This document shows, piece after piece, positions 1 through 64,000 of a stretch of DNA of 64,000 bases; within the stretch, counting starts at the first letter, position 1; each line of letters begins with the position of its first letter. Location: assembly GCA_017540825.1 (NCBI GenBank), contig JAFYAH010000025.1, positions 1 to 64,000 on the forward strand, given 5' to 3'. Position numbers and translations under genes: made by a program. The notes under the pieces are model-generated. The model saw only the letters and a program-made list of their open reading frames with translations. It was not told where the DNA came from and did no database searches. This stretch comes from Candidatus Methanomethylophilaceae archaeon (GTDB lineage: Archaea > Thermoplasmatota > Thermoplasmata > Methanomassiliicoccales > Methanomethylophilaceae).

Positions 1-95
1 CCCGTAGATGACGGGTCCGATAGGAGCCGGATGTAAGCGCCGAGGTCCGCCGAGGCGTTCAGTCCGGGCTCACTAAAGTCCTTAGCGCCGCTGGG
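1..95 (+). rRNA. rrl: 23S ribosomal RNA, 3' end (partial)
   Basis: The first ~80 bases match the conserved 3' terminal part of large-subunit rRNA: the segment around 20-40 (GATAGGAGCCGGATGTAAGC) corresponds to the universal GATAGG-CCGG-TGTAAGCG element, and bases 59-78 to the TTCAG-CCGG-CACTAA segment before the closing helix. The 5' part lies outside the window. The exact 3' end is uncertain because the partner of the terminal helix is not visible. No 5S rRNA follows; a T-rich stretch near 150-180 may end the transcript. Unlinked 16S, 23S and 5S genes are known in Thermoplasmatales and Methanomassiliicoccales. Confidence 0.85.
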
Positions 96-244
96 GTGTG
101 GTCTAGCCGTCATACAGGTTCCGCATGTCAACACTCATCCTCGAATCGTTCTTTTTATCCGTATTTTCCATTGGATTATCCGTCCTTGATTTTTGGAATA
201 GACTAGGTAGAATCTGTTTTATAGTATCATTAAATCGCAGTTCT

Positions 245-904
245 ATGGCAATCGTGAGGTTAGACGATCTGGATGATCCGCGGGATTCCAACATCTTTCT
301 TCTGAAAGGTGACAGGAACGTCCTAGTGGACACCGGATTGGGGTTCTACCCGGATGCGCTGGAAAGGAAGGTCGCATCCGCCCTGGGAGGATCCAGCCTG
401 GACATGGTCGTCCTCACCCATTGCCACGTGGACCACGTCGGCGGCCTCAGGTTTCTTATGGACAGGTTCGGATGCAAAGCGTTCGCCCACGAAGCGGATG
501 CAGTGCACCTGAGGAACTGCGATTCCGAGTACACTCTCGACAGGTATTTCGGAGTCGACCTCGGACCTCTGGACGTCGGCAATCTCGAAGGCGGTAGCAT
601 CATAGATATCGGCGCCCACAGGCTCGAGGCCATTCATACGCCGGGGCATACCGAAGGCTGCATATGCCTCTACGATCACGTTACCAAGTCCCTCTTCTCG
701 GGGGACACAGTGTTTTTCGACGGCTACGGCCGGACGGATTTTCCCGGGGGATCGATCGAGAAGACTATCGGTTCCCTCAGAGCCCTCAGCAAGCTGGACG
801 TTCTTGGCATCTATCCGGGCCACGGATGCTCCAGCCCGGACAGGGGACACGAGAGCATAGTCAACGCTTTATGTAGTGCAGGTGTGGACATTGAAGATTA
901 TTAA
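245..904 (+). CDS. Metallo-beta-lactamase fold hydrolase (glyoxalase II-like)
   Basis: A 219-residue protein of the metallo-beta-lactamase superfamily. The metal-binding HxHxDH motif is seen as THCHVDHVGG, followed by HTPGHT, a bridging aspartate in FSGDTVF and a final PGHG, the full set for a two-metal hydrolase of the hydroxyacylglutathione-hydrolase/arylsulfatase-like group. The substrate cannot be told from sequence. I use the ATG at 245 rather than an in-frame ATG at 125, because the family N-terminus (a strand leading to SNIFLLKG) starts here and a TATA-like TTTTATAG lies about 25 bases upstream, implying a nearly leaderless mRNA. The end overlaps or abuts the next gene, so the two are probably cotranscribed. 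Confidence 0.85.
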   Translation: MAIVRLDDLDDPRDSNIFLLKGDRNVLVDTGLGFYPDALERKVASALGGSSLDMVVLTHCHVDHVGGLRFLMDRFGCKAFAHEADAVHLRNCDSEYTLDRYFGVDLGPLDVGNLEGGSIIDIGAHRLEAIHTPGHTEGCICLYDHVTKSLFSGDTVFFDGYGRTDFPGGSIEKTIGSLRALSKLDVLGIYPGHGCSSPDRGHESIVNALCSAGVDIEDY

Positions 905-1529
905 GTGCGATCTTACAAGCGGCTTCGGGGTGAAGTGCGACGAAGCCGTTCTGGCTGCCGCTGAGGACATCGCCTCCGGCAGGCTGATAGTGTATCCTAC
1001 CGAGACCGTCTACGGGATCGGGGCCGACATCTACAACGAGTCGGCCATAAAGAACCTCTATGTGGCCAAGAGGAGGCCCTTCGACATGCCGCTTTCCGTG
1101 GCGGTGTCAGACAAGGCAATGCTCGAGCGCGTGGCGGTCCTCAACGAGAACGCCGACAAGCTCATCAAGGCGTTCCTTCCCGGGCCCCTGACCATAATAA
1201 TCAAGAAGCAGCCCGACGTCCCGGACATAGTCACGTCCTCGTCCCAGAAGGTCGGCATCCGCATCCCTGACAACAGGTTCGCTCTGGAGCTGATCAGGCG
1301 CACCGGGCCTATAGTAGCGACTTCCGCCAACCTCCACTCACATCCCGACTCGGTGGACGTCAATTCTGCCGTTTCGGACCTTGGCGACGCGATAGACACC
1401 TACATAGACGCCGGCAGATGCAATCTGGGCATGCCGTCGACCATAGTCTGGCTGGCGGACCGCGACGTCGAGATCGTGCGCCAGGGGGCCATACCCGAGA
1501 AGAAGATAATGGAGGCATTGGAATGCTGA
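891..1529 (+). CDS. sua5: Threonylcarbamoyl-AMP synthase (Sua5/YrdC family)
   Basis: A YrdC-domain protein of about 212 residues. The family signature is clear: the segment IVYPTETVYGIGAD, KRRPFDMPLSVAVSD, the KxR-like ATP-site basic residues, and GPIVATSANLHSHPDSV near the C-terminus. The enzyme makes threonylcarbamoyl-AMP from threonine, bicarbonate and ATP, the first step of t6A37 tRNA modification; KEOPS then transfers the group. It is a YrdC domain alone, without the Sua5 C-terminal domain. I chose TTG at 891, preceded by AGGTG at 880-884 with good spacing; GTG at 876 or 882 would give a few more residues. It overlaps the methionine aminopeptidase gene by 7 bases, so translation is likely coupled. 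Confidence 0.88.
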   Translation: MKIIKCDLTSGFGVKCDEAVLAAAEDIASGRLIVYPTETVYGIGADIYNESAIKNLYVAKRRPFDMPLSVAVSDKAMLERVAVLNENADKLIKAFLPGPLTIIIKKQPDVPDIVTSSSQKVGIRIPDNRFALELIRRTGPIVATSANLHSHPDSVDVNSAVSDLGDAIDTYIDAGRCNLGMPSTIVWLADRDVEIVRQGAIPEKKIMEALEC

Positions 1530-2413
1530 CAGAGGAGCAGTTGGATAAGCTCCGCACCGCCGGAAAGGTGTCCGGAGCCGCGAGGGAGCTGGGATTGTCG
1601 ATGGTGAAGGAAGGCGTGAAGCTGTACGACGTCGCCCAGGAGGTCGAGGGGTACATACGCGAGCACGGATGCGGCCTGGCCTTCCCGTGCAACATCAGCA
1701 TAAACGAGGTCGCGGCGCACTACACCCCGAGCTGCACCGACAATCGCGTGTTCGAGCTCGGCGACGTGGTAAAGGTCGACTGCGGGGCGGAGCTGGACGG
1801 ATACGTCGGAGACACCGCAGGGACGGTGGAGGTGGGGACCAACGCGTACAGGCCGCTCGTTGAGATATCCAAGACCGCGAGGAACGCCGTCGCGGAGTTC
1901 ATCGGGGACGGGGTGCCTCTCAAAGAGATAGGCAAGGCCGTCGAGATGACCATGAAGAACGCAGGCTTCACCCCTATCACGAACCTCTGCGGGCATCAGA
2001 TCGAGCCCTACAACCTGCATGCCGGGCTGTCCGTCCCGAGCTACGACAACGGGTCGGACGTGAAGATCGCCGCAGGTATGGTCGTCGCCATCGAGCCCTT
2101 CGCCACCAACGGCGCTGGGGAGGTCAGGAACGGCAAGCCGGGCAACATCGTCCGCATCGCGAGGGAGAGGAAGATCGCCGATCCGAAGGCCGCGGAGTTC
2201 CTGGAGTACGTGAAGGGGGAGTTCAAGACCTTCCCGTTCTGCGCCAGGAGCTGCGACTTCCCGGACGCCGAGAAGCATGTGAGGAACCTAGTCCGCCACG
2301 GGGTCCTTTCCAGCTATGCGGAGCTGGTTGAAGCCAAGGGCGGAATCGTCTCCCAGCACGAGTACACCTTCTACATCTACGGCAGCCGCGGGGAGGTCAC
2401 GACGCTTCCATAA
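1523..2413 (+). CDS. map: Methionine aminopeptidase, type II
   Basis: A 296-residue pita-bread-fold metallopeptidase that removes the initiator methionine from nascent proteins. Metal ligands are visible in order: VKVDCGAELDGYVGDTA supplies two aspartates, GHQIEPYNLHAG the histidine, VVAIEPFATNGAGEV a glutamate, and the C-terminal QHEYTFY the last glutamate. The insert before the C-terminal strands (about residues 200-260) places it with archaeal type II enzymes. The ATG at 1523 overlaps the sua5 stop. The pairing with a tRNA modification enzyme and, just downstream, tRNA-Leu and a ribosomal operon makes this a translation-related block. Confidence 0.92.
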   Translation: MLTEEQLDKLRTAGKVSGAARELGLSMVKEGVKLYDVAQEVEGYIREHGCGLAFPCNISINEVAAHYTPSCTDNRVFELGDVVKVDCGAELDGYVGDTAGTVEVGTNAYRPLVEISKTARNAVAEFIGDGVPLKEIGKAVEMTMKNAGFTPITNLCGHQIEPYNLHAGLSVPSYDNGSDVKIAAGMVVAIEPFATNGAGEVRNGKPGNIVRIARERKIADPKAAEFLEYVKGEFKTFPFCARSCDFPDAEKHVRNLVRHGVLSSYAELVEAKGGIVSQHEYTFYIYGSRGEVTTLP

Positions 2414-2448
2414 GGGTTATCTATCAAATCCTTTCTACCCGAAACTGC

Positions 2449-2533
2449 GCCGGAGTTGCCAAGCCTGGTCAAAGGCGATGGACTCAAGATCCATTCTCGT
2501 AGGAGTTCGCCGGTTCGAATCCGGCCTCCGGCA
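2449..2533 (+). tRNA. tRNA-Leu (anticodon CAA)
   Basis: An 85-nt class II tRNA. The acceptor stem is GCCGGAG/CTCCGGC with discriminator A at 2533. The D-arm contains GCCAAGCCTGGTCAAAGGC. The anticodon stem ATGGA/TCCAT encloses loop CTCAAGA, giving anticodon CAA, which reads UUG. A long variable arm and the T-arm GCCGGTTCGAATCCGGC follow. CCA is not encoded, and no intron is seen. TTTTT at 2535-2539 can terminate transcription. Confidence 0.95.
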
Positions 2534-2697
2534 CTTTTTCGGCCCGTGCGAGGTTATATTAATAATGACCTCTTCCGCCGCCTTGCGTAAACTCAGGAAC
2601 TGCCTCTCTCCCAAGGAAAGGCAACAACTGAGAGCCTCTTCCTGAGGAAACAGGGGCTTGAGCACTCCCTTCGGGGATCATTTACGGAGGTTGCTTA
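2534..2697 (+). promoter_or_regulatory. Promoter and structured leader of the rps13 ribosomal operon
   Basis: A TATA box (TTATATTAA, 2554-2562) predicts transcription start near 2583, leaving an unusually long leader of roughly 115 bases. In that leader CTCAGGAA (2592-2599) pairs perfectly with TTCCTGAG (2639-2646); TGCCT/AGGCA and CTCTC/GAGAG can form alternative inner helices. A strong Shine-Dalgarno GGAGGT lies just before the rps13 ATG. Leader structure before a ribosomal-protein operon suggests autogenous control, but the binding protein is not known. Confidence 0.55.
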
Positions 2698-3171
2698 ATG
2701 GCAAAAGGAAAGAAAGAACAGAAGACGGAGGACGAGAACTTCAACTTCATCGTCCGTATCGTCAACTCCGACATCGACGGCCAGAAGAGGACCGTCATCG
2801 GGCTGCAGAGCATCAAAGGCGTCGGCAAGAGGGTCGCTCAGATCGTCGCCAAGAAAGCCAACGTGGACCCCTCCATGAAGATGGGTTCCCTCCCTGACGA
2901 GAAGGTCAAGGAGATCGAGTCGCTCGTCAAATCCTACGTCGAGTACGCTCCCAACTGGGCCATCAACAGGCAGATGGACTACGAGTCCGGAGCCGACATG
3001 CACCTGTTCGGGAACGACCTGGACATCATCCAGAAGGACGACATCAACAGGATGAAGATGATCCGCTGCTACCGCGGCATCAGGCACGAAGGACGCCACA
3101 AGGTCAGAGGCCAGAGGACCCGCTCCAACGGCAGGCACGGGCTCACGATGGGAGTCCAGAAGAAGTCCTGA
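2698..3171 (+). CDS. rps13: 30S ribosomal protein S13 (uS13)
   Basis: A 157-residue uS13 of archaeal type. The helix-two-turn-helix segment QSIKGVGKRVAQIVAKKA is near residues 40-57, and the C-terminal basic tail contains RCYRGIRHEGRHKVRGQRT and the universally conserved RTRSNGR. It sits in the head of the small subunit, contacting uS19 and the large subunit bridge. The N-terminus has a lysine/glutamate-rich extension typical of Thermoplasmata and Eukarya. First gene of the rps13-rps4-rps11-rpoD operon, an order conserved across archaea. Confidence 0.97.
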   Translation: MAKGKKEQKTEDENFNFIVRIVNSDIDGQKRTVIGLQSIKGVGKRVAQIVAKKANVDPSMKMGSLPDEKVKEIESLVKSYVEYAPNWAINRQMDYESGADMHLFGNDLDIIQKDDINRMKMIRCYRGIRHEGRHKVRGQRTRSNGRHGLTMGVQKKS

Positions 3172-3181
3172 GGTGATTCGA

Positions 3182-3829
3182 ATGGGAGATCCTAAATTCT
3201 CAAGAAAGACATACGACACGCCCTCCCACCCCTGGCAGGGCGAGAGGATCAAGGCCGAGGTCGAGGTCGTCCGCGCCTTCGGGCTCAAGAACAAGACCGA
3301 GGTCTGGAAGGCGCAGACCATACTCAGGAACCTCAGGAAGCAGTCCAGGGACCTGCAGGCCCGCCTCAGGCTCGGGGACGCGCAGGCCAAGATCGAGGCC
3401 GACGCCCTTCTCGCCAAGTGCGGCCGCCTCGGATACCTCACCGTCGGGGCCGACCTGAACGACATCCTCACCCTCAAGAACGAGGACGTCCTGTCACGCC
3501 GTCTCCAGACCATCGTCTACGAGAAAGGCTACGCCAGCACCATAAAGCAGGCCAGGCAGATGGTCACCCACGGCCACATATTCATGAACGGCCACAGGGT
3601 CACCGTCCCCGGATACATCGTGTCCAGGGTCGAAGAGTCCACCATCGAGTTCAACCCCGCTTCCCCCTTCACCGACGAGATGCACCCCATGAGGGTCTCC
3701 TCGGAGCAGGCGGCCGCCAACGCCGCCGTCAGGGCGAAGGCCGAGGCCGACAAGGCCGCCGCGGACGCTGCCGCTGCAAGGGCGGACGCCGCAGAGGCGG
3801 GAATCACAGCAGAGGACGGTGTTAACTGA
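3182..3829 (+). CDS. rps4: 30S ribosomal protein S4 (uS4)
   Basis: A 215-residue uS4. The N-terminal part [19 protein letters not shown] is typical of archaeal S4, and an S4 RNA-binding domain covers about residues 100-165 ([20 protein letters not shown], then [17 protein letters not shown]). The last ~40 residues are an alanine-rich, charged extension unlike the ordered domain and probably flexible. The ATG at 3182 follows GAGGTGAT; an upstream ATT-ATG-like start at 3173 is less likely. It begins 10 bases after rps13 and overlaps rps11 by one base (TGATG). Confidence 0.97.
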
Positions 3830-4215
3830 TGACATCCAAATGGGGAATCGCCAACATCTACGCCAGCTACAACAACGTCATGATAACCCTCACCGACATC
3901 ACCGGCGCCGAGACCATCACCAAGGCCACCGGCGGCATGGTCGTCAAGCAGGCCAAGGACGAGTCCTCTCCCTATGCGGCCCAGAAGGCAGCCGAGAAGG
4001 TCGCCGAGGTCGCCAAGGAGAAGGAGTTCGTCGGGATCCACGTGAGGGTCCGCGCGCCCGGAGGAAACAAGTCAGCCTCTCCCGGGCCCGGCGCCCAGGC
4101 CGCCATCCGTGCCCTCACCAGGGCCGGGCTCAAGATCGGCCGCATCGAGGACGTCACACCTATACCGCACGACGGTACCAAGAAGAAGGGCGGACGCAGA
4201 GGACGCAGGGTCTGA
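3829..4215 (+). CDS. rps11: 30S ribosomal protein S11 (uS11)
   Basis: A 128-residue uS11, a platform protein of the small subunit near the mRNA exit. Conserved segments include [19 protein letters not shown] at the N-terminus, [37 protein letters not shown], and the C-terminal [20 protein letters not shown]. Length and ends match archaeal homologues. Its ATG overlaps the rps4 stop, so translation is likely coupled. Confidence 0.97.
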
Positions 4216-4227
4216 GGAGGCGTCCTC

Positions 4228-5154
4228 ATGGACATTGAGATAATCGAAATGGCCGAGAGGAAGATGAAGTTCCTTCTGAGGAACTCCTCTCCGGCCATGG
4301 CGAACGCCCTCAGGAGGACCCTCCTGTCCGACCTGCCCAAGATGGCCATCCACAAGGTCGAGTTCCATCTGGGGCCCCTTACCGACGACACCGGCAAGGA
4401 GTACGAGAGCGCGACGCCCCTGTTCGACGAGATCATAGCCCATAGGCTCGGGATGGTCCCAGTCCCCACCGACCGTGACCTGTTCGTCCCCCAGGACGAA
4501 TGCGTGTGCGGAGGGGAGGGATGCCCGAACTGCACCATAGAGTACTTCCTGAACAAGTCCGGGCCATGCACCGTCTATTCCGGGGATCTCCTCCCCATGA
4601 CGGACCCCAGCCACAGGGAGGCGTTCAAGGTCAAGGACGAGTTCATACCGATAGTCGAGCTCGTGAACGGCCAGGGGATCAACGTCATCGCCACCGCCGT
4701 CATGGGAACGGCCAAGAAGCACGTCAAATGGCAGGTCTGCAACGGGGTGGGGTACAAGTACCTCCCCAGGATAGCCATAGACCCCAAGGCCGCCTCGAGG
4801 GACGACGTCCTGGAATGCAAGGACCTGTGCCCGAGGAAGGTCTTCGACATAGAGGGCGGCAGGCTTGTCGTCGTAGACGAGCACGAATGCAGCCTCTGCA
4901 GGACCTGCGTCGAGCACCTGAGGGACGGGAAGGGCATCTCGGTCGAAGGGGACGACACGTGCTTCCTCTTCAAGTTCGAGACCGACGGCTCCTACACCGC
5001 CAAGGAAGCCCTGGACGAGGCCGTCAGGATCCTCAGGGACGAGGCGAACGAGTTCGTCGACCAGATCGAGAACATCGGCCCGGAGTCGGACCTCCTGCCT
5101 CCGGAGCCTGAGCCCGAGCCCCCCGAAGAGCCCGAGTACCAGTCCGAATATTGA
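4228..5154 (+). CDS. rpoD: DNA-directed RNA polymerase subunit D (Rpo3)
   Basis: A 308-residue archaeal Rpo3, the counterpart of half of the bacterial alpha dimer; it pairs with subunit L and nucleates polymerase assembly. SPAMANALRRTLLSDLPKMA is the dimerisation signature. The inserted ferredoxin-like domain (about residues 190-235) has cysteines in CKDLCPRKVF and CSLCRTCVEHL, which in some archaea hold a 4Fe-4S cluster; a further cysteine cluster (CVCGGEGCPNC) at about residues 92-102 may bind zinc. The tail is proline/glutamate-rich (PEPEPEPPEEPEY), longer than usual. Last gene of the ribosomal operon. Confidence 0.95.
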   Translation: MDIEIIEMAERKMKFLLRNSSPAMANALRRTLLSDLPKMAIHKVEFHLGPLTDDTGKEYESATPLFDEIIAHRLGMVPVPTDRDLFVPQDECVCGGEGCPNCTIEYFLNKSGPCTVYSGDLLPMTDPSHREAFKVKDEFIPIVELVNGQGINVIATAVMGTAKKHVKWQVCNGVGYKYLPRIAIDPKAASRDDVLECKDLCPRKVFDIEGGRLVVVDEHECSLCRTCVEHLRDGKGISVEGDDTCFLFKFETDGSYTAKEALDEAVRILRDEANEFVDQIENIGPESDLLPPEPEPEPPEEPEYQSEY

Positions 5155-5267
5155 AACCCGCCGATCCTGGCCTTCCGGGGCCAGGGTCCCATTCCATGCG
5201 TCCATGCGTTCGCAGCGGATCGCAAACTCCTGCCATCCCTTATATCGTGCCACGGGTTCTATTTTCC

Positions 5268-5780
5268 ATGAACCCAAACGGCATATTCTACAGGACGGGC
5301 AGCATCTCCCGCCGGGTCGTCATCCCGTACGCCGAGCTGGACGTCCTCGAGAGGAAGCATGCGATGAAGGCGCTGATGGTCGTCCGCGAGAAAGGCAGCA
5401 TGAACAAGACCGAGCTCGTGGAGTCCATAGCGTCAGGGGCCAGCTCGGTCAGCACCCGCATAGAAGAGCTGTCCGAGGCGGGGCTGTTCCGCATAGAGGA
5501 GGAGAGCGTGCGCCCGTTCCGCAAGCTGGTGTCGCTGACCGAAAGGGGGGCGGAGGTGGCGGAGCTGACCGCCAGGATACACGAGTCCCTCTCCTCGCAG
5601 CCCCGAAGGCCGGCTCAGAAGAAGTCGGAAAGCTTGCACTTCCTGACCTTGTCGTTGTTGAACACGGAGTCCATGCTCATCTCCAGTATGTCGATCCTCT
5701 CGCGGGTGTACGTGTCCAGCTCGTACTTCTCGCCGATGGTCTTCGACACCTCCAGGTACTTCTTCACGCTGGCCTCGTGA
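5268..5780 (+). CDS. Small winged-helix (MarR-like) DNA-binding protein
   Basis: The first ~115 residues form a winged helix: KHAMKALMVVREKGSMNKTELVESI, then SSVSTRIEELSEAGLFRIEEE as recognition helix and wing, and KLVSLTERGAEVAELTARI. It is probably a transcription regulator with unknown target. TTATATCG at 5239-5246 gives a nearly leaderless start at ATG 5268. The reading frame lacks a stop where the domain ends and runs 166 bases into the antisense of the polymerase D gene, adding about 55 residues of unlikely sequence; either a stop was lost or the tail is real. Confidence is good for the domain and low for the C-terminus. Confidence 0.7.
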   Translation: MNPNGIFYRTGSISRRVVIPYAELDVLERKHAMKALMVVREKGSMNKTELVESIASGASSVSTRIEELSEAGLFRIEEESVRPFRKLVSLTERGAEVAELTARIHESLSSQPRRPAQKKSESLHFLTLSLLNTESMLISSMSILSRVYVSSSYFSPMVFDTSRYFFTLAS

Positions 5781-8700
5781 ACGGTCAGCGTGAGGTTGTT
5801 CCCGCAGGACGTGCACTTCCCCGTAAGGGGTATCCTGCGGTACTTCTCGCCGCATTTGGTGCATCTGACGGTCTGGGTGGAGAACGACCTGAGGTTCCCG
5901 ATCATGTCCGGGAGGAAGTGCTTGTTCAGCACCCTCCTGGCCACGTCCACCTCGTCCACGGCGCGGATCTTCTTCCCCAGGGACAGCTGGGCGTCCATCT
6001 TGTCCATCATGGTCTCCAGCGTCGTGTACGCGGAGTATTTCGGCCCGTAGGAGATGTCGGCGGTGTCGTGGGTGAAGCCCATGTGCTCGTACTGGTCCGG
6101 CGTCCCAATCCTTCCGGCGATGAGGTCCATGATCTTCTCGATCTCCTTGGGGTCCTTCATCTCCATCGCGGCGCGGTAGAGCTCGAGGGGGTACTCGCGG
6201 AGGCAGTCCACGTTGTGGGCCTCCTTGTCTATCTCGTTGGGGTCCAGCTTGGTTGTCAGGACGAGTGGCGCGTCCATGAGCCCTCCCCTCCTGTCCGGGA
6301 GGAAGGTCCTGGAGAAGTTCAGTAGCCCGTCCATCGCCAGGATGATGCAGTCCTCGTCGCCGTCGCAGTTCCTCCTCTTCGCGGCATGGAAGAACGGGTG
6401 CCCGTAGCATCCGCGGACGTCCGCGTAACCTATTATGCGGCACAGGATGCATCCCGACGTGTGGGGGGCGAGCCCGAACGTGACCTGCCCTATGAGGTCC
6501 TCCTTCGTCTCCGCGTTGTAGAAGCGGTCAAGATGGTAGAGCTCCTCCAGCTCGTCGTCCACGTACCTCGACACCTTCACCATGTACGTGCCGCAGTCGG
6601 TGGACGGGACGATGTCCTGGACCTTCAGCTCGCAGAGCTGCTCCGGGTCCGTGAGCGGGTCCCCGTTCCAGTCGTGGGTGTACCCGAGCTCGTGGGCCTT
6701 CTCTATCGTCAGCCCGATCTCCCTCGGCCTGAAGTGGGTGAGGGGGATGTCGGTCATGTCGAAGCGGATGGTGCCGTCCTTGAACGTGGAGACGTTGTTC
6801 TTGCGCCTGAGTATTCCCTTCTCCACGGCTTCGGTGGTCTTCGTCTTGGAGATCAGCGCGTCCAGGCTCTTCAGCTCGACCGGAGGCTTCTCGCCGAGGG
6901 ACTCGCATGCCGCCTTGAACTCCTCCTCGAGGTCTATCTCCATCTCGGCAGGGCCTCTGCCGCCGAAGCTGTTGGCCACCGGGACGTACACCGTGTGCTG
7001 CCCGCATCTCCTGCACCAGTTGCGGAACGTCTTCTCCTGGCATTGGGGGCAGACCCTGTTGGCCACCTCGGTGCGTATTATCGCCTTGCCGGCGCGGGAT
7101 CCCGGGGACGACTTCGCGGCGGCGATGGCGGAGACGAACTCCTTCCCGGCGTCCGCGTCCTTCCCGACAGGGAAGAGGGAGAACACCTTCGGGGTCATGT
7201 CCCTCTCCTTCGCCTTCTCCGGGCGGCCCATGCGGGTCCCTACGCGGGTCATCGCCCTGGCGCGGACCTCGTACCCGGCCGCCCTGCTGATCGCCTCCAG
7301 GGTGTCTTTCCCCTCAAGCTCCGGGCCGGCGGAGAGCCCTTCCTCGCCGTGCTTTATGCCGAGGCAGTCCAGCATGGGCTCGGAGTACTTCTTGTCTATT
7401 ATCAGCCTGCCGCCGCGGAGGACGTGCAGGGCGCCCAGGTCCTCGAGCATGCGCTTCTGGACGGGGTCGTTGGGGAACGACAGCGCGCCGTCCTCCAGCT
7501 TCCCGCTCTTCAGGACGTACTCGCGGAGCGACCTTATCCTGTCCAGCGGCCAGTCGGACCAGAACAGGTTGAATTTGGGGTGTAGCGGGACCCCCAGCTC
7601 GGCGCTCATCTGCTTCGCCCTCTCGTAGGTGGGGTCCTGCCAGTCCTCGGGAAGGTCGCCCTTCTCGCGGAGCTCGAGCTTGTGCCATTCTATGGGGTAT
7701 CCGCTGGGGACCAGCGTGTGGTTGTTCTCGCAGAACTCGCCGAACGGGACGAGGATCTCGCCGTTGTCGACTATCTCCGATATGCTGTCCTTGACGGCCA
7801 TCACGTCGTCCTTGTCGTGGCAGTACACCAGGTCCCCGTTCTTCAGGAGGAGGATCGGGCCCTCGAGGCTGTCGCAGGGGGTGACCACGCACGCCTTCCC
7901 CGGCCTCTCGATCTTCAGCTGGGTGCCGAGGGCCATGAACTCGTCCATGGCGTACATGCTGCCGGTGTTGTAGGCCAGGGAGGCCAGGCCGGAGGTCCTC
8001 GCCCTTCCGTATCTGAGACGGAACCCTCCGGTGCGGCAGGGATGCCCGAAGATGGGGCGCCCGGCGACGATGTCCTTCAGGTACTTCTCCAGCGGCTGGA
8101 CCGTCTTGGGGGCGTCCGCGTCGCCCTTCTTGTCAACGGTCTTGTGCGCGTCCAGGAACTTCCCGATGAAGTCCCATCCCGGGAGGCCCAGCTTGTCGAC
8201 GTGCTTCTTCAGCTTGGCGGCCTTCTGGCACATCCCTTCCGCTATGACGAGGCAGGCCCCTCCCCTCACCTGGTTCGTGTCTATGCGAGGGAGGTCCCTG
8301 AAACCCGATATCTCCACCCTCTCGGTCCCTTCGCCGTCCACGCACACGGGACAGTTCCTGACTATCAGGTCTATCTCCTCGCTGGTGGGGGTGTACTGGA
8401 GGTGCTGGTTCTGCTTGTACAGGGGTATCTCCTCGTCGAACCTGCCTATCTCCTGCTCGGTGGGTATGTACTTCCCTATCCCGAGCTCGGTCCTGACGAC
8501 GTCCGCTATCAGAACGCTCATCGCCTGGCCGGTCCCTCCCGCGGCGCGTATGGGGCCGGCGAAGACGAGGTCGACGTAGTCCGTGCCGTCGGCGTTCTTG
8601 CGTATCCTGGTGTACGCTATCCCTTCCAGAGGGGCCACGAGGATGCCTTCGGTCAAAACAGCCAGCCCCACCCTGGTGGCCCTGTCCAGAGCCTCCTCTA

Positions 8701-8995
8701 GGCTGGCGGCCGGCCTCTTGGCCATCTTCTTGGCAACCATCAGCGCCACTAGCTCGCGGTTCCCGTACTCCTTGGTCAGCTCCCTGATGTCCTCTGCCAC
8801 CCCCTCCACGTGGTACTCGTCCAGGAGCTTCTCCACGCGCGAGGCGAGGTCCGAGGCCTGGGGGATCTCCACCGAGGTCTCCGGGTCGTAGCCCATAGAG
8901 CGGGCCTTCTCCGCTATCTCGTAGCATCTGTCCTTCATGGAGAGGAGGTGGGAGAAGTAGCTCTCCATCTCCGGGCTGGTAGCGGGCCCTGCCAT
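5615..8995 (-). CDS. polC: DNA polymerase D large subunit (DP2), catalytic
   Basis: A 1,126-residue DP2, the polymerase subunit of the archaeal replicative D-family enzyme. Family hallmarks include GPIRAAGGTGQAMSVLIADV near residue 140, zinc-binding cysteine clusters (CPQCQEKTFRNWCRRCG and CTKCGEKYRRIPLTGKCTSC), the catalytic DCDGDED-type stretch seen as NCDGDEDCI with its following acidic residues, and the terminal KCKLSDFF that resembles the PCNA-interaction end. No intein is present. The start MAGPATSPEME at 8995 overlaps the end of the upstream GTPase gene by 61 bases. The small subunit DP1 is not in the window. Confidence 0.96.
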   Translation of the reverse strand: MAGPATSPEMESYFSHLLSMKDRCYEIAEKARSMGYDPETSVEIPQASDLASRVEKLLDEYHVEGVAEDIRELTKEYGNRELVALMVAKKMAKRPAASLEEALDRATRVGLAVLTEGILVAPLEGIAYTRIRKNADGTDYVDLVFAGPIRAAGGTGQAMSVLIADVVRTELGIGKYIPTEQEIGRFDEEIPLYKQNQHLQYTPTSEEIDLIVRNCPVCVDGEGTERVEISGFRDLPRIDTNQVRGGACLVIAEGMCQKAAKLKKHVDKLGLPGWDFIGKFLDAHKTVDKKGDADAPKTVQPLEKYLKDIVAGRPIFGHPCRTGGFRLRYGRARTSGLASLAYNTGSMYAMDEFMALGTQLKIERPGKACVVTPCDSLEGPILLLKNGDLVYCHDKDDVMAVKDSISEIVDNGEILVPFGEFCENNHTLVPSGYPIEWHKLELREKGDLPEDWQDPTYERAKQMSAELGVPLHPKFNLFWSDWPLDRIRSLREYVLKSGKLEDGALSFPNDPVQKRMLEDLGALHVLRGGRLIIDKKYSEPMLDCLGIKHGEEGLSAGPELEGKDTLEAISRAAGYEVRARAMTRVGTRMGRPEKAKERDMTPKVFSLFPVGKDADAGKEFVSAIAAAKSSPGSRAGKAIIRTEVANRVCPQCQEKTFRNWCRRCGQHTVYVPVANSFGGRGPAEMEIDLEEEFKAACESLGEKPPVELKSLDALISKTKTTEAVEKGILRRKNNVSTFKDGTIRFDMTDIPLTHFRPREIGLTIEKAHELGYTHDWNGDPLTDPEQLCELKVQDIVPSTDCGTYMVKVSRYVDDELEELYHLDRFYNAETKEDLIGQVTFGLAPHTSGCILCRIIGYADVRGCYGHPFFHAAKRRNCDGDEDCIILAMDGLLNFSRTFLPDRRGGLMDAPLVLTTKLDPNEIDKEAHNVDCLREYPLELYRAAMEMKDPKEIEKIMDLIAGRIGTPDQYEHMGFTHDTADISYGPKYSAYTTLETMMDKMDAQLSLGKKIRAVDEVDVARRVLNKHFLPDMIGNLRSFSTQTVRCTKCGEKYRRIPLTGKCTSCGNNLTLTVHEASVKKYLEVSKTIGEKYELDTYTRERIDILEMSMDSVFNNDKVRKCKLSDFF

Positions 8996-9993
8996 CGCTC
9001 CACTTCCGCTTCCGCCGCCTTCCTGCGGAACACCGTCCTCAGCTCGCTCAGGACGGCGGAAGTCAGCGCGTCCATGTTCTCGCCCGTCTGGGCGGAGAAG
9101 CACATGCGCCCGCTGCCCGTCTTCATGATGTCGCACTTGCTCTCGGCGACGATGATGGGGACCCCCTGGAACCCGTCCTCTATGTTCTTGAGAAGCTTCT
9201 CCTGCACGTCCTTCCCGAACCCGCAGGTCTCGGAGGGGTCGACGACGAACAGCATGACGTCCGTCAGGTATCTCAGGGCGAGCACGGCCTGCTTCTCTAT
9301 GTCGTTCCTCTCGTCGAAGGTCCTGTCCAGCAGTCCGGGGGTGTCCACGACCTGGTACTTCCTCCATTCGTCCTCCATGTGACCAACGATTATCCCCTTG
9401 GTGGTGAACGGGTAGGGGGCTATCTGGGGGGCTGCGGTGGAGAGCACTGTGACGAGGTTGCTCTTCCCCACGTTGGGGAATCCCGCGACCACCAGGGTAG
9501 GGACGGCCGAGTCTATCGCCGGGATCCTCTTCAGCTTGTCCCTCGCGTCCTGAAGGAACTCCAGGTCGTCGGATATCCTGTCCACGTACGACTTCATCCT
9601 ACCGTAGAAGCTCTTGCGCAGGGACTCCACTATGGCTGGGTCCTTGGTCTTCCTTATGTCCCTCAGGGAGTCGTTCTTGAGCTTGTCCACCCTCGTGGCG
9701 CACCAGTTCACGGCGCCGAGGGCCTTCTTGTACCTGTCGATCCCGATGAGTATGTCCGCCAGCTCAGGGAAGAAGTCGTCCTTCTTGTCCATCCTCGGGA
9801 ATCTCTGAACGTACGTCGATAGCGCGGTGACGACGATGTCCCCGGATGCGGTGACCTTCGCCAGCGCGGTCTTCTTGCGCGTGTCCAGCGCGTTCGTGCC
9901 GTTCTTGGAGATCTTGGATGCCCTGTGGAACGCCTTCTCCATGAGCTCATCAGCCGACAGCACAGTGGGTACCTTGTAATCCATTCCGGCCAT
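8935..9993 (-). CDS. NOG1-like GTPase
   Basis: About 352 residues. A helical N-terminal domain (to about residue 165) precedes a GTPase domain with G1 AGFPNVGKSNL, G3 DTPGLLD, G4-like ESKCD and the FTTKGI switch, all as in the NOG1/OBG branch of translation-linked GTPases. NOG1 proteins act in large-subunit assembly in eukaryotes; the archaeal role is inferred. Starts MAGMDYKVP at 9993 (or 9984). The mRNA likely begins from a TATA-like TTTAAATC near 10,050 on this strand. The 3' end overlaps the DP2 start by 61 bases. Confidence 0.85.
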   Translation of the reverse strand: MAGMDYKVPTVLSADELMEKAFHRASKISKNGTNALDTRKKTALAKVTASGDIVVTALSTYVQRFPRMDKKDDFFPELADILIGIDRYKKALGAVNWCATRVDKLKNDSLRDIRKTKDPAIVESLRKSFYGRMKSYVDRISDDLEFLQDARDKLKRIPAIDSAVPTLVVAGFPNVGKSNLVTVLSTAAPQIAPYPFTTKGIIVGHMEDEWRKYQVVDTPGLLDRTFDERNDIEKQAVLALRYLTDVMLFVVDPSETCGFGKDVQEKLLKNIEDGFQGVPIIVAESKCDIMKTGSGRMCFSAQTGENMDALTSAVLSELRTVFRRKAAEAEVERWQGPLPARRWRATSPTSSP

Positions 9994-10091
9994 GCGTTCT
10001 CCATCCTGTTCTCGGATTAAACCTTTAGCGGTCGAAGTTATAGATGATTTAAAACCAGTACTGAGATTTTCCCAGAATAATAAGCATAACC

Positions 10092-10793
10092 TCAATGGTA
10101 GAATGTTTTGACTCTCCCCTCTATCTCCGCGAGAAATGTGTCATATGACAATTCCTTAACTGGTTCCTCGATTTTTCCAGTTATCGGTTCTACAACGACG
10201 AACCAAACTGCGCCATAAATGTTTTCACGACGAAGTCTTTCGCACATAATTCTGAAACGGTCTATGTAACTCGTGTTTTCGAACACTGGATCGAAATCAA
10301 AATGATGGCTCGTTAGTTTTTTGCAATTGGAACTGGATTCAGAATCTTTCTTGACTATGAGGGCATACGCCATTAGTGGTGGTGTAACATGATTGATGAG
10401 GCCGCGGTCATTCGCATATTTGGCATCTATGGCCTCCCCGATTGCTTCTTCAACACGATTATTGATATTGTTTCCATAGGAACCAGAAATTGATTTCAGT
10501 TCAATGCCAGTGATGAGCTGACTGTCTTTGAATGCAAGAACATCCCATTTTTTAATGGCTCTGAACCATCCAGGAATATCGACGTTTTTATTTCCAGCGT
10601 ATATGGAATTTTTGTCAACACCCATATTTTCAAGCTCCAAAACTATATGTGATGCAATTTCATCCATATGTTTACCAGAAGTAACCTGAGAACGGAGACC
10701 AATGTCCACTGTTCCTTTTTCAATTTGTAGGTCTCCGGCTTGTTTACGAAGATCATACGACCTCAGTAATGCCCGTTTCATACCTTCTCTCAT
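10092..10793 (-). CDS. Type II restriction endonuclease, XhoI/PaeR7I family
   Basis: A 233-residue protein whose central region closely follows XhoI/PaeR7I: GKHMDE near the N-terminus, GWFRAIKKWDVLAF, then IELKSISGSYGNNINNRVEEA, which contains the PD-(D/E)xK-type catalytic ELK, then GASYLTRY-like SYIDRFRIMCERL. The enzymes I recall in this family cut CTCGAG, so that specificity is inferred. Base composition is clearly AT-richer than the flanking genes, which points to recent transfer. It overlaps the upstream methyltransferase by 41 bases, a usual arrangement for restriction-modification pairs. Confidence 0.88.
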   Translation of the reverse strand: MREGMKRALLRSYDLRKQAGDLQIEKGTVDIGLRSQVTSGKHMDEIASHIVLELENMGVDKNSIYAGNKNVDIPGWFRAIKKWDVLAFKDSQLITGIELKSISGSYGNNINNRVEEAIGEAIDAKYANDRGLINHVTPPLMAYALIVKKDSESSSNCKKLTSHHFDFDPVFENTSYIDRFRIMCERLRRENIYGAVWFVVVEPITGKIEEPVKELSYDTFLAEIEGRVKTFYH

Positions 10794-12399
10794 TTGTAAT
10801 GCTCCTCCTGTCTAGCAGTTTTTTCATGCAAGCTGTTGCTAATTTCCTATCTCTGGTTTCGAATGCCAGTTTAAAACCGGATTTATCTGTACCATCGAGA
10901 TCTTCTGGATAAGGTAAATGCAACATACGCAGGTACTGTGCCTGACAACGCAAAGTGTTTCCGCGCATCTTTACTCCGATGGCATCTATAAATGACTCCA
11001 CCTGATTCGACATTAAGATGCCACCAAGCACTTTGAGATCCCATTTATCAGATGAGAGCCAATACATATTGTGACTGGGATAATAGTTGCCGTCGTCATA
11101 GTATGGGTCGGGATGTTTTGACATGTCTTGCAAGATTAGTTTCGGTGTAGATTGTAGTAATGGATTAACTTTATCTATAGTACGATACCAATTTGAAACA
11201 TTTTTCTTTGCAATATGCCTTTTCATCAAAGAATCTTTGTGGGATTCGAAATAATTGCGAGTAAGTGGATATTGATCCAAATCTATCAATTCCCCTTGGT
11301 TGTTCCAGGGATTAATGAGCCAATGAATAGCAGAGGGTGGAACCAAACCATTCGTTATGTCCTCTTTCTTGATTATAGGAAGCATTCTTTCGGATTCAAC
11401 TAAACCTTTACAAGTGGTGATGAATACCTTGTCTCTGCCTGTAGCGAGTCCTATGCCGATTTTCACCCCGCTGTCTTCTATGGTAGGAAATAAAGAGGTG
11501 AAAACCTTAATCAAGCCTATTTTTTCGGCATTCGCAAGCGGCCAAGGATTACTACCGCTAATTGACATTTCAGATACTGTAAATTTGTTACTTGAACGAT
11601 GGCCACACACGAGAGCATGTTTGAAATCTGCTACATCGGAAGGCCCGAAATCATCGCAACAAACTGCATATCTGCATTTTGTATCACTTTTCATACCTAT
11701 CATAATGATGGCAGGATATGCGGAGACCTCCGACTCAAAAGCATTTACACCATGCATGCGACATATAAGTTCCATGCTGAACCTTTCAGTTATAAATTTT
11801 CTCAAGTGGCTGCCATATTTGTTTTGCATCCAGCGATCGGCACATATAAAACATAATTTGCCTGATGAAGAAAGACTACGCAATCCGTTTTCAATGAATC
11901 CTACAAATAAATCTGTTCCCAATGTAACAGTTTCTAATTTATTTGCATAGTTGTGGCGTGATTCGATTGATAATTCTTCGGATCTAATGTAGGGCGGATT
12001 GCCTAAAACAATATCGAAATCGCTATAGGAATTGAGAAGAAAATCCTCTGATACAATCCAAGATGTTGCGAGAGATTTGGCGTCAGATTGAGAGAAACCC
12101 TCGGAAACAAGCACCTCTTCTATATTATCCCTACAAATTTTAGCACTATGTTCATCGATATCGATGCCAAGGATGCAATCGTAAAGGGATTCGATTGAGC
12201 GATGATGAATAAAGACAGAATTGCAAAGCCGTTTTACTATGGGTATGATGAACGCACCGCATCCACAGGACGGTTCAAGTACCTTCAAAGTCGAGAGGTC
12301 ACGATCAACAGTATAGCCTATTTCATCAAGCATTAGCTCTACAATCCATGTTTTTGTGTAGACCGCTCCTCCTGGATAATGCATGTTCGAAGAAAGCAT
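10753..12399 (-). CDS. DNA adenine-N6 methyltransferase of the XhoI/PaeR7I-type system
   Basis: A 548-residue methyltransferase. Motif X/I lies near the N-terminus (YTKTWIVELMLDEIG, then LEPSCGCGAFIIPIV), the acidic motif II is GIDIDEHSA, and the catalytic motif IV is DIVLGNPPYIRSEE, the NPPY signature of adenine-N6 enzymes. The C-terminal half (with YYPSHNMYWLSSDKWDLKV and AQYLRMLHLPYP) looks like a TaqI/Eco57I-type specificity domain. It protects host DNA from the adjacent nuclease. AT-rich like its partner. The start at 12,399 has a TATA-like stretch (ATATACTG on this strand) about 10 bases upstream, so an in-frame later ATG (MHYPGG) is also possible. Confidence 0.9.
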   Translation of the reverse strand: MLSSNMHYPGGAVYTKTWIVELMLDEIGYTVDRDLSTLKVLEPSCGCGAFIIPIVKRLCNSVFIHHRSIESLYDCILGIDIDEHSAKICRDNIEEVLVSEGFSQSDAKSLATSWIVSEDFLLNSYSDFDIVLGNPPYIRSEELSIESRHNYANKLETVTLGTDLFVGFIENGLRSLSSSGKLCFICADRWMQNKYGSHLRKFITERFSMELICRMHGVNAFESEVSAYPAIIMIGMKSDTKCRYAVCCDDFGPSDVADFKHALVCGHRSSNKFTVSEMSISGSNPWPLANAEKIGLIKVFTSLFPTIEDSGVKIGIGLATGRDKVFITTCKGLVESERMLPIIKKEDITNGLVPPSAIHWLINPWNNQGELIDLDQYPLTRNYFESHKDSLMKRHIAKKNVSNWYRTIDKVNPLLQSTPKLILQDMSKHPDPYYDDGNYYPSHNMYWLSSDKWDLKVLGGILMSNQVESFIDAIGVKMRGNTLRCQAQYLRMLHLPYPEDLDGTDKSGFKLAFETRDRKLATACMKKLLDRRSITNERRYETGITEVV

Positions 12400-12570
12400 T
12401 ATCAGTATATCATCCCTTGCAGAAGTATTCGTATAGTTTACGATAGCAATCGGAAGTCATGTAGTGTCTATCGTATGGTATTCTATTGAGGTCCTTCAGG
12501 AAGTGTGATCGTCAATGTAAGGTATACTGTAATAGGAGGTGTCTCTGATGTGTGAGTCCAATAGTCAAGA

Positions 12571-12705
12571 GTGAATAGGCGTCTAACATACAAGCATCTA
12601 AGAATGTTTTACAACAGGAAAGGGCGTAAGAGATGGTTCCGAGAGTTTATGGCTAAAGATATTACATTGCTGAACAACTATAAAAGAAAGCCGAAGCAAT
12701 TATGA
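12571..12705 (+). pseudogene. Possible remnant of a small basic protein
   Basis: A 44-codon frame from GTG 12,571 to TGA 12,705 (an inner ATG at 12,604), rich in arginine and lysine: it includes FYNRKGRKRWFREFMAKD and ends NYKRKPKQL. The charge pattern resembles pieces of transposases or integrases, but I cannot name a family. No ribosome binding site is evident. It may be degraded mobile DNA or noise. Confidence 0.2.
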
Positions 12706-12817
12706 CGGGGAACATGATATATAAATAAGATACTGAATATATTTACGTTATTTGAATCGTGCCTATCCCGTGGGACACACGATGTTCGTAGAGCACTCTG
12801 TTGGATTTTGTTCAGGA

Positions 12818-12848
12818 GGACCAGATGGAGGACGTCCTCCCCTGGTCC
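12818..12848. terminator. Long hairpin after the lamin-tail protein gene
   Basis: GGACCAG (12,818-12,824) pairs with CTGGTCC (12,842-12,848) and encloses the palindrome GGAGGACGTCCTCC. It lies 10 bases past the stop of the minus-strand gene ending at 12,859, so it is probably a 3' end or stability element of that mRNA. Confidence 0.6.
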
Positions 12849-12858
12849 AGAAGCGTTT

Positions 12859-15800
12859 TTACCATTTCACCGTGGCCTTGATCAGCCACAGGTCGTGGTC
12901 CATCTTGGAGTCCGCCCTTATGCCGTCCGGTATCCCCCCGAGGGGGCAGCCGCGTATGACCAGGCCGAACGTCGCCTCCGGTCTCCCGGCTTCGTCTCCG
13001 AAGATCCCGGAGATCGACGCGAGGTTCGTGCGGAACACGGCTTCTAGGTTGGCCTCCGGCAGGTCCATCCCGATCTTCAGCAGGTCGGGCATCCCGACCC
13101 TCGCATGGATGCCCACCTCGAGGTCCACGTCCTCCATGAACGCCTTCCCGAGGGAGATCGAGTACGGGTTGTCCATCCCAAGCAGCATCTCCTCCAGCTT
13201 CCCGGCAACGAATTTCAGGCAGTCCTCGGCCAGCTGGGAGTCCGTGCGCAGGGCGACCCTGAACCCTCCCTTCGCCGTGGAGGTCAGGTCGGCGACGTCC
13301 ACCGAGACGTACACGGACGCCTCGACCACGCATCCGCACACCTTGTCAATCACCCCGTCCACCGTGTGGAACACCAGCCTCTCCGTGAACCTCCCCAGGG
13401 ATTCGGTGTCGGTGATCTCGCCTATGTCGCCGAAGGCCTCCTGCACGGCTTCCCATGCTATGTCTTTCAGGTCTCCCGCGGAGATGGCCGCCTGCATGCG
13501 CCCGCCGTTGCTGGAGCCTCTGGTGCCCTTGGACAGCACCCATTCCGTCGACCCGTCGAACTCCCTGTGCCAGGTCTTCTCGTCGTTGTCGCCGTCCCTC
13601 AGGGTGGGGGTCTTGTCGACCACCGCCCCGTCCGGGTCCTTAAGCGTTATCGCCTCCCCGGAGCGGGTGTACTTGCCGGAGGAGTTCACCAGCAGGAACG
13701 TCGGCTCGACGTCCATGGCCTCTCCCGGCGCGATCGAGCCGGACAGGGCCATCACCTTCGTCTTCCAGTCGGAGGAAGCCGTGAGGGTGTAGCCGTCCAG
13801 GTCTATGGTGGACTCGGTGTTGTTGTACAGCTCTATCCACTCGTTCCCCCTGTCCTCGCCGGAGGGGTTGGACTCGAGCTCGTTTATCAGCAGCCCGAAC
13901 TTGATGGGAGCGCTGTACTTCAGGCTGAACCCCGCGTCCACCTCCGCCTTCGCCCCCAGGATCGGGAGGGGGATGTTGGACAGGGCCTCCCCGACGCCAG
14001 GCACGTCGGACAGCCTCAGGCCCATCTCGTGGTATTCGACCAGCTCCGGCAGGGATATGTTCACCGCCACCTTCCCGGCGCGGCCGTCCACGGTCAGGAG
14101 GTGCTTGCCGTTCTTCATGAACGGGTCCAGCCTGACCTTCACCTTCCACGGCGTCCTCCCGTCCTCCCCCGGGTCGACGATGCTCCCGAACCCGAAGAAC
14201 CGCACGTCGTCCGCCTCTATCCCTCCGGTCGTCTTCAGGGTGACTCCTGCGGTGACCGTGCGGCCCTCCTTGACCGTCGACAGCTCAAGGGTGAACAGGG
14301 TCTTGGTCTTCCCCATCAGGGACACGGCGTCCGTGGTTATCTTCAGGTCGTATCCCAGGAGGCTCATGGACACCGACTGCTTCCCGAACCCGATGCTTAT
14401 CCCGAAGCTCTCCGCCAGCTCCCTGAAGACGGGCTCCAGGCAGGACTCCGCCCACTTCGCGATGGCCTCCAGGGGGACGATGACGTCCTCGTACAGCTCT
14501 TCAATGTACGCAGACACGTACCTGGCCGCTTCCGAAACCTTGTCGCCGACGGCAGCCATGACCTTCTTGAGGACTTCCATCACCTTCTTCAGAGGCTCCA
14601 GGACAGGCTCCAGCAGCGGCAGGGCATTCTCCCAGAGGTCGGTCAGGACGGTGCAGCTGGGGCCGTACTCCACGCCGGCGAGGGCCCATCCGCTGGAGAC
14701 GACGACGTCGAAGCTCACGGACACCGGGAAATCCCCAGAAACCAGGCAGGACCTCGATCCCATGGAGGATGACATCGTCCCAGTCCCGGAGATCTCGTAC
14801 CTGACGTCGTCGGAGAGGGAGACGCTCAGCACCGTGACGTATCCGGCCATGGAGCCGTCCTCGAACCCGACAGAGTGGACGCACCTCTCCTGGGCTATCC
14901 TGGGGCCGGAGACCTGGGGGGACGTCGCTATCGAAGCCTCCAGCCTCTCGTACGACACCCCTCCTTCCGCCCTCTCCACGTCGAAGGCGCCCATGCCGGG
15001 AAGGCTGGCGACCTCTCCGCAGGCGTTCATGTCGCATGCCGACAGCATCTCCTCGCACATCAGCCGGAGCCGCTTTCCGACCAGGTCCGGGACCTTCAGC
15101 GAGCCCATGCCGACGGCGCACGCCTTGACGATAGCCCATTCCACGAACCCTCCGCGCCATTCCGGCATCTCGGCCGGGCTCTCGAACACCTTCATGTCGT
15201 CGTAGACCTTCGAGCGGTACGCCTCCAGGGCGGCCCTGTACGCCTCTCCGGACATCATCGACTCGGCCTCTTCCGGCGAGAAGGCCTCCGCCAGCGCCGA
15301 TCTGGCTCTGGACTCGAACTCCGCCTCCAGGACGTACGACCCTCTGTCCTCGAACAGCGCCGCGCAGACGGCTCCGCACAGCGGGTCGGAAACCCCGGCA
15401 TCGAGGACGGCGGAGGGCAAGGCCTCCCTGATGCCGTCGTCGAAGGCATCCAGCGCGGCGCTCACGGCTTCCAGGAGGGAGTCCGCGAACCTCCTCTCGT
15501 CGTGGGGGTCGGCCTCCACCACGACCTGTCCCAGCCCCTTGTCCTCGGCCAGCTGGAGGGCGGAAGCTCTCAGGACCGTCCTCAGCTGCTCCTTCAGCCA
15601 GCTCCTCTCGCTCTCGAAGCTGGTCCTGAAGCTCTTGATCCATTCCGTCTCCAGCACGTCCCTGGCGGGGTTCTCGAACTCCACCCTCTTCCCGTCTACT
15701 TCCAGGACGGTGGACCCCGATCCCGGGAACCTGTACCCGTCCTCGCCTATCCCGTTGATCTCCATGACCGCCTTCAGGTAGGGCGAGGCGTCGAACGGGC

Positions 15801-16767
15801 TCTCCCCCTTGACGAAGGAGAGGATGGCCATCTGCGCGTCTCTCAAGGCCTTCCTGCTGCTTTGCAGGGCGTCCAGGAACGCATCCCCGTACAGGTAGTC
15901 GTACCACTTGATCGCGAGGTCGTCGGCGAGGCTGGACATAGCCTGCGCGTATGCGGCCTGAAGGTCCAGGCGCACGCTCCCGCCGTCGGATATAAGCGCC
16001 TCCGCCGGATCCACTAACTGCTCCAGCGCCATTCCGCCGTCGCGGAAGCATATCGCTTTCAGTATCTCCATCGACGAGCCGTAGGCGTCGAGGACGTCCT
16101 GCTTCGTGAGTATCTTGTCGGTGCCGGCCCTGCCGTAGGCGTCCAGCGCCCCGTATCCGTTCAGCACGCGCACCTGGGCCAGGTTGGTCAGCTGGTACGC
16201 CATCATCTCTGACAGGGACACCGACCCTTCCGAGGCCATCCTCTCGAACAGGGACCCCTGCTCCAGGGCCAGCGGCAGGGTGCAGCTGCTGTCCGTGGAG
16301 ACCTCTATGCTGGACTCGGCATGCCCGAAGCCCGTGCTCAGCCTGACGTTCACGTCCCCGGTGGCCTTCAGGTAGGCCGGCACGCATCCTTCTCCGGACG
16401 CGGCCCTCAGCGGCTGCACCCCGAGCTCCAGGTCGTAGGAGACCAGCTCTGCGCAGGCCCCGTTGTCGGCTATCGGGAACTGGTACTCGAGCCAGTCCTT
16501 GGCCTTCTCGTCGAACTCGGCCATCCTCTCGTCGATGCTCCCCGCGCCGTTCACCGAGACGTCCCGTATCACTTCTGCCAGGCCCCTGTTGACGTGGGTC
16601 CTTATGCCTTCCAGGGCGTCGTCCAGGGTCCGGGCGTCCATCTCGACGTTGCGCGCCTCTTCCGAAGCCCTCTCGTAGTCGGCGGCCAGCGCTCCGCAAG
16701 CAACGGAGGCCACCAGTATCATTACGGCGATGACCGCGAACGGCATCGCTCCGCTTCTGCTCTTCAT
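12859..16767 (-). CDS. Giant secreted protein with lamin-tail domain
   Basis: A protein of 1,302 residues. MKSRSGAMPFAVIAVMILVA begins a hydrophobic N-terminal segment that either anchors or exports the rest. Residues ~45-480 are charged, largely helical (many DALEGIR- or ALDAFDD-like runs), the middle is beta-rich, and about 960-1,075 form a lamin-tail domain (INELESNPSGEDRGNEWIEL, then the DLDGYTL turn). There is no C-terminal anchor, so the N-terminal helix probably holds it in the membrane, with the bulk outside. The N-terminus recalls uncharacterised euryarchaeal proteins linked to type IV pilus-like loci, but no pilus genes are nearby. Start at 16,767 chosen because the signal-like segment follows immediately. 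Confidence 0.6.
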   Translation of the reverse strand: MKSRSGAMPFAVIAVMILVASVACGALAADYERASEEARNVEMDARTLDDALEGIRTHVNRGLAEVIRDVSVNGAGSIDERMAEFDEKAKDWLEYQFPIADNGACAELVSYDLELGVQPLRAASGEGCVPAYLKATGDVNVRLSTGFGHAESSIEVSTDSSCTLPLALEQGSLFERMASEGSVSLSEMMAYQLTNLAQVRVLNGYGALDAYGRAGTDKILTKQDVLDAYGSSMEILKAICFRDGGMALEQLVDPAEALISDGGSVRLDLQAAYAQAMSSLADDLAIKWYDYLYGDAFLDALQSSRKALRDAQMAILSFVKGESPFDASPYLKAVMEINGIGEDGYRFPGSGSTVLEVDGKRVEFENPARDVLETEWIKSFRTSFESERSWLKEQLRTVLRASALQLAEDKGLGQVVVEADPHDERRFADSLLEAVSAALDAFDDGIREALPSAVLDAGVSDPLCGAVCAALFEDRGSYVLEAEFESRARSALAEAFSPEEAESMMSGEAYRAALEAYRSKVYDDMKVFESPAEMPEWRGGFVEWAIVKACAVGMGSLKVPDLVGKRLRLMCEEMLSACDMNACGEVASLPGMGAFDVERAEGGVSYERLEASIATSPQVSGPRIAQERCVHSVGFEDGSMAGYVTVLSVSLSDDVRYEISGTGTMSSSMGSRSCLVSGDFPVSVSFDVVVSSGWALAGVEYGPSCTVLTDLWENALPLLEPVLEPLKKVMEVLKKVMAAVGDKVSEAARYVSAYIEELYEDVIVPLEAIAKWAESCLEPVFRELAESFGISIGFGKQSVSMSLLGYDLKITTDAVSLMGKTKTLFTLELSTVKEGRTVTAGVTLKTTGGIEADDVRFFGFGSIVDPGEDGRTPWKVKVRLDPFMKNGKHLLTVDGRAGKVAVNISLPELVEYHEMGLRLSDVPGVGEALSNIPLPILGAKAEVDAGFSLKYSAPIKFGLLINELESNPSGEDRGNEWIELYNNTESTIDLDGYTLTASSDWKTKVMALSGSIAPGEAMDVEPTFLLVNSSGKYTRSGEAITLKDPDGAVVDKTPTLRDGDNDEKTWHREFDGSTEWVLSKGTRGSSNGGRMQAAISAGDLKDIAWEAVQEAFGDIGEITDTESLGRFTERLVFHTVDGVIDKVCGCVVEASVYVSVDVADLTSTAKGGFRVALRTDSQLAEDCLKFVAGKLEEMLLGMDNPYSISLGKAFMEDVDLEVGIHARVGMPDLLKIGMDLPEANLEAVFRTNLASISGIFGDEAGRPEATFGLVIRGCPLGGIPDGIRADSKMDHDLWLIKATVKW

Positions 16768-16890
16768 GAGGGCGCTCTCGACTCGGCAGGTTATAATCAG
16801 GGCCTGTGCATGCACGCTAACGACCGGAGCATCGCCCTCTCCGGATTTGTTTCGGATAAGCCGAAGTAAAATGCTGGCTTGGTACTACCT

Positions 16891-16931
16891 TTTTTTATAG
16901 AATCAGCGCAGTCGTATCCTTGTTAGGTACC
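16891..16931 (+). promoter_or_regulatory. Promoter of the tetraether-lipid operon
   Basis: TTTTTTTATAG at 16,890-16,900 is a good archaeal TATA box. It predicts transcription start near 16,922 and a leader of only about 10 bases before the ATG at 16,932, with no clear Shine-Dalgarno, so translation is probably leaderless-type. Confidence 0.55.
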
Positions 16932-18554
16932 ATGTCAATCACTTCAAGAGATTATGCTGGCGGGACCGGGCTCCCTAAGAAGACGAGGTCGCTCTGCCCC
17001 GAATGCGGGAAGATCCTCGAGGCAACCATCCTGGCCAAGGACGGCAAGGTCGTCATGGAGAAGGAGTGCCCCGTGCATGGAAAGTTCAGCGACATCTACT
17101 GGTCCGACGTGGACTTCTATCTTAAAGCGGAGAAGTTCGCGCACGACGGGGTGGGCCTCCACAACCCGTGCGACAAGACCCTCGCGGAAGGCGAGGACGA
17201 CACCGTCCACATAGTGATAGACGGGAACAGGATAGACATGCTCTCCTGCACGGCCATAGCCAACGTGGACCTCACCAACAGGTGCAACATGAACTGCCCC
17301 ATCTGCTTCGCCAACGCGAACCACCAGGGGTACGTCTACGAGCCCACCTTCGAGCAGGTCCACGACATGCTCGTCGCGCTGAGGTCCGAGGAGCCCATAA
17401 AGTGCACCGCGGTCCAGTTCGCCGGAGGCGAGCCCACCGTCTACGACAGGTTCATCGACGCCATAGCCGACGCGAAGGCCCTCAAGTTCGCCCAGATCCA
17501 GGTCGCCACCAACGGGATAAAGTTCGCCAAGGACTACGAGTTCCTCAAGGCCGCAAAGATGGCAGGGATGAACACCATCTACCTCCAGTTCGACAGCCTC
17601 AACGACGACGTCTACATCCGCTCCAGGGCCAGGAAGATGGTCGACATCAAGATGAAGGTCATCGAGAACTGCAGGAGGCTCAACGAGGAGGGGCTCCACA
17701 GCCCTTCGATCGTCCTGGTCCCCGTGGTCGTCACCGGGATGAACGACAACGAGATAGGCGACATAGTCAAGTTCGCCTTCGAGAACTCCGACGTCATCAG
17801 GGGAGTGAACTTCCAGCCCGTCGCGTTCACCGGGCGCGTCACCCAGGAGGAGGTCTCCAAGGGAAGGTTCACCCTGCCCGACCTCATCAGGTGCGTCGAG
17901 GAGCAGACCGGGTACGCCAACAGGGACGACTGGTACCCCGTCCCCGTGGTCGCTCCCATATCCAAGTTCGCCTCGTCGTTCCTCGGCGAGAACAAGGTCA
18001 CCTTCACCACCCATCCCCACTGCGGGATCGCCACCTACCTCTTCCAGGACGAGAAGGGCAACGTCGTCCCGTTCCCGAGGTTCGTGGACATCGAGAGGTT
18101 CTCCAGCGAGCTAGACAAGATCGCGGACAAGACCGAGGACTCCAAGTTCAAGAAGCTGTATGCGCTGAAGCTCGTCAAGCTCCTCAACTCCTGCGTGGAC
18201 GAGAGCAAGATGCCGGAAGGCCTCACCAAGATGAAGTTCGTGAAGATGATCTCCAGCGTCATGGGCGACAAGTCCAAGGAGACTCTCGCGGCGTTCTCCT
18301 GGAAGATGATGCTGATCTGCGGCATGCACTTCCAGGACAGCTACAACTACGATGTGGAGAGGGTTAGGCGCTGCGGCGTCCACTACGTCACCCCGGACTG
18401 CCGCATCATACCCTTCTGCGCCTACAACAGCGGGCCCGAGTTCCGCAAGGCCGTGGAGGATCAGTTCTCCGTTCCTCTGGAGGAGTGGAAGAAGACCCAC
18501 GCGGACCAGGCCAAGGAGCTCGCGGAAGCCCTTATAGTTCCCAAGGACGAGTGA
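16932..18554 (+). CDS. tes: Radical SAM tetraether lipid synthase (Tes, MJ0619 family)
   Basis: A 540-residue radical SAM enzyme. The N-terminus has the Tes-type zinc/iron motif (SLCPECGKILEATI, then KECPVHGKF). The SAM-cluster motif CNMNCPICFA is at about residue 115, preceded by the LTN segment; AGGEPTVYD is the GGE SAM-binding motif. Further conserved cysteines lie in the C-terminal part (HPHCGIATY, RRCGVHYVTPDCRIIPFC), where Tes holds extra Fe-S clusters. Tes joins two archaeol lipids tail to tail through unreactive methyl carbons, making GDGT tetraethers. Ferredoxin and geranylgeranyl reductase follow directly, as in the Methanosarcina acetivorans MA1486-MA1484 region, which supports the call. 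Confidence 0.88.
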   Translation: MSITSRDYAGGTGLPKKTRSLCPECGKILEATILAKDGKVVMEKECPVHGKFSDIYWSDVDFYLKAEKFAHDGVGLHNPCDKTLAEGEDDTVHIVIDGNRIDMLSCTAIANVDLTNRCNMNCPICFANANHQGYVYEPTFEQVHDMLVALRSEEPIKCTAVQFAGGEPTVYDRFIDAIADAKALKFAQIQVATNGIKFAKDYEFLKAAKMAGMNTIYLQFDSLNDDVYIRSRARKMVDIKMKVIENCRRLNEEGLHSPSIVLVPVVVTGMNDNEIGDIVKFAFENSDVIRGVNFQPVAFTGRVTQEEVSKGRFTLPDLIRCVEEQTGYANRDDWYPVPVVAPISKFASSFLGENKVTFTTHPHCGIATYLFQDEKGNVVPFPRFVDIERFSSELDKIADKTEDSKFKKLYALKLVKLLNSCVDESKMPEGLTKMKFVKMISSVMGDKSKETLAAFSWKMMLICGMHFQDSYNYDVERVRRCGVHYVTPDCRIIPFCAYNSGPEFRKAVEDQFSVPLEEWKKTHADQAKELAEALIVPKDE

Positions 18555-18558
18555 TATC

Positions 18559-18723
18559 ATGAAAGTCGACGAGAACAAGTGCCTCCACTGCGGAGGATGC
18601 GTGGGATCCTGCCCCAAGAACGCGATATTCCTGAACGATTTCGTCCTGGAATTCAACGACGACTGCATAAGATGCGGCATATGCGCGAGGCTCTGCCCCG
18701 TGGACGCGCTGTCGATGGAGTGA
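18559..18723 (+). CDS. Two-cluster 4Fe-4S ferredoxin
   Basis: A 54-residue protein with two CxxCxxCxxxC motifs: CLHCGGCVGSCP (from residue 8) and CIRCGICARLCP (from residue 36), the pattern of a bacterial-type 2[4Fe-4S] ferredoxin. It begins 4 bases after the tes stop and ends 4 bases before the reductase ATG, so it is cotranscribed with both. In M. acetivorans a homologous ferredoxin (MA1485) passes electrons to geranylgeranyl reductase during lipid saturation; the same role is inferred here, and it may also feed Tes. Confidence 0.92.
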   Translation: MKVDENKCLHCGGCVGSCPKNAIFLNDFVLEFNDDCIRCGICARLCPVDALSME

Positions 18724-18727
18724 TGGC

Positions 18728-19921
18728 ATGAAGACGATCAAATGCGACATAGTCGTGGTCGGGGCCGGACCCGGAGGGAGCATGGCAGCGAAGTTCTGCG
18801 CCGCAGGGGGCCTCGACACCGTCCTTCTGGAGAAGAAGGCGGAGATCGGCGCTCCTCTCAGATGCGCCGAGGGGGTTTCCAAGAAATGGCTGGCGGAGGT
18901 CGGCATCGAGCCCGATCCCGTCTGGATCCGCGGCGACATGAAAGGCGCCATAATCAAGTCTCCCAAGGGGACGGCCTTCCAGCTCGACGAGTCCAAGGCC
19001 GGATCAGAGGTGGGCTACGTCCTCGAGAGGCACCTGTTCGACAAGGCGCTCGCCAAGGACGCCGCCGAGGCCGGAGCGAAGATCATGATGCGCACGTCCG
19101 CCACTGGCGTCATCCGCGGCGCCGACGGCAAGATCATCGGCGTGAAGGCCAAGCAGATGGGCGAGGAGATCGAGATCCTGGCAAAGGCCGTTGTTGCCGC
19201 CGACGGCTACGAGAGCCAGGTCGGGAGATGGGCGGGCATCGACACCACCCTGAAGCTTTCCGACATAGACTCCTGCATCCAGTACAGGATGTGCAACCTC
19301 GACGTCGCCCCGGACTTCTGCGAGTTCGTCATAGGCTCCGTGGCCCCTGGAGGGTACGTGTGGATATTCCCCAAGGGCGACGGCGTCGCGAACGTCGGGA
19401 TCGGCGTCATGGGGTCCCTGTGCAAGAAGGGGGCGGACGCCAAGTACTACCTCGACAAGTTCATCGCCGAGGATCCCAGGTTCGCGAAGGCCCAGTGCCT
19501 CGAGATCATGGGGGGCTTCGTCTCCACCTGCCCCGGCCTGGACTGCGCCGTGGACGATAACATAATCCTCGTGGGCGACGCGGCCAGGGTCATCGACCCG
19601 ATCACCGGCGGGGGCATCTGCCACGCCTGCAGGACCGGAATGTACGCCGGGAAGGTCCTCGTCGAGTGCGCTAAGAAGAACGACTTCTCCAAGGAGGCCC
19701 TCATGCCCTACGAGAAGATGTGGCGCGACAGGATGGAGGACAAGCTCTTCAGGAACTGGATGGCCAAGGAGAGGCTCGCCACGCTGGACGACGACGTGAT
19801 CGACGACCTCATAGGGATGATATCCGGGTCCGACATCAAGGAGGTCAACGTCTACAACATCCTGAAGGTGGTCAAGGAGAAGTACCCCCAGGTCGTCGAA
19901 GGGTTCGAGGACCTCATCTGA
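18728..19921 (+). CDS. Geranylgeranyl reductase (archaeal lipid saturation)
   Basis: A 397-residue flavoprotein of the GGR family. The FAD dinucleotide motif is VVVGAGPGGSMAAKFCAAGG at the N-terminus; conserved RCAEGVSKKW and the second FAD motif VGDAARVIDPITGGGI are present. It reduces the double bonds of geranylgeranyl chains in archaeal ether lipids. The gene is directly downstream of tes and a ferredoxin, so the three form a lipid maturation unit: saturation by GGR and chain joining by Tes. A GC-rich hairpin with a T-run (19,932-19,962) follows. Confidence 0.93.
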   Translation: MKTIKCDIVVVGAGPGGSMAAKFCAAGGLDTVLLEKKAEIGAPLRCAEGVSKKWLAEVGIEPDPVWIRGDMKGAIIKSPKGTAFQLDESKAGSEVGYVLERHLFDKALAKDAAEAGAKIMMRTSATGVIRGADGKIIGVKAKQMGEEIEILAKAVVAADGYESQVGRWAGIDTTLKLSDIDSCIQYRMCNLDVAPDFCEFVIGSVAPGGYVWIFPKGDGVANVGIGVMGSLCKKGADAKYYLDKFIAEDPRFAKAQCLEIMGGFVSTCPGLDCAVDDNIILVGDAARVIDPITGGGICHACRTGMYAGKVLVECAKKNDFSKEALMPYEKMWRDRMEDKLFRNWMAKERLATLDDDVIDDLIGMISGSDIKEVNVYNILKVVKEKYPQVVEGFEDLI

Positions 19922-19931
19922 ACAAACCAAG

Positions 19932-19962
19932 GCGGGGATGGAGCACCCGTCCCCGTCTCTTT
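19932..19962 (+). terminator. Terminator after the lipid operon
   Basis: GCGGGGA (19,932-19,938) pairs with TCCCCGT (19,950-19,956) around an 11-base loop, followed by CTCTTT. It lies 10 bases past the reductase stop. Confidence 0.6.
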
Positions 19963-19989
19963 AGTTATAAGATTCAACGTTTTCAATCG

Positions 19990-20067
19990 TCGGTAATATA
20001 TCCTTTCAGCGGATAACCACCGACCGTACACTTGCTGGTGCCCCGAAAGCACCGGAGGACGATTCAA
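19990..20067 (+). promoter_or_regulatory. Promoter and leader hairpin of the cohesin gene
   Basis: TAATATATCC near 19,994-20,003 is a TATA box. In the leader, CTGGTGC (about 20,034-20,040) pairs with GCACCGG around CCCGAAA, and the Shine-Dalgarno GGAGGA follows directly, so the hairpin may influence ribosome access. Confidence 0.45.
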
Positions 20068-21684
20068 ATGAAGAAGATAGGAGTAACAGCTCTCGTGCTC
20101 GTCATGGCGCTGGCCTGCTCTCTAGCTTTCGTGTCTGCTCCCGCGGATGCCGTGGACAGGGACATACAGCTGAGCATAGCCACCGTCAGCTCGCAGCCTG
20201 GAGCGAACTCTGTGGCCGTGGACCTCACGATCGATAAGAACGTCGGGTTCTTCGGTGCTCAGATCGAGATCGGCTATGACAGCAACCTCACCCTGACCGG
20301 CGTCAGAGACGCAGGCCTGATGGACGTCACGTACGGGACGAACTATTCCAGCCCGTACGGCATCTACGTCCAGAGCGAAACGGTCGGAGACGCCACCGCG
20401 ACAGGAACGCTCCTGACGCTGCTGTTCAACGTTTCCAGCTCGGCCTCTGGGGAGATGCAGGTCTACTTCAACAAGATCAGCATGTTCAACTCCGACGAGT
20501 ACGAGATCAGCCCGGCTTACAACAACGGGAAGGTAGTGATCGGCGAGATCGTCGTCCCCGTCGCCGGGGTAGCCCTCGACAAGACATCCGTGACCCTCGA
20601 CGTCGGCGAGTCCGCCCAGCTCACGCCGGTCATCGCGCCCACCGACGCCACCAACAAGAACGTGTCCTGGATGTCCACCGACACCAGCGTCGCCACGGTA
20701 TCCGGAGGATCGGTCAAGGCCGTCGGATACGGAGCCGCCTCCATAATCGTGACCACCGAGGACGGATCGAAGACCGCCGCCTGCACGGTGACGGTCGCCA
20801 AGCCGTCCACCCCGGTCACCGGGATAACCCTGAACAAGTCTTCCATGACCCTCACAGTCGGATCTTCCGATTCCCTCATCGCGAACGTCCAGCCCGCCGA
20901 CGCCACCAACAGGACCGTTAACTGGTCTTCCAGCGACAGCAAGGTCGTCGTCGTCAACAACGGCGCCGTCACCGCTATGGCCGAGGGAACCGCCGTCATC
21001 GTGGCGACCACCGCTGAGGGCGGATTCACCGCCACCTGCACGGTGAAGGTCGACAAGGCCCCGGACGTTCCGGTTCCTGTCCAGGGAATAACCCTCGACA
21101 AGAGCACCATCGCACTGGACGCCGGGAAGACCCAGACGCTCGTGGTCAGCATCATCCCCTCCAACGCCACCAACAAGGGAGTCAACTGGTCCTCCAGCAA
21201 CAACAACATCGCCACTGTCTCCAACGGCGTCGTCACCGCCGTGGCTCCCGGATCCGCCGAGATAACCGCTACCACCATGGACGGGAACAAGACCGCGACC
21301 TGCACTGTCGTCGTCTCTGCCGTGTCTGTATCCGGCGTCAATCTCAACAAGGGATCCATGACGATCGAGACGGGCAAGTCCGAGAGGCTCGTCGCCAACG
21401 TGATGCCCGACAACGCTTCCAACAAGAGCGTCACCTGGTCGTCCAGCAACAGCAGCGTCGCCACCGTCGACAGCAACGGAAACGTGAAGGCCCAGTCCGT
21501 GGGCAGCGCCACAATAACCGTCAAGACCCTTGACGGAGGCTACACGGCGGCCTGCGATGTGACTGTGAAGGAGGCTTCCCCGCAGTCCAGCGACAACACC
21601 ATGCTCTATCTGGGCGTAGTGATCGCCATAATCATCGTGCTTCTGGTGCTCTTCGTTCTGCTGAAGAAGTCTGGAAAGATATGA
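20068..21684 (+). CDS. Membrane-anchored cohesin-Big2 surface protein
   Basis: A 538-residue exported protein. MKKIGVTALVLVMALACSLA is a signal peptide. Residues ~28-160 have the type I cohesin pattern: a first strand before PGANSVAVDLTIDK, then FFGAQIEIGYDSNLTLTGV and TGTLLTLLFNVSS. Four Ig-like Big2 repeats follow, each with the NKSSMTLTVG, DATN...VNWSSSD and TAACTVTV patterns. The last ~30 residues form a membrane helix ending in KKSGKI, so the protein is C-terminally anchored with the cohesin held away from the cell. Cohesins bind dockerins, and two binding proteins in this window carry dockerin-like modules. The pairing is inferred. Confidence 0.75.
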   Translation: MKKIGVTALVLVMALACSLAFVSAPADAVDRDIQLSIATVSSQPGANSVAVDLTIDKNVGFFGAQIEIGYDSNLTLTGVRDAGLMDVTYGTNYSSPYGIYVQSETVGDATATGTLLTLLFNVSSSASGEMQVYFNKISMFNSDEYEISPAYNNGKVVIGEIVVPVAGVALDKTSVTLDVGESAQLTPVIAPTDATNKNVSWMSTDTSVATVSGGSVKAVGYGAASIIVTTEDGSKTAACTVTVAKPSTPVTGITLNKSSMTLTVGSSDSLIANVQPADATNRTVNWSSSDSKVVVVNNGAVTAMAEGTAVIVATTAEGGFTATCTVKVDKAPDVPVPVQGITLDKSTIALDAGKTQTLVVSIIPSNATNKGVNWSSSNNNIATVSNGVVTAVAPGSAEITATTMDGNKTATCTVVVSAVSVSGVNLNKGSMTIETGKSERLVANVMPDNASNKSVTWSSSNSSVATVDSNGNVKAQSVGSATITVKTLDGGYTAACDVTVKEASPQSSDNTMLYLGVVIAIIIVLLVLFVLLKKSGKI

Positions 21685-21690
21685 AAACGA

Positions 21691-21727
21691 GGGGGATCCC
21701 CCCTTTTCCCCGAAAGGGGAACCTTCT
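21691..21727 (+). terminator. Double hairpin terminator after the cohesin gene
   Basis: GGGGGATCCCCCC (21,691-21,703) followed by TTTT, then TTCCCC and GGGGAA closed by a GAAA tetraloop (21,706-21,721), again followed by T-rich sequence. Confidence 0.65.
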
Positions 21728-21739
21728 TTATTTCCGCAT

Positions 21740-22207
21740 ATGAAAGGCCTTCTGATGTCCAGGTTCTATCTGGACGAGATACTGGACGGCCGGAAGGGCT
21801 TCGACGCCCGCCTGTATCCGACCAATGTGCGCGGGACCATAGCCCTGGTGGATTCTGGATCGTATCGCGTCCACGGGCTCGCCGAGCTGACAGGCGTGAG
21901 GGAGATCGCTTACGAGGAGTTCGTGGAGTGGCACAGGGTGGGGCCGTTCAAGGACTCCCCCATAGCGCCGTACCACGAGGGGAAGCCCTGCTATGCGTAC
22001 GACCTCCAGGACGCGAGGAGGCTGGTAATCCCTGTCAGGCTCGAGCGCGAGGACCGCGCCGGCATGTGGGTGGACATCCCGGAGAAGGTCTCCAGGTCGT
22101 TCGGGTCCCAGAGGACCTTGTTCCGATTCAGTCGGTCACTATCTCCACGAAGCTGCCGCCGTTCTTCTTCTTCGAGACGCAGATCTTCTTGGACATCCTC
22201 TCCTTGA
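21740..22207 (+). CDS. ASCH-like domain protein
   Basis: The first ~125 residues resemble an ASCH/PUA-like fold: KGLLMSRFYLDEILDGRKGFDARLY at the start matches the usual ILxGxKtxExR motif, and GTIALVDSGSYRVHGLAEL is the following strand region. Such domains bind RNA or modified nucleotides; the target is unknown. As with other convergent genes here, the frame has no stop at the domain end and runs 80 bases into the antisense of sbcC, adding an arginine/serine-rich tail that is probably not functional. Only a short, T-rich upstream region separates it from the cohesin terminator. Confidence 0.6.
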   Translation: MKGLLMSRFYLDEILDGRKGFDARLYPTNVRGTIALVDSGSYRVHGLAELTGVREIAYEEFVEWHRVGPFKDSPIAPYHEGKPCYAYDLQDARRLVIPVRLEREDRAGMWVDIPEKVSRSFGSQRTLFRFSRSLSPRSCRRSSSSRRRSSWTSSP

Positions 22208-25190
22208 ACAGGTCGACATGGGATATCACCCCGACCATCACGTCGCCTTCGGACAGGCTCTCCAGGACGGCAATGGCCTGTTCAAGGGAGTCGCTGTCCA
22301 GGGAGCCGAAGCCCTCGTCGATGAACAGGGTCTCCACTCTCAGCCCTCCCGCGGTGTACTGCACCATGTCCGAGAGCCCCAGAGCGAGCGAGAGGGCGGC
22401 CTTGAACGACTCCCCGCCCGAGAGGGTCCTGACGCTCCTCTGGATCCCGGTGTAGTTGTCCATCACGTCTATGTCCAGGGCGTGCTGGCCTCTGTTGTCT
22501 CCGTCCGTCTTGCGGACCAGCTCGTACCTTCCGCCGGACATGCTCTTGAGACGTCTGTTGGCCAGGCCTAGTATGCTGTCGAAGTACACCGTCTGTATGT
22601 ACTGGTCGAAGGGGACCTTGGCCCCGCCCTGGACCCTTCCGCTGGCGGCGTCCGAGAGCAGCCTGAGGTCCTCGGCCTCGGTCTTGAGAATCCTCCATCT
22701 GGGGAGGATGTCCTTGATCCTCCCCAGGGCGTCCGTGTTGCGCTCCAGCCTAGCGGAGACGATCGACATCCTGCCGCGCTCGACCTCCAGGCTCTCCTTG
22801 GAGCTCTCCACGCTGGCCGCTGCGGCTTCCAGGTCCGGCTTCTCTTTCCCTTCCACCCTGGATTCCAGGTCTCCTATGAGCGCGTCGTTGGACCTTACTG
22901 CGTCGTCGTACAGGGATATCTCCGATTCGAGTGAATCCCTGTCGATCCCGGACAGCCTCGAGAGGCCCTCCTCGTCTATGCCCGACGAGTCCATCAAGGC
23001 CTTCAGCTCCTCGGACTTCTCCTCGAGAGCCTGCTTCTCCCTGGATTCGGCGTCATCCTCGGCCTTAATCGAGCTTTCCAGGGACGCCTCCTGCCTGGTC
23101 GCCTCGGTCATACGGGCTTCGACGGATTCGATCTCGCCGGAGAGCCTTGCTGATTCGGCTTCTGCGGAGCGCAGCTCGGAGGATATGGACTCCTTGTCGG
23201 CTCCCTCGCAGGCCTCGATGGCGGCCCTCAGCCTCTCCTTCAGCGTGGCTTCGCTGCCCCTCTCGTCGGAGAGCCTTTCGTCCAATGACTTCAAGCGGCC
23301 GGCCAGCGCCTCGATCTCGGAAGACGCCGCCTTCTCGTCCTCCTTGGCCTTCTCCAGCCTCTTCACGTCCGATTCTTTGGATTCCAGCTCCGTTCTGATG
23401 GCCGACTCCTCTTCCTTAAGCGCGGCCAGACGGTCGGAGATGGCTTTTGGAATGGTTTCCAGGGAGTCTCCGTACTTCGACAGCTTCTCCATGAGGCTGT
23501 TGCGCTCCCCGACGGCTCTGGCGAGGTCGTCTTTGACGGCGTCCCTGCCCTCTCTGGCGCCGGACACTCTGCTCTCGACGGCCTTTATCGACCTTTCGGT
23601 CGGCACGTCTTCCGGCGCCTCTGCAGGGGAGGGGTGCTCCAAGGACCCGCACACCGGGCAGGGCCTCCCGATCTCCAGGCTCTTGGCCAGGATCCCCGCC
23701 TGGGAGAGGAAGAACCTGGTGCTCATCTCCGTCCTCTGGGCCTCCAGCCTTCCGAGCTCCTCGGATTTGATGGCGAGGTCGTTCCCGATCCTCTCGATCT
23801 CGTCGTTCTTGCGAAGGAGCTCTTCGAACGTCCTCTCGTCCTCCTCCGCCTGCTCCATCTCTTCTCTGGTCTTCCCGAGGCGGAGCCTGCACGCGTCAGT
23901 CTCGGCGGGCGAGGAGGCAAGGGACACTATGGCTTCCGAAGCCTCGGACTTGGATCTTTCCAGGCCCTCCTGCTCGGCCCTCAGCTGGCAGGACTCATCC
24001 AGCATTCTTGCTATCTTCTTCTGGAGGGCCTCCAGGTCCCTGCCGATGTTGGACGCGTTGATGCAGGACTCCAGCTTCGCCTTCAGGGATACGATGCGCG
24101 ACTCCGTCTCCTTGAGCTCCCTCTTGCGGTCCGGCAGACCATCGTACTGCGGCCCGAGGTCGTTCAGAACGGCTTTGACGGCATCGTATCTGGAGATGAG
24201 CTCGGCCTTCCTGCTTGCCGATTCTTCTGCCGCCTTCTTGTGGGAGTCGCGGTCCCTGCGCACGGCCTCCATCGCCACGGACCTGTTGGAAAGGGCCAGC
24301 GTCCCCCTCTTCTCGTCCATCGTCCCTTTCAGCTCCTGCAGCTTCTGCCTTTTTCCTATCTCTTCCTCCAGCTTCGAGAAGTCTTTGGACAGGGTCTCCG
24401 CCTCGCTCTTGGCGCGAACGGCATCGACATACGTCTTCTCGGCCTCTGCGCAGGCCTCTTTCAGGGAGGCCATCTCCGCAGAGTCGGACGCGTTGGACGC
24501 TTCCAGCGCGCTCGCGACGTCGTCGAACGTCATGTCGTCCACATCCGCATCGTCCGTCCAGACCGCAGTCCTAGCGATCCATCCGAGGGAGTCCTCCGCT
24601 TTCTCGTACTCCTCGTCCTTCTCTCTGCTCCTGCGCTTCAGCTCGTCTATCATCCAGGTGAACCTCTCGGTCCTGAACAGCCTCCCGAGTATCTCGGAGC
24701 GCTTGTTGCTGTCCGAGTCCAGCAGCTTCACGAACTCTCCCTGAGCGATCATGGAGATCTGCCCCCACTGGTCGGAGCCGATTCCCAGGATTTCCTCGAC
24801 GGCCTCGTTGACGCTCTTGTTCTTGTTGCAGATGCATTCTCCTTCCATCCACAGCTCGGACGTGGCGGTCTTCTTGGACTCGGTCCCGTTGCGTGTCACG
24901 TACGAATACGAAGGCTCCCTGCGGACTGTGTACCCGATGCCGTCGTGGACGAAGTCTAGCTGCACGTACGGCTTGCTGTCGGTGAAGTCGCTCTTCAGGG
25001 AATCCGCGCCCCTCCTGTTGCCGGTTGTCTCTCCGAAGAGGGCGTACGTCATGGCGTCGAAGATCATCGTCTTCCCGGAGCCCGTCTCGCCTGTGACCAG
25101 GAACAGCCCTTGGCTCAGAGGCCCGAAGTCTATCACCGTCCTCTCGTCGTACGGTCCGAAGGCCTGCATCTCCAGCCTGACCGGCTTCAT
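22128..25190 (-). CDS. sbcC: SbcC/Rad50-type DNA repair ATPase
   Basis: A 1,020-residue SMC-like ATPase. Walker A VTGETGSGKTMIFDAMTYALFG is at residues ~30-50. Long coiled coils flank a central zinc-hook-like CPVCGS at about residue 515, and the ABC signature LSGGESFKAALSLALGLS with Walker B FIDEGFGSLD ends the protein. With SbcD it forms the end-processing nuclease complex that opens hairpins and blocked ends. The gene overlaps the sbcD stop by 4 bases (ATGA). The start MKPVRLEMQAFGPY at 25,190 is typical. The architecture is closer to bacterial SbcC than to archaeal Rad50 partners of HerA-NurA, which are absent here. Confidence 0.93.
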   Translation of the reverse strand: MKPVRLEMQAFGPYDERTVIDFGPLSQGLFLVTGETGSGKTMIFDAMTYALFGETTGNRRGADSLKSDFTDSKPYVQLDFVHDGIGYTVRREPSYSYVTRNGTESKKTATSELWMEGECICNKNKSVNEAVEEILGIGSDQWGQISMIAQGEFVKLLDSDSNKRSEILGRLFRTERFTWMIDELKRRSREKDEEYEKAEDSLGWIARTAVWTDDADVDDMTFDDVASALEASNASDSAEMASLKEACAEAEKTYVDAVRAKSEAETLSKDFSKLEEEIGKRQKLQELKGTMDEKRGTLALSNRSVAMEAVRRDRDSHKKAAEESASRKAELISRYDAVKAVLNDLGPQYDGLPDRKRELKETESRIVSLKAKLESCINASNIGRDLEALQKKIARMLDESCQLRAEQEGLERSKSEASEAIVSLASSPAETDACRLRLGKTREEMEQAEEDERTFEELLRKNDEIERIGNDLAIKSEELGRLEAQRTEMSTRFFLSQAGILAKSLEIGRPCPVCGSLEHPSPAEAPEDVPTERSIKAVESRVSGAREGRDAVKDDLARAVGERNSLMEKLSKYGDSLETIPKAISDRLAALKEEESAIRTELESKESDVKRLEKAKEDEKAASSEIEALAGRLKSLDERLSDERGSEATLKERLRAAIEACEGADKESISSELRSAEAESARLSGEIESVEARMTEATRQEASLESSIKAEDDAESREKQALEEKSEELKALMDSSGIDEEGLSRLSGIDRDSLESEISLYDDAVRSNDALIGDLESRVEGKEKPDLEAAAASVESSKESLEVERGRMSIVSARLERNTDALGRIKDILPRWRILKTEAEDLRLLSDAASGRVQGGAKVPFDQYIQTVYFDSILGLANRRLKSMSGGRYELVRKTDGDNRGQHALDIDVMDNYTGIQRSVRTLSGGESFKAALSLALGLSDMVQYTAGGLRVETLFIDEGFGSLDSDSLEQAIAVLESLSEGDVMVGVISHVDLFKERMSKKICVSKKKNGGSFVEIVTD

Positions 25191-26350
25191 AGCCTGCCTC
25201 CTTCTCCGGATATGACGTCGTCTATTACCTCCCTCTGGTACACTGTGAGGTCGCGGCCGGTGTACTTGCCGTAGAACTCCTCGAACAGCTTCTGGGGAGG
25301 CTTGTCGTTGATTATGTCTATGGTTATCTGGCCGGAGTCGCTCCTCCTGTTCTGGACGTCGAACTCGATGCTGAGTATGCGGTCGAACAGGCATCTCAGG
25401 TCCTTCTCAGGCTCGAAGACGTGCTCGGTGAGTACTATGCCTACATACGCGTCCCTGAGGCCGGGGTCGGAGGCCGCTTCCTTGCGGATGGACGCCATGG
25501 TCCCTCTGAGCCTTCTGACCTCTCTAAGCGGGACTATAGGGATACTTTCAATCCTGACGTTGCCCTTCTCGAACAGGCTCACTATAGTGATGCTCTTCTC
25601 GTCCTCGGCTTCCGAGAGGGAGTACTTCAAGGGCGATCCGCAGTACCTGATCGTCTCCCTCCCGACCTTCTGAGCGGTATGTATGTGGCCGAGGGCAACG
25701 TAGTCGAAGGGGTCCAGGAGCTTGGCGGACATGCAGTCGAGGCCGCCGACGCAGGCGTGCGAGGTTTCCGACCCGCGCTGCTCCGGCAGGACGTCCGCGT
25801 TCAGGTAGAACTGGTGGGAGACGAGGACGTTCCTGGAGCTCGGATCGACCCCTGCCTTCTCCAGGATCAGTCTGAGGGCCTCGTCGGGGCCGTCCACCTC
25901 CTCCTCGAAGAACGGCCTGACCAAGGAAGGCTTGACGTACGGCAGAAGGTATATGTTCAGGTCCCCGAACCCGTCGCTGAGGGATATGCGTTCCATCCCG
26001 CCCTTGAACATCCCCAGGATGTGTATGTTCCTCTTCCTGAGAATGGAGTCTCCGAAGTCCAGCCTCCTTCCGGAGTCGTGGTTGCCGGCTATCATGAAGA
26101 CCGGGCATCCTCTGGACTCCGCCTCCGAGAGGAAGTCGCTGAACATGGACACGGCGTCTTCCCTGGGGACGCTCTTGTCGTACACGTCGCCCGCTATGAT
26201 CAGCCCGTCCGGGCGCTCCCTGTCTATCGCCGACAGGATCTGGTCCAGCATGTCCTTCTGCTCTTCCATTAGAGGATATCCATGGAGGCTCTTTCCAAGA
26301 TGCAGGTCGGAAACATGCAGAAGACGGGTAGGCCGTGGCGATTCGTCCAT
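25187..26350 (-). CDS. sbcD: SbcD/Mre11-type exonuclease
   Basis: A 387-residue calcineurin-like phosphoesterase nuclease. Metal ligands occur in order: HVSDLHLGK, AGDVYDK, AGNHDSGRR, then the histidines of LVSHQF and LGHIHTAQ. The C-terminal SbcD_C region supplies the SbcC-binding part. It cleaves DNA with SbcC; the downstream gene overlaps by 4 bases. ATG at 26,350 (MDESPRPTRLLHVSD) is preferred; a TTG or ATG 5 codons earlier is possible. Confidence 0.93.
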   Translation of the reverse strand: MDESPRPTRLLHVSDLHLGKSLHGYPLMEEQKDMLDQILSAIDRERPDGLIIAGDVYDKSVPREDAVSMFSDFLSEAESRGCPVFMIAGNHDSGRRLDFGDSILRKRNIHILGMFKGGMERISLSDGFGDLNIYLLPYVKPSLVRPFFEEEVDGPDEALRLILEKAGVDPSSRNVLVSHQFYLNADVLPEQRGSETSHACVGGLDCMSAKLLDPFDYVALGHIHTAQKVGRETIRYCGSPLKYSLSEAEDEKSITIVSLFEKGNVRIESIPIVPLREVRRLRGTMASIRKEAASDPGLRDAYVGIVLTEHVFEPEKDLRCLFDRILSIEFDVQNRRSDSGQITIDIINDKPPQKLFEEFYGKYTGRDLTVYQREVIDDVISGEGGRL

Positions 26351-26365
26351 GCCCGGTAATAGCAT

Positions 26366-26460
26366 AGTAGATATTTAGAGTTTACATTTAATGGAAATCT
26401 TAAGCATCAATATTTACATTAATTGTAATATTTTTATATACCGGAGCCTATTGCTCATGC
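26366..26460. promoter_or_regulatory. Divergent promoter between sbcD and a winged-helix gene
   Basis: A very AT-rich stretch with TTTTTATATACC just before the plus-strand gene and a perfect inverted repeat TTACA-TTAAT-TGTAA at about 26,414-26,428. The repeat sits next to the TATA box, where a repressor would bind; the plus-strand gene encodes a DNA-binding protein that may be that repressor (inference). Confidence 0.45.
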
Positions 26461-27018
26461 ATGGAATCAGGGTCCATCCTTCTGGAGACGCTGAAGAGCG
26501 CGTCTTCAATCTCGTACGTGTCCTCCAGGCTGGGGATCTCCCGTCCCACCCTTTACAGGTATGCGGACCTGTACGACTGGGGCGAGAGGTCCAAGATCCC
26601 TCCGAAGATCCGGAGATTCTTCGACTTCTGTCTGAAGAACGGGCGTCTGGACGAGGAGGACGTGGTCATCTACCTGCACGACATCGGTTCGGAAGGGGGC
26701 AGTTGGGGGGAAGGATCCGGCAGAGCGGCGTGCATGACCGGAGGCGACAGGGCGATGATAGTCCTCCGCGACCCGGCCAGGGAGCCGTCCGTGGAGGTCG
26801 CGGTCGATATCTCAGGTGAGACTATAGTGATAGGAACATACCATATCGCAGAGGACAGGGGCTTCGTGCTGATAGACGACCTCGTCCCGGGGCACAGGTT
26901 CAAGTACAGGACCGTAGGCCTCGACGGGAGCAGGTCCGGATGGGAGAGCTTCGTCCTCGGAGATCGCGGATCGAGTCCAGATAGGAGAAGTCCAGGCGGT
27001 CCGTTCCGAACGCCTTGA
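26461..27018 (+). CDS. Helix-turn-helix protein of unknown target
   Basis: 185 residues. An N-terminal helix-turn-helix (SISYVSSRLGISRPTLYRYADLYDWG) resembles transposase or phage-type HTHs; the rest (EEDVVIYLHDIG, EVAVDISGETIVIGTYHIA, then GHRFKYRTVGL) is a small beta-rich domain that I do not recognise. The frame runs 119 bases into the antisense of the Lhr-like helicase, adding a tail rich in glycine, arginine and proline. The divergent position to sbcD and the upstream inverted repeat suggest a regulator. Function unknown. Confidence 0.5.
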   Translation: MESGSILLETLKSASSISYVSSRLGISRPTLYRYADLYDWGERSKIPPKIRRFFDFCLKNGRLDEEDVVIYLHDIGSEGGSWGEGSGRAACMTGGDRAMIVLRDPAREPSVEVAVDISGETIVIGTYHIAEDRGFVLIDDLVPGHRFKYRTVGLDGSRSGWESFVLGDRGSSPDRRSPGGPFRTP

Positions 27019-29101
27019 CGAGCAGGCTCTCGGGCACGTACCTGTCGTACTTCCCGAAGGCCAGTCTGTCGTCGCCCACGAGGTCGTACGCGAACCGGGG
27101 GTCCGAATAGCGCTCTATCGTCTCCTGGAGCTCCCCCCAGTCCAGCTCCGTGAGCACGTCGACGTAGTACGGAGGACGCTCCAGGACCTTGTCGCATACA
27201 AGCCTCAAGACCCTGCAGAGGGTGTCGAAGGCCGACGTGCCTACCCATGGAAATATCCTGAGCCAGCCGTTGATCTCCACGACGCCGTCCAGCATCCCGG
27301 ACTCCCTGGCGGCCTGCCTGCATCTCCTCAGCTCGTGCCTGGCGGACTCCTCTAGAAAACTATAGTCCTCCTCGGACTCCAGGACCTCCCTCATGCGCCG
27401 CATCACCATGTTGTCGGTCCCGGGGACTCCCGACTTCCACAGCGTGTTCGCCGACCCTTCCGTCTCCTCCACGTCGACCACCAGGGACTTGGGGTCCCTT
27501 CCCACGACCGTCCATATCCTCCCCGCGAGCTGTATGAGCTCCCCGACCTCCGGCATCTCCTGGATGGAGCCGACCTGCTTCCCTTCGCTCCTGACCTCTA
27601 TCTCCTTCTTCACGGTGAACACCGAGCAGAACGACCTGTCAGAGGCCAGCTTCTCGCTGGCGTCCGTTAGCAGGAGGGTGCCGTCCTCCATCTTCATCAG
27701 CAGCCCGCCGGATATCATGCCCTTGACCATCTCGGCGTAGTCCTCCTTGGGTATGCGCCGGAACGGGTACAGGGACAGGACGTCCGAGACCAGCGCGGAG
27801 AAGCGGGTCCCCGCGCCGCACCTTATGCCCTCCATCGTCTGGTGGAAGAGGAGCCCGTAGGGGAGCTCCGGGATCTTCGCGGGCTCGGTCCATCCGTCGC
27901 AGAGGACCAGGGTGGACATCGCCACCCCCTTGACCAGGTCTATGGACACGCCCTCTATCGACGTCCACCATTCGGTCAGGTCCTCGCGGCAGAACATCCT
28001 CATGGTCTGGGCGCCGCCGCGCCTTCCCGAGCGTCCCATCCTCTGCACCAGGCTGGAGCAGGTGTAGGGTGTGTCGATCTGCACGACGGCGTCCAGCGAC
28101 CCCACGTCGATCCCCAGCTCCAGGGTCACGGTGGAGACGGTCACCGTCTTCCTGGCGCCGTCCTTCAGGTTCTCCTCGGCCGTCTTCCTGAGGTCCTTGG
28201 AGATGCTCCCGTGATGGACGAAGACCTGGGTGTCCTCCCTCCTGGCCTTTGCCATCTTGGACAGGGAGCGCCCGGTCTTCTCCGCTATCACCCTGCTGTT
28301 CGTGAACACTATGCAGCTCTTCCCGCGGACCTCGTCGTAGAGGCGGCGGTAGTAGTCGTTGGCGGCCGCCACCCTGGCCTGGTGCGTCTCCGGGCCGTCC
28401 GCGGGGAAGCGGTAGAACAGCAGGGCCAGGTCCCTCTCTCCGATCCCGGGGTCGGACACGACCTCCGTCCTCCTTCCGGTCCCCGCCGAAAGCCATTCCG
28501 CCGCGGAAGCGGTGTCCGCTATGGTCGCGGAGAGCCCGATGCGCCTGGGCTCGCATCCCGCCAGGGTCTCCAGCCTTTCGAGGCAGCATAGCAGCTGCAG
28601 GCCCCTGTCGGAGCCCATGAACGCGTGCACCTCGTCTATTATGACGAACCTGAGGTCCCCGAACAGCCTGTCCAGGTCCTCCGGGCGGGACGCGACGATG
28701 TTCTGCAGCGACTCCGGCGTTATCTGAAGTATGCCCGATGGGGTGTCCAGCAGCTTCCTCTTGCTGTCCGCGCCTATGTCCCCGTGCCATCCGGTGACCT
28801 CTATGTACGAGTCCTTCAGCATGGGCTCCAGCCTCTGGAACTGGTCGTCGATGAGGGCCTTCAGCGGGCCGACGTACAGGACGCCGACGCTCCTGGGGGG
28901 GTTGCTGTACACGGAGGAGACGGCCGGGAACAGGGCGGCCTCCGTCTTTCCGCTGGAAGTCCCCGAGGAGATGAGAAGATGGCTGTCCTTCCCGAAGAGG
29001 ACGTCGAACGCGCGCTCCTGGACCTCTCTGAACCCTTCCCATCTGTTGGAATGGATGTACTCCCTGAGGAACCAGGGGAGGCTGCCGAACCGGTCGGTCA
29101 T
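26900..29101 (-). CDS. Lhr-like superfamily II DNA helicase (BrxHI/YprA-like)
   Basis: A 733-residue helicase: Walker A SSGTSSGKTEAALFP (near residue 48), DEVHAFMGSDRG as motif II, GLSATIADTASA as motif III, VFTNSR and a VQRMGRSGRRGG motif VI. Motifs and the extension resemble Lhr/YprA-type helicases; in BREX type 2 loci such a helicase is BrxHI. It starts at 29,101, overlapping the BrxD-like gene by 4 bases. Probably a DNA-translocating partner of the ATPase and TerB-like proteins upstream. The last ~25 residues (rich in R and S) are antisense to the convergent HTH gene. Beware: the frame extends upstream to 30,376 only as a shadow of the BrxD-like gene. Confidence 0.85.
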   Translation of the reverse strand: MTDRFGSLPWFLREYIHSNRWEGFREVQERAFDVLFGKDSHLLISSGTSSGKTEAALFPAVSSVYSNPPRSVGVLYVGPLKALIDDQFQRLEPMLKDSYIEVTGWHGDIGADSKRKLLDTPSGILQITPESLQNIVASRPEDLDRLFGDLRFVIIDEVHAFMGSDRGLQLLCCLERLETLAGCEPRRIGLSATIADTASAAEWLSAGTGRRTEVVSDPGIGERDLALLFYRFPADGPETHQARVAAANDYYRRLYDEVRGKSCIVFTNSRVIAEKTGRSLSKMAKARREDTQVFVHHGSISKDLRKTAEENLKDGARKTVTVSTVTLELGIDVGSLDAVVQIDTPYTCSSLVQRMGRSGRRGGAQTMRMFCREDLTEWWTSIEGVSIDLVKGVAMSTLVLCDGWTEPAKIPELPYGLLFHQTMEGIRCGAGTRFSALVSDVLSLYPFRRIPKEDYAEMVKGMISGGLLMKMEDGTLLLTDASEKLASDRSFCSVFTVKKEIEVRSEGKQVGSIQEMPEVGELIQLAGRIWTVVGRDPKSLVVDVEETEGSANTLWKSGVPGTDNMVMRRMREVLESEEDYSFLEESARHELRRCRQAARESGMLDGVVEINGWLRIFPWVGTSAFDTLCRVLRLVCDKVLERPPYYVDVLTELDWGELQETIERYSDPRFAYDLVGDDRLAFGKYDRYVPESLLVKAFGTDRLDFSYLDSIRDLRGRSSPIRTCSRRGLRSCT

Positions 29102-30369
29102 ACCTCCAGGTCCTCTATGAGGTCGTCGTCGGGGTTCCTGTCCGCCGCGAGGGACCTTCCGGAAACCATGTCTTCGAACTCCGCCTCGGGGTTCTGGTGG
29201 AGGGTGTCCAGGAGGCTGATGAGGTCCCTGGTGATCTCCCTGGGGGTGAGCATCTCCGACGACACCGACGACAGGATCGTACCCAGGTACACCTGGAGCT
29301 TCTCGTCGTCCACCTTCGACTTGTAGCCGTACCTCTCCTCGTGGAGGTTCCTTATGGTCCTCAGCAGGACGTATATCTCCTCGTTCGTGAGCGGCCTGAG
29401 GTTGATGACGGGGCCGAGGTAGTTGTCGTAGCCGTTCTCGTACTTGCCCTGCACCAGCCTGGACCTCAGCGCCTCGTAGCTGTAGAGCCCGCGGTTGGCG
29501 TCCTCGATGAACTCCGGGGTCCCGCACACGTACATCGAGAGGTGGGACGACTTCCCCTGCATTATGTCGTTGAACATCGTCAGGAGGCGCTCGTAGTTGT
29601 TGGACCTGGACGCCCTGTTCTGGAGCTTGTAAAGGACGACGGCCTCGTCTAGGAATACGATCAGTCCCTTGTACCCTATCCGGACCGCGAACTCCGCCCA
29701 GATCTTGACGAACCCGTACCAGTTGGAGTCGTTCACGGTCGAGTCCACGCCCAGCTTCGACCTGGCGTCCCTTTTGAGCTCCATCTCCCCGCGGAGCCAT
29801 CTCAGGGCAGGGCTGTCGTCGACGCCCTCCTCCAGGTCCCTGTAGTACCGCATGACCACCTTGAGGAAGTCGTTGAAGAAGGGCAGGGTGTTCATCCCGG
29901 ACACAGACCTCTTGAGCTCCGCTTCGACGGCGGAAGGGCTCGGATCCTCCGTGCCGGACTTCGCACGGTCCTTGGCGGACTCTATCCACTCCTGGAGCAG
30001 AGGCTCGAGCGCCCCGCTGTCCGGGCGGGTGTATATCGACATGTTCTTGACGAGCTCCATGTAGGTGTTGAGCCCCTCCTTCTTTGACCCCGTGAGCCTG
30101 CGGTCTATTGAGAGGTCTGCGTCCATGACCACGAACCCCTCCTTCATCGCCTTGTTGCGGACCATCTGGATCATGAAGCTCTTCCCGTTGCCGAAGCGTC
30201 CGGAGATGAACCTGAACGCCCCGCCTCCCTCGGCGGTGTCCTCGAGGTCGTGCACGAAGGTCTCCGTCTCCTTCCTCCTTCCTACCGCTATGTATTCCAG
30301 CCCGCTGCGGGGGACAACGCCCGACGAGAGGGCGTTCATCATCGTGGAGAGGGTTCTTTTCGGTATCAT
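29098..30369 (-). CDS. BrxD-like P-loop ATPase (DUF2791)
   Basis: A 423-residue ATPase. Family DUF2791 features are clear: YIAVGRRKETETFVHDLED, AFRFISGRFGNGKSFMIQMV (Walker A), VMDADLSIDRRLTG and LIVFLDEAVVLYKL (Walker B). Homologues are BrxD of BREX phage-defence systems and the ATPases linked to TerB-N proteins and helicases. I prefer ATG 30,369 (MIPKRTLS); TTG at 30,387 would add six residues. It directly precedes the helicase (4-base overlap) and follows the TerB-like gene, so ATPase and helicase probably work together on DNA. Confidence 0.8.
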   Translation of the reverse strand: MIPKRTLSTMMNALSSGVVPRSGLEYIAVGRRKETETFVHDLEDTAEGGGAFRFISGRFGNGKSFMIQMVRNKAMKEGFVVMDADLSIDRRLTGSKKEGLNTYMELVKNMSIYTRPDSGALEPLLQEWIESAKDRAKSGTEDPSPSAVEAELKRSVSGMNTLPFFNDFLKVVMRYYRDLEEGVDDSPALRWLRGEMELKRDARSKLGVDSTVNDSNWYGFVKIWAEFAVRIGYKGLIVFLDEAVVLYKLQNRASRSNNYERLLTMFNDIMQGKSSHLSMYVCGTPEFIEDANRGLYSYEALRSRLVQGKYENGYDNYLGPVINLRPLTNEEIYVLLRTIRNLHEERYGYKSKVDDEKLQVYLGTILSSVSSEMLTPREITRDLISLLDTLHQNPEAEFEDMVSGRSLAADRNPDDDLIEDLEV

Positions 30370-30412
30370 GGGCCAATCGTCCTGCAATCGCGCATCCGTT
30401 ATTATTCTTTTC

Positions 30413-32677
30413 TCAGAGGCTTTTCACAAGGGCTTCGAGGCGGTCGGCGTAGTCCTCGACGGCGCGTCCGTCCTCCACGACGACGTCCCCCACCGTGTCC
30501 ATGGCCGCCTCGTTCACCGCCCTCTCCATCCTGAGGTCCGGGCGCCTGCCTTCCAAGCATTCTGAAATGTACCGGATCTGCTCCGGGGACAGCCTGGACG
30601 CGAGGTGCTTCCACGGGTCCCCGCCGGAGGTTTCTTCAGAATGCTTCGCCGGGGAGGTTCCGGCGGGTTTTTCTGTCTCCTCCGCGACGTTCATCAGGCT
30701 GGTCACGACCTCCAGGTCCTCGGCGGCTGCGTTCACGGCCTCCATGTCCAGCTTTACGCTCTTCTTGGAGGACTCTGCTATTGAACGTTTGTACAGGGCG
30801 GCCCTCGCCGCCTCCTTCACGATGTCGCGGTTTTTGCTTCCCAGGCCGGCGGAACCGCGCGCGACGCCGCTCTTCTGGACGGAGCGCACCACGTTGCGGA
30901 CGCCGCTGAGAAACCCGATCGCGCCGTCCATGTCCTTGAGCGTCCTGACCGCGGCCGACGCCGGCATGCACGCGCAGCTCTCGAAGACCTTGATGTTGGA
31001 TTCGGAGACGGCCGCGCTGAATAGCTCCCCCAGGGAGTTCCCGTAGCGGCGGTATAGCTCGCCTACGGCCGCGTTGACCAGGTCCGCCTCGACGTCCGAG
31101 CACTCGTCCATGCACAGGCGTGCGATGAGGCCGCTGCTCAGGCGCCCAGGCGGGTCGGAGGTCAGCGCCGCGGTGGCCAGGACGTTGACGCGGGCGCTGT
31201 CGCAGAGCAGCTCGGAGACGTCCGCCTCCAGGCCGTTGAATATGCACCAGTCCGCCATCACGGACTCGACCATGGCGCGGGAGCCGCCCTCTGCGACGAG
31301 CCTGCACAGCCTCAGGGCCTCCATTGCGGAAACAGGGTCGAGCGAGTCGTCGTGTATTATTTCGTTCGCTAGCAGCCAGACGAAGCCCTCTATGCTCTCG
31401 GCGGGCTCGCCTCTCAGGACCGAGTCCTTCCACGACTGGTAGAAGGAGTACTCGTCCAAGGTCATCCTGGAATAGCACGGCGTGCGGCTGTTCGGCACGG
31501 CCTTCCCGAGGGCGTACGGCATGGGGATGTCCCTGTAGTCCGCCATCCTGGACACGAAGCGGTAGCTCGGCCAGGTCCCGTCTCTCCGGCTGGGTATCGC
31601 GCTTCCGTCTAACGGCACGGCGGGGCTTCCGGCGAAGCCGATCGAGGGCTTGCTCTTCCTGTAAGGCGTCGTCATGGCGTCGAGCCTGCCGTCCCTCCAC
31701 GCCTCCACGCATCTGTCCAGGACTCCCTGGAACCCGGACATGCTCCCCGTCATGGGCGCGCTCTTCCCGGCCAGCCTGGCCGCGCACGCCTTATGCAGCC
31801 CCTTAGCCAGGTCCGCGAACATCCGGGAGCCTTTCACGTCGCGGCATCTCAGGACGACGGGAGGGATCAGGGAGCCCAGCATGTCCTCCCTGAACGGCAT
31901 CGCTATCTTCATGTCCACGAGGCGGTCGCACATGTCCAGCACGCTCTTCCCTCCCAGCCCCCTGCCGATCTCGTGGAGCGCGGCGCTGACGATCCTGGCA
32001 TGGTCTGCAGATTTGCTCCTGGCGAGCCCGGTGATGAAAGAGAGGTCGTCCGGGGACAGGGGGACGAAGCGGTCCGAGGACAGGATCCTGTTGATCCTTA
32101 TGGTCCTGTACTGCCTGTCGAGGTCTTCCGCGTCCTCGATCTCTAGCCCGTGGACGAGCTCGAAGTACCTGCAGGCGCTGCTCAGGATGCCGTCTACCCG
32201 CCTGTTCTGCCCCCTGTACGCGTCGCGCATCCTGACGAGGCAGTCGTGGTTCTCATCGGGGTCGTCGTCCACGACCAGGAGCTCCAGCGCGTGCAGCCAT
32301 ACGTATCCCGCGTCCGTCTCCAGGCATGCTCCTTCGTAGACCCTGCGCCTCCAGTAGAGGAAGTAGCGCAGGCGCCCCCATCTGAGGTCGTCGTGCAGGG
32401 GATGGAGGAGGAGGCTCTTGACGTAGCCGCATTCCTCGCCGCCGTACCTCCAGTGCGCGTTGATCGCGTCCATCGACGCGGGGCTCGCCAGGTTGTCCTT
32501 GAACCCCTCCTCGGAGCGGACGAGCTCGGCGTCCTCGATCGGGACGTGCTCCTGCGCCGGGGCCGCTTCGTCCCAGCGGCGTGGGAAAGGGTTGCCGGCG
32601 CGCTTCTCGGCCTTCTTCCCTTGGCTCTTCTTCTCAGGCTTCGAGGCCTCGTTCTGGATCCTGTATATTCTGGCCAA
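30413..32677 (-). CDS. TerB-N/TerB-C domain protein, copy 1
   Basis: At least 754 residues. It has two TerB-N-like modules, with RYFLYWRRRVYEG and GYVWLHALELLV near residue 100 and SFYQSWKDSVLRG with GFVWLLANEII near 410, and a C-terminal TerB-C-like segment (SVKLDMEAVNAAAEDLEVV, about 640). The final ~75 residues (DPWKHLASRL to AMDTVGDVVVEDGRAVEDY) match the end of the next gene upstream, so the two are paralogues. TerB-N/C proteins are known in predicted DNA-processing and stress systems with helicases and ATPases. TTG at 32,677 is the first standard start, but open coding-like sequence continues to 32,767, where ATT follows GGGAGGGG; an unusual start there is possible. Confidence 0.6.
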   Translation of the reverse strand: MARIYRIQNEASKPEKKSQGKKAEKRAGNPFPRRWDEAAPAQEHVPIEDAELVRSEEGFKDNLASPASMDAINAHWRYGGEECGYVKSLLLHPLHDDLRWGRLRYFLYWRRRVYEGACLETDAGYVWLHALELLVVDDDPDENHDCLVRMRDAYRGQNRRVDGILSSACRYFELVHGLEIEDAEDLDRQYRTIRINRILSSDRFVPLSPDDLSFITGLARSKSADHARIVSAALHEIGRGLGGKSVLDMCDRLVDMKIAMPFREDMLGSLIPPVVLRCRDVKGSRMFADLAKGLHKACAARLAGKSAPMTGSMSGFQGVLDRCVEAWRDGRLDAMTTPYRKSKPSIGFAGSPAVPLDGSAIPSRRDGTWPSYRFVSRMADYRDIPMPYALGKAVPNSRTPCYSRMTLDEYSFYQSWKDSVLRGEPAESIEGFVWLLANEIIHDDSLDPVSAMEALRLCRLVAEGGSRAMVESVMADWCIFNGLEADVSELLCDSARVNVLATAALTSDPPGRLSSGLIARLCMDECSDVEADLVNAAVGELYRRYGNSLGELFSAAVSESNIKVFESCACMPASAAVRTLKDMDGAIGFLSGVRNVVRSVQKSGVARGSAGLGSKNRDIVKEAARAALYKRSIAESSKKSVKLDMEAVNAAAEDLEVVTSLMNVAEETEKPAGTSPAKHSEETSGGDPWKHLASRLSPEQIRYISECLEGRRPDLRMERAVNEAAMDTVGDVVVEDGRAVEDYADRLEALVKSL

Positions 32678-32762
32678 GGCCGCCGCCTCGTTCGGAGGGA
32701 GCGACGCGATCCGTCTCTTCTGCTCCGGTGTGAAGCCGTCGTAGGGCGCCCCATCTTTAGCG

Positions 32763-34862
32763 TTAATCGGATCCCCTCCCTATCGCTTCGAGGACGTCGC
32801 TGATGTAGTCTTCTACGATCCTCCCGTCCTGCACCACGATGTCGCCGACGGTGTCCATGGCGAGGGAGTTTATGGCCTTCTCCGCCCTGAGGTCCGCGGC
32901 GCATCCAGAGGAGGACTTCGAAAGGTACTCCCTCATGCCGTTGTCCAGGCCTGCGGCGAACTCTTTCCAGGGATCGTCGGAAGGACTATAGTCTGTCTTC
33001 TCTTCCTCGGCGAGCGTCTCGCGCTCATCCTCCTCCTCGACGCCCATCATCGCGGTGACGTCCCTCAGGTCGGACTCCGCCTGGGAGATCGCGTCCTTGT
33101 CCAGCTTTATCCTCTTTGGCGCCCTGCCCGCCGGCTTCCTGTCCGCCACGCTCCCTGTGAGAAGGTATTCCACCAGCTTCTCCTCGTCTACGCCGAACAC
33201 CTTTATGGGTTCTCTCGGCTGTCCGCGGGCTATCCTTTCGGACTCCTCCACGATGTATTCGGCCAGCTCTCTGAAGCTCCGCCTCATCTCCTCGTCCTTG
33301 GCGAAGTCGGCGAACTTTATCGCCAGAACGAGGCTGTCGCGGTCGGAGCGGTAGTAGGCCAGCTCCTCGTACAGCCTCCTCTCGTGAACCGACTTCCGGC
33401 ACAGCGAAGGCGCGTCCTTGCCGGTGTTCCTGAGCATCAGCGAGCTTGCGTTCATGAGGGTCCTGCGCATAGTCTCCTCCATGGTCGGGTCGAACGCCCT
33501 GTCGACGTCGGTCCCGAGGAGGCCCGCTATGCGGAGGAGGACCTCCTTGTCTGGCTTGGCCTCCATGCATCCGCCCAGGTACTGCTGCATCACCATGCAG
33601 GCCTCGTCGTCGCCGTCGGCCAGCGTCGGGTCGGGTATGGGCAGCCTGTTCTTCAGCGCGAAGTCCATGCAGGTCCTGCGTATCAGGGAGGATGAGGGGC
33701 TGTCGCGGTAGGCGTGGTGCATGTCCGCGAGGCAGCCCAGGACGCTGCGAGGGTCGTTCACCGAGTTCACGAGGCTGCACAGGCGCATCCAGACGTACCC
33801 TGTGTCGGCGTCGTGGTGCCTCCCCGAGTCCGCTTCAGACGACCATGCAGCATAGAACCTCCTCTGCGCGTCGGAGAGCGTCCTGTAGTCGGGGCGGCTG
33901 CTGCCCGACGGGACGTAGGACGGGATCGGGCCGTCCGGTCCATGGACGCTCGCGCTTCCGGACCTCTTCATTCCGACGGGAGGGTCAGCTCCGAACAGCT
34001 CGGTGCCTATCTTCATGAGGTCGGTCTCTCTTCTGGACACGGGCATGCGGACGGACCCGTTCTCGGTGCGCCTGGCGGCAGAGCCGCTTTTGACACAAGG
34101 GTCGGAGATGCGACGAAGGAACGATCTGGACGGCACTCCCTTGCCGGTGACGTAGAGGTATACGTCTTCGAGCAGGCCGTTCACGCTGTCGCCGAAGACG
34201 TCGTACGTCACCAGGTACGTCCTCGTCCCGAACACGGCGCATCCGGGGAACAGGTCCCTCAGGACCGTCTCGGACCCCAGCAGGTGCTCGTCGGACCATG
34301 CGCGGGCCAGCATCTCGGCGAACTCCTTCACGCCTCCGGGGCGGCCGGCGACCTCCTCCGCCCTTCTCTGGCCTATTAGCGCGCCCAGGCGGGCCTCATC
34401 GATGCGGGAAGGGTCCCAAAGGGACTCGGAGACCATCATCTTTCTTGCGACGTCGTCCTCGGCATGCTCGGCCACAGGGATGGGGAGGCCGCCCGCGATG
34501 CACAGGTCGGCGGCCATCCTGTCCAGGTCCTCCGGGACCATGCCGATCTCGGCCGCATGAGCCTTCAGGACGGCTACCTCCCCGAGGCCCTGGGCGGAAT
34601 CGGGTGAGTTGGCGAGCTCGCATAAGCGGAGCCAGACGTATCCCTTCTCGGCCCGCAGGAGCTCCCCCTCGGAAAGGCGCCGCCTCCACCAGAGGTAATA
34701 GTACAGCTGGGGCTTCTCCAGCAGGGAGTAGTCGGGAGTCAGAAGGTCGCAGGGCACGAAAGGATGCTCGATCCCGGGGTAGTTCCTGTACCATGCCATC
34801 ATGGACTCGAACTCGTCGCTGGGCTCGCAGCTCCTGTAGCGCTTGCGCGGTGGCTCCGACAT
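32763..34862 (-). CDS. TerB-N/TerB-C domain protein, copy 2
   Basis: A 699-residue paralogue of the downstream TerB-like protein. Two TerB-N-like modules are at about residue 55 (LYYYLWWRRRLSEG, GYVWLRLCELANS) and about 335 (RFYAAWSSEADSG, GYVWMRLCSLVNS); TerB-C-like IKLDKDAISQAESDLRDV is near 586, and the ending AMDTVGDIVVQDGRIVEDY matches copy 1. Start MSEPPRKR at 34,862 follows HSP90 by 92 bases; longer frames upstream are shadows of that gene. First gene of a four-gene operon with copy 1, the BrxD-like ATPase and the helicase. TerB-like domains are thought to assemble at membranes or with metal-dependent DNA processing; the exact job here is unknown. Confidence 0.65.
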   Translation of the reverse strand: MSEPPRKRYRSCEPSDEFESMMAWYRNYPGIEHPFVPCDLLTPDYSLLEKPQLYYYLWWRRRLSEGELLRAEKGYVWLRLCELANSPDSAQGLGEVAVLKAHAAEIGMVPEDLDRMAADLCIAGGLPIPVAEHAEDDVARKMMVSESLWDPSRIDEARLGALIGQRRAEEVAGRPGGVKEFAEMLARAWSDEHLLGSETVLRDLFPGCAVFGTRTYLVTYDVFGDSVNGLLEDVYLYVTGKGVPSRSFLRRISDPCVKSGSAARRTENGSVRMPVSRRETDLMKIGTELFGADPPVGMKRSGSASVHGPDGPIPSYVPSGSSRPDYRTLSDAQRRFYAAWSSEADSGRHHDADTGYVWMRLCSLVNSVNDPRSVLGCLADMHHAYRDSPSSSLIRRTCMDFALKNRLPIPDPTLADGDDEACMVMQQYLGGCMEAKPDKEVLLRIAGLLGTDVDRAFDPTMEETMRRTLMNASSLMLRNTGKDAPSLCRKSVHERRLYEELAYYRSDRDSLVLAIKFADFAKDEEMRRSFRELAEYIVEESERIARGQPREPIKVFGVDEEKLVEYLLTGSVADRKPAGRAPKRIKLDKDAISQAESDLRDVTAMMGVEEEDERETLAEEEKTDYSPSDDPWKEFAAGLDNGMREYLSKSSSGCAADLRAEKAINSLAMDTVGDIVVQDGRIVEDYISDVLEAIGRGSD

Positions 34863-34954
34863 CCTCGGGGCATTGAACTCCCTGCGGATAACTGTTTTTG
34901 AGAGAGCCTGCCGCTCATCGGAAGAGGCCGGGGGAGATCCCCAGCCCGCTCCCT

Positions 34955-36862
34955 TCAGAAAAGCTTGAAGACCAGGTCGGAGTAGTCCATGATGTCGTCC
35001 ACGGGCATGCCGGCGATGAGGAGGGCCTGAACGTACATGATCTTGGCCATGTCGGCGGCCTTGCCCTTGTCCTCGGCGTAGGCCTTCTTGAGGGCCTCGA
35101 ACGCAGGGTGGGAGCCGTTGATCTCCAGCACGCGCTGGGCCTTCACCTGGTTCATCTCGGGCGCCCCTGGGATGCTGGCGAAGTACTTCTCCATCTCGAG
35201 GGAGACCTCCCCCTCCGTGCTGAGGCAGACCGCATGGGTCTTGAGCTTGCGGGACAGCTTCACGGACGAGACCTTGTCCCCGACGGTCTCCTTCACGAAG
35301 TCGAGGATCTCCTTCTCCTCCTCTTCCTTGGCGTCCGCCTCCTTCTTCTCCTCCTCGGTCTCGATCCCCAGGTCGTTGCCGGCTATGTCGCAGAAGTCCT
35401 TCTCGTCGTACTGCCTGAGGGTGCGGACCGCGAACTCGTCCACGTCCTCGGTCAGGCATATGATGTCGTAGCCCTTGTCCCTGACCTGCTCCGTCTGAGG
35501 CAGCTGCTTGGCGCGGGCCACGCTCTCGGCCGAGGCGTAGTATATCCTGCTCTGGCCTTCCGGCATGGCCTCGACGTACTCCTTCAGGGTCACGAGCCTG
35601 TCCTGGGACATGGAGTGGAAGAGGACCAGGTCCTTGACGAGGTCGGCCTTCGCCCCGTACCCGTCGACTATGCCGTATTTGAGCTGGGTCCCGAAGCTCT
35701 TGTAGAACTCCAGGTACTTGTCGCGCTCGTCGGCCAGCAGACGGGCCAGCTCGTTCTTGATCTTCTTCTCTATGTTGCTCTTGATGGTGCTCAGCTGGCG
35801 GTCGTGCTGGAGCATCTCCCTGGATATGTTGAGCGACAGGTCCGGGGAGTCCACGACCCCTCTGACGAACCTGAAGCAGTCGGGCAGGACGTCCTTGCAC
35901 TTGTCCATGATCATGACCCCGGAGGAGTAGAGCTGGAGGCCCGGCTCGAAGTCGCGGCTGTAGAAGTTGTACGGCGCGACCTTCGGGATGAAGAGCATGG
36001 CCTTGTAGCTCACGGCACCCTCGGCGTTGACCCTTATTATGGAGACGGGGTCCTCGAAGTCGCGGAACTTCTCCCTGTAGAACTTCATGCAGTCCTCGTC
36101 CGAGGCGTCCTCCTTGGAGCGCTGCCAGATCGGGACCATGCTGTTGACCACGGTGTCCTCGAGGTGGGTCTTCCATTCCTTCTTGGGGTTCCCCTCCTCG
36201 TCCTTCTCGCCGGTCTCCTCCATGGCGCCCTTCTCGAGCATCATGTGGATCGGCCACCTGACGTAGTCGGAGTACTTCTTCACGAGCTCCTTGAGCCTGT
36301 ACTCGTCCACGAAGTCGCTGTAGTCCTCCCCGTCCTCGTCGGGCTTGATGTGCATCTCGACCTCGGTGCCGTAGTCGGGCTTGTCGCACTCCTTTATGGT
36401 GTACCCGTCAGCGCCCTCGCTGGTCCAGCACCAGGCGGTGTCCTCCCCGTAGGCCTTGGACCTGACGGTGACCTTGTCCGATACGAGGAAGGCGGAGTAG
36501 AACCCGACCCCGAACTGTCCGATTATGTCCACGTCGGGGTTCTCCTCCATGGTCTTCTTGAAGTCCAGGGACCCGCTGTGCGCGATGACTCCCAGGTTCG
36601 ACTCCATGCTCTCCTTGTTCATCCCTATGCCGTTGTCGGCCACGGTTATGGTGCGGGCGTCCTCGTCCCACGAGACGGTGATCTTGAAGTCCTCCCTGGA
36701 GACGGGGAGGTTCTCGGTTATGGATCTGTAATGGAGCTTGTCGATGGCGTCGGATGCGTTGGATATGATCTCCCTCAGGAAAATCTCCTTGTGGGTGTAG
36801 ATAGAGTTGATCATCAGGTTTAGAAGCTGTTTGGATTCCGCTTTGAACTGTTTCTTCGCCAT
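34955..36862 (-). CDS. htpG: HSP90-family molecular chaperone HtpG
   Basis: A 635-residue HSP90. The Bergerat ATP site appears in order: EIFLREIISNASDAIDKL, TVADNGIGMNKESM, and the GQFGVGFYSAFLVSD lid segment. The middle domain and a client-binding C-terminal domain follow. HtpG is common in bacteria but scarce in archaea, so it was probably acquired from bacteria. Start MAKKQFKAESKQLL at 36,862. The downstream TerB gene begins after 92 bases, with a weak hairpin (GGGGA/TCTCCCC) between. Confidence 0.95.
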   Translation of the reverse strand: MAKKQFKAESKQLLNLMINSIYTHKEIFLREIISNASDAIDKLHYRSITENLPVSREDFKITVSWDEDARTITVADNGIGMNKESMESNLGVIAHSGSLDFKKTMEENPDVDIIGQFGVGFYSAFLVSDKVTVRSKAYGEDTAWCWTSEGADGYTIKECDKPDYGTEVEMHIKPDEDGEDYSDFVDEYRLKELVKKYSDYVRWPIHMMLEKGAMEETGEKDEEGNPKKEWKTHLEDTVVNSMVPIWQRSKEDASDEDCMKFYREKFRDFEDPVSIIRVNAEGAVSYKAMLFIPKVAPYNFYSRDFEPGLQLYSSGVMIMDKCKDVLPDCFRFVRGVVDSPDLSLNISREMLQHDRQLSTIKSNIEKKIKNELARLLADERDKYLEFYKSFGTQLKYGIVDGYGAKADLVKDLVLFHSMSQDRLVTLKEYVEAMPEGQSRIYYASAESVARAKQLPQTEQVRDKGYDIICLTEDVDEFAVRTLRQYDEKDFCDIAGNDLGIETEEEKKEADAKEEEEKEILDFVKETVGDKVSSVKLSRKLKTHAVCLSTEGEVSLEMEKYFASIPGAPEMNQVKAQRVLEINGSHPAFEALKKAYAEDKGKAADMAKIMYVQALLIAGMPVDDIMDYSDLVFKLF

Positions 36863-36965
36863 TTTCCATCCTTCTTTCCGCTTGGCGGCTATAGACGAAG
36901 TACTAACAGACATATTATAAATAGTTTATTGTTAGAGTTTACGATTGGCCCGTCCGATCGTGCCA

Positions 36966-38156
36966 TCATGTTCCGGAAGCTCCGTGACGCCTCGCCTCGC
37001 GCAGCCCGTGGGACGACATGTACAGCATCAGGCTGGCCATGCAGACGAGGATGCTGAAGGCGTACATGTCCCTGTACCCGACTAGCGATACCACGGCGCC
37101 CATCACGGAGGGGCCGACCCCCGTGCCGGTGTCGGACAGGATAGAGAACGTGGACATGGTGACCCCGTACTTGTGCTCGGGGGATCTGGACAGCACTATC
37201 GTCAGGCAGATGGCATAGACGATCGACGACCCGTACCCTATGAAGAACCCCGTGAGGAGGAACACAGCGGGGCTCGAGGTCTGGGAGAACACCGCCATCC
37301 CGGCCATGAACGCGACGAATCCCGGTATCATGACGCGGTTCGCGCCGTGGCGGTCGTAGCGCCTTCCCGAGGTGAGCCTCGATAAAAGCGTTCCGGCCGA
37401 TATCGCTAGATAGAAGAAGGCGGCAGCATCCGACACGCCGATCTCCATGGAATATGGGGAGATGAAGGACAGCACCCCGGAATACGACAGGTAGAACACC
37501 ATGCTGGTGAGCCCTAGCGGAATCGCCGGAGAATAGATGGCGCTCCTCAGCCCGCGGCATTTGGCCTCTTTTACCTGTTCCTCGGTCAACGCCTCCTCGG
37601 GGACGCGGATCAGCAGCGCCAGGGCCAGAGAGGCTATGTAGAACGAAGTTCCCGTCAAGAAGACCAGGTCGTACATGCCCGAGCTTCCCAGGGTCAGCCC
37701 GATGAAAGGCCCCAGGGCGGTGGAGACGGTGCTGCTGAGGTAGTAGTACCCGAGCCCTTCCCCTTTGTTCTCCTTGGGCACTAGCTTGGCGGCTATGTCG
37801 CTGGTGCACACTCCGATGATTCCGTACGAGAGCCCGTGGATCAGCCTCACGGCATAGAGCACAGGCATGGAGACGGCGAACAGGTACAGAAGGCTGACGC
37901 ATGTGCCAGCCGCGACGGCGGTCACGAGCATCCTCTTCCTTCCGAACAGCTCGATGTACTTTCCGAAGAGGAGTTTGGAGGCTATTCCTCCGATGACGTA
38001 CAGCCCTGCGGCGATCCCGGACTCCGCGGAGCTTGCCCCGAACTCCGAAGAATACTGGACGATGATGATCAGCAGGCTGTAGTAGTTGAGGGACATGAAC
38101 GCGTTGATGCACGTCGCCAGCGCCAGGTCGCGCGTCATCACCTTCCCTCCGGCCAT
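36966..38156 (-). CDS. Major facilitator superfamily transporter
   Basis: A 396-residue membrane protein with 12 hydrophobic segments. GKYIELFGRKRML after the second helix fits the MFS loop motif (GxxxDxxGRRR), and the second half contains the related SGRRYDRHGANRVM. The substrate is unknown; closely related drug or sugar-phosphate exporters look alike at this resolution. AT-rich upstream region (38,157-38,230) contains several TATA-like stretches, so this gene has its own promoter. Confidence 0.85.
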   Translation of the reverse strand: MAGGKVMTRDLALATCINAFMSLNYYSLLIIIVQYSSEFGASSAESGIAAGLYVIGGIASKLLFGKYIELFGRKRMLVTAVAAGTCVSLLYLFAVSMPVLYAVRLIHGLSYGIIGVCTSDIAAKLVPKENKGEGLGYYYLSSTVSTALGPFIGLTLGSSGMYDLVFLTGTSFYIASLALALLIRVPEEALTEEQVKEAKCRGLRSAIYSPAIPLGLTSMVFYLSYSGVLSFISPYSMEIGVSDAAAFFYLAISAGTLLSRLTSGRRYDRHGANRVMIPGFVAFMAGMAVFSQTSSPAVFLLTGFFIGYGSSIVYAICLTIVLSRSPEHKYGVTMSTFSILSDTGTGVGPSVMGAVVSLVGYRDMYAFSILVCMASLMLYMSSHGLREARRHGASGT

Positions 38157-38255
38157 GCGCCTCTGATTGCTTTGTATTATTTACTTTGTTATTTATGTTA
38201 ATAATAATCCATATAATTTATAAAATAATATTATTATTTTCAATTTTTTATGTCA

Positions 38256-40352
38256 TTATAGACTAATGATCCGGAAAGCATGCGCCTCTTCCACAAGCAT
38301 CCGCCGCTGGACGGCCGGACGGCGAAGGCAGGATCGGAGGCCCTTGAACGGCCTGGTGCCTCTGCATGCGGGGTAGTCGCGGCATCCGTAGAACGTCTTC
38401 TTCGCGGACTCCCGTATGACCATCGGGCCGTCGCAGACGGGGCACACCGGGGTGGACCTCTCCAGCATCGCCTCGTTGTCGGCTATTATCTCGCTCATGA
38501 ACGGCGAGTCGGACGAGAGCGCAATGCCTTCAGAGCCGATCCTGTTTATCAGGAACAGCCTCTTCCTGGCCCGGGTCATCGCCACGTAGAACACCCTGCG
38601 CTCCTCGGCGTACTCTATCCCTTCCCCGCGGCCGGCGAACAGCACGCTGATGTCGTCCTCCACGTCGTTCGGGAACCCTCCGCGCTCCCTGTCGGCGATA
38701 AGGAACACGTAGTCCGCCTCCAGGCCCTTCGACGAGTGAGCAGTGAGGTATCTGAGGGTCCTCACCGCCGTCCATTCCTTCGTGGTCTCGTCGTACTCCC
38801 TGTATACGATGTCCATGGAGCCGGACTCCAGCCCGTTCCCGCTGAACGCGAAGGGGCCGTTCCCGTATCCCAGGACGTAGAGGTCCTTGCGGGTGCGGCC
38901 TATGACGAACACCGACGCCTCCGGTTCCACCCTCTCCAGGCGGTTGGCTATCATCTCCGCGATGTCCTTGTCCCCGGACACCGGGAGCAGCTGGACAGGA
39001 GGGACCCTGGACGCCGGGAGGCCTCTTATAGCCTTCTTTATCTGCGCCGGGTTCTTGGATATGAAGCGGTTGGTCATCTCGACGATCTGCTTGGGCGACC
39101 TGTAGGTCTTCTCGATCCTCGAGACCTTCATGGTGCCCCATCCCGCCCATATCCTCTCGAACTCGAACATCTGCCAGACGTCCCCTCCGCTGAACGAGTA
39201 TATGCTCTGCCAGTCGTCGCCGACGCAGAAAAGCCTGAACCTCATGACCCCGCGTAGCGCCTTGACCAGCTCCACGAGTATCCTGGAGACGTCCTGGTAC
39301 TCGTCTATGAGGACGACGTCGTAGCGCTTCCCCGGGAACCCTCCCCTGCTGACCATCCCTGTGGACTGGATGACCATGTCCTCGTAGTCCGCGAGGTCGT
39401 TCTGGGCGCATTCCATGGAATACATGTCCCAGACCCTGTCCAGGAGCTTGATCTTGGCCTCCGCGTCCCCGCGGGCGGACGTGGGGTTGCGCCCGTTGGC
39501 TCTGAGAAGGTCGCGGATGCTCATCCCGGTGCATTTGCATCTGGATATCAGCGCCCCCAGGGACTCCGGTATCCTCTCCCCCCATGCCTGGATTATGTTG
39601 GACGCCAGGTCGTTGACGTTGACCTTCTTCAGTGGGACCTTCTTCGACCTCAGGATGCTCCAGGCCTCCTCCGGGTCGCGCCCCGCTTCCGCCACCTTGG
39701 AATCGTCGGAATAGATCTTGAACGACAGTCCCTTCTTGTCGTCCACCGTCAGGAAGCCCGGCTTGCTCCCCGTCTCGGAGTAGACGGGACGGGTGTACTC
39801 GCACGCGATCCCGCATTGGAACAGCGCGTCCGCGACCGCTCTGAGCCCCCTGTTCCCTATGCTCTTGCCGTTGTAGGAGAGGTACGAGAACGAGGTCTGG
39901 CGGAGCCCGTCGATATAGGTCATCATGTGCTCGGCGGATCTCCTATCGGTCTGCACTAGCTCGTCGCATATGCGCCCTATCAGCTTCGACCTCTGCGACC
40001 CGATGCACGGCTTCTTGCGCAGGATGCGGTTCCCGAGGGCATGGATGGTCATTATGTCGGCGCCGAACCCGTCTCCGAACTCCGCCATGACGGCTTTCTT
40101 CAGGTCTGCGACGGAGTTGTTGGTGAGCGAGATCATCAGCATCCGCTTCGGCTCCACATGGTCGTGCTCAACCAGATGCTTCACCTTGCCGATGAGGGTG
40201 GTGGTCTTCCCCGTCCCCGCGCCTGCGACCACGAGCTGGGTGAACGATTCGTCCCTGACCACCGACGCCTGCTGCCTGTCCAGGGCGTGGCCCCTCACGA
40301 CGATGGGGTCGTCGTCCTCGTTCCGGGCCTTATGCTTCTGGACGGCAGGCAT
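38256..40352 (-). CDS. UvrD/helicase IV-like DNA helicase with topoisomerase-type zinc ribbon
   Basis: A 698-residue superfamily I helicase. Motif I VVAGAGTGKTTTLIGKV (near residue 42), motif II IDEYQDVSRI, motif III-like VGDDWQSIYSFSGGD, motif V-VI TAHSSKGLEADYVFL and VAMTRARKRLFL are all clear. The C-terminus adds a zinc ribbon (CPVCDGPMVIRESAKKTFYGC) like the C4 fingers of topoisomerase I. It probably unwinds DNA in repair. Start MPAVQKHKARN at 40,352; the extra upstream sequence would overlap the promoter of the divergent regulator. Confidence 0.9.
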   Translation of the reverse strand: MPAVQKHKARNEDDDPIVVRGHALDRQQASVVRDESFTQLVVAGAGTGKTTTLIGKVKHLVEHDHVEPKRMLMISLTNNSVADLKKAVMAEFGDGFGADIMTIHALGNRILRKKPCIGSQRSKLIGRICDELVQTDRRSAEHMMTYIDGLRQTSFSYLSYNGKSIGNRGLRAVADALFQCGIACEYTRPVYSETGSKPGFLTVDDKKGLSFKIYSDDSKVAEAGRDPEEAWSILRSKKVPLKKVNVNDLASNIIQAWGERIPESLGALISRCKCTGMSIRDLLRANGRNPTSARGDAEAKIKLLDRVWDMYSMECAQNDLADYEDMVIQSTGMVSRGGFPGKRYDVVLIDEYQDVSRILVELVKALRGVMRFRLFCVGDDWQSIYSFSGGDVWQMFEFERIWAGWGTMKVSRIEKTYRSPKQIVEMTNRFISKNPAQIKKAIRGLPASRVPPVQLLPVSGDKDIAEMIANRLERVEPEASVFVIGRTRKDLYVLGYGNGPFAFSGNGLESGSMDIVYREYDETTKEWTAVRTLRYLTAHSSKGLEADYVFLIADRERGGFPNDVEDDISVLFAGRGEGIEYAEERRVFYVAMTRARKRLFLINRIGSEGIALSSDSPFMSEIIADNEAMLERSTPVCPVCDGPMVIRESAKKTFYGCRDYPACRGTRPFKGLRSCLRRPAVQRRMLVEEAHAFRIISL

Positions 40353-40514
40353 GCTATCGCCCTTCCCAGTTATAATCGGTATATAAAATGAATTGACGGT
40401 ACGACGAAAATGGCACCGGAGGCGCTGCCGCGCAGGGTTTTCCGACATAGCGCTCCTTAGGTTCGGTGCGTATCAGGGTTCCTGACAGTAGCTTGTTCTT
40501 CTGGAAATATAATC

Positions 40515-40552
40515 AACAGGTAACTGTAATATTTTTATATCAGTTACCTGTT
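40515..40552 (+). promoter_or_regulatory. Inverted-repeat operator enclosing the TATA box
   Basis: A perfect 12-base inverted repeat, AACAGGTAACTG (40,515-40,526) and CAGTTACCTGTT (40,541-40,552), encloses a 14-base AT stretch with the TATA box (TATTTTTATAT). A strong Shine-Dalgarno GGAGGT (40,562-40,567) and ATG 40,575 follow. Binding by the MarR-type product would block TBP or polymerase, giving autoregulation (inference). Confidence 0.8.
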
Positions 40553-40574
40553 ATACTTTCTGGAGGTAAAAGAA

Positions 40575-41147
40575 ATGTGCGAAAACACTAGCTCTAAGGC
40601 ACTGTCCATGAAAGCCATGCATCTCTCCCACATGATGCGCATGCTCCACGAGGAGAAGATGAGGGATACCGATCCCCGCGCCTCGCCCGGACGCGTGCTC
40701 GCGTTCCTCAGGCTCGCCGAGGAGGTCTCTGTAGGAGACATGACCATGATACTCGAAGTGAGGCCCCATTCCCTGGAGAAGACCCTCGCTATGCTCGAAG
40801 AGGACGGATTCGTGGCTCGCGAGCAGGGCGAGAAGAGGTGGCTCGACAAGGTGAGGCTCACCGAGAAGGGGCTCCAGCCTGGGAAGAGGCCCGAGGGGAG
40901 GGCGTCGAAGGTGTTCGGCACCCTTTCCGAGGAAGAGCGCGGACAGCTCGCGGCGATACTGGACAAGCTGAACGCCGGATTCGAGAAGGAGCTGGGAGTC
41001 CCCGAGGATCCCGAGGAGCGCAAGGCCTTCATGCGCGAGAGGGCCTGCGGATGGAAGCCAGGATGCGGGCCGATGCCCGGATGGAACGGATTCGGACCTG
41101 TGCCCCGCTGGCACGGATGCGGACCCAGGTTCGGACCCAGGATGTGA
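40575..41147 (+). CDS. MarR-type regulator with cysteine-glycine-proline-rich tail
   Basis: 190 residues. The winged helix covers roughly residues 30-110: SPGRVLAFLRLAEEVSVGDM, then RPHSLEKTLAMLEEDGFVAREQ and the basic WLDKVRLTEKGLQ. The last ~35 residues are unusual, rich in glycine, proline and tryptophan with spaced cysteines (ACGWKPGCGPMP, HGCGPRFGPRM), and could bind a metal or redox ligand. A long perfect inverted repeat around its promoter suggests it represses itself. No partner gene follows in the same direction, so the signal may be sensed to control genes elsewhere. Confidence 0.8.
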   Translation: MCENTSSKALSMKAMHLSHMMRMLHEEKMRDTDPRASPGRVLAFLRLAEEVSVGDMTMILEVRPHSLEKTLAMLEEDGFVAREQGEKRWLDKVRLTEKGLQPGKRPEGRASKVFGTLSEEERGQLAAILDKLNAGFEKELGVPEDPEERKAFMRERACGWKPGCGPMPGWNGFGPVPRWHGCGPRFGPRM

Positions 41148-41445
41148 CGCGACGGCCTTTCGGGGCTGATATGGAACAGGGCCGAGGCGATGAAGCCCCG
41201 GCCAGGCAAACGTCCTTACTTTTCATAGCATTCCTTATTGCGCATGTATTGCTCTGGCTGTCGAGCCGAGGTAATAAGACCATAGTGGTAAACACTCGGT
41301 GGACACTTATAAAGGATGTGGACTATCGAAGTGCTTATACAGCCCAGATGGTTCGAGCTCATCATAAGACTATAGTTCTAATCTGGTCGGGCGGTATTGA
41401 TGGAAGGGGTTTGAAGGGCGGAAGGGAAACCCCGTCCGCCGCTTT
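41148..41445. other. Intergenic region with possible promoters
   Basis: About 300 bases between two convergent genes. It holds a TATA-like ACTTATAAAGG at about 41,306 and two related stretches, AATAAGACCATAGTGGTA (41,271) and CATAAGACTATAGTTCTA (41,363), which look like degenerate repeats or paired promoters. A weak open frame with a hydrophobic run (SLLFIAFLIAHVLLWLS) exists on the plus strand but has no family match I recognise. A small RNA is possible. Confidence 0.3.
41417..41445 (+). terminator. Terminator hairpin between convergent genes
   Basis: GGCGGA (41,417-41,422) pairs with TCCGCC (41,435-41,440), followed by GCTTTT. It lies just past the stop of the minus-strand surface protein gene and downstream of the MarR gene. 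Confidence 0.6.
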
Positions 41446-44400
41446 TCACTTGCTCTTTCCGCGGAGGAACAGGGCGGCGCCCAGTATGGCGACGATGGCG
41501 ACGATACCTGCCCCAGCGTATAGGAGCAGGTTGCCGGACGCGCCTCCTTGGGGCTGCTCCTCTACGGTAACCTCGCAATAGGCCTTGAGGGCCTTGTCGA
41601 CGGATATGGCGGTGATGGTGGCCTTCCCGGGAGATACGGCCTTCACGTTCCCGTCCTGGTCGACGGTCGCGACGCTCGCATCGCTGGTCATCCAGTCGAC
41701 CTCCTTGAGGCTGGCGTTGGCCGGGGCGATGGTGGCCGTGAGCTTCTGCGAGCTTCCTTCCTTCAGGCTGATCCTGGCCTTGTCCAGGGTAATGCCGGAG
41801 ACAGGCACGTCGTCTTCCTGGACTGTCACCTCGCAATAGGCCTTGTAGGCGCCGTCTACGGATATTGCGGTTATCTTGGCCTTCCCGGGCGAGACCGCCC
41901 TAACGTTCCCGTCCTGGTCGACGGTCGCGACGCTGCTGTTGTCGGACGACCAGTCCACTTCTCTCAGGCTCGCGTCTGCCGGGTACAGCGTAGCAGTCAG
42001 CACGGCTTTGTCTCCTATGCCCATGGACAAGGTGTCTTTGCTCAGGGAGATGCCCGTGACATGCTTGTCGGCCTGGCTCACGGTCACCATGCAGCTCGCG
42101 ACCACGAATCCTCCGCCAGAGGAAGCCGTGATCGTGGCTGTCCCTTTGGAAACGGCCGTCACGTTTCCGCTCTGGTCGACTGTAGCTACATTGGCGTTGC
42201 TCGACTTCCATGCCACAGCGTCGGTGGAATCGGAAGGGGTCAGGGTGGCTATGAGCTGGATCGAACCCCCTTCGTACAAGGAAGCCGATGCACGGTTGAG
42301 CTTTATTCCCTTCGCAGGTATCGAGTCCGAGAAGACGCTGACGCTGCAGGATGCGGTCTTGGACCCGTCATGGGTCGTCACGGTTATGGTAGCGCTCCCT
42401 GCGGAGACGGCTTTTACGTTCCCGTCCTGGTCGACTGCGGCCGCCGATGGGTTGCTGGATGCCCAGGACACGGATTTGTCGGTGGCGTCGGACGGCGATA
42501 TGGTGGCGGTCAGCCTGTATGTGCCGCCAGCATGCATCTCCAGATAGGTCCTGTCCAGCGACACGCTCGATACCGGCACGGAAGAAGGCCCTGCCACTGT
42601 TATGGAGCAGGTGTCCGTGTACCCTCCGTCGATGGTCCTGACGGTTATGGTAGCGCTTCCTGTTCCGACCGCCTTCACGGTCCCGTTGCTGACGGTGGCC
42701 ACGCCGATGTTGCTGCTGGTCCAGGTCACCGTCTTGTCTGTCGCGTCGGCAGGCCTCACCGTCGCGGTCAGCGAGAGGCTCTCGCCTTTGCTCAGGCTCA
42801 CAGAGCTTCTGTCTATGTCGACTCCGGTCACCGGGACGCCGGTCGAGGGGGCCTTGTAGTCTGCGTAGTACACTGACGGATAGACGATGTCGGTCACCAC
42901 GCGTCCCTTCATGGCCGCGCTGCCCCTGAGGAAATAGCTGTACGTGCTGCCGGTGTCGTCCCATGTGGCGTCGACGAAGTACCAGTTGCCGTCCTCCATC
43001 TGGACGAAGTTCCATGTATGGCCTTCCTCGTCCCCCGCATGCGCCAGCCCGGCCACGTAGACGCAGGGGATGCCGTGGATGTCGCAGAGCATCTTGAAGG
43101 CGGCGGCGTACGTCTCGCACACCCCCTTGTGGTCTCCGAGGACGGCGTTGTAGATGCAGTGGTACCTGTGGGTGACCGTGTCCTCGTAGCTGTACGTGAT
43201 GAGGTCGCAGACGTAGTCGTGGATGGATTTCACCTGGGCGTATCTGGACGAGCCGTCGACCTTCACGCCGCGGAGGGCGGAGACGGTCCTGTCGTAGCTG
43301 CTCCTGTCGAAGCCCGTTCCCTTCAGTACTTTGATGGTGCCGGTCGACGGGTCCACGTCCACGTTCGACATGAAGTCGTACCCGTCCTCCTCGTCCCATA
43401 CCTGGCGGTAGTCCTTCTTCAAGGATCTCTGGACCTTCTCCATGACGGTGATGGCGTACTCCACGAGGTCGTCCTCGGACATGCCAGAAGGCAGCTTCAC
43501 CGAAGATTCGGTCCCTTTGGTTATGGCGGCGGCCACGGCGTCGTACAGCCTCTTCTCCACCGCGCTCAGGTCGCTGTAGCCAGGAAGCCCGTCGTATTCC
43601 AGGGTCGTGACCGTCCTGGCCTTGGCGGGGACGGAGGCGGACACGGGGCATCCGCAGAAGGAACCCTCTCCGAAGCTCTTCACCGAGCCGAGGGAGCCGG
43701 CGCTGGACAGGGACATGCACCCGTAGAACGCCATGTCCCCGATGGAAGCGACGGTGCTAGGGATGCTTACGGACTCCAGGGCGGAGCACCAGTAGAAGGC
43801 CTTCTTCCCGATAGTAGTCACGGAGCTTCCGAGCTTCACGGAGGTGAGGCTCTGGCATCCGTAGAGCAACTCGTCCGATACGGCCTTGACCGAGCCGCTG
43901 ATAACGACCGAAGCGAGGGAGCCGCAGCCGCTGAATGCTCCCCTGCCCAGGCTGCCTACGCCGTCTGGCACGGTCACGGATCTGAGGCCGCTCGCGCTGA
44001 AGGCTTCCGCGCCGATAGCGGTCACGGATGCCGGGATGGTCACGTAGCTCAGGCTCGTGCACCCCATGAACGCCTCGTCACCTATCCTCTTGACTGTGGT
44101 GGGGATCGACACGGCGCCCAGGGACATGCATCCGCTGAACGTCCCCTTCTCGATCGCAGCCACTCCGCTCGGGATGCTGATCGACTTGAGGCCGAGGCAC
44201 TTGCAGAAAGCCTCCTCGCCTATGGATCTGACCGACGAGGGCAGCGCCACGCTTCCCAGGCTGGAGCATCCGTAGAACGCCTTCTCGCCTATGCTCGTGA
44301 CGCTGCCGGGGATGCTCACGGAGCTTATCCAGCTGTTGCGGAACGCGTTGTCGCCTATGTGCGTGACGCCGTATCCGATCGTCACCTCGCTGATGGTGAA

Positions 44401-44664
44401 CATGCCTGCCCATGGGGCGTCCGCGCCGCTGTAGTCGTACATGGCGCCGCTCCCTGTGATCCTCAGGGTCTCGAACCCCACTATCTCGTAGCTCACGCTG
44501 TCTCCGCATTTCCCTGGCGCCGCATCGGACTGCTCCGATGTCGCAGGGATCAGGGCCAGGACGCAAACCGCCAGAGCCAGCAGGGCCGTCGTCCTCCAGA
44601 CGCAGGAGGTCCTGTGACGGAGAGACTGGTTGTCGTTATTGCCTGTCGTGCTCATTTTCATCAT
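41446..44664 (-). CDS. Surface protein: BspA-type LRR, transglutaminase-like, five Big2 domains
   Basis: A 1,072-residue exported protein. A signal peptide (TTALLALAVCVLALIPA) precedes ten or so BspA-type leucine-rich repeats (residues ~85-345; repeats such as VTSIGEKAFYGCSSLGSVALP). About 480-600 is a transglutaminase-like domain with C (GVCETYAAAF), H (GHTWNFV) and D (FVDATWDD). Five Big2 domains and a C-terminal membrane helix (NLLLYAGAGIVAIVAILG) followed by RGKSK complete it. BspA repeats mediate adhesion; the catalytic-triad domain may crosslink or cleave. The last two Big2 repeats are nearly identical in DNA, implying recent duplication. The start at MMKMSTTGN could be one to three codons later. 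Confidence 0.8.
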   Translation of the reverse strand: MMKMSTTGNNDNQSLRHRTSCVWRTTALLALAVCVLALIPATSEQSDAAPGKCGDSVSYEIVGFETLRITGSGAMYDYSGADAPWAGMFTISEVTIGYGVTHIGDNAFRNSWISSVSIPGSVTSIGEKAFYGCSSLGSVALPSSVRSIGEEAFCKCLGLKSISIPSGVAAIEKGTFSGCMSLGAVSIPTTVKRIGDEAFMGCTSLSYVTIPASVTAIGAEAFSASGLRSVTVPDGVGSLGRGAFSGCGSLASVVISGSVKAVSDELLYGCQSLTSVKLGSSVTTIGKKAFYWCSALESVSIPSTVASIGDMAFYGCMSLSSAGSLGSVKSFGEGSFCGCPVSASVPAKARTVTTLEYDGLPGYSDLSAVEKRLYDAVAAAITKGTESSVKLPSGMSEDDLVEYAITVMEKVQRSLKKDYRQVWDEEDGYDFMSNVDVDPSTGTIKVLKGTGFDRSSYDRTVSALRGVKVDGSSRYAQVKSIHDYVCDLITYSYEDTVTHRYHCIYNAVLGDHKGVCETYAAAFKMLCDIHGIPCVYVAGLAHAGDEEGHTWNFVQMEDGNWYFVDATWDDTGSTYSYFLRGSAAMKGRVVTDIVYPSVYYADYKAPSTGVPVTGVDIDRSSVSLSKGESLSLTATVRPADATDKTVTWTSSNIGVATVSNGTVKAVGTGSATITVRTIDGGYTDTCSITVAGPSSVPVSSVSLDRTYLEMHAGGTYRLTATISPSDATDKSVSWASSNPSAAAVDQDGNVKAVSAGSATITVTTHDGSKTASCSVSVFSDSIPAKGIKLNRASASLYEGGSIQLIATLTPSDSTDAVAWKSSNANVATVDQSGNVTAVSKGTATITASSGGGFVVASCMVTVSQADKHVTGISLSKDTLSMGIGDKAVLTATLYPADASLREVDWSSDNSSVATVDQDGNVRAVSPGKAKITAISVDGAYKAYCEVTVQEDDVPVSGITLDKARISLKEGSSQKLTATIAPANASLKEVDWMTSDASVATVDQDGNVKAVSPGKATITAISVDKALKAYCEVTVEEQPQGGASGNLLLYAGAGIVAIVAILGAALFLRGKSK

Positions 44665-44832
44665 CGTATGGATGTTGTTGGTTTGTTATCGGCCTATGGG
44701 TTTATTACTTGTCTTTGCGGCCAGCGCCGAATCTGGTTCGCAGCCTGGCAGAGGGAGGCGATCGCTCCCCTCAATGGCGATGGGAACCATCGAAAGCGGA
44801 ACGGATAAATTTGGACCAGAGGATTCCCGGAT

Positions 44833-45981
44833 ATGAGCAGCCTATGCGACCTGTTCGTCGAATTCGCCTCCCGCTATCCCTCCGCCAGAAAGGAGAGCCT
44901 GAGAGGCCATCCTGTGGCCGACCTCATGAGGAAGGGCATCGCAGGCGGCATCTCCGCCACCGGGGTGTTCGGAGACGGCTACATGGTTCGCGGAAGCGTC
45001 GGGAAGGGAGGCTGGGCTGAGATACCCTGGGCGGCCGTGTTCGATCTAGATGAGACCGACACTCTGCATCATGGGCTCTTCGTCCTCTTCGTCTATTCCG
45101 CCGACATGGGATCCCTGTTCCTTTGTCTGAACCAAGGCAGCGTCACCTTTTTCGACTCGCACGGCAGGGCGGAGACAAACAGGCATCTGGAGGAGAACGC
45201 GGCTGCGCTGCTGGGGGACCTGGACACCGAGGGCTTCGACACCGGCCGCATAGACCTGAAGGCCACCAGCAGCGTCGGGAGGTTCCTCGAGACCGGGTGC
45301 ATATGCAGCCGGAGGTACGACGTGGGCGATCTTCCCTCGGACGACAGGATCAGGGCCGACCTCGTGGATTTCAAGGGCCTGTACTCCAGGGCGATGGAGG
45401 CGGAGCGCAGGCTGGGCCTGGACATGGCCATACCGGGCAGGCGAACCGTCGTGCCGGTCGGGTTCTTCCAGGAAAGGGACGCTGTAGCCGTAGCCAGAGC
45501 AGCCGTCGGCATGATCCTGTGCCGCAGGATGCCGGACGGCGAGGTCCTGAGGAGGCGCATAACCGAGACGGAGGCGTACACGGGGGAGGACGACACCGCC
45601 GCCCACGCCCGCTTCGGCCGCACCGGCAGGAACAGGGTGCTGTACGAGGACGGCGGCAGGGCGTACGTCTACCGCTGCTACATGTTCTGGCTGCTGAACC
45701 TGACCGCGGGCGGGGAAGGCGACCCGCAATGCGTCCTGATAAGGGGCGTGGAGGGGGCCGAAGGTCCAGGCCGCGCCTCCGAGCTGATGGGCTTCCGCAA
45801 GGACATGTACGGGGACCCTCTGGACGAGGAGCACGGGCTGTGGCTGGAGGACGACGGCTTCCGTTCGGAGGTCGAGTCCGGCCCCAGGGTCGGGATCCCA
45901 TATGCCTCGGAGGCGGACAGGGAGGCTCCCTTGAACTTCAGGCTTAAGCCGCGGCGATGCGACGGGCCCGTCCCATATTAA
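44833..45981 (+). CDS. Fusion: McrB-N-like domain and AAG-type DNA glycosylase
   Basis: A 382-residue protein. Residues ~1-190 resemble the McrB N-terminal (DUF3578) DNA-binding domain: GKGGWAEIPWAAVFDLD, then HGLFVLFVYSADMGSLFLCL and a late basic part. About 206-375 are an AAG/MPG 3-methyladenine DNA glycosylase: FFQERDAVAVARAAVGMILC, RRITETEAYTGEDDTAAHA with the catalytic glutamate, YVYRCYMFWLLNL, QCVLIRGVEGAEG and GPRVGIPYA. The McrB-N domain of type IV restriction enzymes reads modified cytosines, so this fusion may send a glycosylase to modified DNA. TATA-like GGATAAATTTGG at 44,803 lies 30 bases upstream; mRNA is nearly leaderless. I do not know of this fusion in other genomes. Confidence 0.75.
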   Translation: MSSLCDLFVEFASRYPSARKESLRGHPVADLMRKGIAGGISATGVFGDGYMVRGSVGKGGWAEIPWAAVFDLDETDTLHHGLFVLFVYSADMGSLFLCLNQGSVTFFDSHGRAETNRHLEENAAALLGDLDTEGFDTGRIDLKATSSVGRFLETGCICSRRYDVGDLPSDDRIRADLVDFKGLYSRAMEAERRLGLDMAIPGRRTVVPVGFFQERDAVAVARAAVGMILCRRMPDGEVLRRRITETEAYTGEDDTAAHARFGRTGRNRVLYEDGGRAYVYRCYMFWLLNLTAGGEGDPQCVLIRGVEGAEGPGRASELMGFRKDMYGDPLDEEHGLWLEDDGFRSEVESGPRVGIPYASEADREAPLNFRLKPRRCDGPVPY

Positions 45982-45990
45982 AGAAAGGCT

Positions 45991-46019
45991 CCCCGCATCT
46001 TCATATGAGCTATGCGGGG
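45991..46019. terminator. Bidirectional terminator hairpin
   Basis: CCCCGCAT (45,991-45,998) pairs perfectly with ATGCGGGG (46,012-46,019), 10 bases past the glycosylase stop and in front of the convergent topoisomerase VI gene end. Confidence 0.65.
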
Positions 46020-46079
46020 CATCGGACGCCTCGTGCTGGCGCCCGGAAGGAGTTTGCGTGGTGCCGCCTCGAGGGCAGA

Positions 46080-47168
46080 TCACAGCACGCCCATGTCCGT
46101 GAGCTTCTCCGGGAGGTACGTGTCCGTCACGTAGTCCAGGCCGTACTTGGCCAGCGCCTGCTGCTCTGACTTCTTCTTCATCTCCAGCATGGTCTGTATC
46201 TCGGTTACCCAGAACTCGTCCGCGAACCTGGGGTCGCTGAGCTCCGCGTTGAGCGCGCCGATGTCCTTGTCGTTCAGCTTGTCCGTGGGCAGGCTGTAGT
46301 TCAGGATGTCGGAAGCCGTGACGCCGATGAACTGGGCAGTGGGAGTCGCCAGGTACTCGGAGATGTGCGCGGTCTTGATGGCCCCGTAGGCCACCGACGC
46401 GAATATCCTGAACGACCAGGGGTCGCCGTCGGTGAAAACGGTCACAGGGAGGTCGTACTCCTCGTTCAGCCTCTTGATCAGGCGCCTTGTCGACCTCGCT
46501 GGCTGCCCGCTCAGATGGACCAGCGCGCAGTCGTACTTCTCGGGGAACCCGTTCTCGATCAGCCTGGCGTACATACCTCCTGTCTCTATCGCCATGATGA
46601 ACTTCGTGTTGCCGGGATCGATCTGGAACGTGTCCTCCTCCACCTTGTACGGGACGGCGAATCCCGCCTCGGACACGTCGTCGATGCAGTTCATGGTCTT
46701 CATGCCCTTCTTGGTCATGGTGGTGAAGTTCAGATCGCCGTAGACGTGGGCCCCTGACTCCTCCGGGCGGAGCTTGAAGTCCTCCCTCATGCACCCGGTG
46801 ATGGTCTCCAGATCCTCGGCGAGGAGGTTGCTCTCGTCCTGGGAGTGGAACTTGGCGTTGTTCCATCCCTCGGATATGTAGTACATCTCCCTTAAGGTGG
46901 ACGACTTGCTGTCGCGGATCATGTCGTTGATGAAGTCGGACGTGTACACCGTCCTGAGCATCATCACCGCTCCGTTGACCGTCTTCGCCGTGCGCGACGT
47001 CTTCAGGTCCCCGTAGGTCCAGACGCTGTGGCGGCTGTCGAACTCGATGTTCTTCTTGGACCTCAGGGGCAGCTCCATGGCGGGTATGTCCCCTCCGTCG
47101 AGCTGGTCGTAGATCCCCTCGACGACTCCGGTGAGGCTGTCGAGCGCTTTCTGCTGTCTTTCATTCAT
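46080..47168 (-). CDS. top6A: DNA topoisomerase VI subunit A
   Basis: A 362-residue Spo11-like subunit that cuts both strands. The catalytic tyrosine lies in [14 protein letters not shown] (about residue 98), and the toprim acidic residues are in [11 protein letters not shown] and [10 protein letters not shown]. The end contains [12 protein letters not shown] and [12 protein letters not shown]. Start [11 protein letters not shown] at 47,168 overlaps the end of top6B by 8 bases, so the two are translationally coupled. Confidence 0.95.
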
Positions 47169-49197
47169 CGTCAAGGTCCTCATCCTCCTCCTCTTCCTTC
47201 TCGTCGTCGTCCGCCACGTAGTCGTCCGCGGACTCTACTATCTCCATTCCCTTTATCCCCCAGTCGCCGGGGAGCATCTCGGCGCCCATCACCATCACCG
47301 GGTTGAGGCCGGAGAAGTAGATGTCGTCCGCGTCGAAGGTGTCGGCCATGTCCCCCGTGAGGTCGAAGGTTATGGAGACGTTCGTGGACGGCTGGATGTC
47401 CTTGATCTCCCAGTTGGCCTTCCCTTCGTCGTTGATGTCCAGGAAGTAGGGGGACGAGTACACCGACAGGTCCTTCAGGCACTCCTTGGGGAGCTGGGCG
47501 TGGAGCCTGAAGGTGCGGACGGTGCTGGTGTAGTTGTAGACCGTGTAGGTGACGGTGCGCTTGGACTTCCCGTCCTTCTTGACGGAAGGCTCGATCCACA
47601 CGACGTTCATGATGCGGGTGATGGTCCTGTCGAGGTTCGGGACGGGCCTTCCGAGGTGCTCGGCCGCCTTCTTCGCCATGTCCGGGAGGATCTCCTGAAC
47701 GATCTCGAACTTCGCGTGCGTCTTGTTTTTGCGCTCCATCTTGTTCAGGTGGCTCTTCAGGTTCCTGGCGCAGAGCCTCAGGGCGAGCCCTATCTCGCTC
47801 TGCAGCTCGGGGAACCCTGCTACCGCCTCCTTCCCTTCAGAGGTGAACGGGACCTTGGTGGAGGCCACGTGGACGAGTATTATCGCGGGCCCGAAAGGTA
47901 TGCCTTTCCCTCCCCTCTGCTCCAGGCCGTACCTCCTCCAGTCCATCTCCGATATGGCCTTAGTTATGGCGCAGGCGCCCTGCTGGTACAGGAGCGGCAC
48001 GCGGTTGGCGAACCTGAGTATCTGGACCTGGCTGTCGGAGGGTATGTCCCCGCCGTAGACGATTCCCGCCTCGACGACGAACGGGTTGCCGTTCACGGCC
48101 TTCGGGGAGCGGGTGACCGGGGTGGCGTAGTACTCGGGGCGGAGGCCGTCGAGGACGTGCATCAGGCCCTTCTTGATGAGGGTGTCCCCTATCGGCGACA
48201 GGCAGTCGGTCGGAGGGGCCATTATCTTCACCTGCTTTATTGCGTCCAGGATGGCGATGGCCTCCTCGCGCGTCAGCTTGCCGGGGCTCTTGGAGCCGTC
48301 GACCTTGGATATGTCCAGGATCTCCTTGGTCAGCCTGTCCGTTATCCTCGAGAAGTCGTTCTTCAGGAACGCCGCCACCGTCTTCTGGGCCGAGTTGCTG
48401 GAATACTTCAGCAGGTCCCCGATTTCCATGCCTTCCGGGTGGGGCTTGATCTCCTTCGGCCTCGGGGGCATGATGTCGGTCGCCCTCTCGAACACGTACT
48501 TCTTGCCCTCCGGGTCGTGGAACGTGATCTGGGCATGGGGGTTCACTATGGCGGTGTTCTTCAGGTACTCGAAAACTGATTGCTTCCCGGTGATGTACCT
48601 TCCCTTTATGGTGTACTCTATCCTGGTGCCGTGGTCCTTCCCTTCCCATTTGAACACGTTCTCGTTGGATGTTATCGGACGGTTCTTCTTGGTGTCGATT
48701 ACGATGTCCATCTCGTTGGCCATCTCGAACTCGCCCTCTATCTTGGAGACCACATGGGCGGGCTTGCCGGTCGTTATGTTCCCGTACATGACCGTGGCGG
48801 ATATGCCTATCCCCTGCTGCCCTCTGGACTGCCTCAGCGCATGGAACCTGGACCCGTAGAGCAGGCGCCCGAACACGTTGGGTATCATCCTGTATACGAT
48901 CCCGGGGCCGTTGTCCTCTATGGATATGTGGTAGTCCTCGTCGTCGATCTTGTCTATGCGCACCTCTATGTCCGGGAGGATGTTGGCCTCCTCGCATGCG
49001 TCGAGGGAGTTGTCCACGGCTTCCTTTATCCCCATAAGCAGGGATTTAGAGCGGGAATCGAATCCGAGGATCTGCTTGTTCTTCTCGAAGAACTCCGTCA
49101 CGGAGATCTCCTGCTGCTTGGCGGCCATCTGTTCCGCCGTCGGGGCCTTCTTCTTGGTGGTGGAGGCCGGCTTCTTGTTCTCGCTGTCTGAGGGCAT
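47161..49197 (-). CDS. top6B: DNA topoisomerase VI subunit B
   Basis: A 678-residue GHKL ATPase subunit of archaeal type IIB topoisomerase. The Bergerat fold is seen as [38 protein letters not shown] and [18 protein letters not shown]. The transducer domain and H2TH region follow; the C-terminus is strongly acidic ([12 protein letters not shown]), an extension beyond the usual end. It relaxes and decatenates DNA with top6A. ATG at 49,197 (MPSDSENKK) is preferred to one at 49,230. Confidence 0.95.
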
Positions 49198-49451
49198 CCG
49201 GGCCTGCAATAGAATCGTGTTTCTTAACATTTGTCGCAGATTCTATCAGGATAGCGTATTTGGACGCAGAGTCGTATATTCAGCCTTTTGTCATCGAAGA
49301 TGCGGGTGCGGTCACCAAAAATCGTAATGTTCTCGGCAGGCTTGTATCTTCGAAACACGAGATCATCGGTCAAGCAGTGAATTGCACGCATAACCATTAT
49401 ATGCTGAGGGCCGGGATTGGAAATCGCCAGGGTGGGAGTCCGGCGCGCAGG

Positions 49452-49671
49452 ACTTCCCTTTGCGCCGGCCTCTGTCCTGAGTAGCCATGAGGGAGGTGAA
49501 ATCCTGAGTGAGGAAAAGGACCAGGGCCACACTGCAAAATTGTCCCTGGTCCTCGAGGCGGCTCGGCTCTTGTCCGAGCTGCTGAGATGGGCCTTCACTT
49601 GAAGGCAACAAACCTCTTACGGCCCTTCGGGGCCGGCATCGAAGTTCAAGACTTAATTCTCGTCCCAGGAT
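49452..49671 (-). ncRNA. Candidate structured RNA, copy 1 of a tandem pair
   Basis: About 210 bases closely matching the copy at 49,828-50,050. Shared features: GGACCAGGG/CCCTGGTCC (9-base perfect stem, 49,518-49,552), a CGGCTCGG-type hairpin, a GCCTTC-ACTT-GAAGGC hairpin, and GGCCC/GGGCC closed by TTCG. Changes between the copies cluster in loops, and two stem changes keep G-U pairs only on the minus strand. On that strand a TATA-like TTAAATCC precedes the conserved CCTGG. Strand is inferred. It does not match rRNA, tRNA, RNase P, SRP RNA or a riboswitch as I know them. Confidence 0.45.
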
Positions 49672-49827
49672 TTAATGCCATCGCACGGCGTCAATTGGGA
49701 AATGCATGTATGAGTCAATCCAGCAATCAGTAGCGCTGACGAAAGAGTGATTTATGCAGGGAATGCCGCCATAGGTGAACGGCAATGCCGTGGGCGCAGA
49801 ACGAATTCTACCATTGGGAGCAATGTG

Positions 49828-50050
49828 CAGGGCATCTCCAGCGCCGGCCTCTGTCCTGAGTGCCATGAGGGAGGTGAAATCCTGAGTGAGGAAAAGGACC
49901 AGGGCGGCCATGCAAAACTGTCCCTGGTCCTCGAGGCGGCCCGGCCCTTGTCCGAGCTGCTGAGATGGGCCCTCGCTTGAAGGCGACAAACCCCTTACGG
50001 CCTTTAGTGGCCGGCATCGAGGTTCGGATCTTCATCCTCGCTCCAGGATA
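49828..50050 (-). ncRNA. Candidate structured RNA, copy 2 of a tandem pair
   Basis: Second copy, offset by about 379 bases. The 9-base stem GGACCAGGG/CCCTGGTCC is identical, while its loop differs at most positions (CGGCCATGCAAAACTGT against CCACACTGCAAAATTGT). A single-base indel (AGTAGCC against AGTGCC) breaks any shared open frame at the start. On the minus strand TTATATCC lies at the matching place before CCTGG, fitting a promoter for each copy. Both copies also keep a short plus-strand frame ending at the same TGA, so a peptide is a less likely alternative. Confidence 0.45.
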
Positions 50051-50124
50051 TAACATCATTGCTCCGCCGTCATCGATGCTATAAGGCGCTGGACCTGAAG
50101 CTGCCGTCCTAAAATGGTCGCAGA

Positions 50125-50181
50125 AGGGTTCGGAAATGCGAACCCTATGGTTTGGAAGAGGGCGCCCTTTGGGGGACGCCC
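50125..50181 (-). terminator. Hairpins after the zinc-ribbon membrane protein gene
   Basis: AGGGTTCG (50,125-50,132) pairs perfectly with CGAACCCT (50,139-50,146) around six bases, and GGGCG/CGCCC (about 50,160-50,181) forms a second hairpin close to the stop at 50,188. Confidence 0.5.
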
Positions 50182-50187
50182 ATGGTT

Positions 50188-51303
50188 TCATTCGTCGTCC
50201 TCGTCGAACACGGCGCCGCACTTGGGGCACCTCTTGGCGTTAGCCGGGACCCTGGCTCCGCATTCGGTGCATTCGAAAACTTCTGTGCTGGTGTCGACGC
50301 TCCCGTCGGCGTGGCGAATCTCGCTCTCGAAGCCGTCGTCGAAGCTCTTGCCGCACTTGGGGCAAACGGTAGCGTCCTCGGTTATCTCGCATCCGCACTC
50401 GGAGCAGACGAACTTGTCCTTCTTCTTGGGCTTCAGCTCCTCCGGGACGTCGATGTACTCTCCGCATTTCCTGCAGTTGACCTCGCCGGGAAGGACAATC
50501 GCTCCGCACTTCTTGCACCTGCCGTATCCCCGAGGGTACAGGCGACCCTCCTTCTCCATCTTCTCGCGGGTCTTGCCGAGGCTCCTCCTCATCAGAGCAG
50601 AGAATATCAGGATGATGAAGTACATGGCTGCGATGTACGCCGTGATGTACGCGGACCCGACGAAGCATATCGACATCATGTCGCCGTCGGATATGCCCGT
50701 GTCTATGGTGAACGACATCCCGTTCTTCATGTCGCCGTCGACGAACACGCTGACGAGGCACAGCTTCCCTGCTGGAAGGTTCAGCTCGACCGTTCCTCTG
50801 TAGCTGGTCGGCGATTTCTCGGCGTAAGGGATGTCTATCGTCTTGGAATCCGTGGACCGGACTGCCCCGAAGGCGATCCCGCTGACCGTCCCGTACTTGG
50901 CGACAGGCTTGAACTCCTTGCCTTCGGCAGGGACCAGGGTCATCGTCAGGACGCCTGTGGCCTCGTCGTACGAGACGTCCTGGACGCACTTGCCGTCCTT
51001 GTTGATCATGTCCGCCATGTCATGGTTGATCCCCATGTATCCGAACGTCCCCAGAGCTATGGACAGGACGATGAACACCACCCCGATGATCGCCTTCATC
51101 CTCACGGAGGTGACGCCGAGGAGGTGGGGTATCATGTACAGCAGGACAGCGACTATCAGGAAGCCGATGCACATCGAAGCGAATCCCAGCGCCTCCAGGA
51201 CGAGAGCGATGGCGATCGCGCCGATTATGGCTACGAGCTGCTTGGTACTGAGGGCGGAGAACTCCTCTCTGAGGCTCTTCCTGCCTTCCGCCGTTTCTGT
51301 CAT
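50188..51303 (-). CDS. Membrane protein with three C-terminal zinc ribbons
   Basis: 371 residues. Three hydrophobic helices at the start (LVAIIGAIAIALVLEALGFA and following), then a likely extracellular domain (about residues 100-215), one helix (SAYITAYIAAMYFIILIFSA), and a cytoplasmic tail with three zinc ribbons of the CxxC...CxxC form: CKKCGAIVLPGEVNCRKCG, CSECGCEITEDATVCPKCG, CTECGARVPANAKRCPKCG. The architecture is recurrent in Thermoplasmatota; function unknown, perhaps sensing or protein binding at the membrane. Confidence 0.65.
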   Translation of the reverse strand: MTETAEGRKSLREEFSALSTKQLVAIIGAIAIALVLEALGFASMCIGFLIVAVLLYMIPHLLGVTSVRMKAIIGVVFIVLSIALGTFGYMGINHDMADMINKDGKCVQDVSYDEATGVLTMTLVPAEGKEFKPVAKYGTVSGIAFGAVRSTDSKTIDIPYAEKSPTSYRGTVELNLPAGKLCLVSVFVDGDMKNGMSFTIDTGISDGDMMSICFVGSAYITAYIAAMYFIILIFSALMRRSLGKTREKMEKEGRLYPRGYGRCKKCGAIVLPGEVNCRKCGEYIDVPEELKPKKKDKFVCSECGCEITEDATVCPKCGKSFDDGFESEIRHADGSVDTSTEVFECTECGARVPANAKRCPKCGAVFDEDDE

Positions 51304-51327
51304 CGGGGGCCTATCCGTAGGTTTCTA

Positions 51328-52587
51328 TTAATAAGTTGACCGTCGGCCGTCTCCCTTGCGGAACAGGCATCGGACGCTGTCTTCCGCAATCCCCGGATCT
51401 TGAGAATCGGCCTGAGGCGCAGCTCCAGCGTTTTTCCTGCCAGGGCGCCTCTCCTCGGGGCAGATGAGCTCGGCGGCGTTGATTATCGCCTCCAGGGCTT
51501 CCCTGTCGGCAATGCTGTAGAACGTGCTACGGCCATTTTTCGCGCTGACGATGACGCCGGAGCCTCTCAGGATGCTGGTGTGGTACGTGAGGAGGTTCTC
51601 CCTCAGGCCGGTCGCCTCGCATAGCGCCGAGTTGTTCATAGGTCCGCGCATGAGCAGCCTTAGGATCCTGTAGCGGAACGGGTTCGCTATCGCCTCCAGA
51701 GACTGGGGGGCGGCTTCGGATTCGACGGCCGGGGTCAGACTGCTCCCTTCGTCCAGAATATTTCCGGAGAAAGGCTTCCTGGCGCACATGGTGTATCTGA
51801 CGGGAATCCTCGCAGGGCCGTCCTCCGTGTAGGTGTTGTAGTCTTCCGGGTCGGTGCACCTGAAGCTGACGTCGTTCATGCCGGAGTACGTCATCATCCA
51901 GAGGTCCCACGAGGGTCTTCTGACGCGGTTCGGATAGAGCTTCATGGCTATCTCCCCAAGGCGGGCGTAGTCGACGTTCCCCATCTCCGCGCGGAAGGCT
52001 ATCTCTTCGGCGCCGTACTTGAGGCGCATGTACCTGTCCCTCTTCGCATACTCCTCCTTCTTCGTCTGGAAGTAGTAGCTCCCGTCCATGACTACTACCC
52101 TTCCGCCGGGACGGAGGATCCTTATCCATTCGCGGTAGGCCATGCCGGGGTTCGGGAGGGTGAACACGAGGTTCCTGGCGACCACGGCGTCGAAACATCC
52201 GTCCTGGAAGCCGGTAGAGGCCGCGTCCCCCCTTACGAACTCTATGTCCAGCCCGGACTGGGCGGCGTTCCATCTCGCTTCCTCCAGCATGCTCTCGCTC
52301 ACGTCCAGGCCCACGGCCTCGTGCCCCGCCTTTGCCAGGAGGATGGCCACGAACCCTGCTCCGGTTCCGGCGTCGAGCACCTTCAGCCTGCGGCCTCCGG
52401 GGATGCAGCGCTCCAGCTCCGAAGCGACTTGGCTGCTGTTCTTCAAGATAATTCTGGTGAACAGCCCGTATCCTCTGGCGCAGCCGCTCCAGAACTCGGT
52501 GACCTCCTTCTGGAGGGGCTCGCAGACCTCTTTTTCTGGCAAATTCAGGGGACCGTTGCCCATGATTTGAATAACAGGCGTTTTCAT
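51328..52587 (-). CDS. SAM methyltransferase fused to an ArsR-type winged helix
   Basis: About 419 residues. The N-terminal Rossmann methyltransferase shows LKVLDAGTGAGFVAILLAKAG, EAVGLDVSESMLEEAR, VRGDAAS and VVMDGSYYF (residues ~55-200). The last ~110 residues hold an ArsR-like helix-turn-helix: LEAIANPFRYRILRLLMRG, then NLLTYHTSILRGSGVIVSAK and STFYSIADREALEAI. It diverges from the first binding protein gene with 133 bases between, so it may be both a modifying enzyme and the local regulator (inference). Substrate unknown; a low-molecular-weight metal ligand is one idea given the transporter next door. ATG at 52,587 or 52,590 is preferred over a start at 52,614. Confidence 0.75.
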   Translation of the reverse strand: MKTPVIQIMGNGPLNLPEKEVCEPLQKEVTEFWSGCARGYGLFTRIILKNSSQVASELERCIPGGRRLKVLDAGTGAGFVAILLAKAGHEAVGLDVSESMLEEARWNAAQSGLDIEFVRGDAASTGFQDGCFDAVVARNLVFTLPNPGMAYREWIRILRPGGRVVVMDGSYYFQTKKEEYAKRDRYMRLKYGAEEIAFRAEMGNVDYARLGEIAMKLYPNRVRRPSWDLWMMTYSGMNDVSFRCTDPEDYNTYTEDGPARIPVRYTMCARKPFSGNILDEGSSLTPAVESEAAPQSLEAIANPFRYRILRLLMRGPMNNSALCEATGLRENLLTYHTSILRGSGVIVSAKNGRSTFYSIADREALEAIINAAELICPEERRPGRKNAGAAPQADSQDPGIAEDSVRCLFRKGDGRRSTY

Positions 52588-52649
52588 CATATATGTTTCG
52601 AAGCAGCAGAACATAACATCAAAAAAAATTGATTGATAAATCGCTTTCA

Positions 52650-52720
52650 GAGCAACCTTTATGTAATGAATACTTTAGTGAAAGGGTAATTGGATGTAAA
52701 GTCCAATATCGAGTGATAAA
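52650..52720 (+). promoter_or_regulatory. Promoter and operator of the first binding protein operon
   Basis: A TATA-like TTTATGTAAT near 52,659 is followed by a perfect inverted repeat ATTGGA-N7-TCCAAT (52,689-52,694 and 52,702-52,707), which would cover the transcription start. GTGAT (52,712-52,716) is the Shine-Dalgarno. The repeat is a plausible site for a metal-dependent repressor. Confidence 0.5.
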
Positions 52721-54340
52721 ATGGACCAAAAGACTCTGATCGCCGTCGTTGCCGTGGTCGTGGCGGCAATAGCGGTCATCGCGGCCGCCTATGCCTTCAT
52801 GAGCAACGGCAGCAACGACAAAGGCGACAACGACAAGACGGTCGCCGTCTCCGGGATATACCTGAACAAGGCGGAGCTGTCCCTGGACATAGGCGGATCG
52901 GCCACGGTGGCGTGCACGGTATCCCCCGCCGGCGCCAGCGACAAGAACGTCAAGTGGGCTTCCTCCGACGTGTCCGTAGCCACCGTGACGGACGGCGTGG
53001 TCAAGGCGGTCGCGGCGGGAAGCGCTGTGATCACCGCAACCACCAACGACGGGGGCTATGCCGCATCATGCAAGGTCGTCGTAGCCGAAGAGAAGCCTAT
53101 AGCGCACGACATGACCGTCTACGACGTCAACAGCAACAGGCTCGTCGTCTACGGGAACGCGAACAACGACGACACCATCGACGAAAGGGACCTGGCCATC
53201 ATCCAGTCCTACGCCGCCGGGACCAGCACCTGGTCCAAGAGCCTCGCTCCTTTCGCCGACGCCAACGCCGACGGGAAGATCGACCAGAGCGACGTCGACC
53301 TCGTGAAGAAGATCGTTTCCAAGGAGACCTGCAAGGTCAAGTACCTCAACTACAAGAACCATCCTACAGAGGTCACATACCCCTTGCCTACCGACAAGAT
53401 AGGGACCACCTACTATCAGGCGGCCTCCATGGCCCAGATGCTGGGCTTGTGGGACAACGTCACCGCATGCGGCAGCGGGTCCCTCAACAACATCTCCTCT
53501 CCAGGATGGGAGTCCAAGTACTCCTACGGCCCCGGATACAACGTCGATCCGCAGACGGTCGTCGATTCCGGAGTCCACACAGTGATCTGCTACACCCAGA
53601 CCGATACGACCGCTTCTCAGATGGTGGAGCTCGTCGAGAGGACGGGGATAGACCTGAACGTCCTCTGCATCAACCACGAGCACCTGCTGAAATGCGTCTG
53701 CTCCTACGGGTTCCTGTTCGACAAGACGGACATCACCGACAAGTATCTCGCCACCGCGGACGAGTGCTCCGAGAGCATCATCGAGTCCATGACCCCTGTG
53801 CCGTCCTCCGAGCAGCCCACCGTGGCATGCGTGATGCTGTACGGGACCGCGACCACCGAGAAGATCCGCGTCCTGGGGTACAACTACGACACCACCAAGA
53901 ACACCCACAACCTCTCCAGGCTCATACACTCCGTTCCCAACGTCAACCAGGTGATGCCCGACATACCCTCGTACGGGACGTACGTGTCGTCGGAGTGGTT
54001 CATCGAGAAGCAGCCTGACTACATCGTCCTCGTAGGCTCGTCCATGGGCATGGGAGCCGACAAGACCCAGGCCGAGTGCCAGAAGATCTATTACGACAAG
54101 TGCAAGGAGGTGTTCGGAGAGACGAACGCCTTCAAGAACGGCAACATAATCTGCTGCAGCAACGGGATGCTGAACGGCTATTCCAACCCCCTGGTGTCGC
54201 TCAACGTCCTCTCCGAGATCTACCCCCAGATAGACAAGGAGCTCGGCCAGAAGGCGCTCGACCAATGGTACGGCTACACCCTCCACGACTTCGGAGACAT
54301 AGCTTCAGAGAGGGTCTACCGCATCGGCGAAGCCGCCTGA
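52721..54340 (+). CDS. Substrate-binding protein with Big2 and dockerin domains (FecB/BtuF-like), 1
   Basis: A 539-residue protein anchored by an N-terminal helix (TLIAVVAVVVAAIAVIAAAY) without a lipobox. One Big2 domain covers residues ~42-122. Residues ~143-205 are a dockerin: a first loop NANNDDTIDERD and a second DANADGKIDQSD, each the DxNxDGxIxxxD calcium site, before helices of LAIIQSY and VDLVKKIV. The rest is a periplasmic-binding-protein-like fold (TYYQAASMAQMLGLWD; IDLNVLCINH). It starts a binding protein-permease-ATPase operon for a siderophore, haem or corrinoid. The dockerin could lock it to the cohesin protein at 20,068 (inference). Confidence 0.75.
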   Translation: MDQKTLIAVVAVVVAAIAVIAAAYAFMSNGSNDKGDNDKTVAVSGIYLNKAELSLDIGGSATVACTVSPAGASDKNVKWASSDVSVATVTDGVVKAVAAGSAVITATTNDGGYAASCKVVVAEEKPIAHDMTVYDVNSNRLVVYGNANNDDTIDERDLAIIQSYAAGTSTWSKSLAPFADANADGKIDQSDVDLVKKIVSKETCKVKYLNYKNHPTEVTYPLPTDKIGTTYYQAASMAQMLGLWDNVTACGSGSLNNISSPGWESKYSYGPGYNVDPQTVVDSGVHTVICYTQTDTTASQMVELVERTGIDLNVLCINHEHLLKCVCSYGFLFDKTDITDKYLATADECSESIIESMTPVPSSEQPTVACVMLYGTATTEKIRVLGYNYDTTKNTHNLSRLIHSVPNVNQVMPDIPSYGTYVSSEWFIEKQPDYIVLVGSSMGMGADKTQAECQKIYYDKCKEVFGETNAFKNGNIICCSNGMLNGYSNPLVSLNVLSEIYPQIDKELGQKALDQWYGYTLHDFGDIASERVYRIGEAA

Positions 54341-54346
54341 TCAAAC

Positions 54347-54360
54347 GGGGGGAGACCCCC
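54347..54360 (+). terminator. Attenuating hairpin between binding protein and permease genes
   Basis: GGGGG/CCCCC closed by a GAGA tetraloop (54,347-54,360), 7 bases past the stop. Such a hairpin could reduce permease expression relative to the binding protein. Confidence 0.45.
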
Positions 54361-54379
54361 ATCTTACGGATTGATCCCC

Positions 54380-55519
54380 ATGATAGAAGACGACCCTCTG
54401 ATCGGGAATGTTGTCAAGCGCTCCGTGCTCGAATGGGCGAAAGGCGGAGGAGCAGAAGGAAGGGAAGAGGTCCTGGAGAGGTACCACAGGTTCTACAAGA
54501 GGAAGTGGCTCCTCCTCGCCGCCCTCGTCCTGGTCGTGATGGTGCTGTCGGGGTACGCCCTGACGATCGGCGACTACCATATAGGGTTCCTCGACTGCTT
54601 CGAAGCCGTCTGGATCCATATCAGGGGCGAGGTCGGGACTACCCCGCAGGAGAGGCTCGTCGACTACGTGATCTGGGAGCTGAGGCTCCCCACGGTCGTC
54701 GTGGGGATAATCGCCGGAGCGGCGCTCTCCGTCTGCGGGGTGGCGATGCAGAGCATCCTGAAGAATCCCTTGGCAGACCCGTACACGACGGGAGTGTCCT
54801 CCGGCGCAGGGTTCGGCGCCACGCTGGCGATAGTCGCCGGAGCCACCATAGCCGACAGCGAGTACGCGATAGTCGCCAACGCCTTCCTGTTCTCCCTGAT
54901 CCCGACGGCGGTCATCATGCTGATAACCAAGCTTAGGGGCGCGTCGCCGACCACGATGATAATGGCCGGGGTAGCGGTGATGTACGTCTTCAACGCCGCC
55001 TCCACCCTGATGAAGCTCTGGGGGGACCCGAACTCCCTCGCCGCGATACTGGAATGGCAGGTCGGCTCCATCGGCGGGATCAGATGGAGCGGCATCCCTC
55101 TGATGTTCGTCGCGACGGTGGCAGGGGTGGCCGCGATACAGCTGCTGTCCAGGAAGCTCAACGTCCTCTCGGCGGGAGACGACGGGGCGAAGGCCCTCGG
55201 GATAGACGTGAACCGCCTCCGCATGGCGATAATGCTGGTGGTGGCCCTTCTCGCTGCCACCATAGTGAGCTTCACCGGCCTGATCGGGTTCGTCGGCCTG
55301 ATAGCTCCGCACATGGTCAGGATAATCATAGGCGCCGACAACAGATACCTGGTGCCGATATCGGCCGTCCTGGGGGCCGTCATCCTCCTGGCCGCCGAGA
55401 TAGCAGGAAAGGTCCTGCTGTCGCCCGCTGTGATCCCGGTGGGCGTCCTGACATCGTTCCTCGGAGGGCCCGTGTTCCTTTGGCTCCTCCTGAGGAGGAA
55501 CTCGGAGGTGTGGGAATGA
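54380..55519 (+). CDS. FecCD/BtuC-type permease, 1
   Basis: A 379-residue inner-membrane permease with about ten helices. The family motif LRLPTVVVGIIAGAALSVCG is followed by MQSILKNPLADPYTTGVSSGAGFGA and by FVGLIAPHMVRIIIGAD, the conserved region that couples to the ATPase. It transports a metal chelate or corrinoid. ATG at 54,380 chosen over TTG 54,371. It overlaps the ATPase start by 4 bases. Confidence 0.92.
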   Translation: MIEDDPLIGNVVKRSVLEWAKGGGAEGREEVLERYHRFYKRKWLLLAALVLVVMVLSGYALTIGDYHIGFLDCFEAVWIHIRGEVGTTPQERLVDYVIWELRLPTVVVGIIAGAALSVCGVAMQSILKNPLADPYTTGVSSGAGFGATLAIVAGATIADSEYAIVANAFLFSLIPTAVIMLITKLRGASPTTMIMAGVAVMYVFNAASTLMKLWGDPNSLAAILEWQVGSIGGIRWSGIPLMFVATVAGVAAIQLLSRKLNVLSAGDDGAKALGIDVNRLRMAIMLVVALLAATIVSFTGLIGFVGLIAPHMVRIIIGADNRYLVPISAVLGAVILLAAEIAGKVLLSPAVIPVGVLTSFLGGPVFLWLLLRRNSEVWE

Positions 55520-56286
55520 GGATGGACATATCGGACCTTTCCTACGGTTACGGGTCGGGTGCAAAGATCCTGCATGGGATCAGCGCCGAGTTCGAGTCCT
55601 CGAGCCTGGTGTGCATCATCGGCCCCAACGGGGTGGGCAAGTCCACCTTCGTCAAGTGCCTCAACAGGCTCCTGGTCCCGGACACCGGGAAGGTCCTCCT
55701 GGATGGCGTGGACATAAGCACGCTGAGCCGCCGCGACATAGCCATGAAGATCGGCTACGTGCCACCCACCTCCCGCGACATGTTCTCGGTTCCAGTTCTG
55801 GACGCCATCATGATAGGCCGGCACAACCTCCAGGGGTGGAGGAACACCCAGGAGGACCTGGACCGCACCTACGCAATCCTGAAGCTTCTGGACATCGAGG
55901 ACCTGGCCATGAGGGACTTCAACAGCCTTTCGTCCGGGCAGCATCAGAAGGTCGCGATCGCCAGAGGGCTGGCCATGGAGACCCCCGTGCTCATCCTGGA
56001 CGAGCCCACCTCCAACCTGGACGTCCGCCATCAGGTGTACATAACGGAGATGCTCAGGGGCATAGCCAAGGAGACCGACAAGCTGGTCATAATGATCAGC
56101 CACGACCTCAACATAGCATCGAAATACGCTGACAAAGTGGTGGTCATGGCGGGCGGCACGGTGCATTCGTCCGGTCCTCCAGAGGATGTGGTGACCCAGG
56201 ACATGGTCAGGGAGGTCTACGGAGTGGACTGCCAGGTCATGGACGTCGGGGGCCGTCCGGTGGTGGTCCTCGGGTCTCCCCTGTGA
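55516..56286 (+). CDS. FecE/BtuD-type ABC transporter ATPase, 1
   Basis: A 256-residue ABC ATPase. Walker A IIGPNGVGKSTFVKC is near residue 38, signature SLSSGQHQKVAIARGLA, Walker B LILDEPTSNLD and the H-loop MISHDLNIASKY. It energises the permease encoded just upstream, overlapping by ATGA. The C-terminus ends with DVGGRPVVVLGSPL. Iron-complex or vitamin B12 import are both compatible. Confidence 0.93.
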   Translation: MRMDISDLSYGYGSGAKILHGISAEFESSSLVCIIGPNGVGKSTFVKCLNRLLVPDTGKVLLDGVDISTLSRRDIAMKIGYVPPTSRDMFSVPVLDAIMIGRHNLQGWRNTQEDLDRTYAILKLLDIEDLAMRDFNSLSSGQHQKVAIARGLAMETPVLILDEPTSNLDVRHQVYITEMLRGIAKETDKLVIMISHDLNIASKYADKVVVMAGGTVHSSGPPEDVVTQDMVREVYGVDCQVMDVGGRPVVVLGSPL

Positions 56287-56644
56287 AAACCCTCGGATGC
56301 TGGCATGATATGATCGGTATGATCATCATATCGAGGCGATACAATGCATGCCGGTCGGCCAGGGCGTCCGTTCCAGACTGGCGGGACGGTGCAGTGCTAT
56401 GCGCGCTGTCTGCTGTATGGAAGCGACAGCGGCATGGGGTGCATCGGAAGAACATGCGGGAACTGGAGCGTCATCGTGGATCGGCGGCCAGCGAGCCTGT
56501 CTGCTTCCGTCTGTCGGCCGTCGGGACGAACGGCGCCGAGCGGCTTTCCGAAAGGTCGCGGCGAAGAACCCAGGCCCGCGCCTCCCGCATCTGCCCTAAT
56601 AATAAATATGCCTGCAACATGGGGAGAAACCGCAGGGACCGGAA
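56287..56644. other. Intergenic region before the DRG gene
   Basis: 358 bases. An inverted repeat GATATGAT (56,307-56,314)/ATCATATC (56,325-56,332) follows the ATPase stop and may end that transcript or bind a regulator. AATAATAAATATG near 56,600 is a likely TATA region for the next gene. Open frames in between are shadows or lack domain features. I see no other gene here. Confidence 0.45.
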
Positions 56645-57745
56645 ATGGCGACGATCGAGGAGCAGATCAAGGAATTGGAGGAGCAGATCTCCAAGACCAA
56701 GTACAACAAGGCCACAGAGGCGCACATAGGCAAGCTGAAGGCCAAGATCGCTCGCCTGAACGAGGAGGAGGAGAAGAGGCGCGCCTCCAAGGGCGGGAAC
56801 ACCAAGGGGTTCTACGTCAAGAAGGCCGGGAACGCCACCGTCGCCCTGGTCGGATTCCCCTCGGTCGGTAAGTCCACCCTGCTGAACCAGCTCACCGGAG
56901 CGAAGTCGGAGGTGGGGGCTTACCATTTCACGACGCTGGACGTAGTCCCCGGCGTTATGGAGTACAACCACGCAAAGATCCAGATCCTGGACATGCCCGG
57001 CCTGATAAAGGACGCCTCCCGCGGCAAGGGGAGGGGGAGGGAGGTGATCGCCGCCGCCAGGTCCGCGGACGTCATCCTGCTGGTGGTGGACATATTCAAC
57101 CCCAACATGAACGTCCTGTTCAAGGAGCTCTACAACGCGGCAATCCGCCTCAACCAGAAGAGGCCCGATGTAGTCATCACGCAGGGGGACCACGGAGGTC
57201 TCCTGGTGAAGCCCACCGTCAAGCTCACCAAGATAACCGTGGACACCATCAGGGATATGGCCGCGGCCTACGGGCACATCAACGCCACCATAGTCGTCCG
57301 CGAGGACATAGACGTGGAGCAGATGCTGGACGTCCTGGCCGGGAACAGGGTCTACATCAAGGCGGTAATGGCCATCAACAAGGTCGACCTCGCCAAGCCC
57401 GGGCAGCTGGAGGCGGTGAGGGAGATGCACAAGCAGTACCTCAACGTCCCCGTCTCCGCCGCCACAGGATACGGCATGGAGGAGCTCAAGCAGGCCATCT
57501 ACGACACCATAGACATGATCCGCATCTACCTGAAGCCCCAGGGCCAGGAGGCGGACATGGACATCCCGCTGATCGTCAAGCGCGGGAACACCGTCGGGGA
57601 CGTCTGCGAGCTCATCCACAGGGACTTCAAGAACAACTTCCGTTATGCCATGGTCTGGGGGAAGAGCGCCAAGTTCCCCGGCCAGACGGTCGGGATGGAC
57701 CACAAGGTCGAGGACGAGGACATCCTCTGCATCATCGTGCGCAGG
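56645..57745 (+). CDS. DRG/Rbg-type GTPase
   Basis: About 367 residues to the expected family end. A coiled N-terminus (IEEQIKELEEQISKTKYNKATEAHI) leads to G1 LVGFPSVGKSTLLNQLTG, G3 DMPGLIKDASRGKGRGREV, G4 INKVD, and a TGS domain ending VEDEDILCIIVRRR. DRG GTPases bind ribosomes and relieve stalling. No stop lies at the family end: codon CGA at 57,746, where a stop is expected, is followed by open sequence in-frame into the PAP2 gene, to 58,864. The stretch between is antisense of an unknown gene, so a real 739-residue fusion is unlikely; a lost stop is possible. Confidence 0.85.
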
Positions 57746-57748
57746 CGA

Positions 57749-58339
57749 TCGGAGCCCGGTCGCGCCCAGGCATGCGGAGCGCAGGCATTCGGCCACGTCG
57801 TCAACGAAACACGCCGGGACCCTCATCGTCACGGTTGTCTTCTCCGTCCTTCCGAACCTGACGGACTCCGCGTTCTTGTTCGCGATTATCACGTTCACGT
57901 CGTCGAAGCTCACGGAGAACTCCGGGCCGAACGAGCTGCCGTCCATGCCAGCGTCCACTGCGGACAGCTCCACCGCATCCCTGGCGATCTCCCTGAAGAT
58001 GCTCGGCCCAGGTATTCCCAGGTCGAAGCGCTCGCCTACGCTCGGGTTGCGCCCGGTCACGCGGGACCCGCCGATGCAGTAGGCCATCGTCCTGCCTCCG
58101 TCTATGTAAATCCATGCGAGGCCGTCCTTCAGGCGGACCAGGTCCTAGACGTCGCTTTCCGAGAACGCCTTCGAGAAGTCCTCCCTCACGGCTTCCGCGC
58201 ATTCGTCGCAACCCCTCGTCTTCGGGACGGCCGAGCAGGCCTTCTTGTATCCGAACAGCGCCACGCATCCGCATCCGAACGTTCGGTATTTACCGATAGC
58301 GCAATAGGGGAGCGACGCTATCGCCCTTCCGGTCAGCAC
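57749..58339 (-). CDS. Unknown protein with an in-frame TAG codon (possible pyrrolysine)
   Basis: Open frame from GTG 58,339. It is cysteine-rich at first (FGCGCVALFGYKKACSA, GCDECAEAV), reaches TAG at 58,147-58,145 (codon 65), and continues in the same frame with coding-like codon use: DLVRLKDGLAWIYIDGG, MAYCIGGSRVTGRNPS, then FDDVNVIIANKNAESVRF. No other stop occurs before the DRG gene. In Methanomassiliicoccales TAG can encode pyrrolysine. Alternative: two genes, the second from ATG 58,087, which has GGAGG seven bases upstream. The family is not recognised. The 3' end is set at the CGATCG junction, where the antisense DRG end begins; the frame itself has no stop for a further 1.2 kb. Confidence 0.5.
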
Positions 58340-58864
58340 ATGGAAGAGCTGGACATCATATATTGGATCCAAGGCGCGTCCCCCGCCCTGGACGGCCTGA
58401 TGGTCGGGGCGTCCGCCGCAGCCACGTACGGGGCCGCATGGCTGCTGCTGGCCTTCGTCCTCACCTGCTTCCCTGAGAGGAGGGAGGCCGGAATAGCGGT
58501 CCTGGCGGCCGTCGCGGTGTCTTTCGTGGTCGTGGACGTGATAATGAAGCCGGCCATTTGCCGCCCCAGGCCGTTCGACGTGGCGGACCTGGAGCTTATA
58601 GTCTCGGCCCCGTCGTCTTATTCGTTCCCTTCCGGACATACGGCGTATTCCTTCGCCGCCGCGACGGCGCTTCTTTTCTATGAGAGGAGATGGGGTCTGG
58701 TGGCGATGGCCCTGGCATGCCTCGTGGGGGTATCCAGGGTGTACCTGTGCCTGCATTGGCCCACGGACGTCCTGGCAGGGGCCGTCGTCGGGATCCTGTC
58801 GGCCGTGGCGTGCGTCTGGCTGGTCAGGAGGTTCTATGCGGGGGACCTCGAAGCTGGAGGATGA
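58340..58864 (+). CDS. PAP2-family membrane phosphatase
   Basis: 174 residues with several membrane helices. The three acid-phosphatase motifs are present: KPAICRPRP, SYSFPSGHTAYSF and SRVYLCLHWPTDVLAG. It removes phosphate from a lipid such as undecaprenyl- or dolichyl-type pyrophosphate, or from phosphatidylglycerol phosphate. ATG 58,340 is back to back with the GTG of the divergent TAG-containing gene. The end overlaps the convergent ATPase gene by 41 bases. Confidence 0.85.
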   Translation: MEELDIIYWIQGASPALDGLMVGASAAATYGAAWLLLAFVLTCFPERREAGIAVLAAVAVSFVVVDVIMKPAICRPRPFDVADLELIVSAPSSYSFPSGHTAYSFAAATALLFYERRWGLVAMALACLVGVSRVYLCLHWPTDVLAGAVVGILSAVACVWLVRRFYAGDLEAGG

Positions 58865-59621
58865 CGTGCGGGGACCCGTGGTCGTCTATGATCTCGCACG
58901 GGACCTCGTACACCTCCTCGATCATGCGCTCCGTGACGATCTGCCCCGGAGGCCCTATCCCGTACAGCTTCCCGGGCGGAGCCATCACCAGGACCTCGTC
59001 GGAGAACTTGGCGGCCAGGTTCAGGTCGTGGCTTATCATGAGGACGGTCATGCCGGTCTTCTCGCACAGCGTCTTCAGGAACGCGGAAACGTACATCTGG
59101 TGGCGGACGTCCAGGTTCGACGTGGGCTCGTCCAGTATCAGTATCCTGGGCTCCTGGACCAGGCCCCTGGCCAGCGACACCTTCTGCCTCTGCCCTGCGG
59201 AGAGCTCGCTGAAGTACCTCATGGCCAGGTCCCCTATCTCCATGCTCTCCAGCGCACCGTGGGCTATCGCCAGGTCCTCAGGGGTGGTCCTCCACTTCTG
59301 ATGCGAGTACCTCCCTATCAGGACGGTGTCCAGGACCGTGAGGACGTTGAAGTCGGCGTTCATCACCGGGACGTACCCGACGACCTTGGCCAGCTCGTCC
59401 AAGCGGTAGTCCCTGACGTCCCTGCCGTATATCGACACCTTCCCCGAGCCCGGCTTTATGTGCCCGGTTATGCACTTGATGAGGGTGGACTTCCCCACCC
59501 CGTTGGGGCCGATTATGCAGTAGAACCCCGGCTCGTCTATGCGGAAGGTAATGTCATGGAGTATGGTGCGCTCGTCGTATCCGAACGAGAGGCCTTCGAC
59601 GTCTATGATGCTCTCTCCCAT
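58824..59621 (-). CDS. FecE/BtuD-type ABC transporter ATPase, 2
   Basis: A 265-residue ABC ATPase. Walker A IIGPNGVGKSTLIKCITG, signature ELSAGQRQKVSLARGLV, Walker B LILDEPTSNLDV and the H-loop MISHDLNLAAKF are clear. Its mate is the permease gene one base upstream (stop 59,623, ATG 59,621). Related to ATPase 1 in this window, so it is one of several paralogous uptake systems. No binding protein gene lies in the same operon; it may share one. Confidence 0.93.
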   Translation of the reverse strand: MGESIIDVEGLSFGYDERTILHDITFRIDEPGFYCIIGPNGVGKSTLIKCITGHIKPGSGKVSIYGRDVRDYRLDELAKVVGYVPVMNADFNVLTVLDTVLIGRYSHQKWRTTPEDLAIAHGALESMEIGDLAMRYFSELSAGQRQKVSLARGLVQEPRILILDEPTSNLDVRHQMYVSAFLKTLCEKTGMTVLMISHDLNLAAKFSDEVLVMAPPGKLYGIGPPGQIVTERMIEEVYEVPCEIIDDHGSPHVILQLRGPPHRTS

Positions 59622-59622
59622 C

Positions 59623-60759
59623 TCACCACGACTCCTTCTTCTGCCTGATTATCAGCCACAGGAACATCGGGCCTCCGATGAAGGCTGTAACCACCCCCAC
59701 CTGGAGCGCCGAGCCTTCGAACACGCTCCTTCCGACTATGTCCGCCACTATGAGGAGCGCCGAGCCGAAGAACCCCGAGGCCGGCAGCAGGTACTTGACG
59801 TCGGAGCCAACTATCATCCTGGCGATGTGCGGGCAGACGAGCCCCACGAACCCGATCAGGCCGGTGAAGCTCACGATCCCGGCGGTGAGCATCGACACCA
59901 CGAACAGCGAGAATATCCTGAGGCGGTTGGCGTTTATCCCTATGGAGCGGGCCGACTCGTCCCCGGTTGAGAGGACGTTGAGCCTCCTGGACATCACCAT
60001 CAGGACGATCCCTGACGCCAGGGTGAACGCGAACATCGTCGCTATGTGGTCCCACCCCTTGACGTCCAGGGTCCCCACGCTCCAGGCGAAAATGTTGGCC
60101 AAGGTGTCCGCATCGACCCAGAGCTTGATCATGGTGGTCATGGCGTTGAAGATGTACATGACCGCGATCCCGGCCATGACCATCGTCGCTGGGGACGCTC
60201 CGCGCATCTTGGACACGAAGACGATGACCGCCATGGGTATGAGCGAGAAGAAGAAGGCGTTCACCACTATCCCGAGACCTCCGGCTCCCGCCACGCTCAG
60301 CCCGAACCCTATGGCGAGGGACGCCCCGAAGGAGGCTCCCGACGAGACTCCCGTGGTATACGGGTCGGCCAGCGGGTTGCGGAGGATGGTCTGCATCACC
60401 ACGCCGGCTATGGCCAGCCCGAACCCCGCTATCACCCCGGTCACGATGCGGGGCAGCCTCATGGTCCAGATGACCAGGTCGTCCCTGTAGTCCAAGGGAA
60501 GCCCCATTATGTGGTTCCAGATGACCTCGTAGGTCTCCCAGATGCTGATGTCGTACGGGCCGATGGTCAGGTCGTACCCTGCGGCGAAGAAGGCCGCCAC
60601 GATGCATGCGAGGATGAACAGGACCTTCCGCCCGATGTAGCGGCTGTATTCGGCCATCTTCTGGTCGGCGTCCACAGACTCTCTCCTAGAGATCCATCTG
60701 TCCACCGACGCCTCTATGTCGGCCATCGCTTTCGACGTCATGCATTCAATGGATGCCAT
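59623..60759 (-). CDS. FecCD/BtuC-type permease, 2
   Basis: A 378-residue permease. MRLPRIVTGVIAGFGLAIAG, then MQTILRNPLADPYTTGVSSGA and the ATPase-contact FVGLVCPHIARMIVGSD are the family signatures; about ten helices. It diverges from the second binding protein gene (start 60,855), which is a likely partner although on the other strand. The start MASIECMTSKAMADIE has later in-frame ATGs, so the first dozen residues are uncertain. Confidence 0.92.
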   Translation of the reverse strand: MASIECMTSKAMADIEASVDRWISRRESVDADQKMAEYSRYIGRKVLFILACIVAAFFAAGYDLTIGPYDISIWETYEVIWNHIMGLPLDYRDDLVIWTMRLPRIVTGVIAGFGLAIAGVVMQTILRNPLADPYTTGVSSGASFGASLAIGFGLSVAGAGGLGIVVNAFFFSLIPMAVIVFVSKMRGASPATMVMAGIAVMYIFNAMTTMIKLWVDADTLANIFAWSVGTLDVKGWDHIATMFAFTLASGIVLMVMSRRLNVLSTGDESARSIGINANRLRIFSLFVVSMLTAGIVSFTGLIGFVGLVCPHIARMIVGSDVKYLLPASGFFGSALLIVADIVGRSVFEGSALQVGVVTAFIGGPMFLWLIIRQKKESW

Positions 60760-60799
60760 ATCCGATTGAATAATCTATCCTCGAAGATTGTTAATCCGC

Positions 60800-60854
60800 A
60801 GTTTAAATAGTCGTTAGTTCATGCTATGCCCGGATACTTTATCCAAGTGATAAG
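60800..60854 (+). promoter_or_regulatory. Promoter and operator of the second binding protein gene
   Basis: GTTTAAATAG near 60,801 is a TATA box. An inverted repeat GGATA-CTT-TATCC (60,832-60,844) lies just before the Shine-Dalgarno GTGAT, in the same place as the repeat before the first binding protein gene but with a different sequence. Confidence 0.4.
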
Positions 60855-63815
60855 ATGGAGAAAAGGAACATCGCGATAATCGCTGTCGCCGCAGTGCTGA
60901 TCATAGCGCTGCTGGCCGCCGCTTTCGTCCTTACCCAGAACGACAACGGCAGCAAGGACAACGGCAGCAGCGACGTCGTCAGCGTGAAGAGCATCGGCCT
61001 CGACAGGACCGACGTCTCCCTCGGGGTCGGCAAGAGCACCACCTTGAGCTACACCTTGAGGCCTACGAATGCGACCAACAAGTCGGTCACATGGTCGTCC
61101 GACAACCCCGCCATCGCCGTGGTCGACGAGAACGGGAGGGTGACGGCCGTATCCGTCGGCAGCACCAAGATAGTGGTCAAGACGGCGGACGGCGGGAAGA
61201 CCGCCTCCTGCAACGTGACCGTCCCGGCGAACGTCGTGAACGTCACCGGCCTGACCCTCAACCAAGGCACTCTCTCCATGAAGGCAGGGGAGACCGCGTC
61301 CCTGACCGCAACCGTGGCGCCGTCCAACGCCACCAACAAGAACGTCCTGTGGGCGAGCGAGAACAAGTCCGTGGCCACCGTCAGCAACGGGGCGATAACC
61401 GCCGTAGCAGAGGGAGTGGCCGTGATCACCGCCACGTCGGAGGACGGCGGGTTCAAGTCCACCTGCGTGGTCAGCGTCTACAAGGCCACCGACGACAAGG
61501 TCCTCAACGAGGGGTACGTGTTCGAGGTCGACACCGTGGCCAGGGTCTTCGGAAACGCCAACAACGACGACCGCATAGACAGCCAGGACATCAAATACGT
61601 CCAGGGAGTCATCGACAAGACCATCAGCTACGACAAGTCCAGGAACCCTTACGTCGACGCCAACAACGACGGTAAGGTCGACAGCAAGGACATCGACCAG
61701 ATCCAGATGATCATCGACAAGAAGAAGGGGATCGTCTGGTACGAGAACTACTACGGAGAGGTCCAGAAGATAGACTTCCCCGTCACCGGGAAGAAGATCG
61801 GAGTCACCTACTGGCAGCAGGCCCAGCTCGTCGACCTCGTCGGCCACTGGAGCGACGTCGTCGCGGCCAACGCGTCAGTCTCCCAGGCGAGGTCCAACCA
61901 GTACGACCTCTCGAACGTCGTCTACAGCTACGGCACCACCGGGAGCAGCAAGCTCACCGAGGAGTTCTGCGAGGGATACCTCAACGCCGGGGTCGACCTC
62001 ATCATCGGCTCCCCGTACAAGGCGACCGTCACCGAGGTGGCCAACACCTACCTCCCCGGAGTCCCCGTCATCACCCTCGGGATCGGAGGCTCGTCCTGCG
62101 TGTCCTCCGCCCTGACCCTCGGAATCCTGATGGACGCGGAGGACAGGGCCCAGAAGTACGAGGAGTACGTCGTCGGCATCGTCGACACCGTGAAGAAGGG
62201 CCTGGAGAAGGTCAACAACTCGGACAAGCCCAAGATGCTCGTGTGCAGGATGTACGAGGACAACGACGGATACATCTCCCGCTACGGAGGCATCCTCGTC
62301 AACTGCGCCAACACCGACGGAAGCTACCAGCTGCTCTCGATGTTCGCCGACCTGTACACCGACAACAGCGAGAAGGGGACCACCCCCAACAGGACCCAGG
62401 AGTGGATCCTGTCGCAGGACTTCGACCTGATCTTCGACATGGAGGTTTACACCGGATTCCAGACCTCGTCCATTCCCGGGGAGAAGTTCTACACCCAGGG
62501 CGAGTACAACAAGCGCTTCGAGAACAGCGTGCAGTACTTCAAAGGGACCAGGGCGTACGACGACGGCGGAGTCCTCAGCTCGTCGTACATATTCGACGGA
62601 TACTCCGGGTTCGCGTCCCTCATGATGTCCGCGCACATGATCTATCCCGAGTACTTCACCCTCAAGCAGGGGCAGGATTCCCTCCAGTACTGGTACGACA
62701 ACTTCACCGTATGCGACGTCGACGTCACCAAGCAGGGAGGGTACTACTACACCGGAGACAAGTACCAGACCCAGTTCGGCGAGAAGATCGACAAGAAGGG
62801 ATTCTACAAGTGGAACCCCACGGTCGTCACCGTCGACGGGAACTATTCCAACTGCACCCCGGCCTTCATGGACATCGCCCAGGGCGTCTACGAGGAGGTC
62901 TACGGGAAGATGCCCGACTACTCCGGCATAACCCGCGAGTCCATACCTGCCAAGTACCTGTATCCCTACAACTCGTACGTGACCAAGAACGGCGACGGGA
63001 CCCTCACCGTGAAGACCTTCGACAACACCAGCGTCGGGACCAGCGAAGCCTACGCCGACAAGGTCATCAGGTTCACGCCCACCAAGGTGCTGTGCTACAC
63101 CGACGCGTACGTCGACACGATCTACATGATCCTTTGCGACTACTACGGCGAGGTCGCCCACTCCGGAAGCACGCCCAAGGCGGAGGCCGCCCTGTGGAGC
63201 CTCGTGGACGCGATCCCCAGCTCCGTCAAGAGCGGGCTCACGAGCAAGTACGGCCTGGCCGTCCCCGACAGCGTCAAGGTCATCGGGACCGGACAGGAGG
63301 ACCTGCTGGGATACTGCGGGAGCTTCCCCTCCAGCGAGAAGCTGATCGTGTTCATGTCCGAGTACAACATAAGGTCCACCAACTCATCCTCCTGGTGGGC
63401 GACCAACACCGCCATCGAGTCCAAGGCGAGCAACATCCAGTTCGTCTATCTCCTCTCGAACTCCCCTGCCATGGTCCTCTCCACCATCGAGATGCTCGGC
63501 AAGGTCATAGGATACGAGAGCACCGACTCCATGATGACCGGCATACTCGCGAAGATATACGTCATGCAGAAGGCGATCGACGCATCCGGAAAGCACAAGA
63601 CGTTCTTCGTCGAGATGGCCAACGGGAACTCCGTGGGATCCAACACCCTGATGGGCGGCATATTCGCATCCGTGCTGAAGATGGACAACGTCTTCGACGG
63701 GAGCCTGATGGGCAGCAAGATGTCCGACGAGGACGTGATAAAGGCCCAGCCGCAGGTGATCGGGTTCTACAAGGCCGACAGCAGGTCCATGGACCAGAAG
63801 ATGAGAGCCGCCTGA
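60855..63815 (+). CDS. Double substrate-binding protein with two Big2 domains and a dockerin, 2
   Basis: A 986-residue protein. An N-terminal helix (NIAIIAVAAVLIIALLAAAF) anchors it. Two Big2 domains (~40-210) precede a dockerin at about 228-300: loops NANNDDRIDSQD and DANNDGKVDSKD. Two periplasmic-binding-protein-like halves follow: one with TYWQQAQLVDLVGHW and VDLIIGSPYKATVTEV, the second with TRESIPAKYLYP and FTPTKVLCYTDAYVDTIY. It may bind ligands in series or as two lobes of one site. It precedes a further FecCD permease. The dockerin loops are nearly identical in pattern to binding protein 1 and suit cohesin docking (inference). Confidence 0.75.
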   Translation: MEKRNIAIIAVAAVLIIALLAAAFVLTQNDNGSKDNGSSDVVSVKSIGLDRTDVSLGVGKSTTLSYTLRPTNATNKSVTWSSDNPAIAVVDENGRVTAVSVGSTKIVVKTADGGKTASCNVTVPANVVNVTGLTLNQGTLSMKAGETASLTATVAPSNATNKNVLWASENKSVATVSNGAITAVAEGVAVITATSEDGGFKSTCVVSVYKATDDKVLNEGYVFEVDTVARVFGNANNDDRIDSQDIKYVQGVIDKTISYDKSRNPYVDANNDGKVDSKDIDQIQMIIDKKKGIVWYENYYGEVQKIDFPVTGKKIGVTYWQQAQLVDLVGHWSDVVAANASVSQARSNQYDLSNVVYSYGTTGSSKLTEEFCEGYLNAGVDLIIGSPYKATVTEVANTYLPGVPVITLGIGGSSCVSSALTLGILMDAEDRAQKYEEYVVGIVDTVKKGLEKVNNSDKPKMLVCRMYEDNDGYISRYGGILVNCANTDGSYQLLSMFADLYTDNSEKGTTPNRTQEWILSQDFDLIFDMEVYTGFQTSSIPGEKFYTQGEYNKRFENSVQYFKGTRAYDDGGVLSSSYIFDGYSGFASLMMSAHMIYPEYFTLKQGQDSLQYWYDNFTVCDVDVTKQGGYYYTGDKYQTQFGEKIDKKGFYKWNPTVVTVDGNYSNCTPAFMDIAQGVYEEVYGKMPDYSGITRESIPAKYLYPYNSYVTKNGDGTLTVKTFDNTSVGTSEAYADKVIRFTPTKVLCYTDAYVDTIYMILCDYYGEVAHSGSTPKAEAALWSLVDAIPSSVKSGLTSKYGLAVPDSVKVIGTGQEDLLGYCGSFPSSEKLIVFMSEYNIRSTNSSSWWATNTAIESKASNIQFVYLLSNSPAMVLSTIEMLGKVIGYESTDSMMTGILAKIYVMQKAIDASGKHKTFFVEMANGNSVGSNTLMGGIFASVLKMDNVFDGSLMGSKMSDEDVIKAQPQVIGFYKADSRSMDQKMRAA

Positions 63816-63825
63816 GGTGGCAAGA

Positions 63826-64000
63826 ATGGACGAGAGCCCTAGGGAGAGGGCGATCAGGCTCGACAGGACCAGGCGGCGCAGGTCCGTGGTCGCGGTCCTG
63901 GCTCTGGCCGTCTCCCTCGCCCTGGGGTACGTCCTGTGCATAACCATAGGGTCGGTCCGCATGCCCCTGGAGGACGTGTGGGCCGCCCTCACCGGGAACG
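63826..64000 (+). CDS. FecCD/BtuC-type permease, 3 (cut by window end)
   Basis: The first 58 codons, open at the window edge. A basic N-terminus (RLDRTRRRRSVV) and a first helix leading to LCITIGSVRMPLEDVWAALTG match the start of FecCD permeases. It begins 10 bases after the stop of the binding protein gene, so it is its permease; the ATPase presumably follows outside the window. Confidence 0.85.
   Translation, partial: MDESPRERAIRLDRTRRRRSVVAVLALAVSLALGYVLCITIGSVRMPLEDVWAALTGN

Follow-up and report, generated by a model that had tools for sequence, protein, structure and literature searches.

What would a DNA-reading domain of the McrB type do when it is joined, in a single chain, to a DNA glycosylase of the AAG/MPG type? 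This question is raised by a gene at positions 44833-45981 of a 64,000-nucleotide stretch of archaeal DNA (hereafter the window, meaning the whole stretch analysed), taken from a 2.37-Mb MAG of a genus of Methanomethylophilaceae for which 31 species genomes were sampled, and whose named relatives come from the rumen and the sheep omasum. An earlier note had read residues ~1-190 of the product as the N-terminal domain of McrB-type restriction enzymes, and the remainder as an AAG-type glycosylase carrying its catalytic glutamate in an ETEAY motif. Strand cleavage by type IV enzymes upon reading a modified base, and removal of a modified base from phage DNA by Brig-type glycosylases, are defence strategies known separately; in the fusion described here a genuine type IV reader is linked to a glycosylase. 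Following profile searches, structural modelling, phylogenies and comparison of gene neighbourhoods, we consider it probable that the protein is a reader-tethered, active glycosylase, and we weigh its possible roles in defence and in repair.

Results

A McrB-type domain fused to a DNA glycosylase

The gene forms a transcription unit of its own, flanked by one divergent and one convergent neighbour. The features referred to below are:

44833-45981, forward strand: MrcB_N-AAG fusion gene, 382 aa, ATG start
44833-45414, forward strand: N-terminal McrB-type reader domain, residues 1-194
45004-45093, forward strand: predicted base-flipping pocket region (K58, W66, F83, V87), from the hhalign column map, a 23-sequence column check and PMC3874153
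45415-45459, forward strand: inter-domain linker, ~residues 195-209, from model and alignment
45460-45948, forward strand: AAG/MPG-type DNA glycosylase domain, residues 210-372
45571-45573, forward strand: catalytic glutamate E247 (human AAG E125), from the phmmer alignment to 1f4r
45604-45606, forward strand: pocket histidine H258 (human H136), from the phmmer alignment
45697-45699, forward strand: N289 (human N169), from alignments
41446-44664, reverse strand: surface protein with BspA-type LRR, transglutaminase and Big_2 domains, divergent neighbour
46080-47183, reverse strand: DNA topoisomerase VI subunit A, convergent neighbour
47161-49230: DNA topoisomerase VI subunit B, after subunit A

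Profile searches with PF12102 and PF02245, as the note had suggested, gave matches far above the curated cut-offs for both. PF12102 (MrcB_N, DUF3578) matched residues 13-185 with 124.7 bits (E=4e-36; cut-off, 25 bits), and PF02245 (Pur_DNA_glyco, methylpurine-DNA glycosylase) matched from residue 212 with 126.1 bits (E=1e-36; cut-off, 27 bits), a second piece reaching ~residue 372. The boundary read at ~190 also agrees with the model of the N-domain, whose last helix stops at residue 194 and is followed by a linker of ~15 residues. The two-domain reading of 44833-45981 is confirmed.

The reader domain and its predicted base pocket

E. coli K-12 McrB itself matched PF12102 by hmmscan over residues 20-101 with 28.8 bits, which is weak but above the cut-off, and the family profile aligned to E. 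coli McrB-N with 95% probability (hhalign). The AF2 model of the N-domain (pLDDT 91.9, pTM 0.90) had as its 20 best PDB matches in Foldseek exclusively E. coli McrB-N/DNA complexes, with probabilities of 0.97-1.00, TM scores of ~0.6 by target length and modest E values of ~2e-3, and the scores fell sharply below them. A search of 14 control genomes gave no match to PF12102, which had raised the suspicion that this family differs from the E. coli McrB domain; the idea was dropped, since E. coli McrB passes the cut-off and the folds match.

In E. coli McrB-N a pocket takes up the flipped base, whose methyl group is contacted by Tyr64 and Leu68, and the gap in the helix is filled by Tyr41, a non-conserved residue (PMC3874153). 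According to the hhalign map, E. coli Y41, W49, Y64 and L68 correspond to K58, W66, F83 and V87 of the fusion protein. The pocket residue Trp66 is retained in 22 of 23 aligned sequences; the Tyr64 position is F83 in the window protein and V in the G026 species, and the Leu68 position is V87 in the window protein and I in the others, both being hydrophobic but changed. Furthermore, position 152 is leucine in all six archaeal copies; tyrosine occupies it in each of the 17 relatives that do not belong to the archaeal clade. Judging from these alignments, in which Trp66 is kept and positions 58, 83, 87 and 152 are changed, the base pocket of the reader is retained but altered. That the fusion might read modified cytosine we infer solely from E. 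coli McrB-N, to which its reader is ~25% identical over 80 aligned columns.

The glycosylase domain

The C-terminal half also matched TIGR00567 (3mg) with 129.3 bits against a cut-off of 116.35, and phmmer aligned the fusion protein to human AAG at 2e-23. In the alignments, human E125, Y127, H136, Y159, Y162, N169 and R182 correspond to E247, Y249, H258, Y280, Y283, N289 and R304, all seven of which are present in the window protein; the catalytic glutamate sits within ITETEAY, as the note had it. Human N169, the guanine-excluding residue, is kept in the fusions as N289, and two other fusions carry histidine at the position of the intercalating Tyr162. The genus's stand-alone AAGs carry histidine at human positions 159 and 162 and threonine at 169, and are therefore more altered than the fusion; the substrate range of these short stand-alone enzymes (L055, L058-L063) probably differs from that of canonical AAG. 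As the damaged-purine residues Y249, H258, Y280 and N289 are kept, the pocket of the fusion does not appear visibly retuned to modified cytosine or to a phage base.

The fusion AAG is a short form that lacks a ~24-residue loop and Gly163 of human AAG; compared with canonical AAG, all aligned AAGs of the family are without Gly163 and ~24 further residues. The missing loop falls within a stretch of human AAG that shows partial disorder. In the AF2 model, the AAG half was poor (pLDDT ~30), having only four close alignment rows, and therefore no structural claim is made for it.

Distribution, selection and origin of the fusion

The full, uninterrupted fusion was found in four MAG species of one genus, namely that of the window (G000), G018, G001 and G026, the last three stemming from separate studies. 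The proteins share 74-88% identity, pairwise dN/dS of the whole gene is 0.085-0.19, with both domains similar, and conservation of the linker equals or exceeds that of the domains (84-100% identity at residues 191-209 across the four species). A chimera, an assembly artefact or chance is ruled out by the intact fusion in four independent MAG species and by purifying selection. The fusion proved neither widespread nor already described: a pattern scan of 84,980 species genomes (~85,000) found none outside the genus, a distant fusion being able to escape a scan built on conserved peptide patterns, and the open papers searched on DUF3578, McrB, glycosylase defence and restriction glycosylases describe no such protein. 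PF12102 itself was not found in other genera of the phylum among 390 genomes, save for one partial, sub-threshold match.

Within the genus the distribution is patchy, with the fusion in 4 of the 31 genomes plus one remnant, and 19 genomes without any AAG; across the family, AAG is present in 17 of 102 genomes and is confined to two genera. The fusion is the sole MrcB_N and the sole AAG detected in the window's own genome, and fusion and stand-alone AAG never occur in the same genome. In seven sister species the stand-alone AAG occupies a conserved site between a CBS-domain gene and a Mrp/MinD-like gene, and this site is intact but empty (~98-194 bp) in all five fusion or remnant species; the Mrp/MinD-like locus was located with an approximate probe, and synteny was then tested with real sequences.

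In the AAG tree the fusion AAGs form one clade (100/98), placed inside a group shared with AAGs of another genus, g19 (97/92), and the genus's own stand-alone AAGs form a separate clade. The possibility that the genus's housekeeping AAG had moved beside the reader was rejected, since the tree groups the fusion with g19 instead. The reader copies of the genus also form one clade (100/100). The simplest history is a single fusion event between a reader gene and an AAG gene, followed by inheritance within one clade.

The G001 and G018 species additionally carry a stand-alone reader, 55-60% identical, close to methyltransferase-type and SngA/SngB-like genes. Stand-alone MrcB_N genes of ~200 aa without an effector lie on the reverse strand at 9466-10134 of L056 and 9656-10246 of L057, in syntenic places, with SngA/SngB-like genes ~3-5 kb off. 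The remnant in G029 (L054, 1-669) is a truncated AAG at a contig edge, 70% identical to that of the window, without the reader and without the first part of AAG, and may be a decayed fusion or a mis-assembly.

A phage or virus origin was also considered and rejected. Among phages and viruses, the reader domain was found only at two loci on viral contigs, whose proteins both end in NOV_C, and in two Listeria phage records lacking annotation, and the fusion protein matched no PHROG model. It matched no PADLOC model either.

Relatives of the reader carry restriction-type effectors

Among PF12102 relatives sampled from plasmids, GTDB genomes and viral contigs, MrcB_N was in most cases joined to a restriction-type effector, namely a McrB GTPase accompanied by an adjacent McrC gene (L069), AAA (AAA_5; L071, L072, L081), EVE and AAA (L067), HNH (L065, L068, L079, L082, L083) or NOV_C (L087, L088), and in a few had no recognised effector (L066, L070, L080); no glycosylase effector was found in this sample. 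Two of these loci lie in islands with ABC-3C, N6-methylase, TIR or SIR2 genes. Given the variety of these restriction-type effectors, MrcB_N acts like an interchangeable reader within enzymes of restriction type, the AAG domain being a swap of effector chemistry.

Gene neighbourhoods

In the window's species and in G018 the fusion is flanked by a BspA-like surface gene and, at its other end, by convergently oriented topoisomerase VI genes; in G001 its flanks are a sodium:alanine symporter gene and a BspA-like gene. None of the three loci is a clear defence island. The convergent neighbour in the window, topoisomerase VI subunit A, is shared only with the nearest species. An operon with topoisomerase VI was rejected, as the genes are convergent and the neighbourhood is not conserved past G018. 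No McrC-type gene was found among the fusion neighbours examined.

The G026 locus has one defence-type neighbour. There, the ATG of the fusion and the stop codon of the gene before it overlap (TGATG); that preceding gene encodes a DUF2075/SLFN-g3 helicase (PF09848) whose N-terminal part looks, by eye, PD-(D/E)XK-like, that is, nuclease-like. The closest bacterial helicase tested, from a Priestia plasmid, is 44% identical over 623 aa, and its gene lies two genes from an MrcB_N-HNH gene, adjoining a MazG-like gene; helicase homologues likewise lie near MrcB_N genes in Bacillus OV166 and in two Paenibacillus records. Among 72,556 plasmids, MrcB_N occurs in 20, the helicase in 40 and both within ~2 kb in 3, where 0.01 is expected (hypergeometric P ~2e-7), and two of those three plasmids are from related Paenibacillus. 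Neighbours of the helicase gene in sister archaea include cas9 in G014, a CRISPR array in G016 and a MazG-like gene in G021. The helicase neighbourhood thus favours defence. The physical link between helicase and fusion is seen in G026 only: the gene lies elsewhere in G018 and G029, and is lacking in G000 and G001.

Regarding methylation, the window's genome encodes three C5-cytosine methylases, so that a reader of 5mC in general would encounter the cell's own DNA, and the reader cannot simply attack every 5mC. No PF00145 methylase was found in the three other fusion species, and co-occurrence with C5 or N4/N6 methylases across the genus was uninformative.

Discussion

A proposed two-headed, base-flipping glycosylase

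We propose that the protein would act as a two-headed, base-flipping DNA glycosylase. The reader would bend the DNA and flip or clamp a non-standard base by way of the minor groove, in the manner of McrB-N, and the linked glycosylase would excise a nearby modified purine; the resulting abasic site would be broken by host AP endonucleases or by heat, or would block polymerases. McrB-N bends DNA and flips its base through the minor groove, and human AAG does so in the same sense (PMC3874153), thus the two heads would be mechanically compatible. The most likely role of such an enzyme, by a small margin, would be a single-chain, modification-dependent "base-excision restriction" directed against mobile DNA, in which the nuclease of a type IV-like system has been swapped for a glycosylase. 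Glycosylases are proven anti-phage effectors in the case of Brig1 (PMC11078745) and Brig3 (PMC13160076), and R.PabI is a restriction glycosylase (PMC4615327).

We give a defence role, as such, somewhat short of an even chance. The architecture and the gene-neighbour evidence lean towards it, the points in its favour being an intact fusion under selection, the restriction-type effectors of the reader's relatives, the overlap with the helicase gene in G026 and the patchy distribution. The points against it are the damaged-purine pocket, the status as sole AAG, the ordinary loci in G000, G018 and G001, the helicase link in a single species, the self C5-methylases and the lack of PADLOC or PHROG matches. 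The more specific proposal, that this is an archaeal modification-dependent restriction by base excision in which an AAG-fold glycosylase acts on modified mobile DNA once licensed by a McrB-type reader, with reading and excision acting on different bases within one chain, is put forward tentatively.

The strongest rival is that the protein is an ordinary methylpurine/hypoxanthine glycosylase, serving as the organism's AAG for base-excision repair, and that the McrB-type domain it acquired helps it to bind DNA or to search for lesions. Its status as the genome's sole AAG, mutually exclusive with a stand-alone AAG whose locus is empty in all fusion species, together with the canonical AAG residues of its purine pocket and its stable inheritance (low dN/dS, a single AAG clade with 100/98 support) lean towards repair, and three of the four loci lie outside clear defence islands. 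Conversely, 19 of the 31 genomes of the genus lack AAG, which makes the AAG repair step dispensable there; the relatives of the reader bear restriction-type effectors, the fusion's AAG belongs to a different lineage from the stand-alone AAGs of the genus, and in G026 the gene overlaps that of the DUF2075 helicase in an operon-like manner. We regard repair as a possible, rather doubtful explanation; defence is slightly favoured over it, a choice that sequence alone cannot decide.

Another possibility is an editor resembling eukaryotic MBD4, in which a DNA glycosylase is coupled to a reader of methylcytosine; here the reader would recognise methylated sites in the host's own DNA, leaving the glycosylase to remove damage at or near them. 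The C5-methylases of the window's genome are compatible with this idea, but the three other fusion species yielded no PF00145 methylase and the AAG family is not known to act on T:G mismatches, and we consider it improbable. Least probable of all is that the glycosylase serves as a binding domain only, or that coupled catalysis has been lost, as the short AAG without the ~24-residue loop and Gly163 and the low-confidence model of the C-terminal domain might suggest, since all seven catalytic and pocket residues are in place in the window protein, purifying selection extends over the AAG domain, and the missing loop falls in a partly disordered stretch of human AAG.

Comparison with known systems

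Turning again to the proposed base-excision restriction, the reader belongs to the same Pfam family and has the same fold as the N-domain of E. coli McrB (DUF3578/ADAM), with the pocket tryptophan kept and the two methyl-contacting positions hydrophobic or aromatic but changed; unlike McrBC, however, the fusion has no AAA+ GTPase, no McrC and no phosphodiesterase (PD-(D/E)XK or HNH), its effector being a glycosylase. The MrcB_N-HNH, -AAA and -NOV_C proteins of Bacilli, haloarchaea and others have the same N-domain and the same reader-then-effector order, and share the DUF2075-helicase neighbour with G026, whereas their effectors are nucleases or NTPases and not AAG. Compared with AAG/MPG enzymes (TIGR00567), the catalytic and base-pocket residues are the same, and the difference lies in the short form joined to a reader.

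Brig1, Brig2 and Brig3 resemble the fusion in being single-protein glycosylases acting on modified DNA, the mode of action proposed here; however, they are UDG-derived in their authors' view, have no separate reader, lie in defence islands, and recognise and excise the same base, whereas the fusion glycosylase is PF02245 by sequence and so does not belong to the Brig-type family. With R.PabI/HALFPIPE enzymes the likeness is restriction by base excision, but the fold is unrelated, and these enzymes excise unmodified adenine at a sequence site and are blocked by methylation, the opposite logic to that proposed for the fusion. MBD4 likewise combines a modified-base reader with a DNA glycosylase, although both folds are unrelated and it repairs T:G mismatches. 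The fusion is therefore neither McrBC nor Brig and, if our reading holds, would work like a cross of both.

If the proposal is true, a restriction reader would be modular down to its effector chemistry, glycosylase defence would take in archaea as well as the AAG family, and a small, expressible protein would be at hand in which reading and excision are separable by mutation. If the role is in repair, the protein would be a prokaryotic parallel to MBD4.

Further observations at the loci

MrcB_N genes recur beside the DUF2075/SLFN-g3 helicase at L053 (G026, 12032-13936), L065 (6110-8364), L083 (6143-8129) and L068 (6708-7794), sometimes with a MazG-like pyrophosphohydrolase; MrcB_N with this helicase, with or without the MazG-like gene, is possibly an undescribed multi-gene defence system of archaea and Bacilli. 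In the window, a SngB-like BrxC/D-type ATPase (PADLOC, 485.9 bits) and a TerB_C/SngA-like gene lie on the reverse strand at 29098-32677, and this Shango-like SngA/SngB pair, ~12-15 kb from the fusion, seems to be preceded by a second TerB-like ORF at ~32763-34850. On another contig of the same genome (C50; L127, 804-9077), a C5-methylase lies beside HATPase, Z1 and AIPR genes, forming a cluster of restriction or abortive-infection type. Finally, a partial Cas9 (REC lobe and bridge helix by Pfam) is found at 3-1226 of L132, beside the helicase gene of G014, a single-contig methanogen genome of the genus; archaeal genomes seldom carry Cas9.
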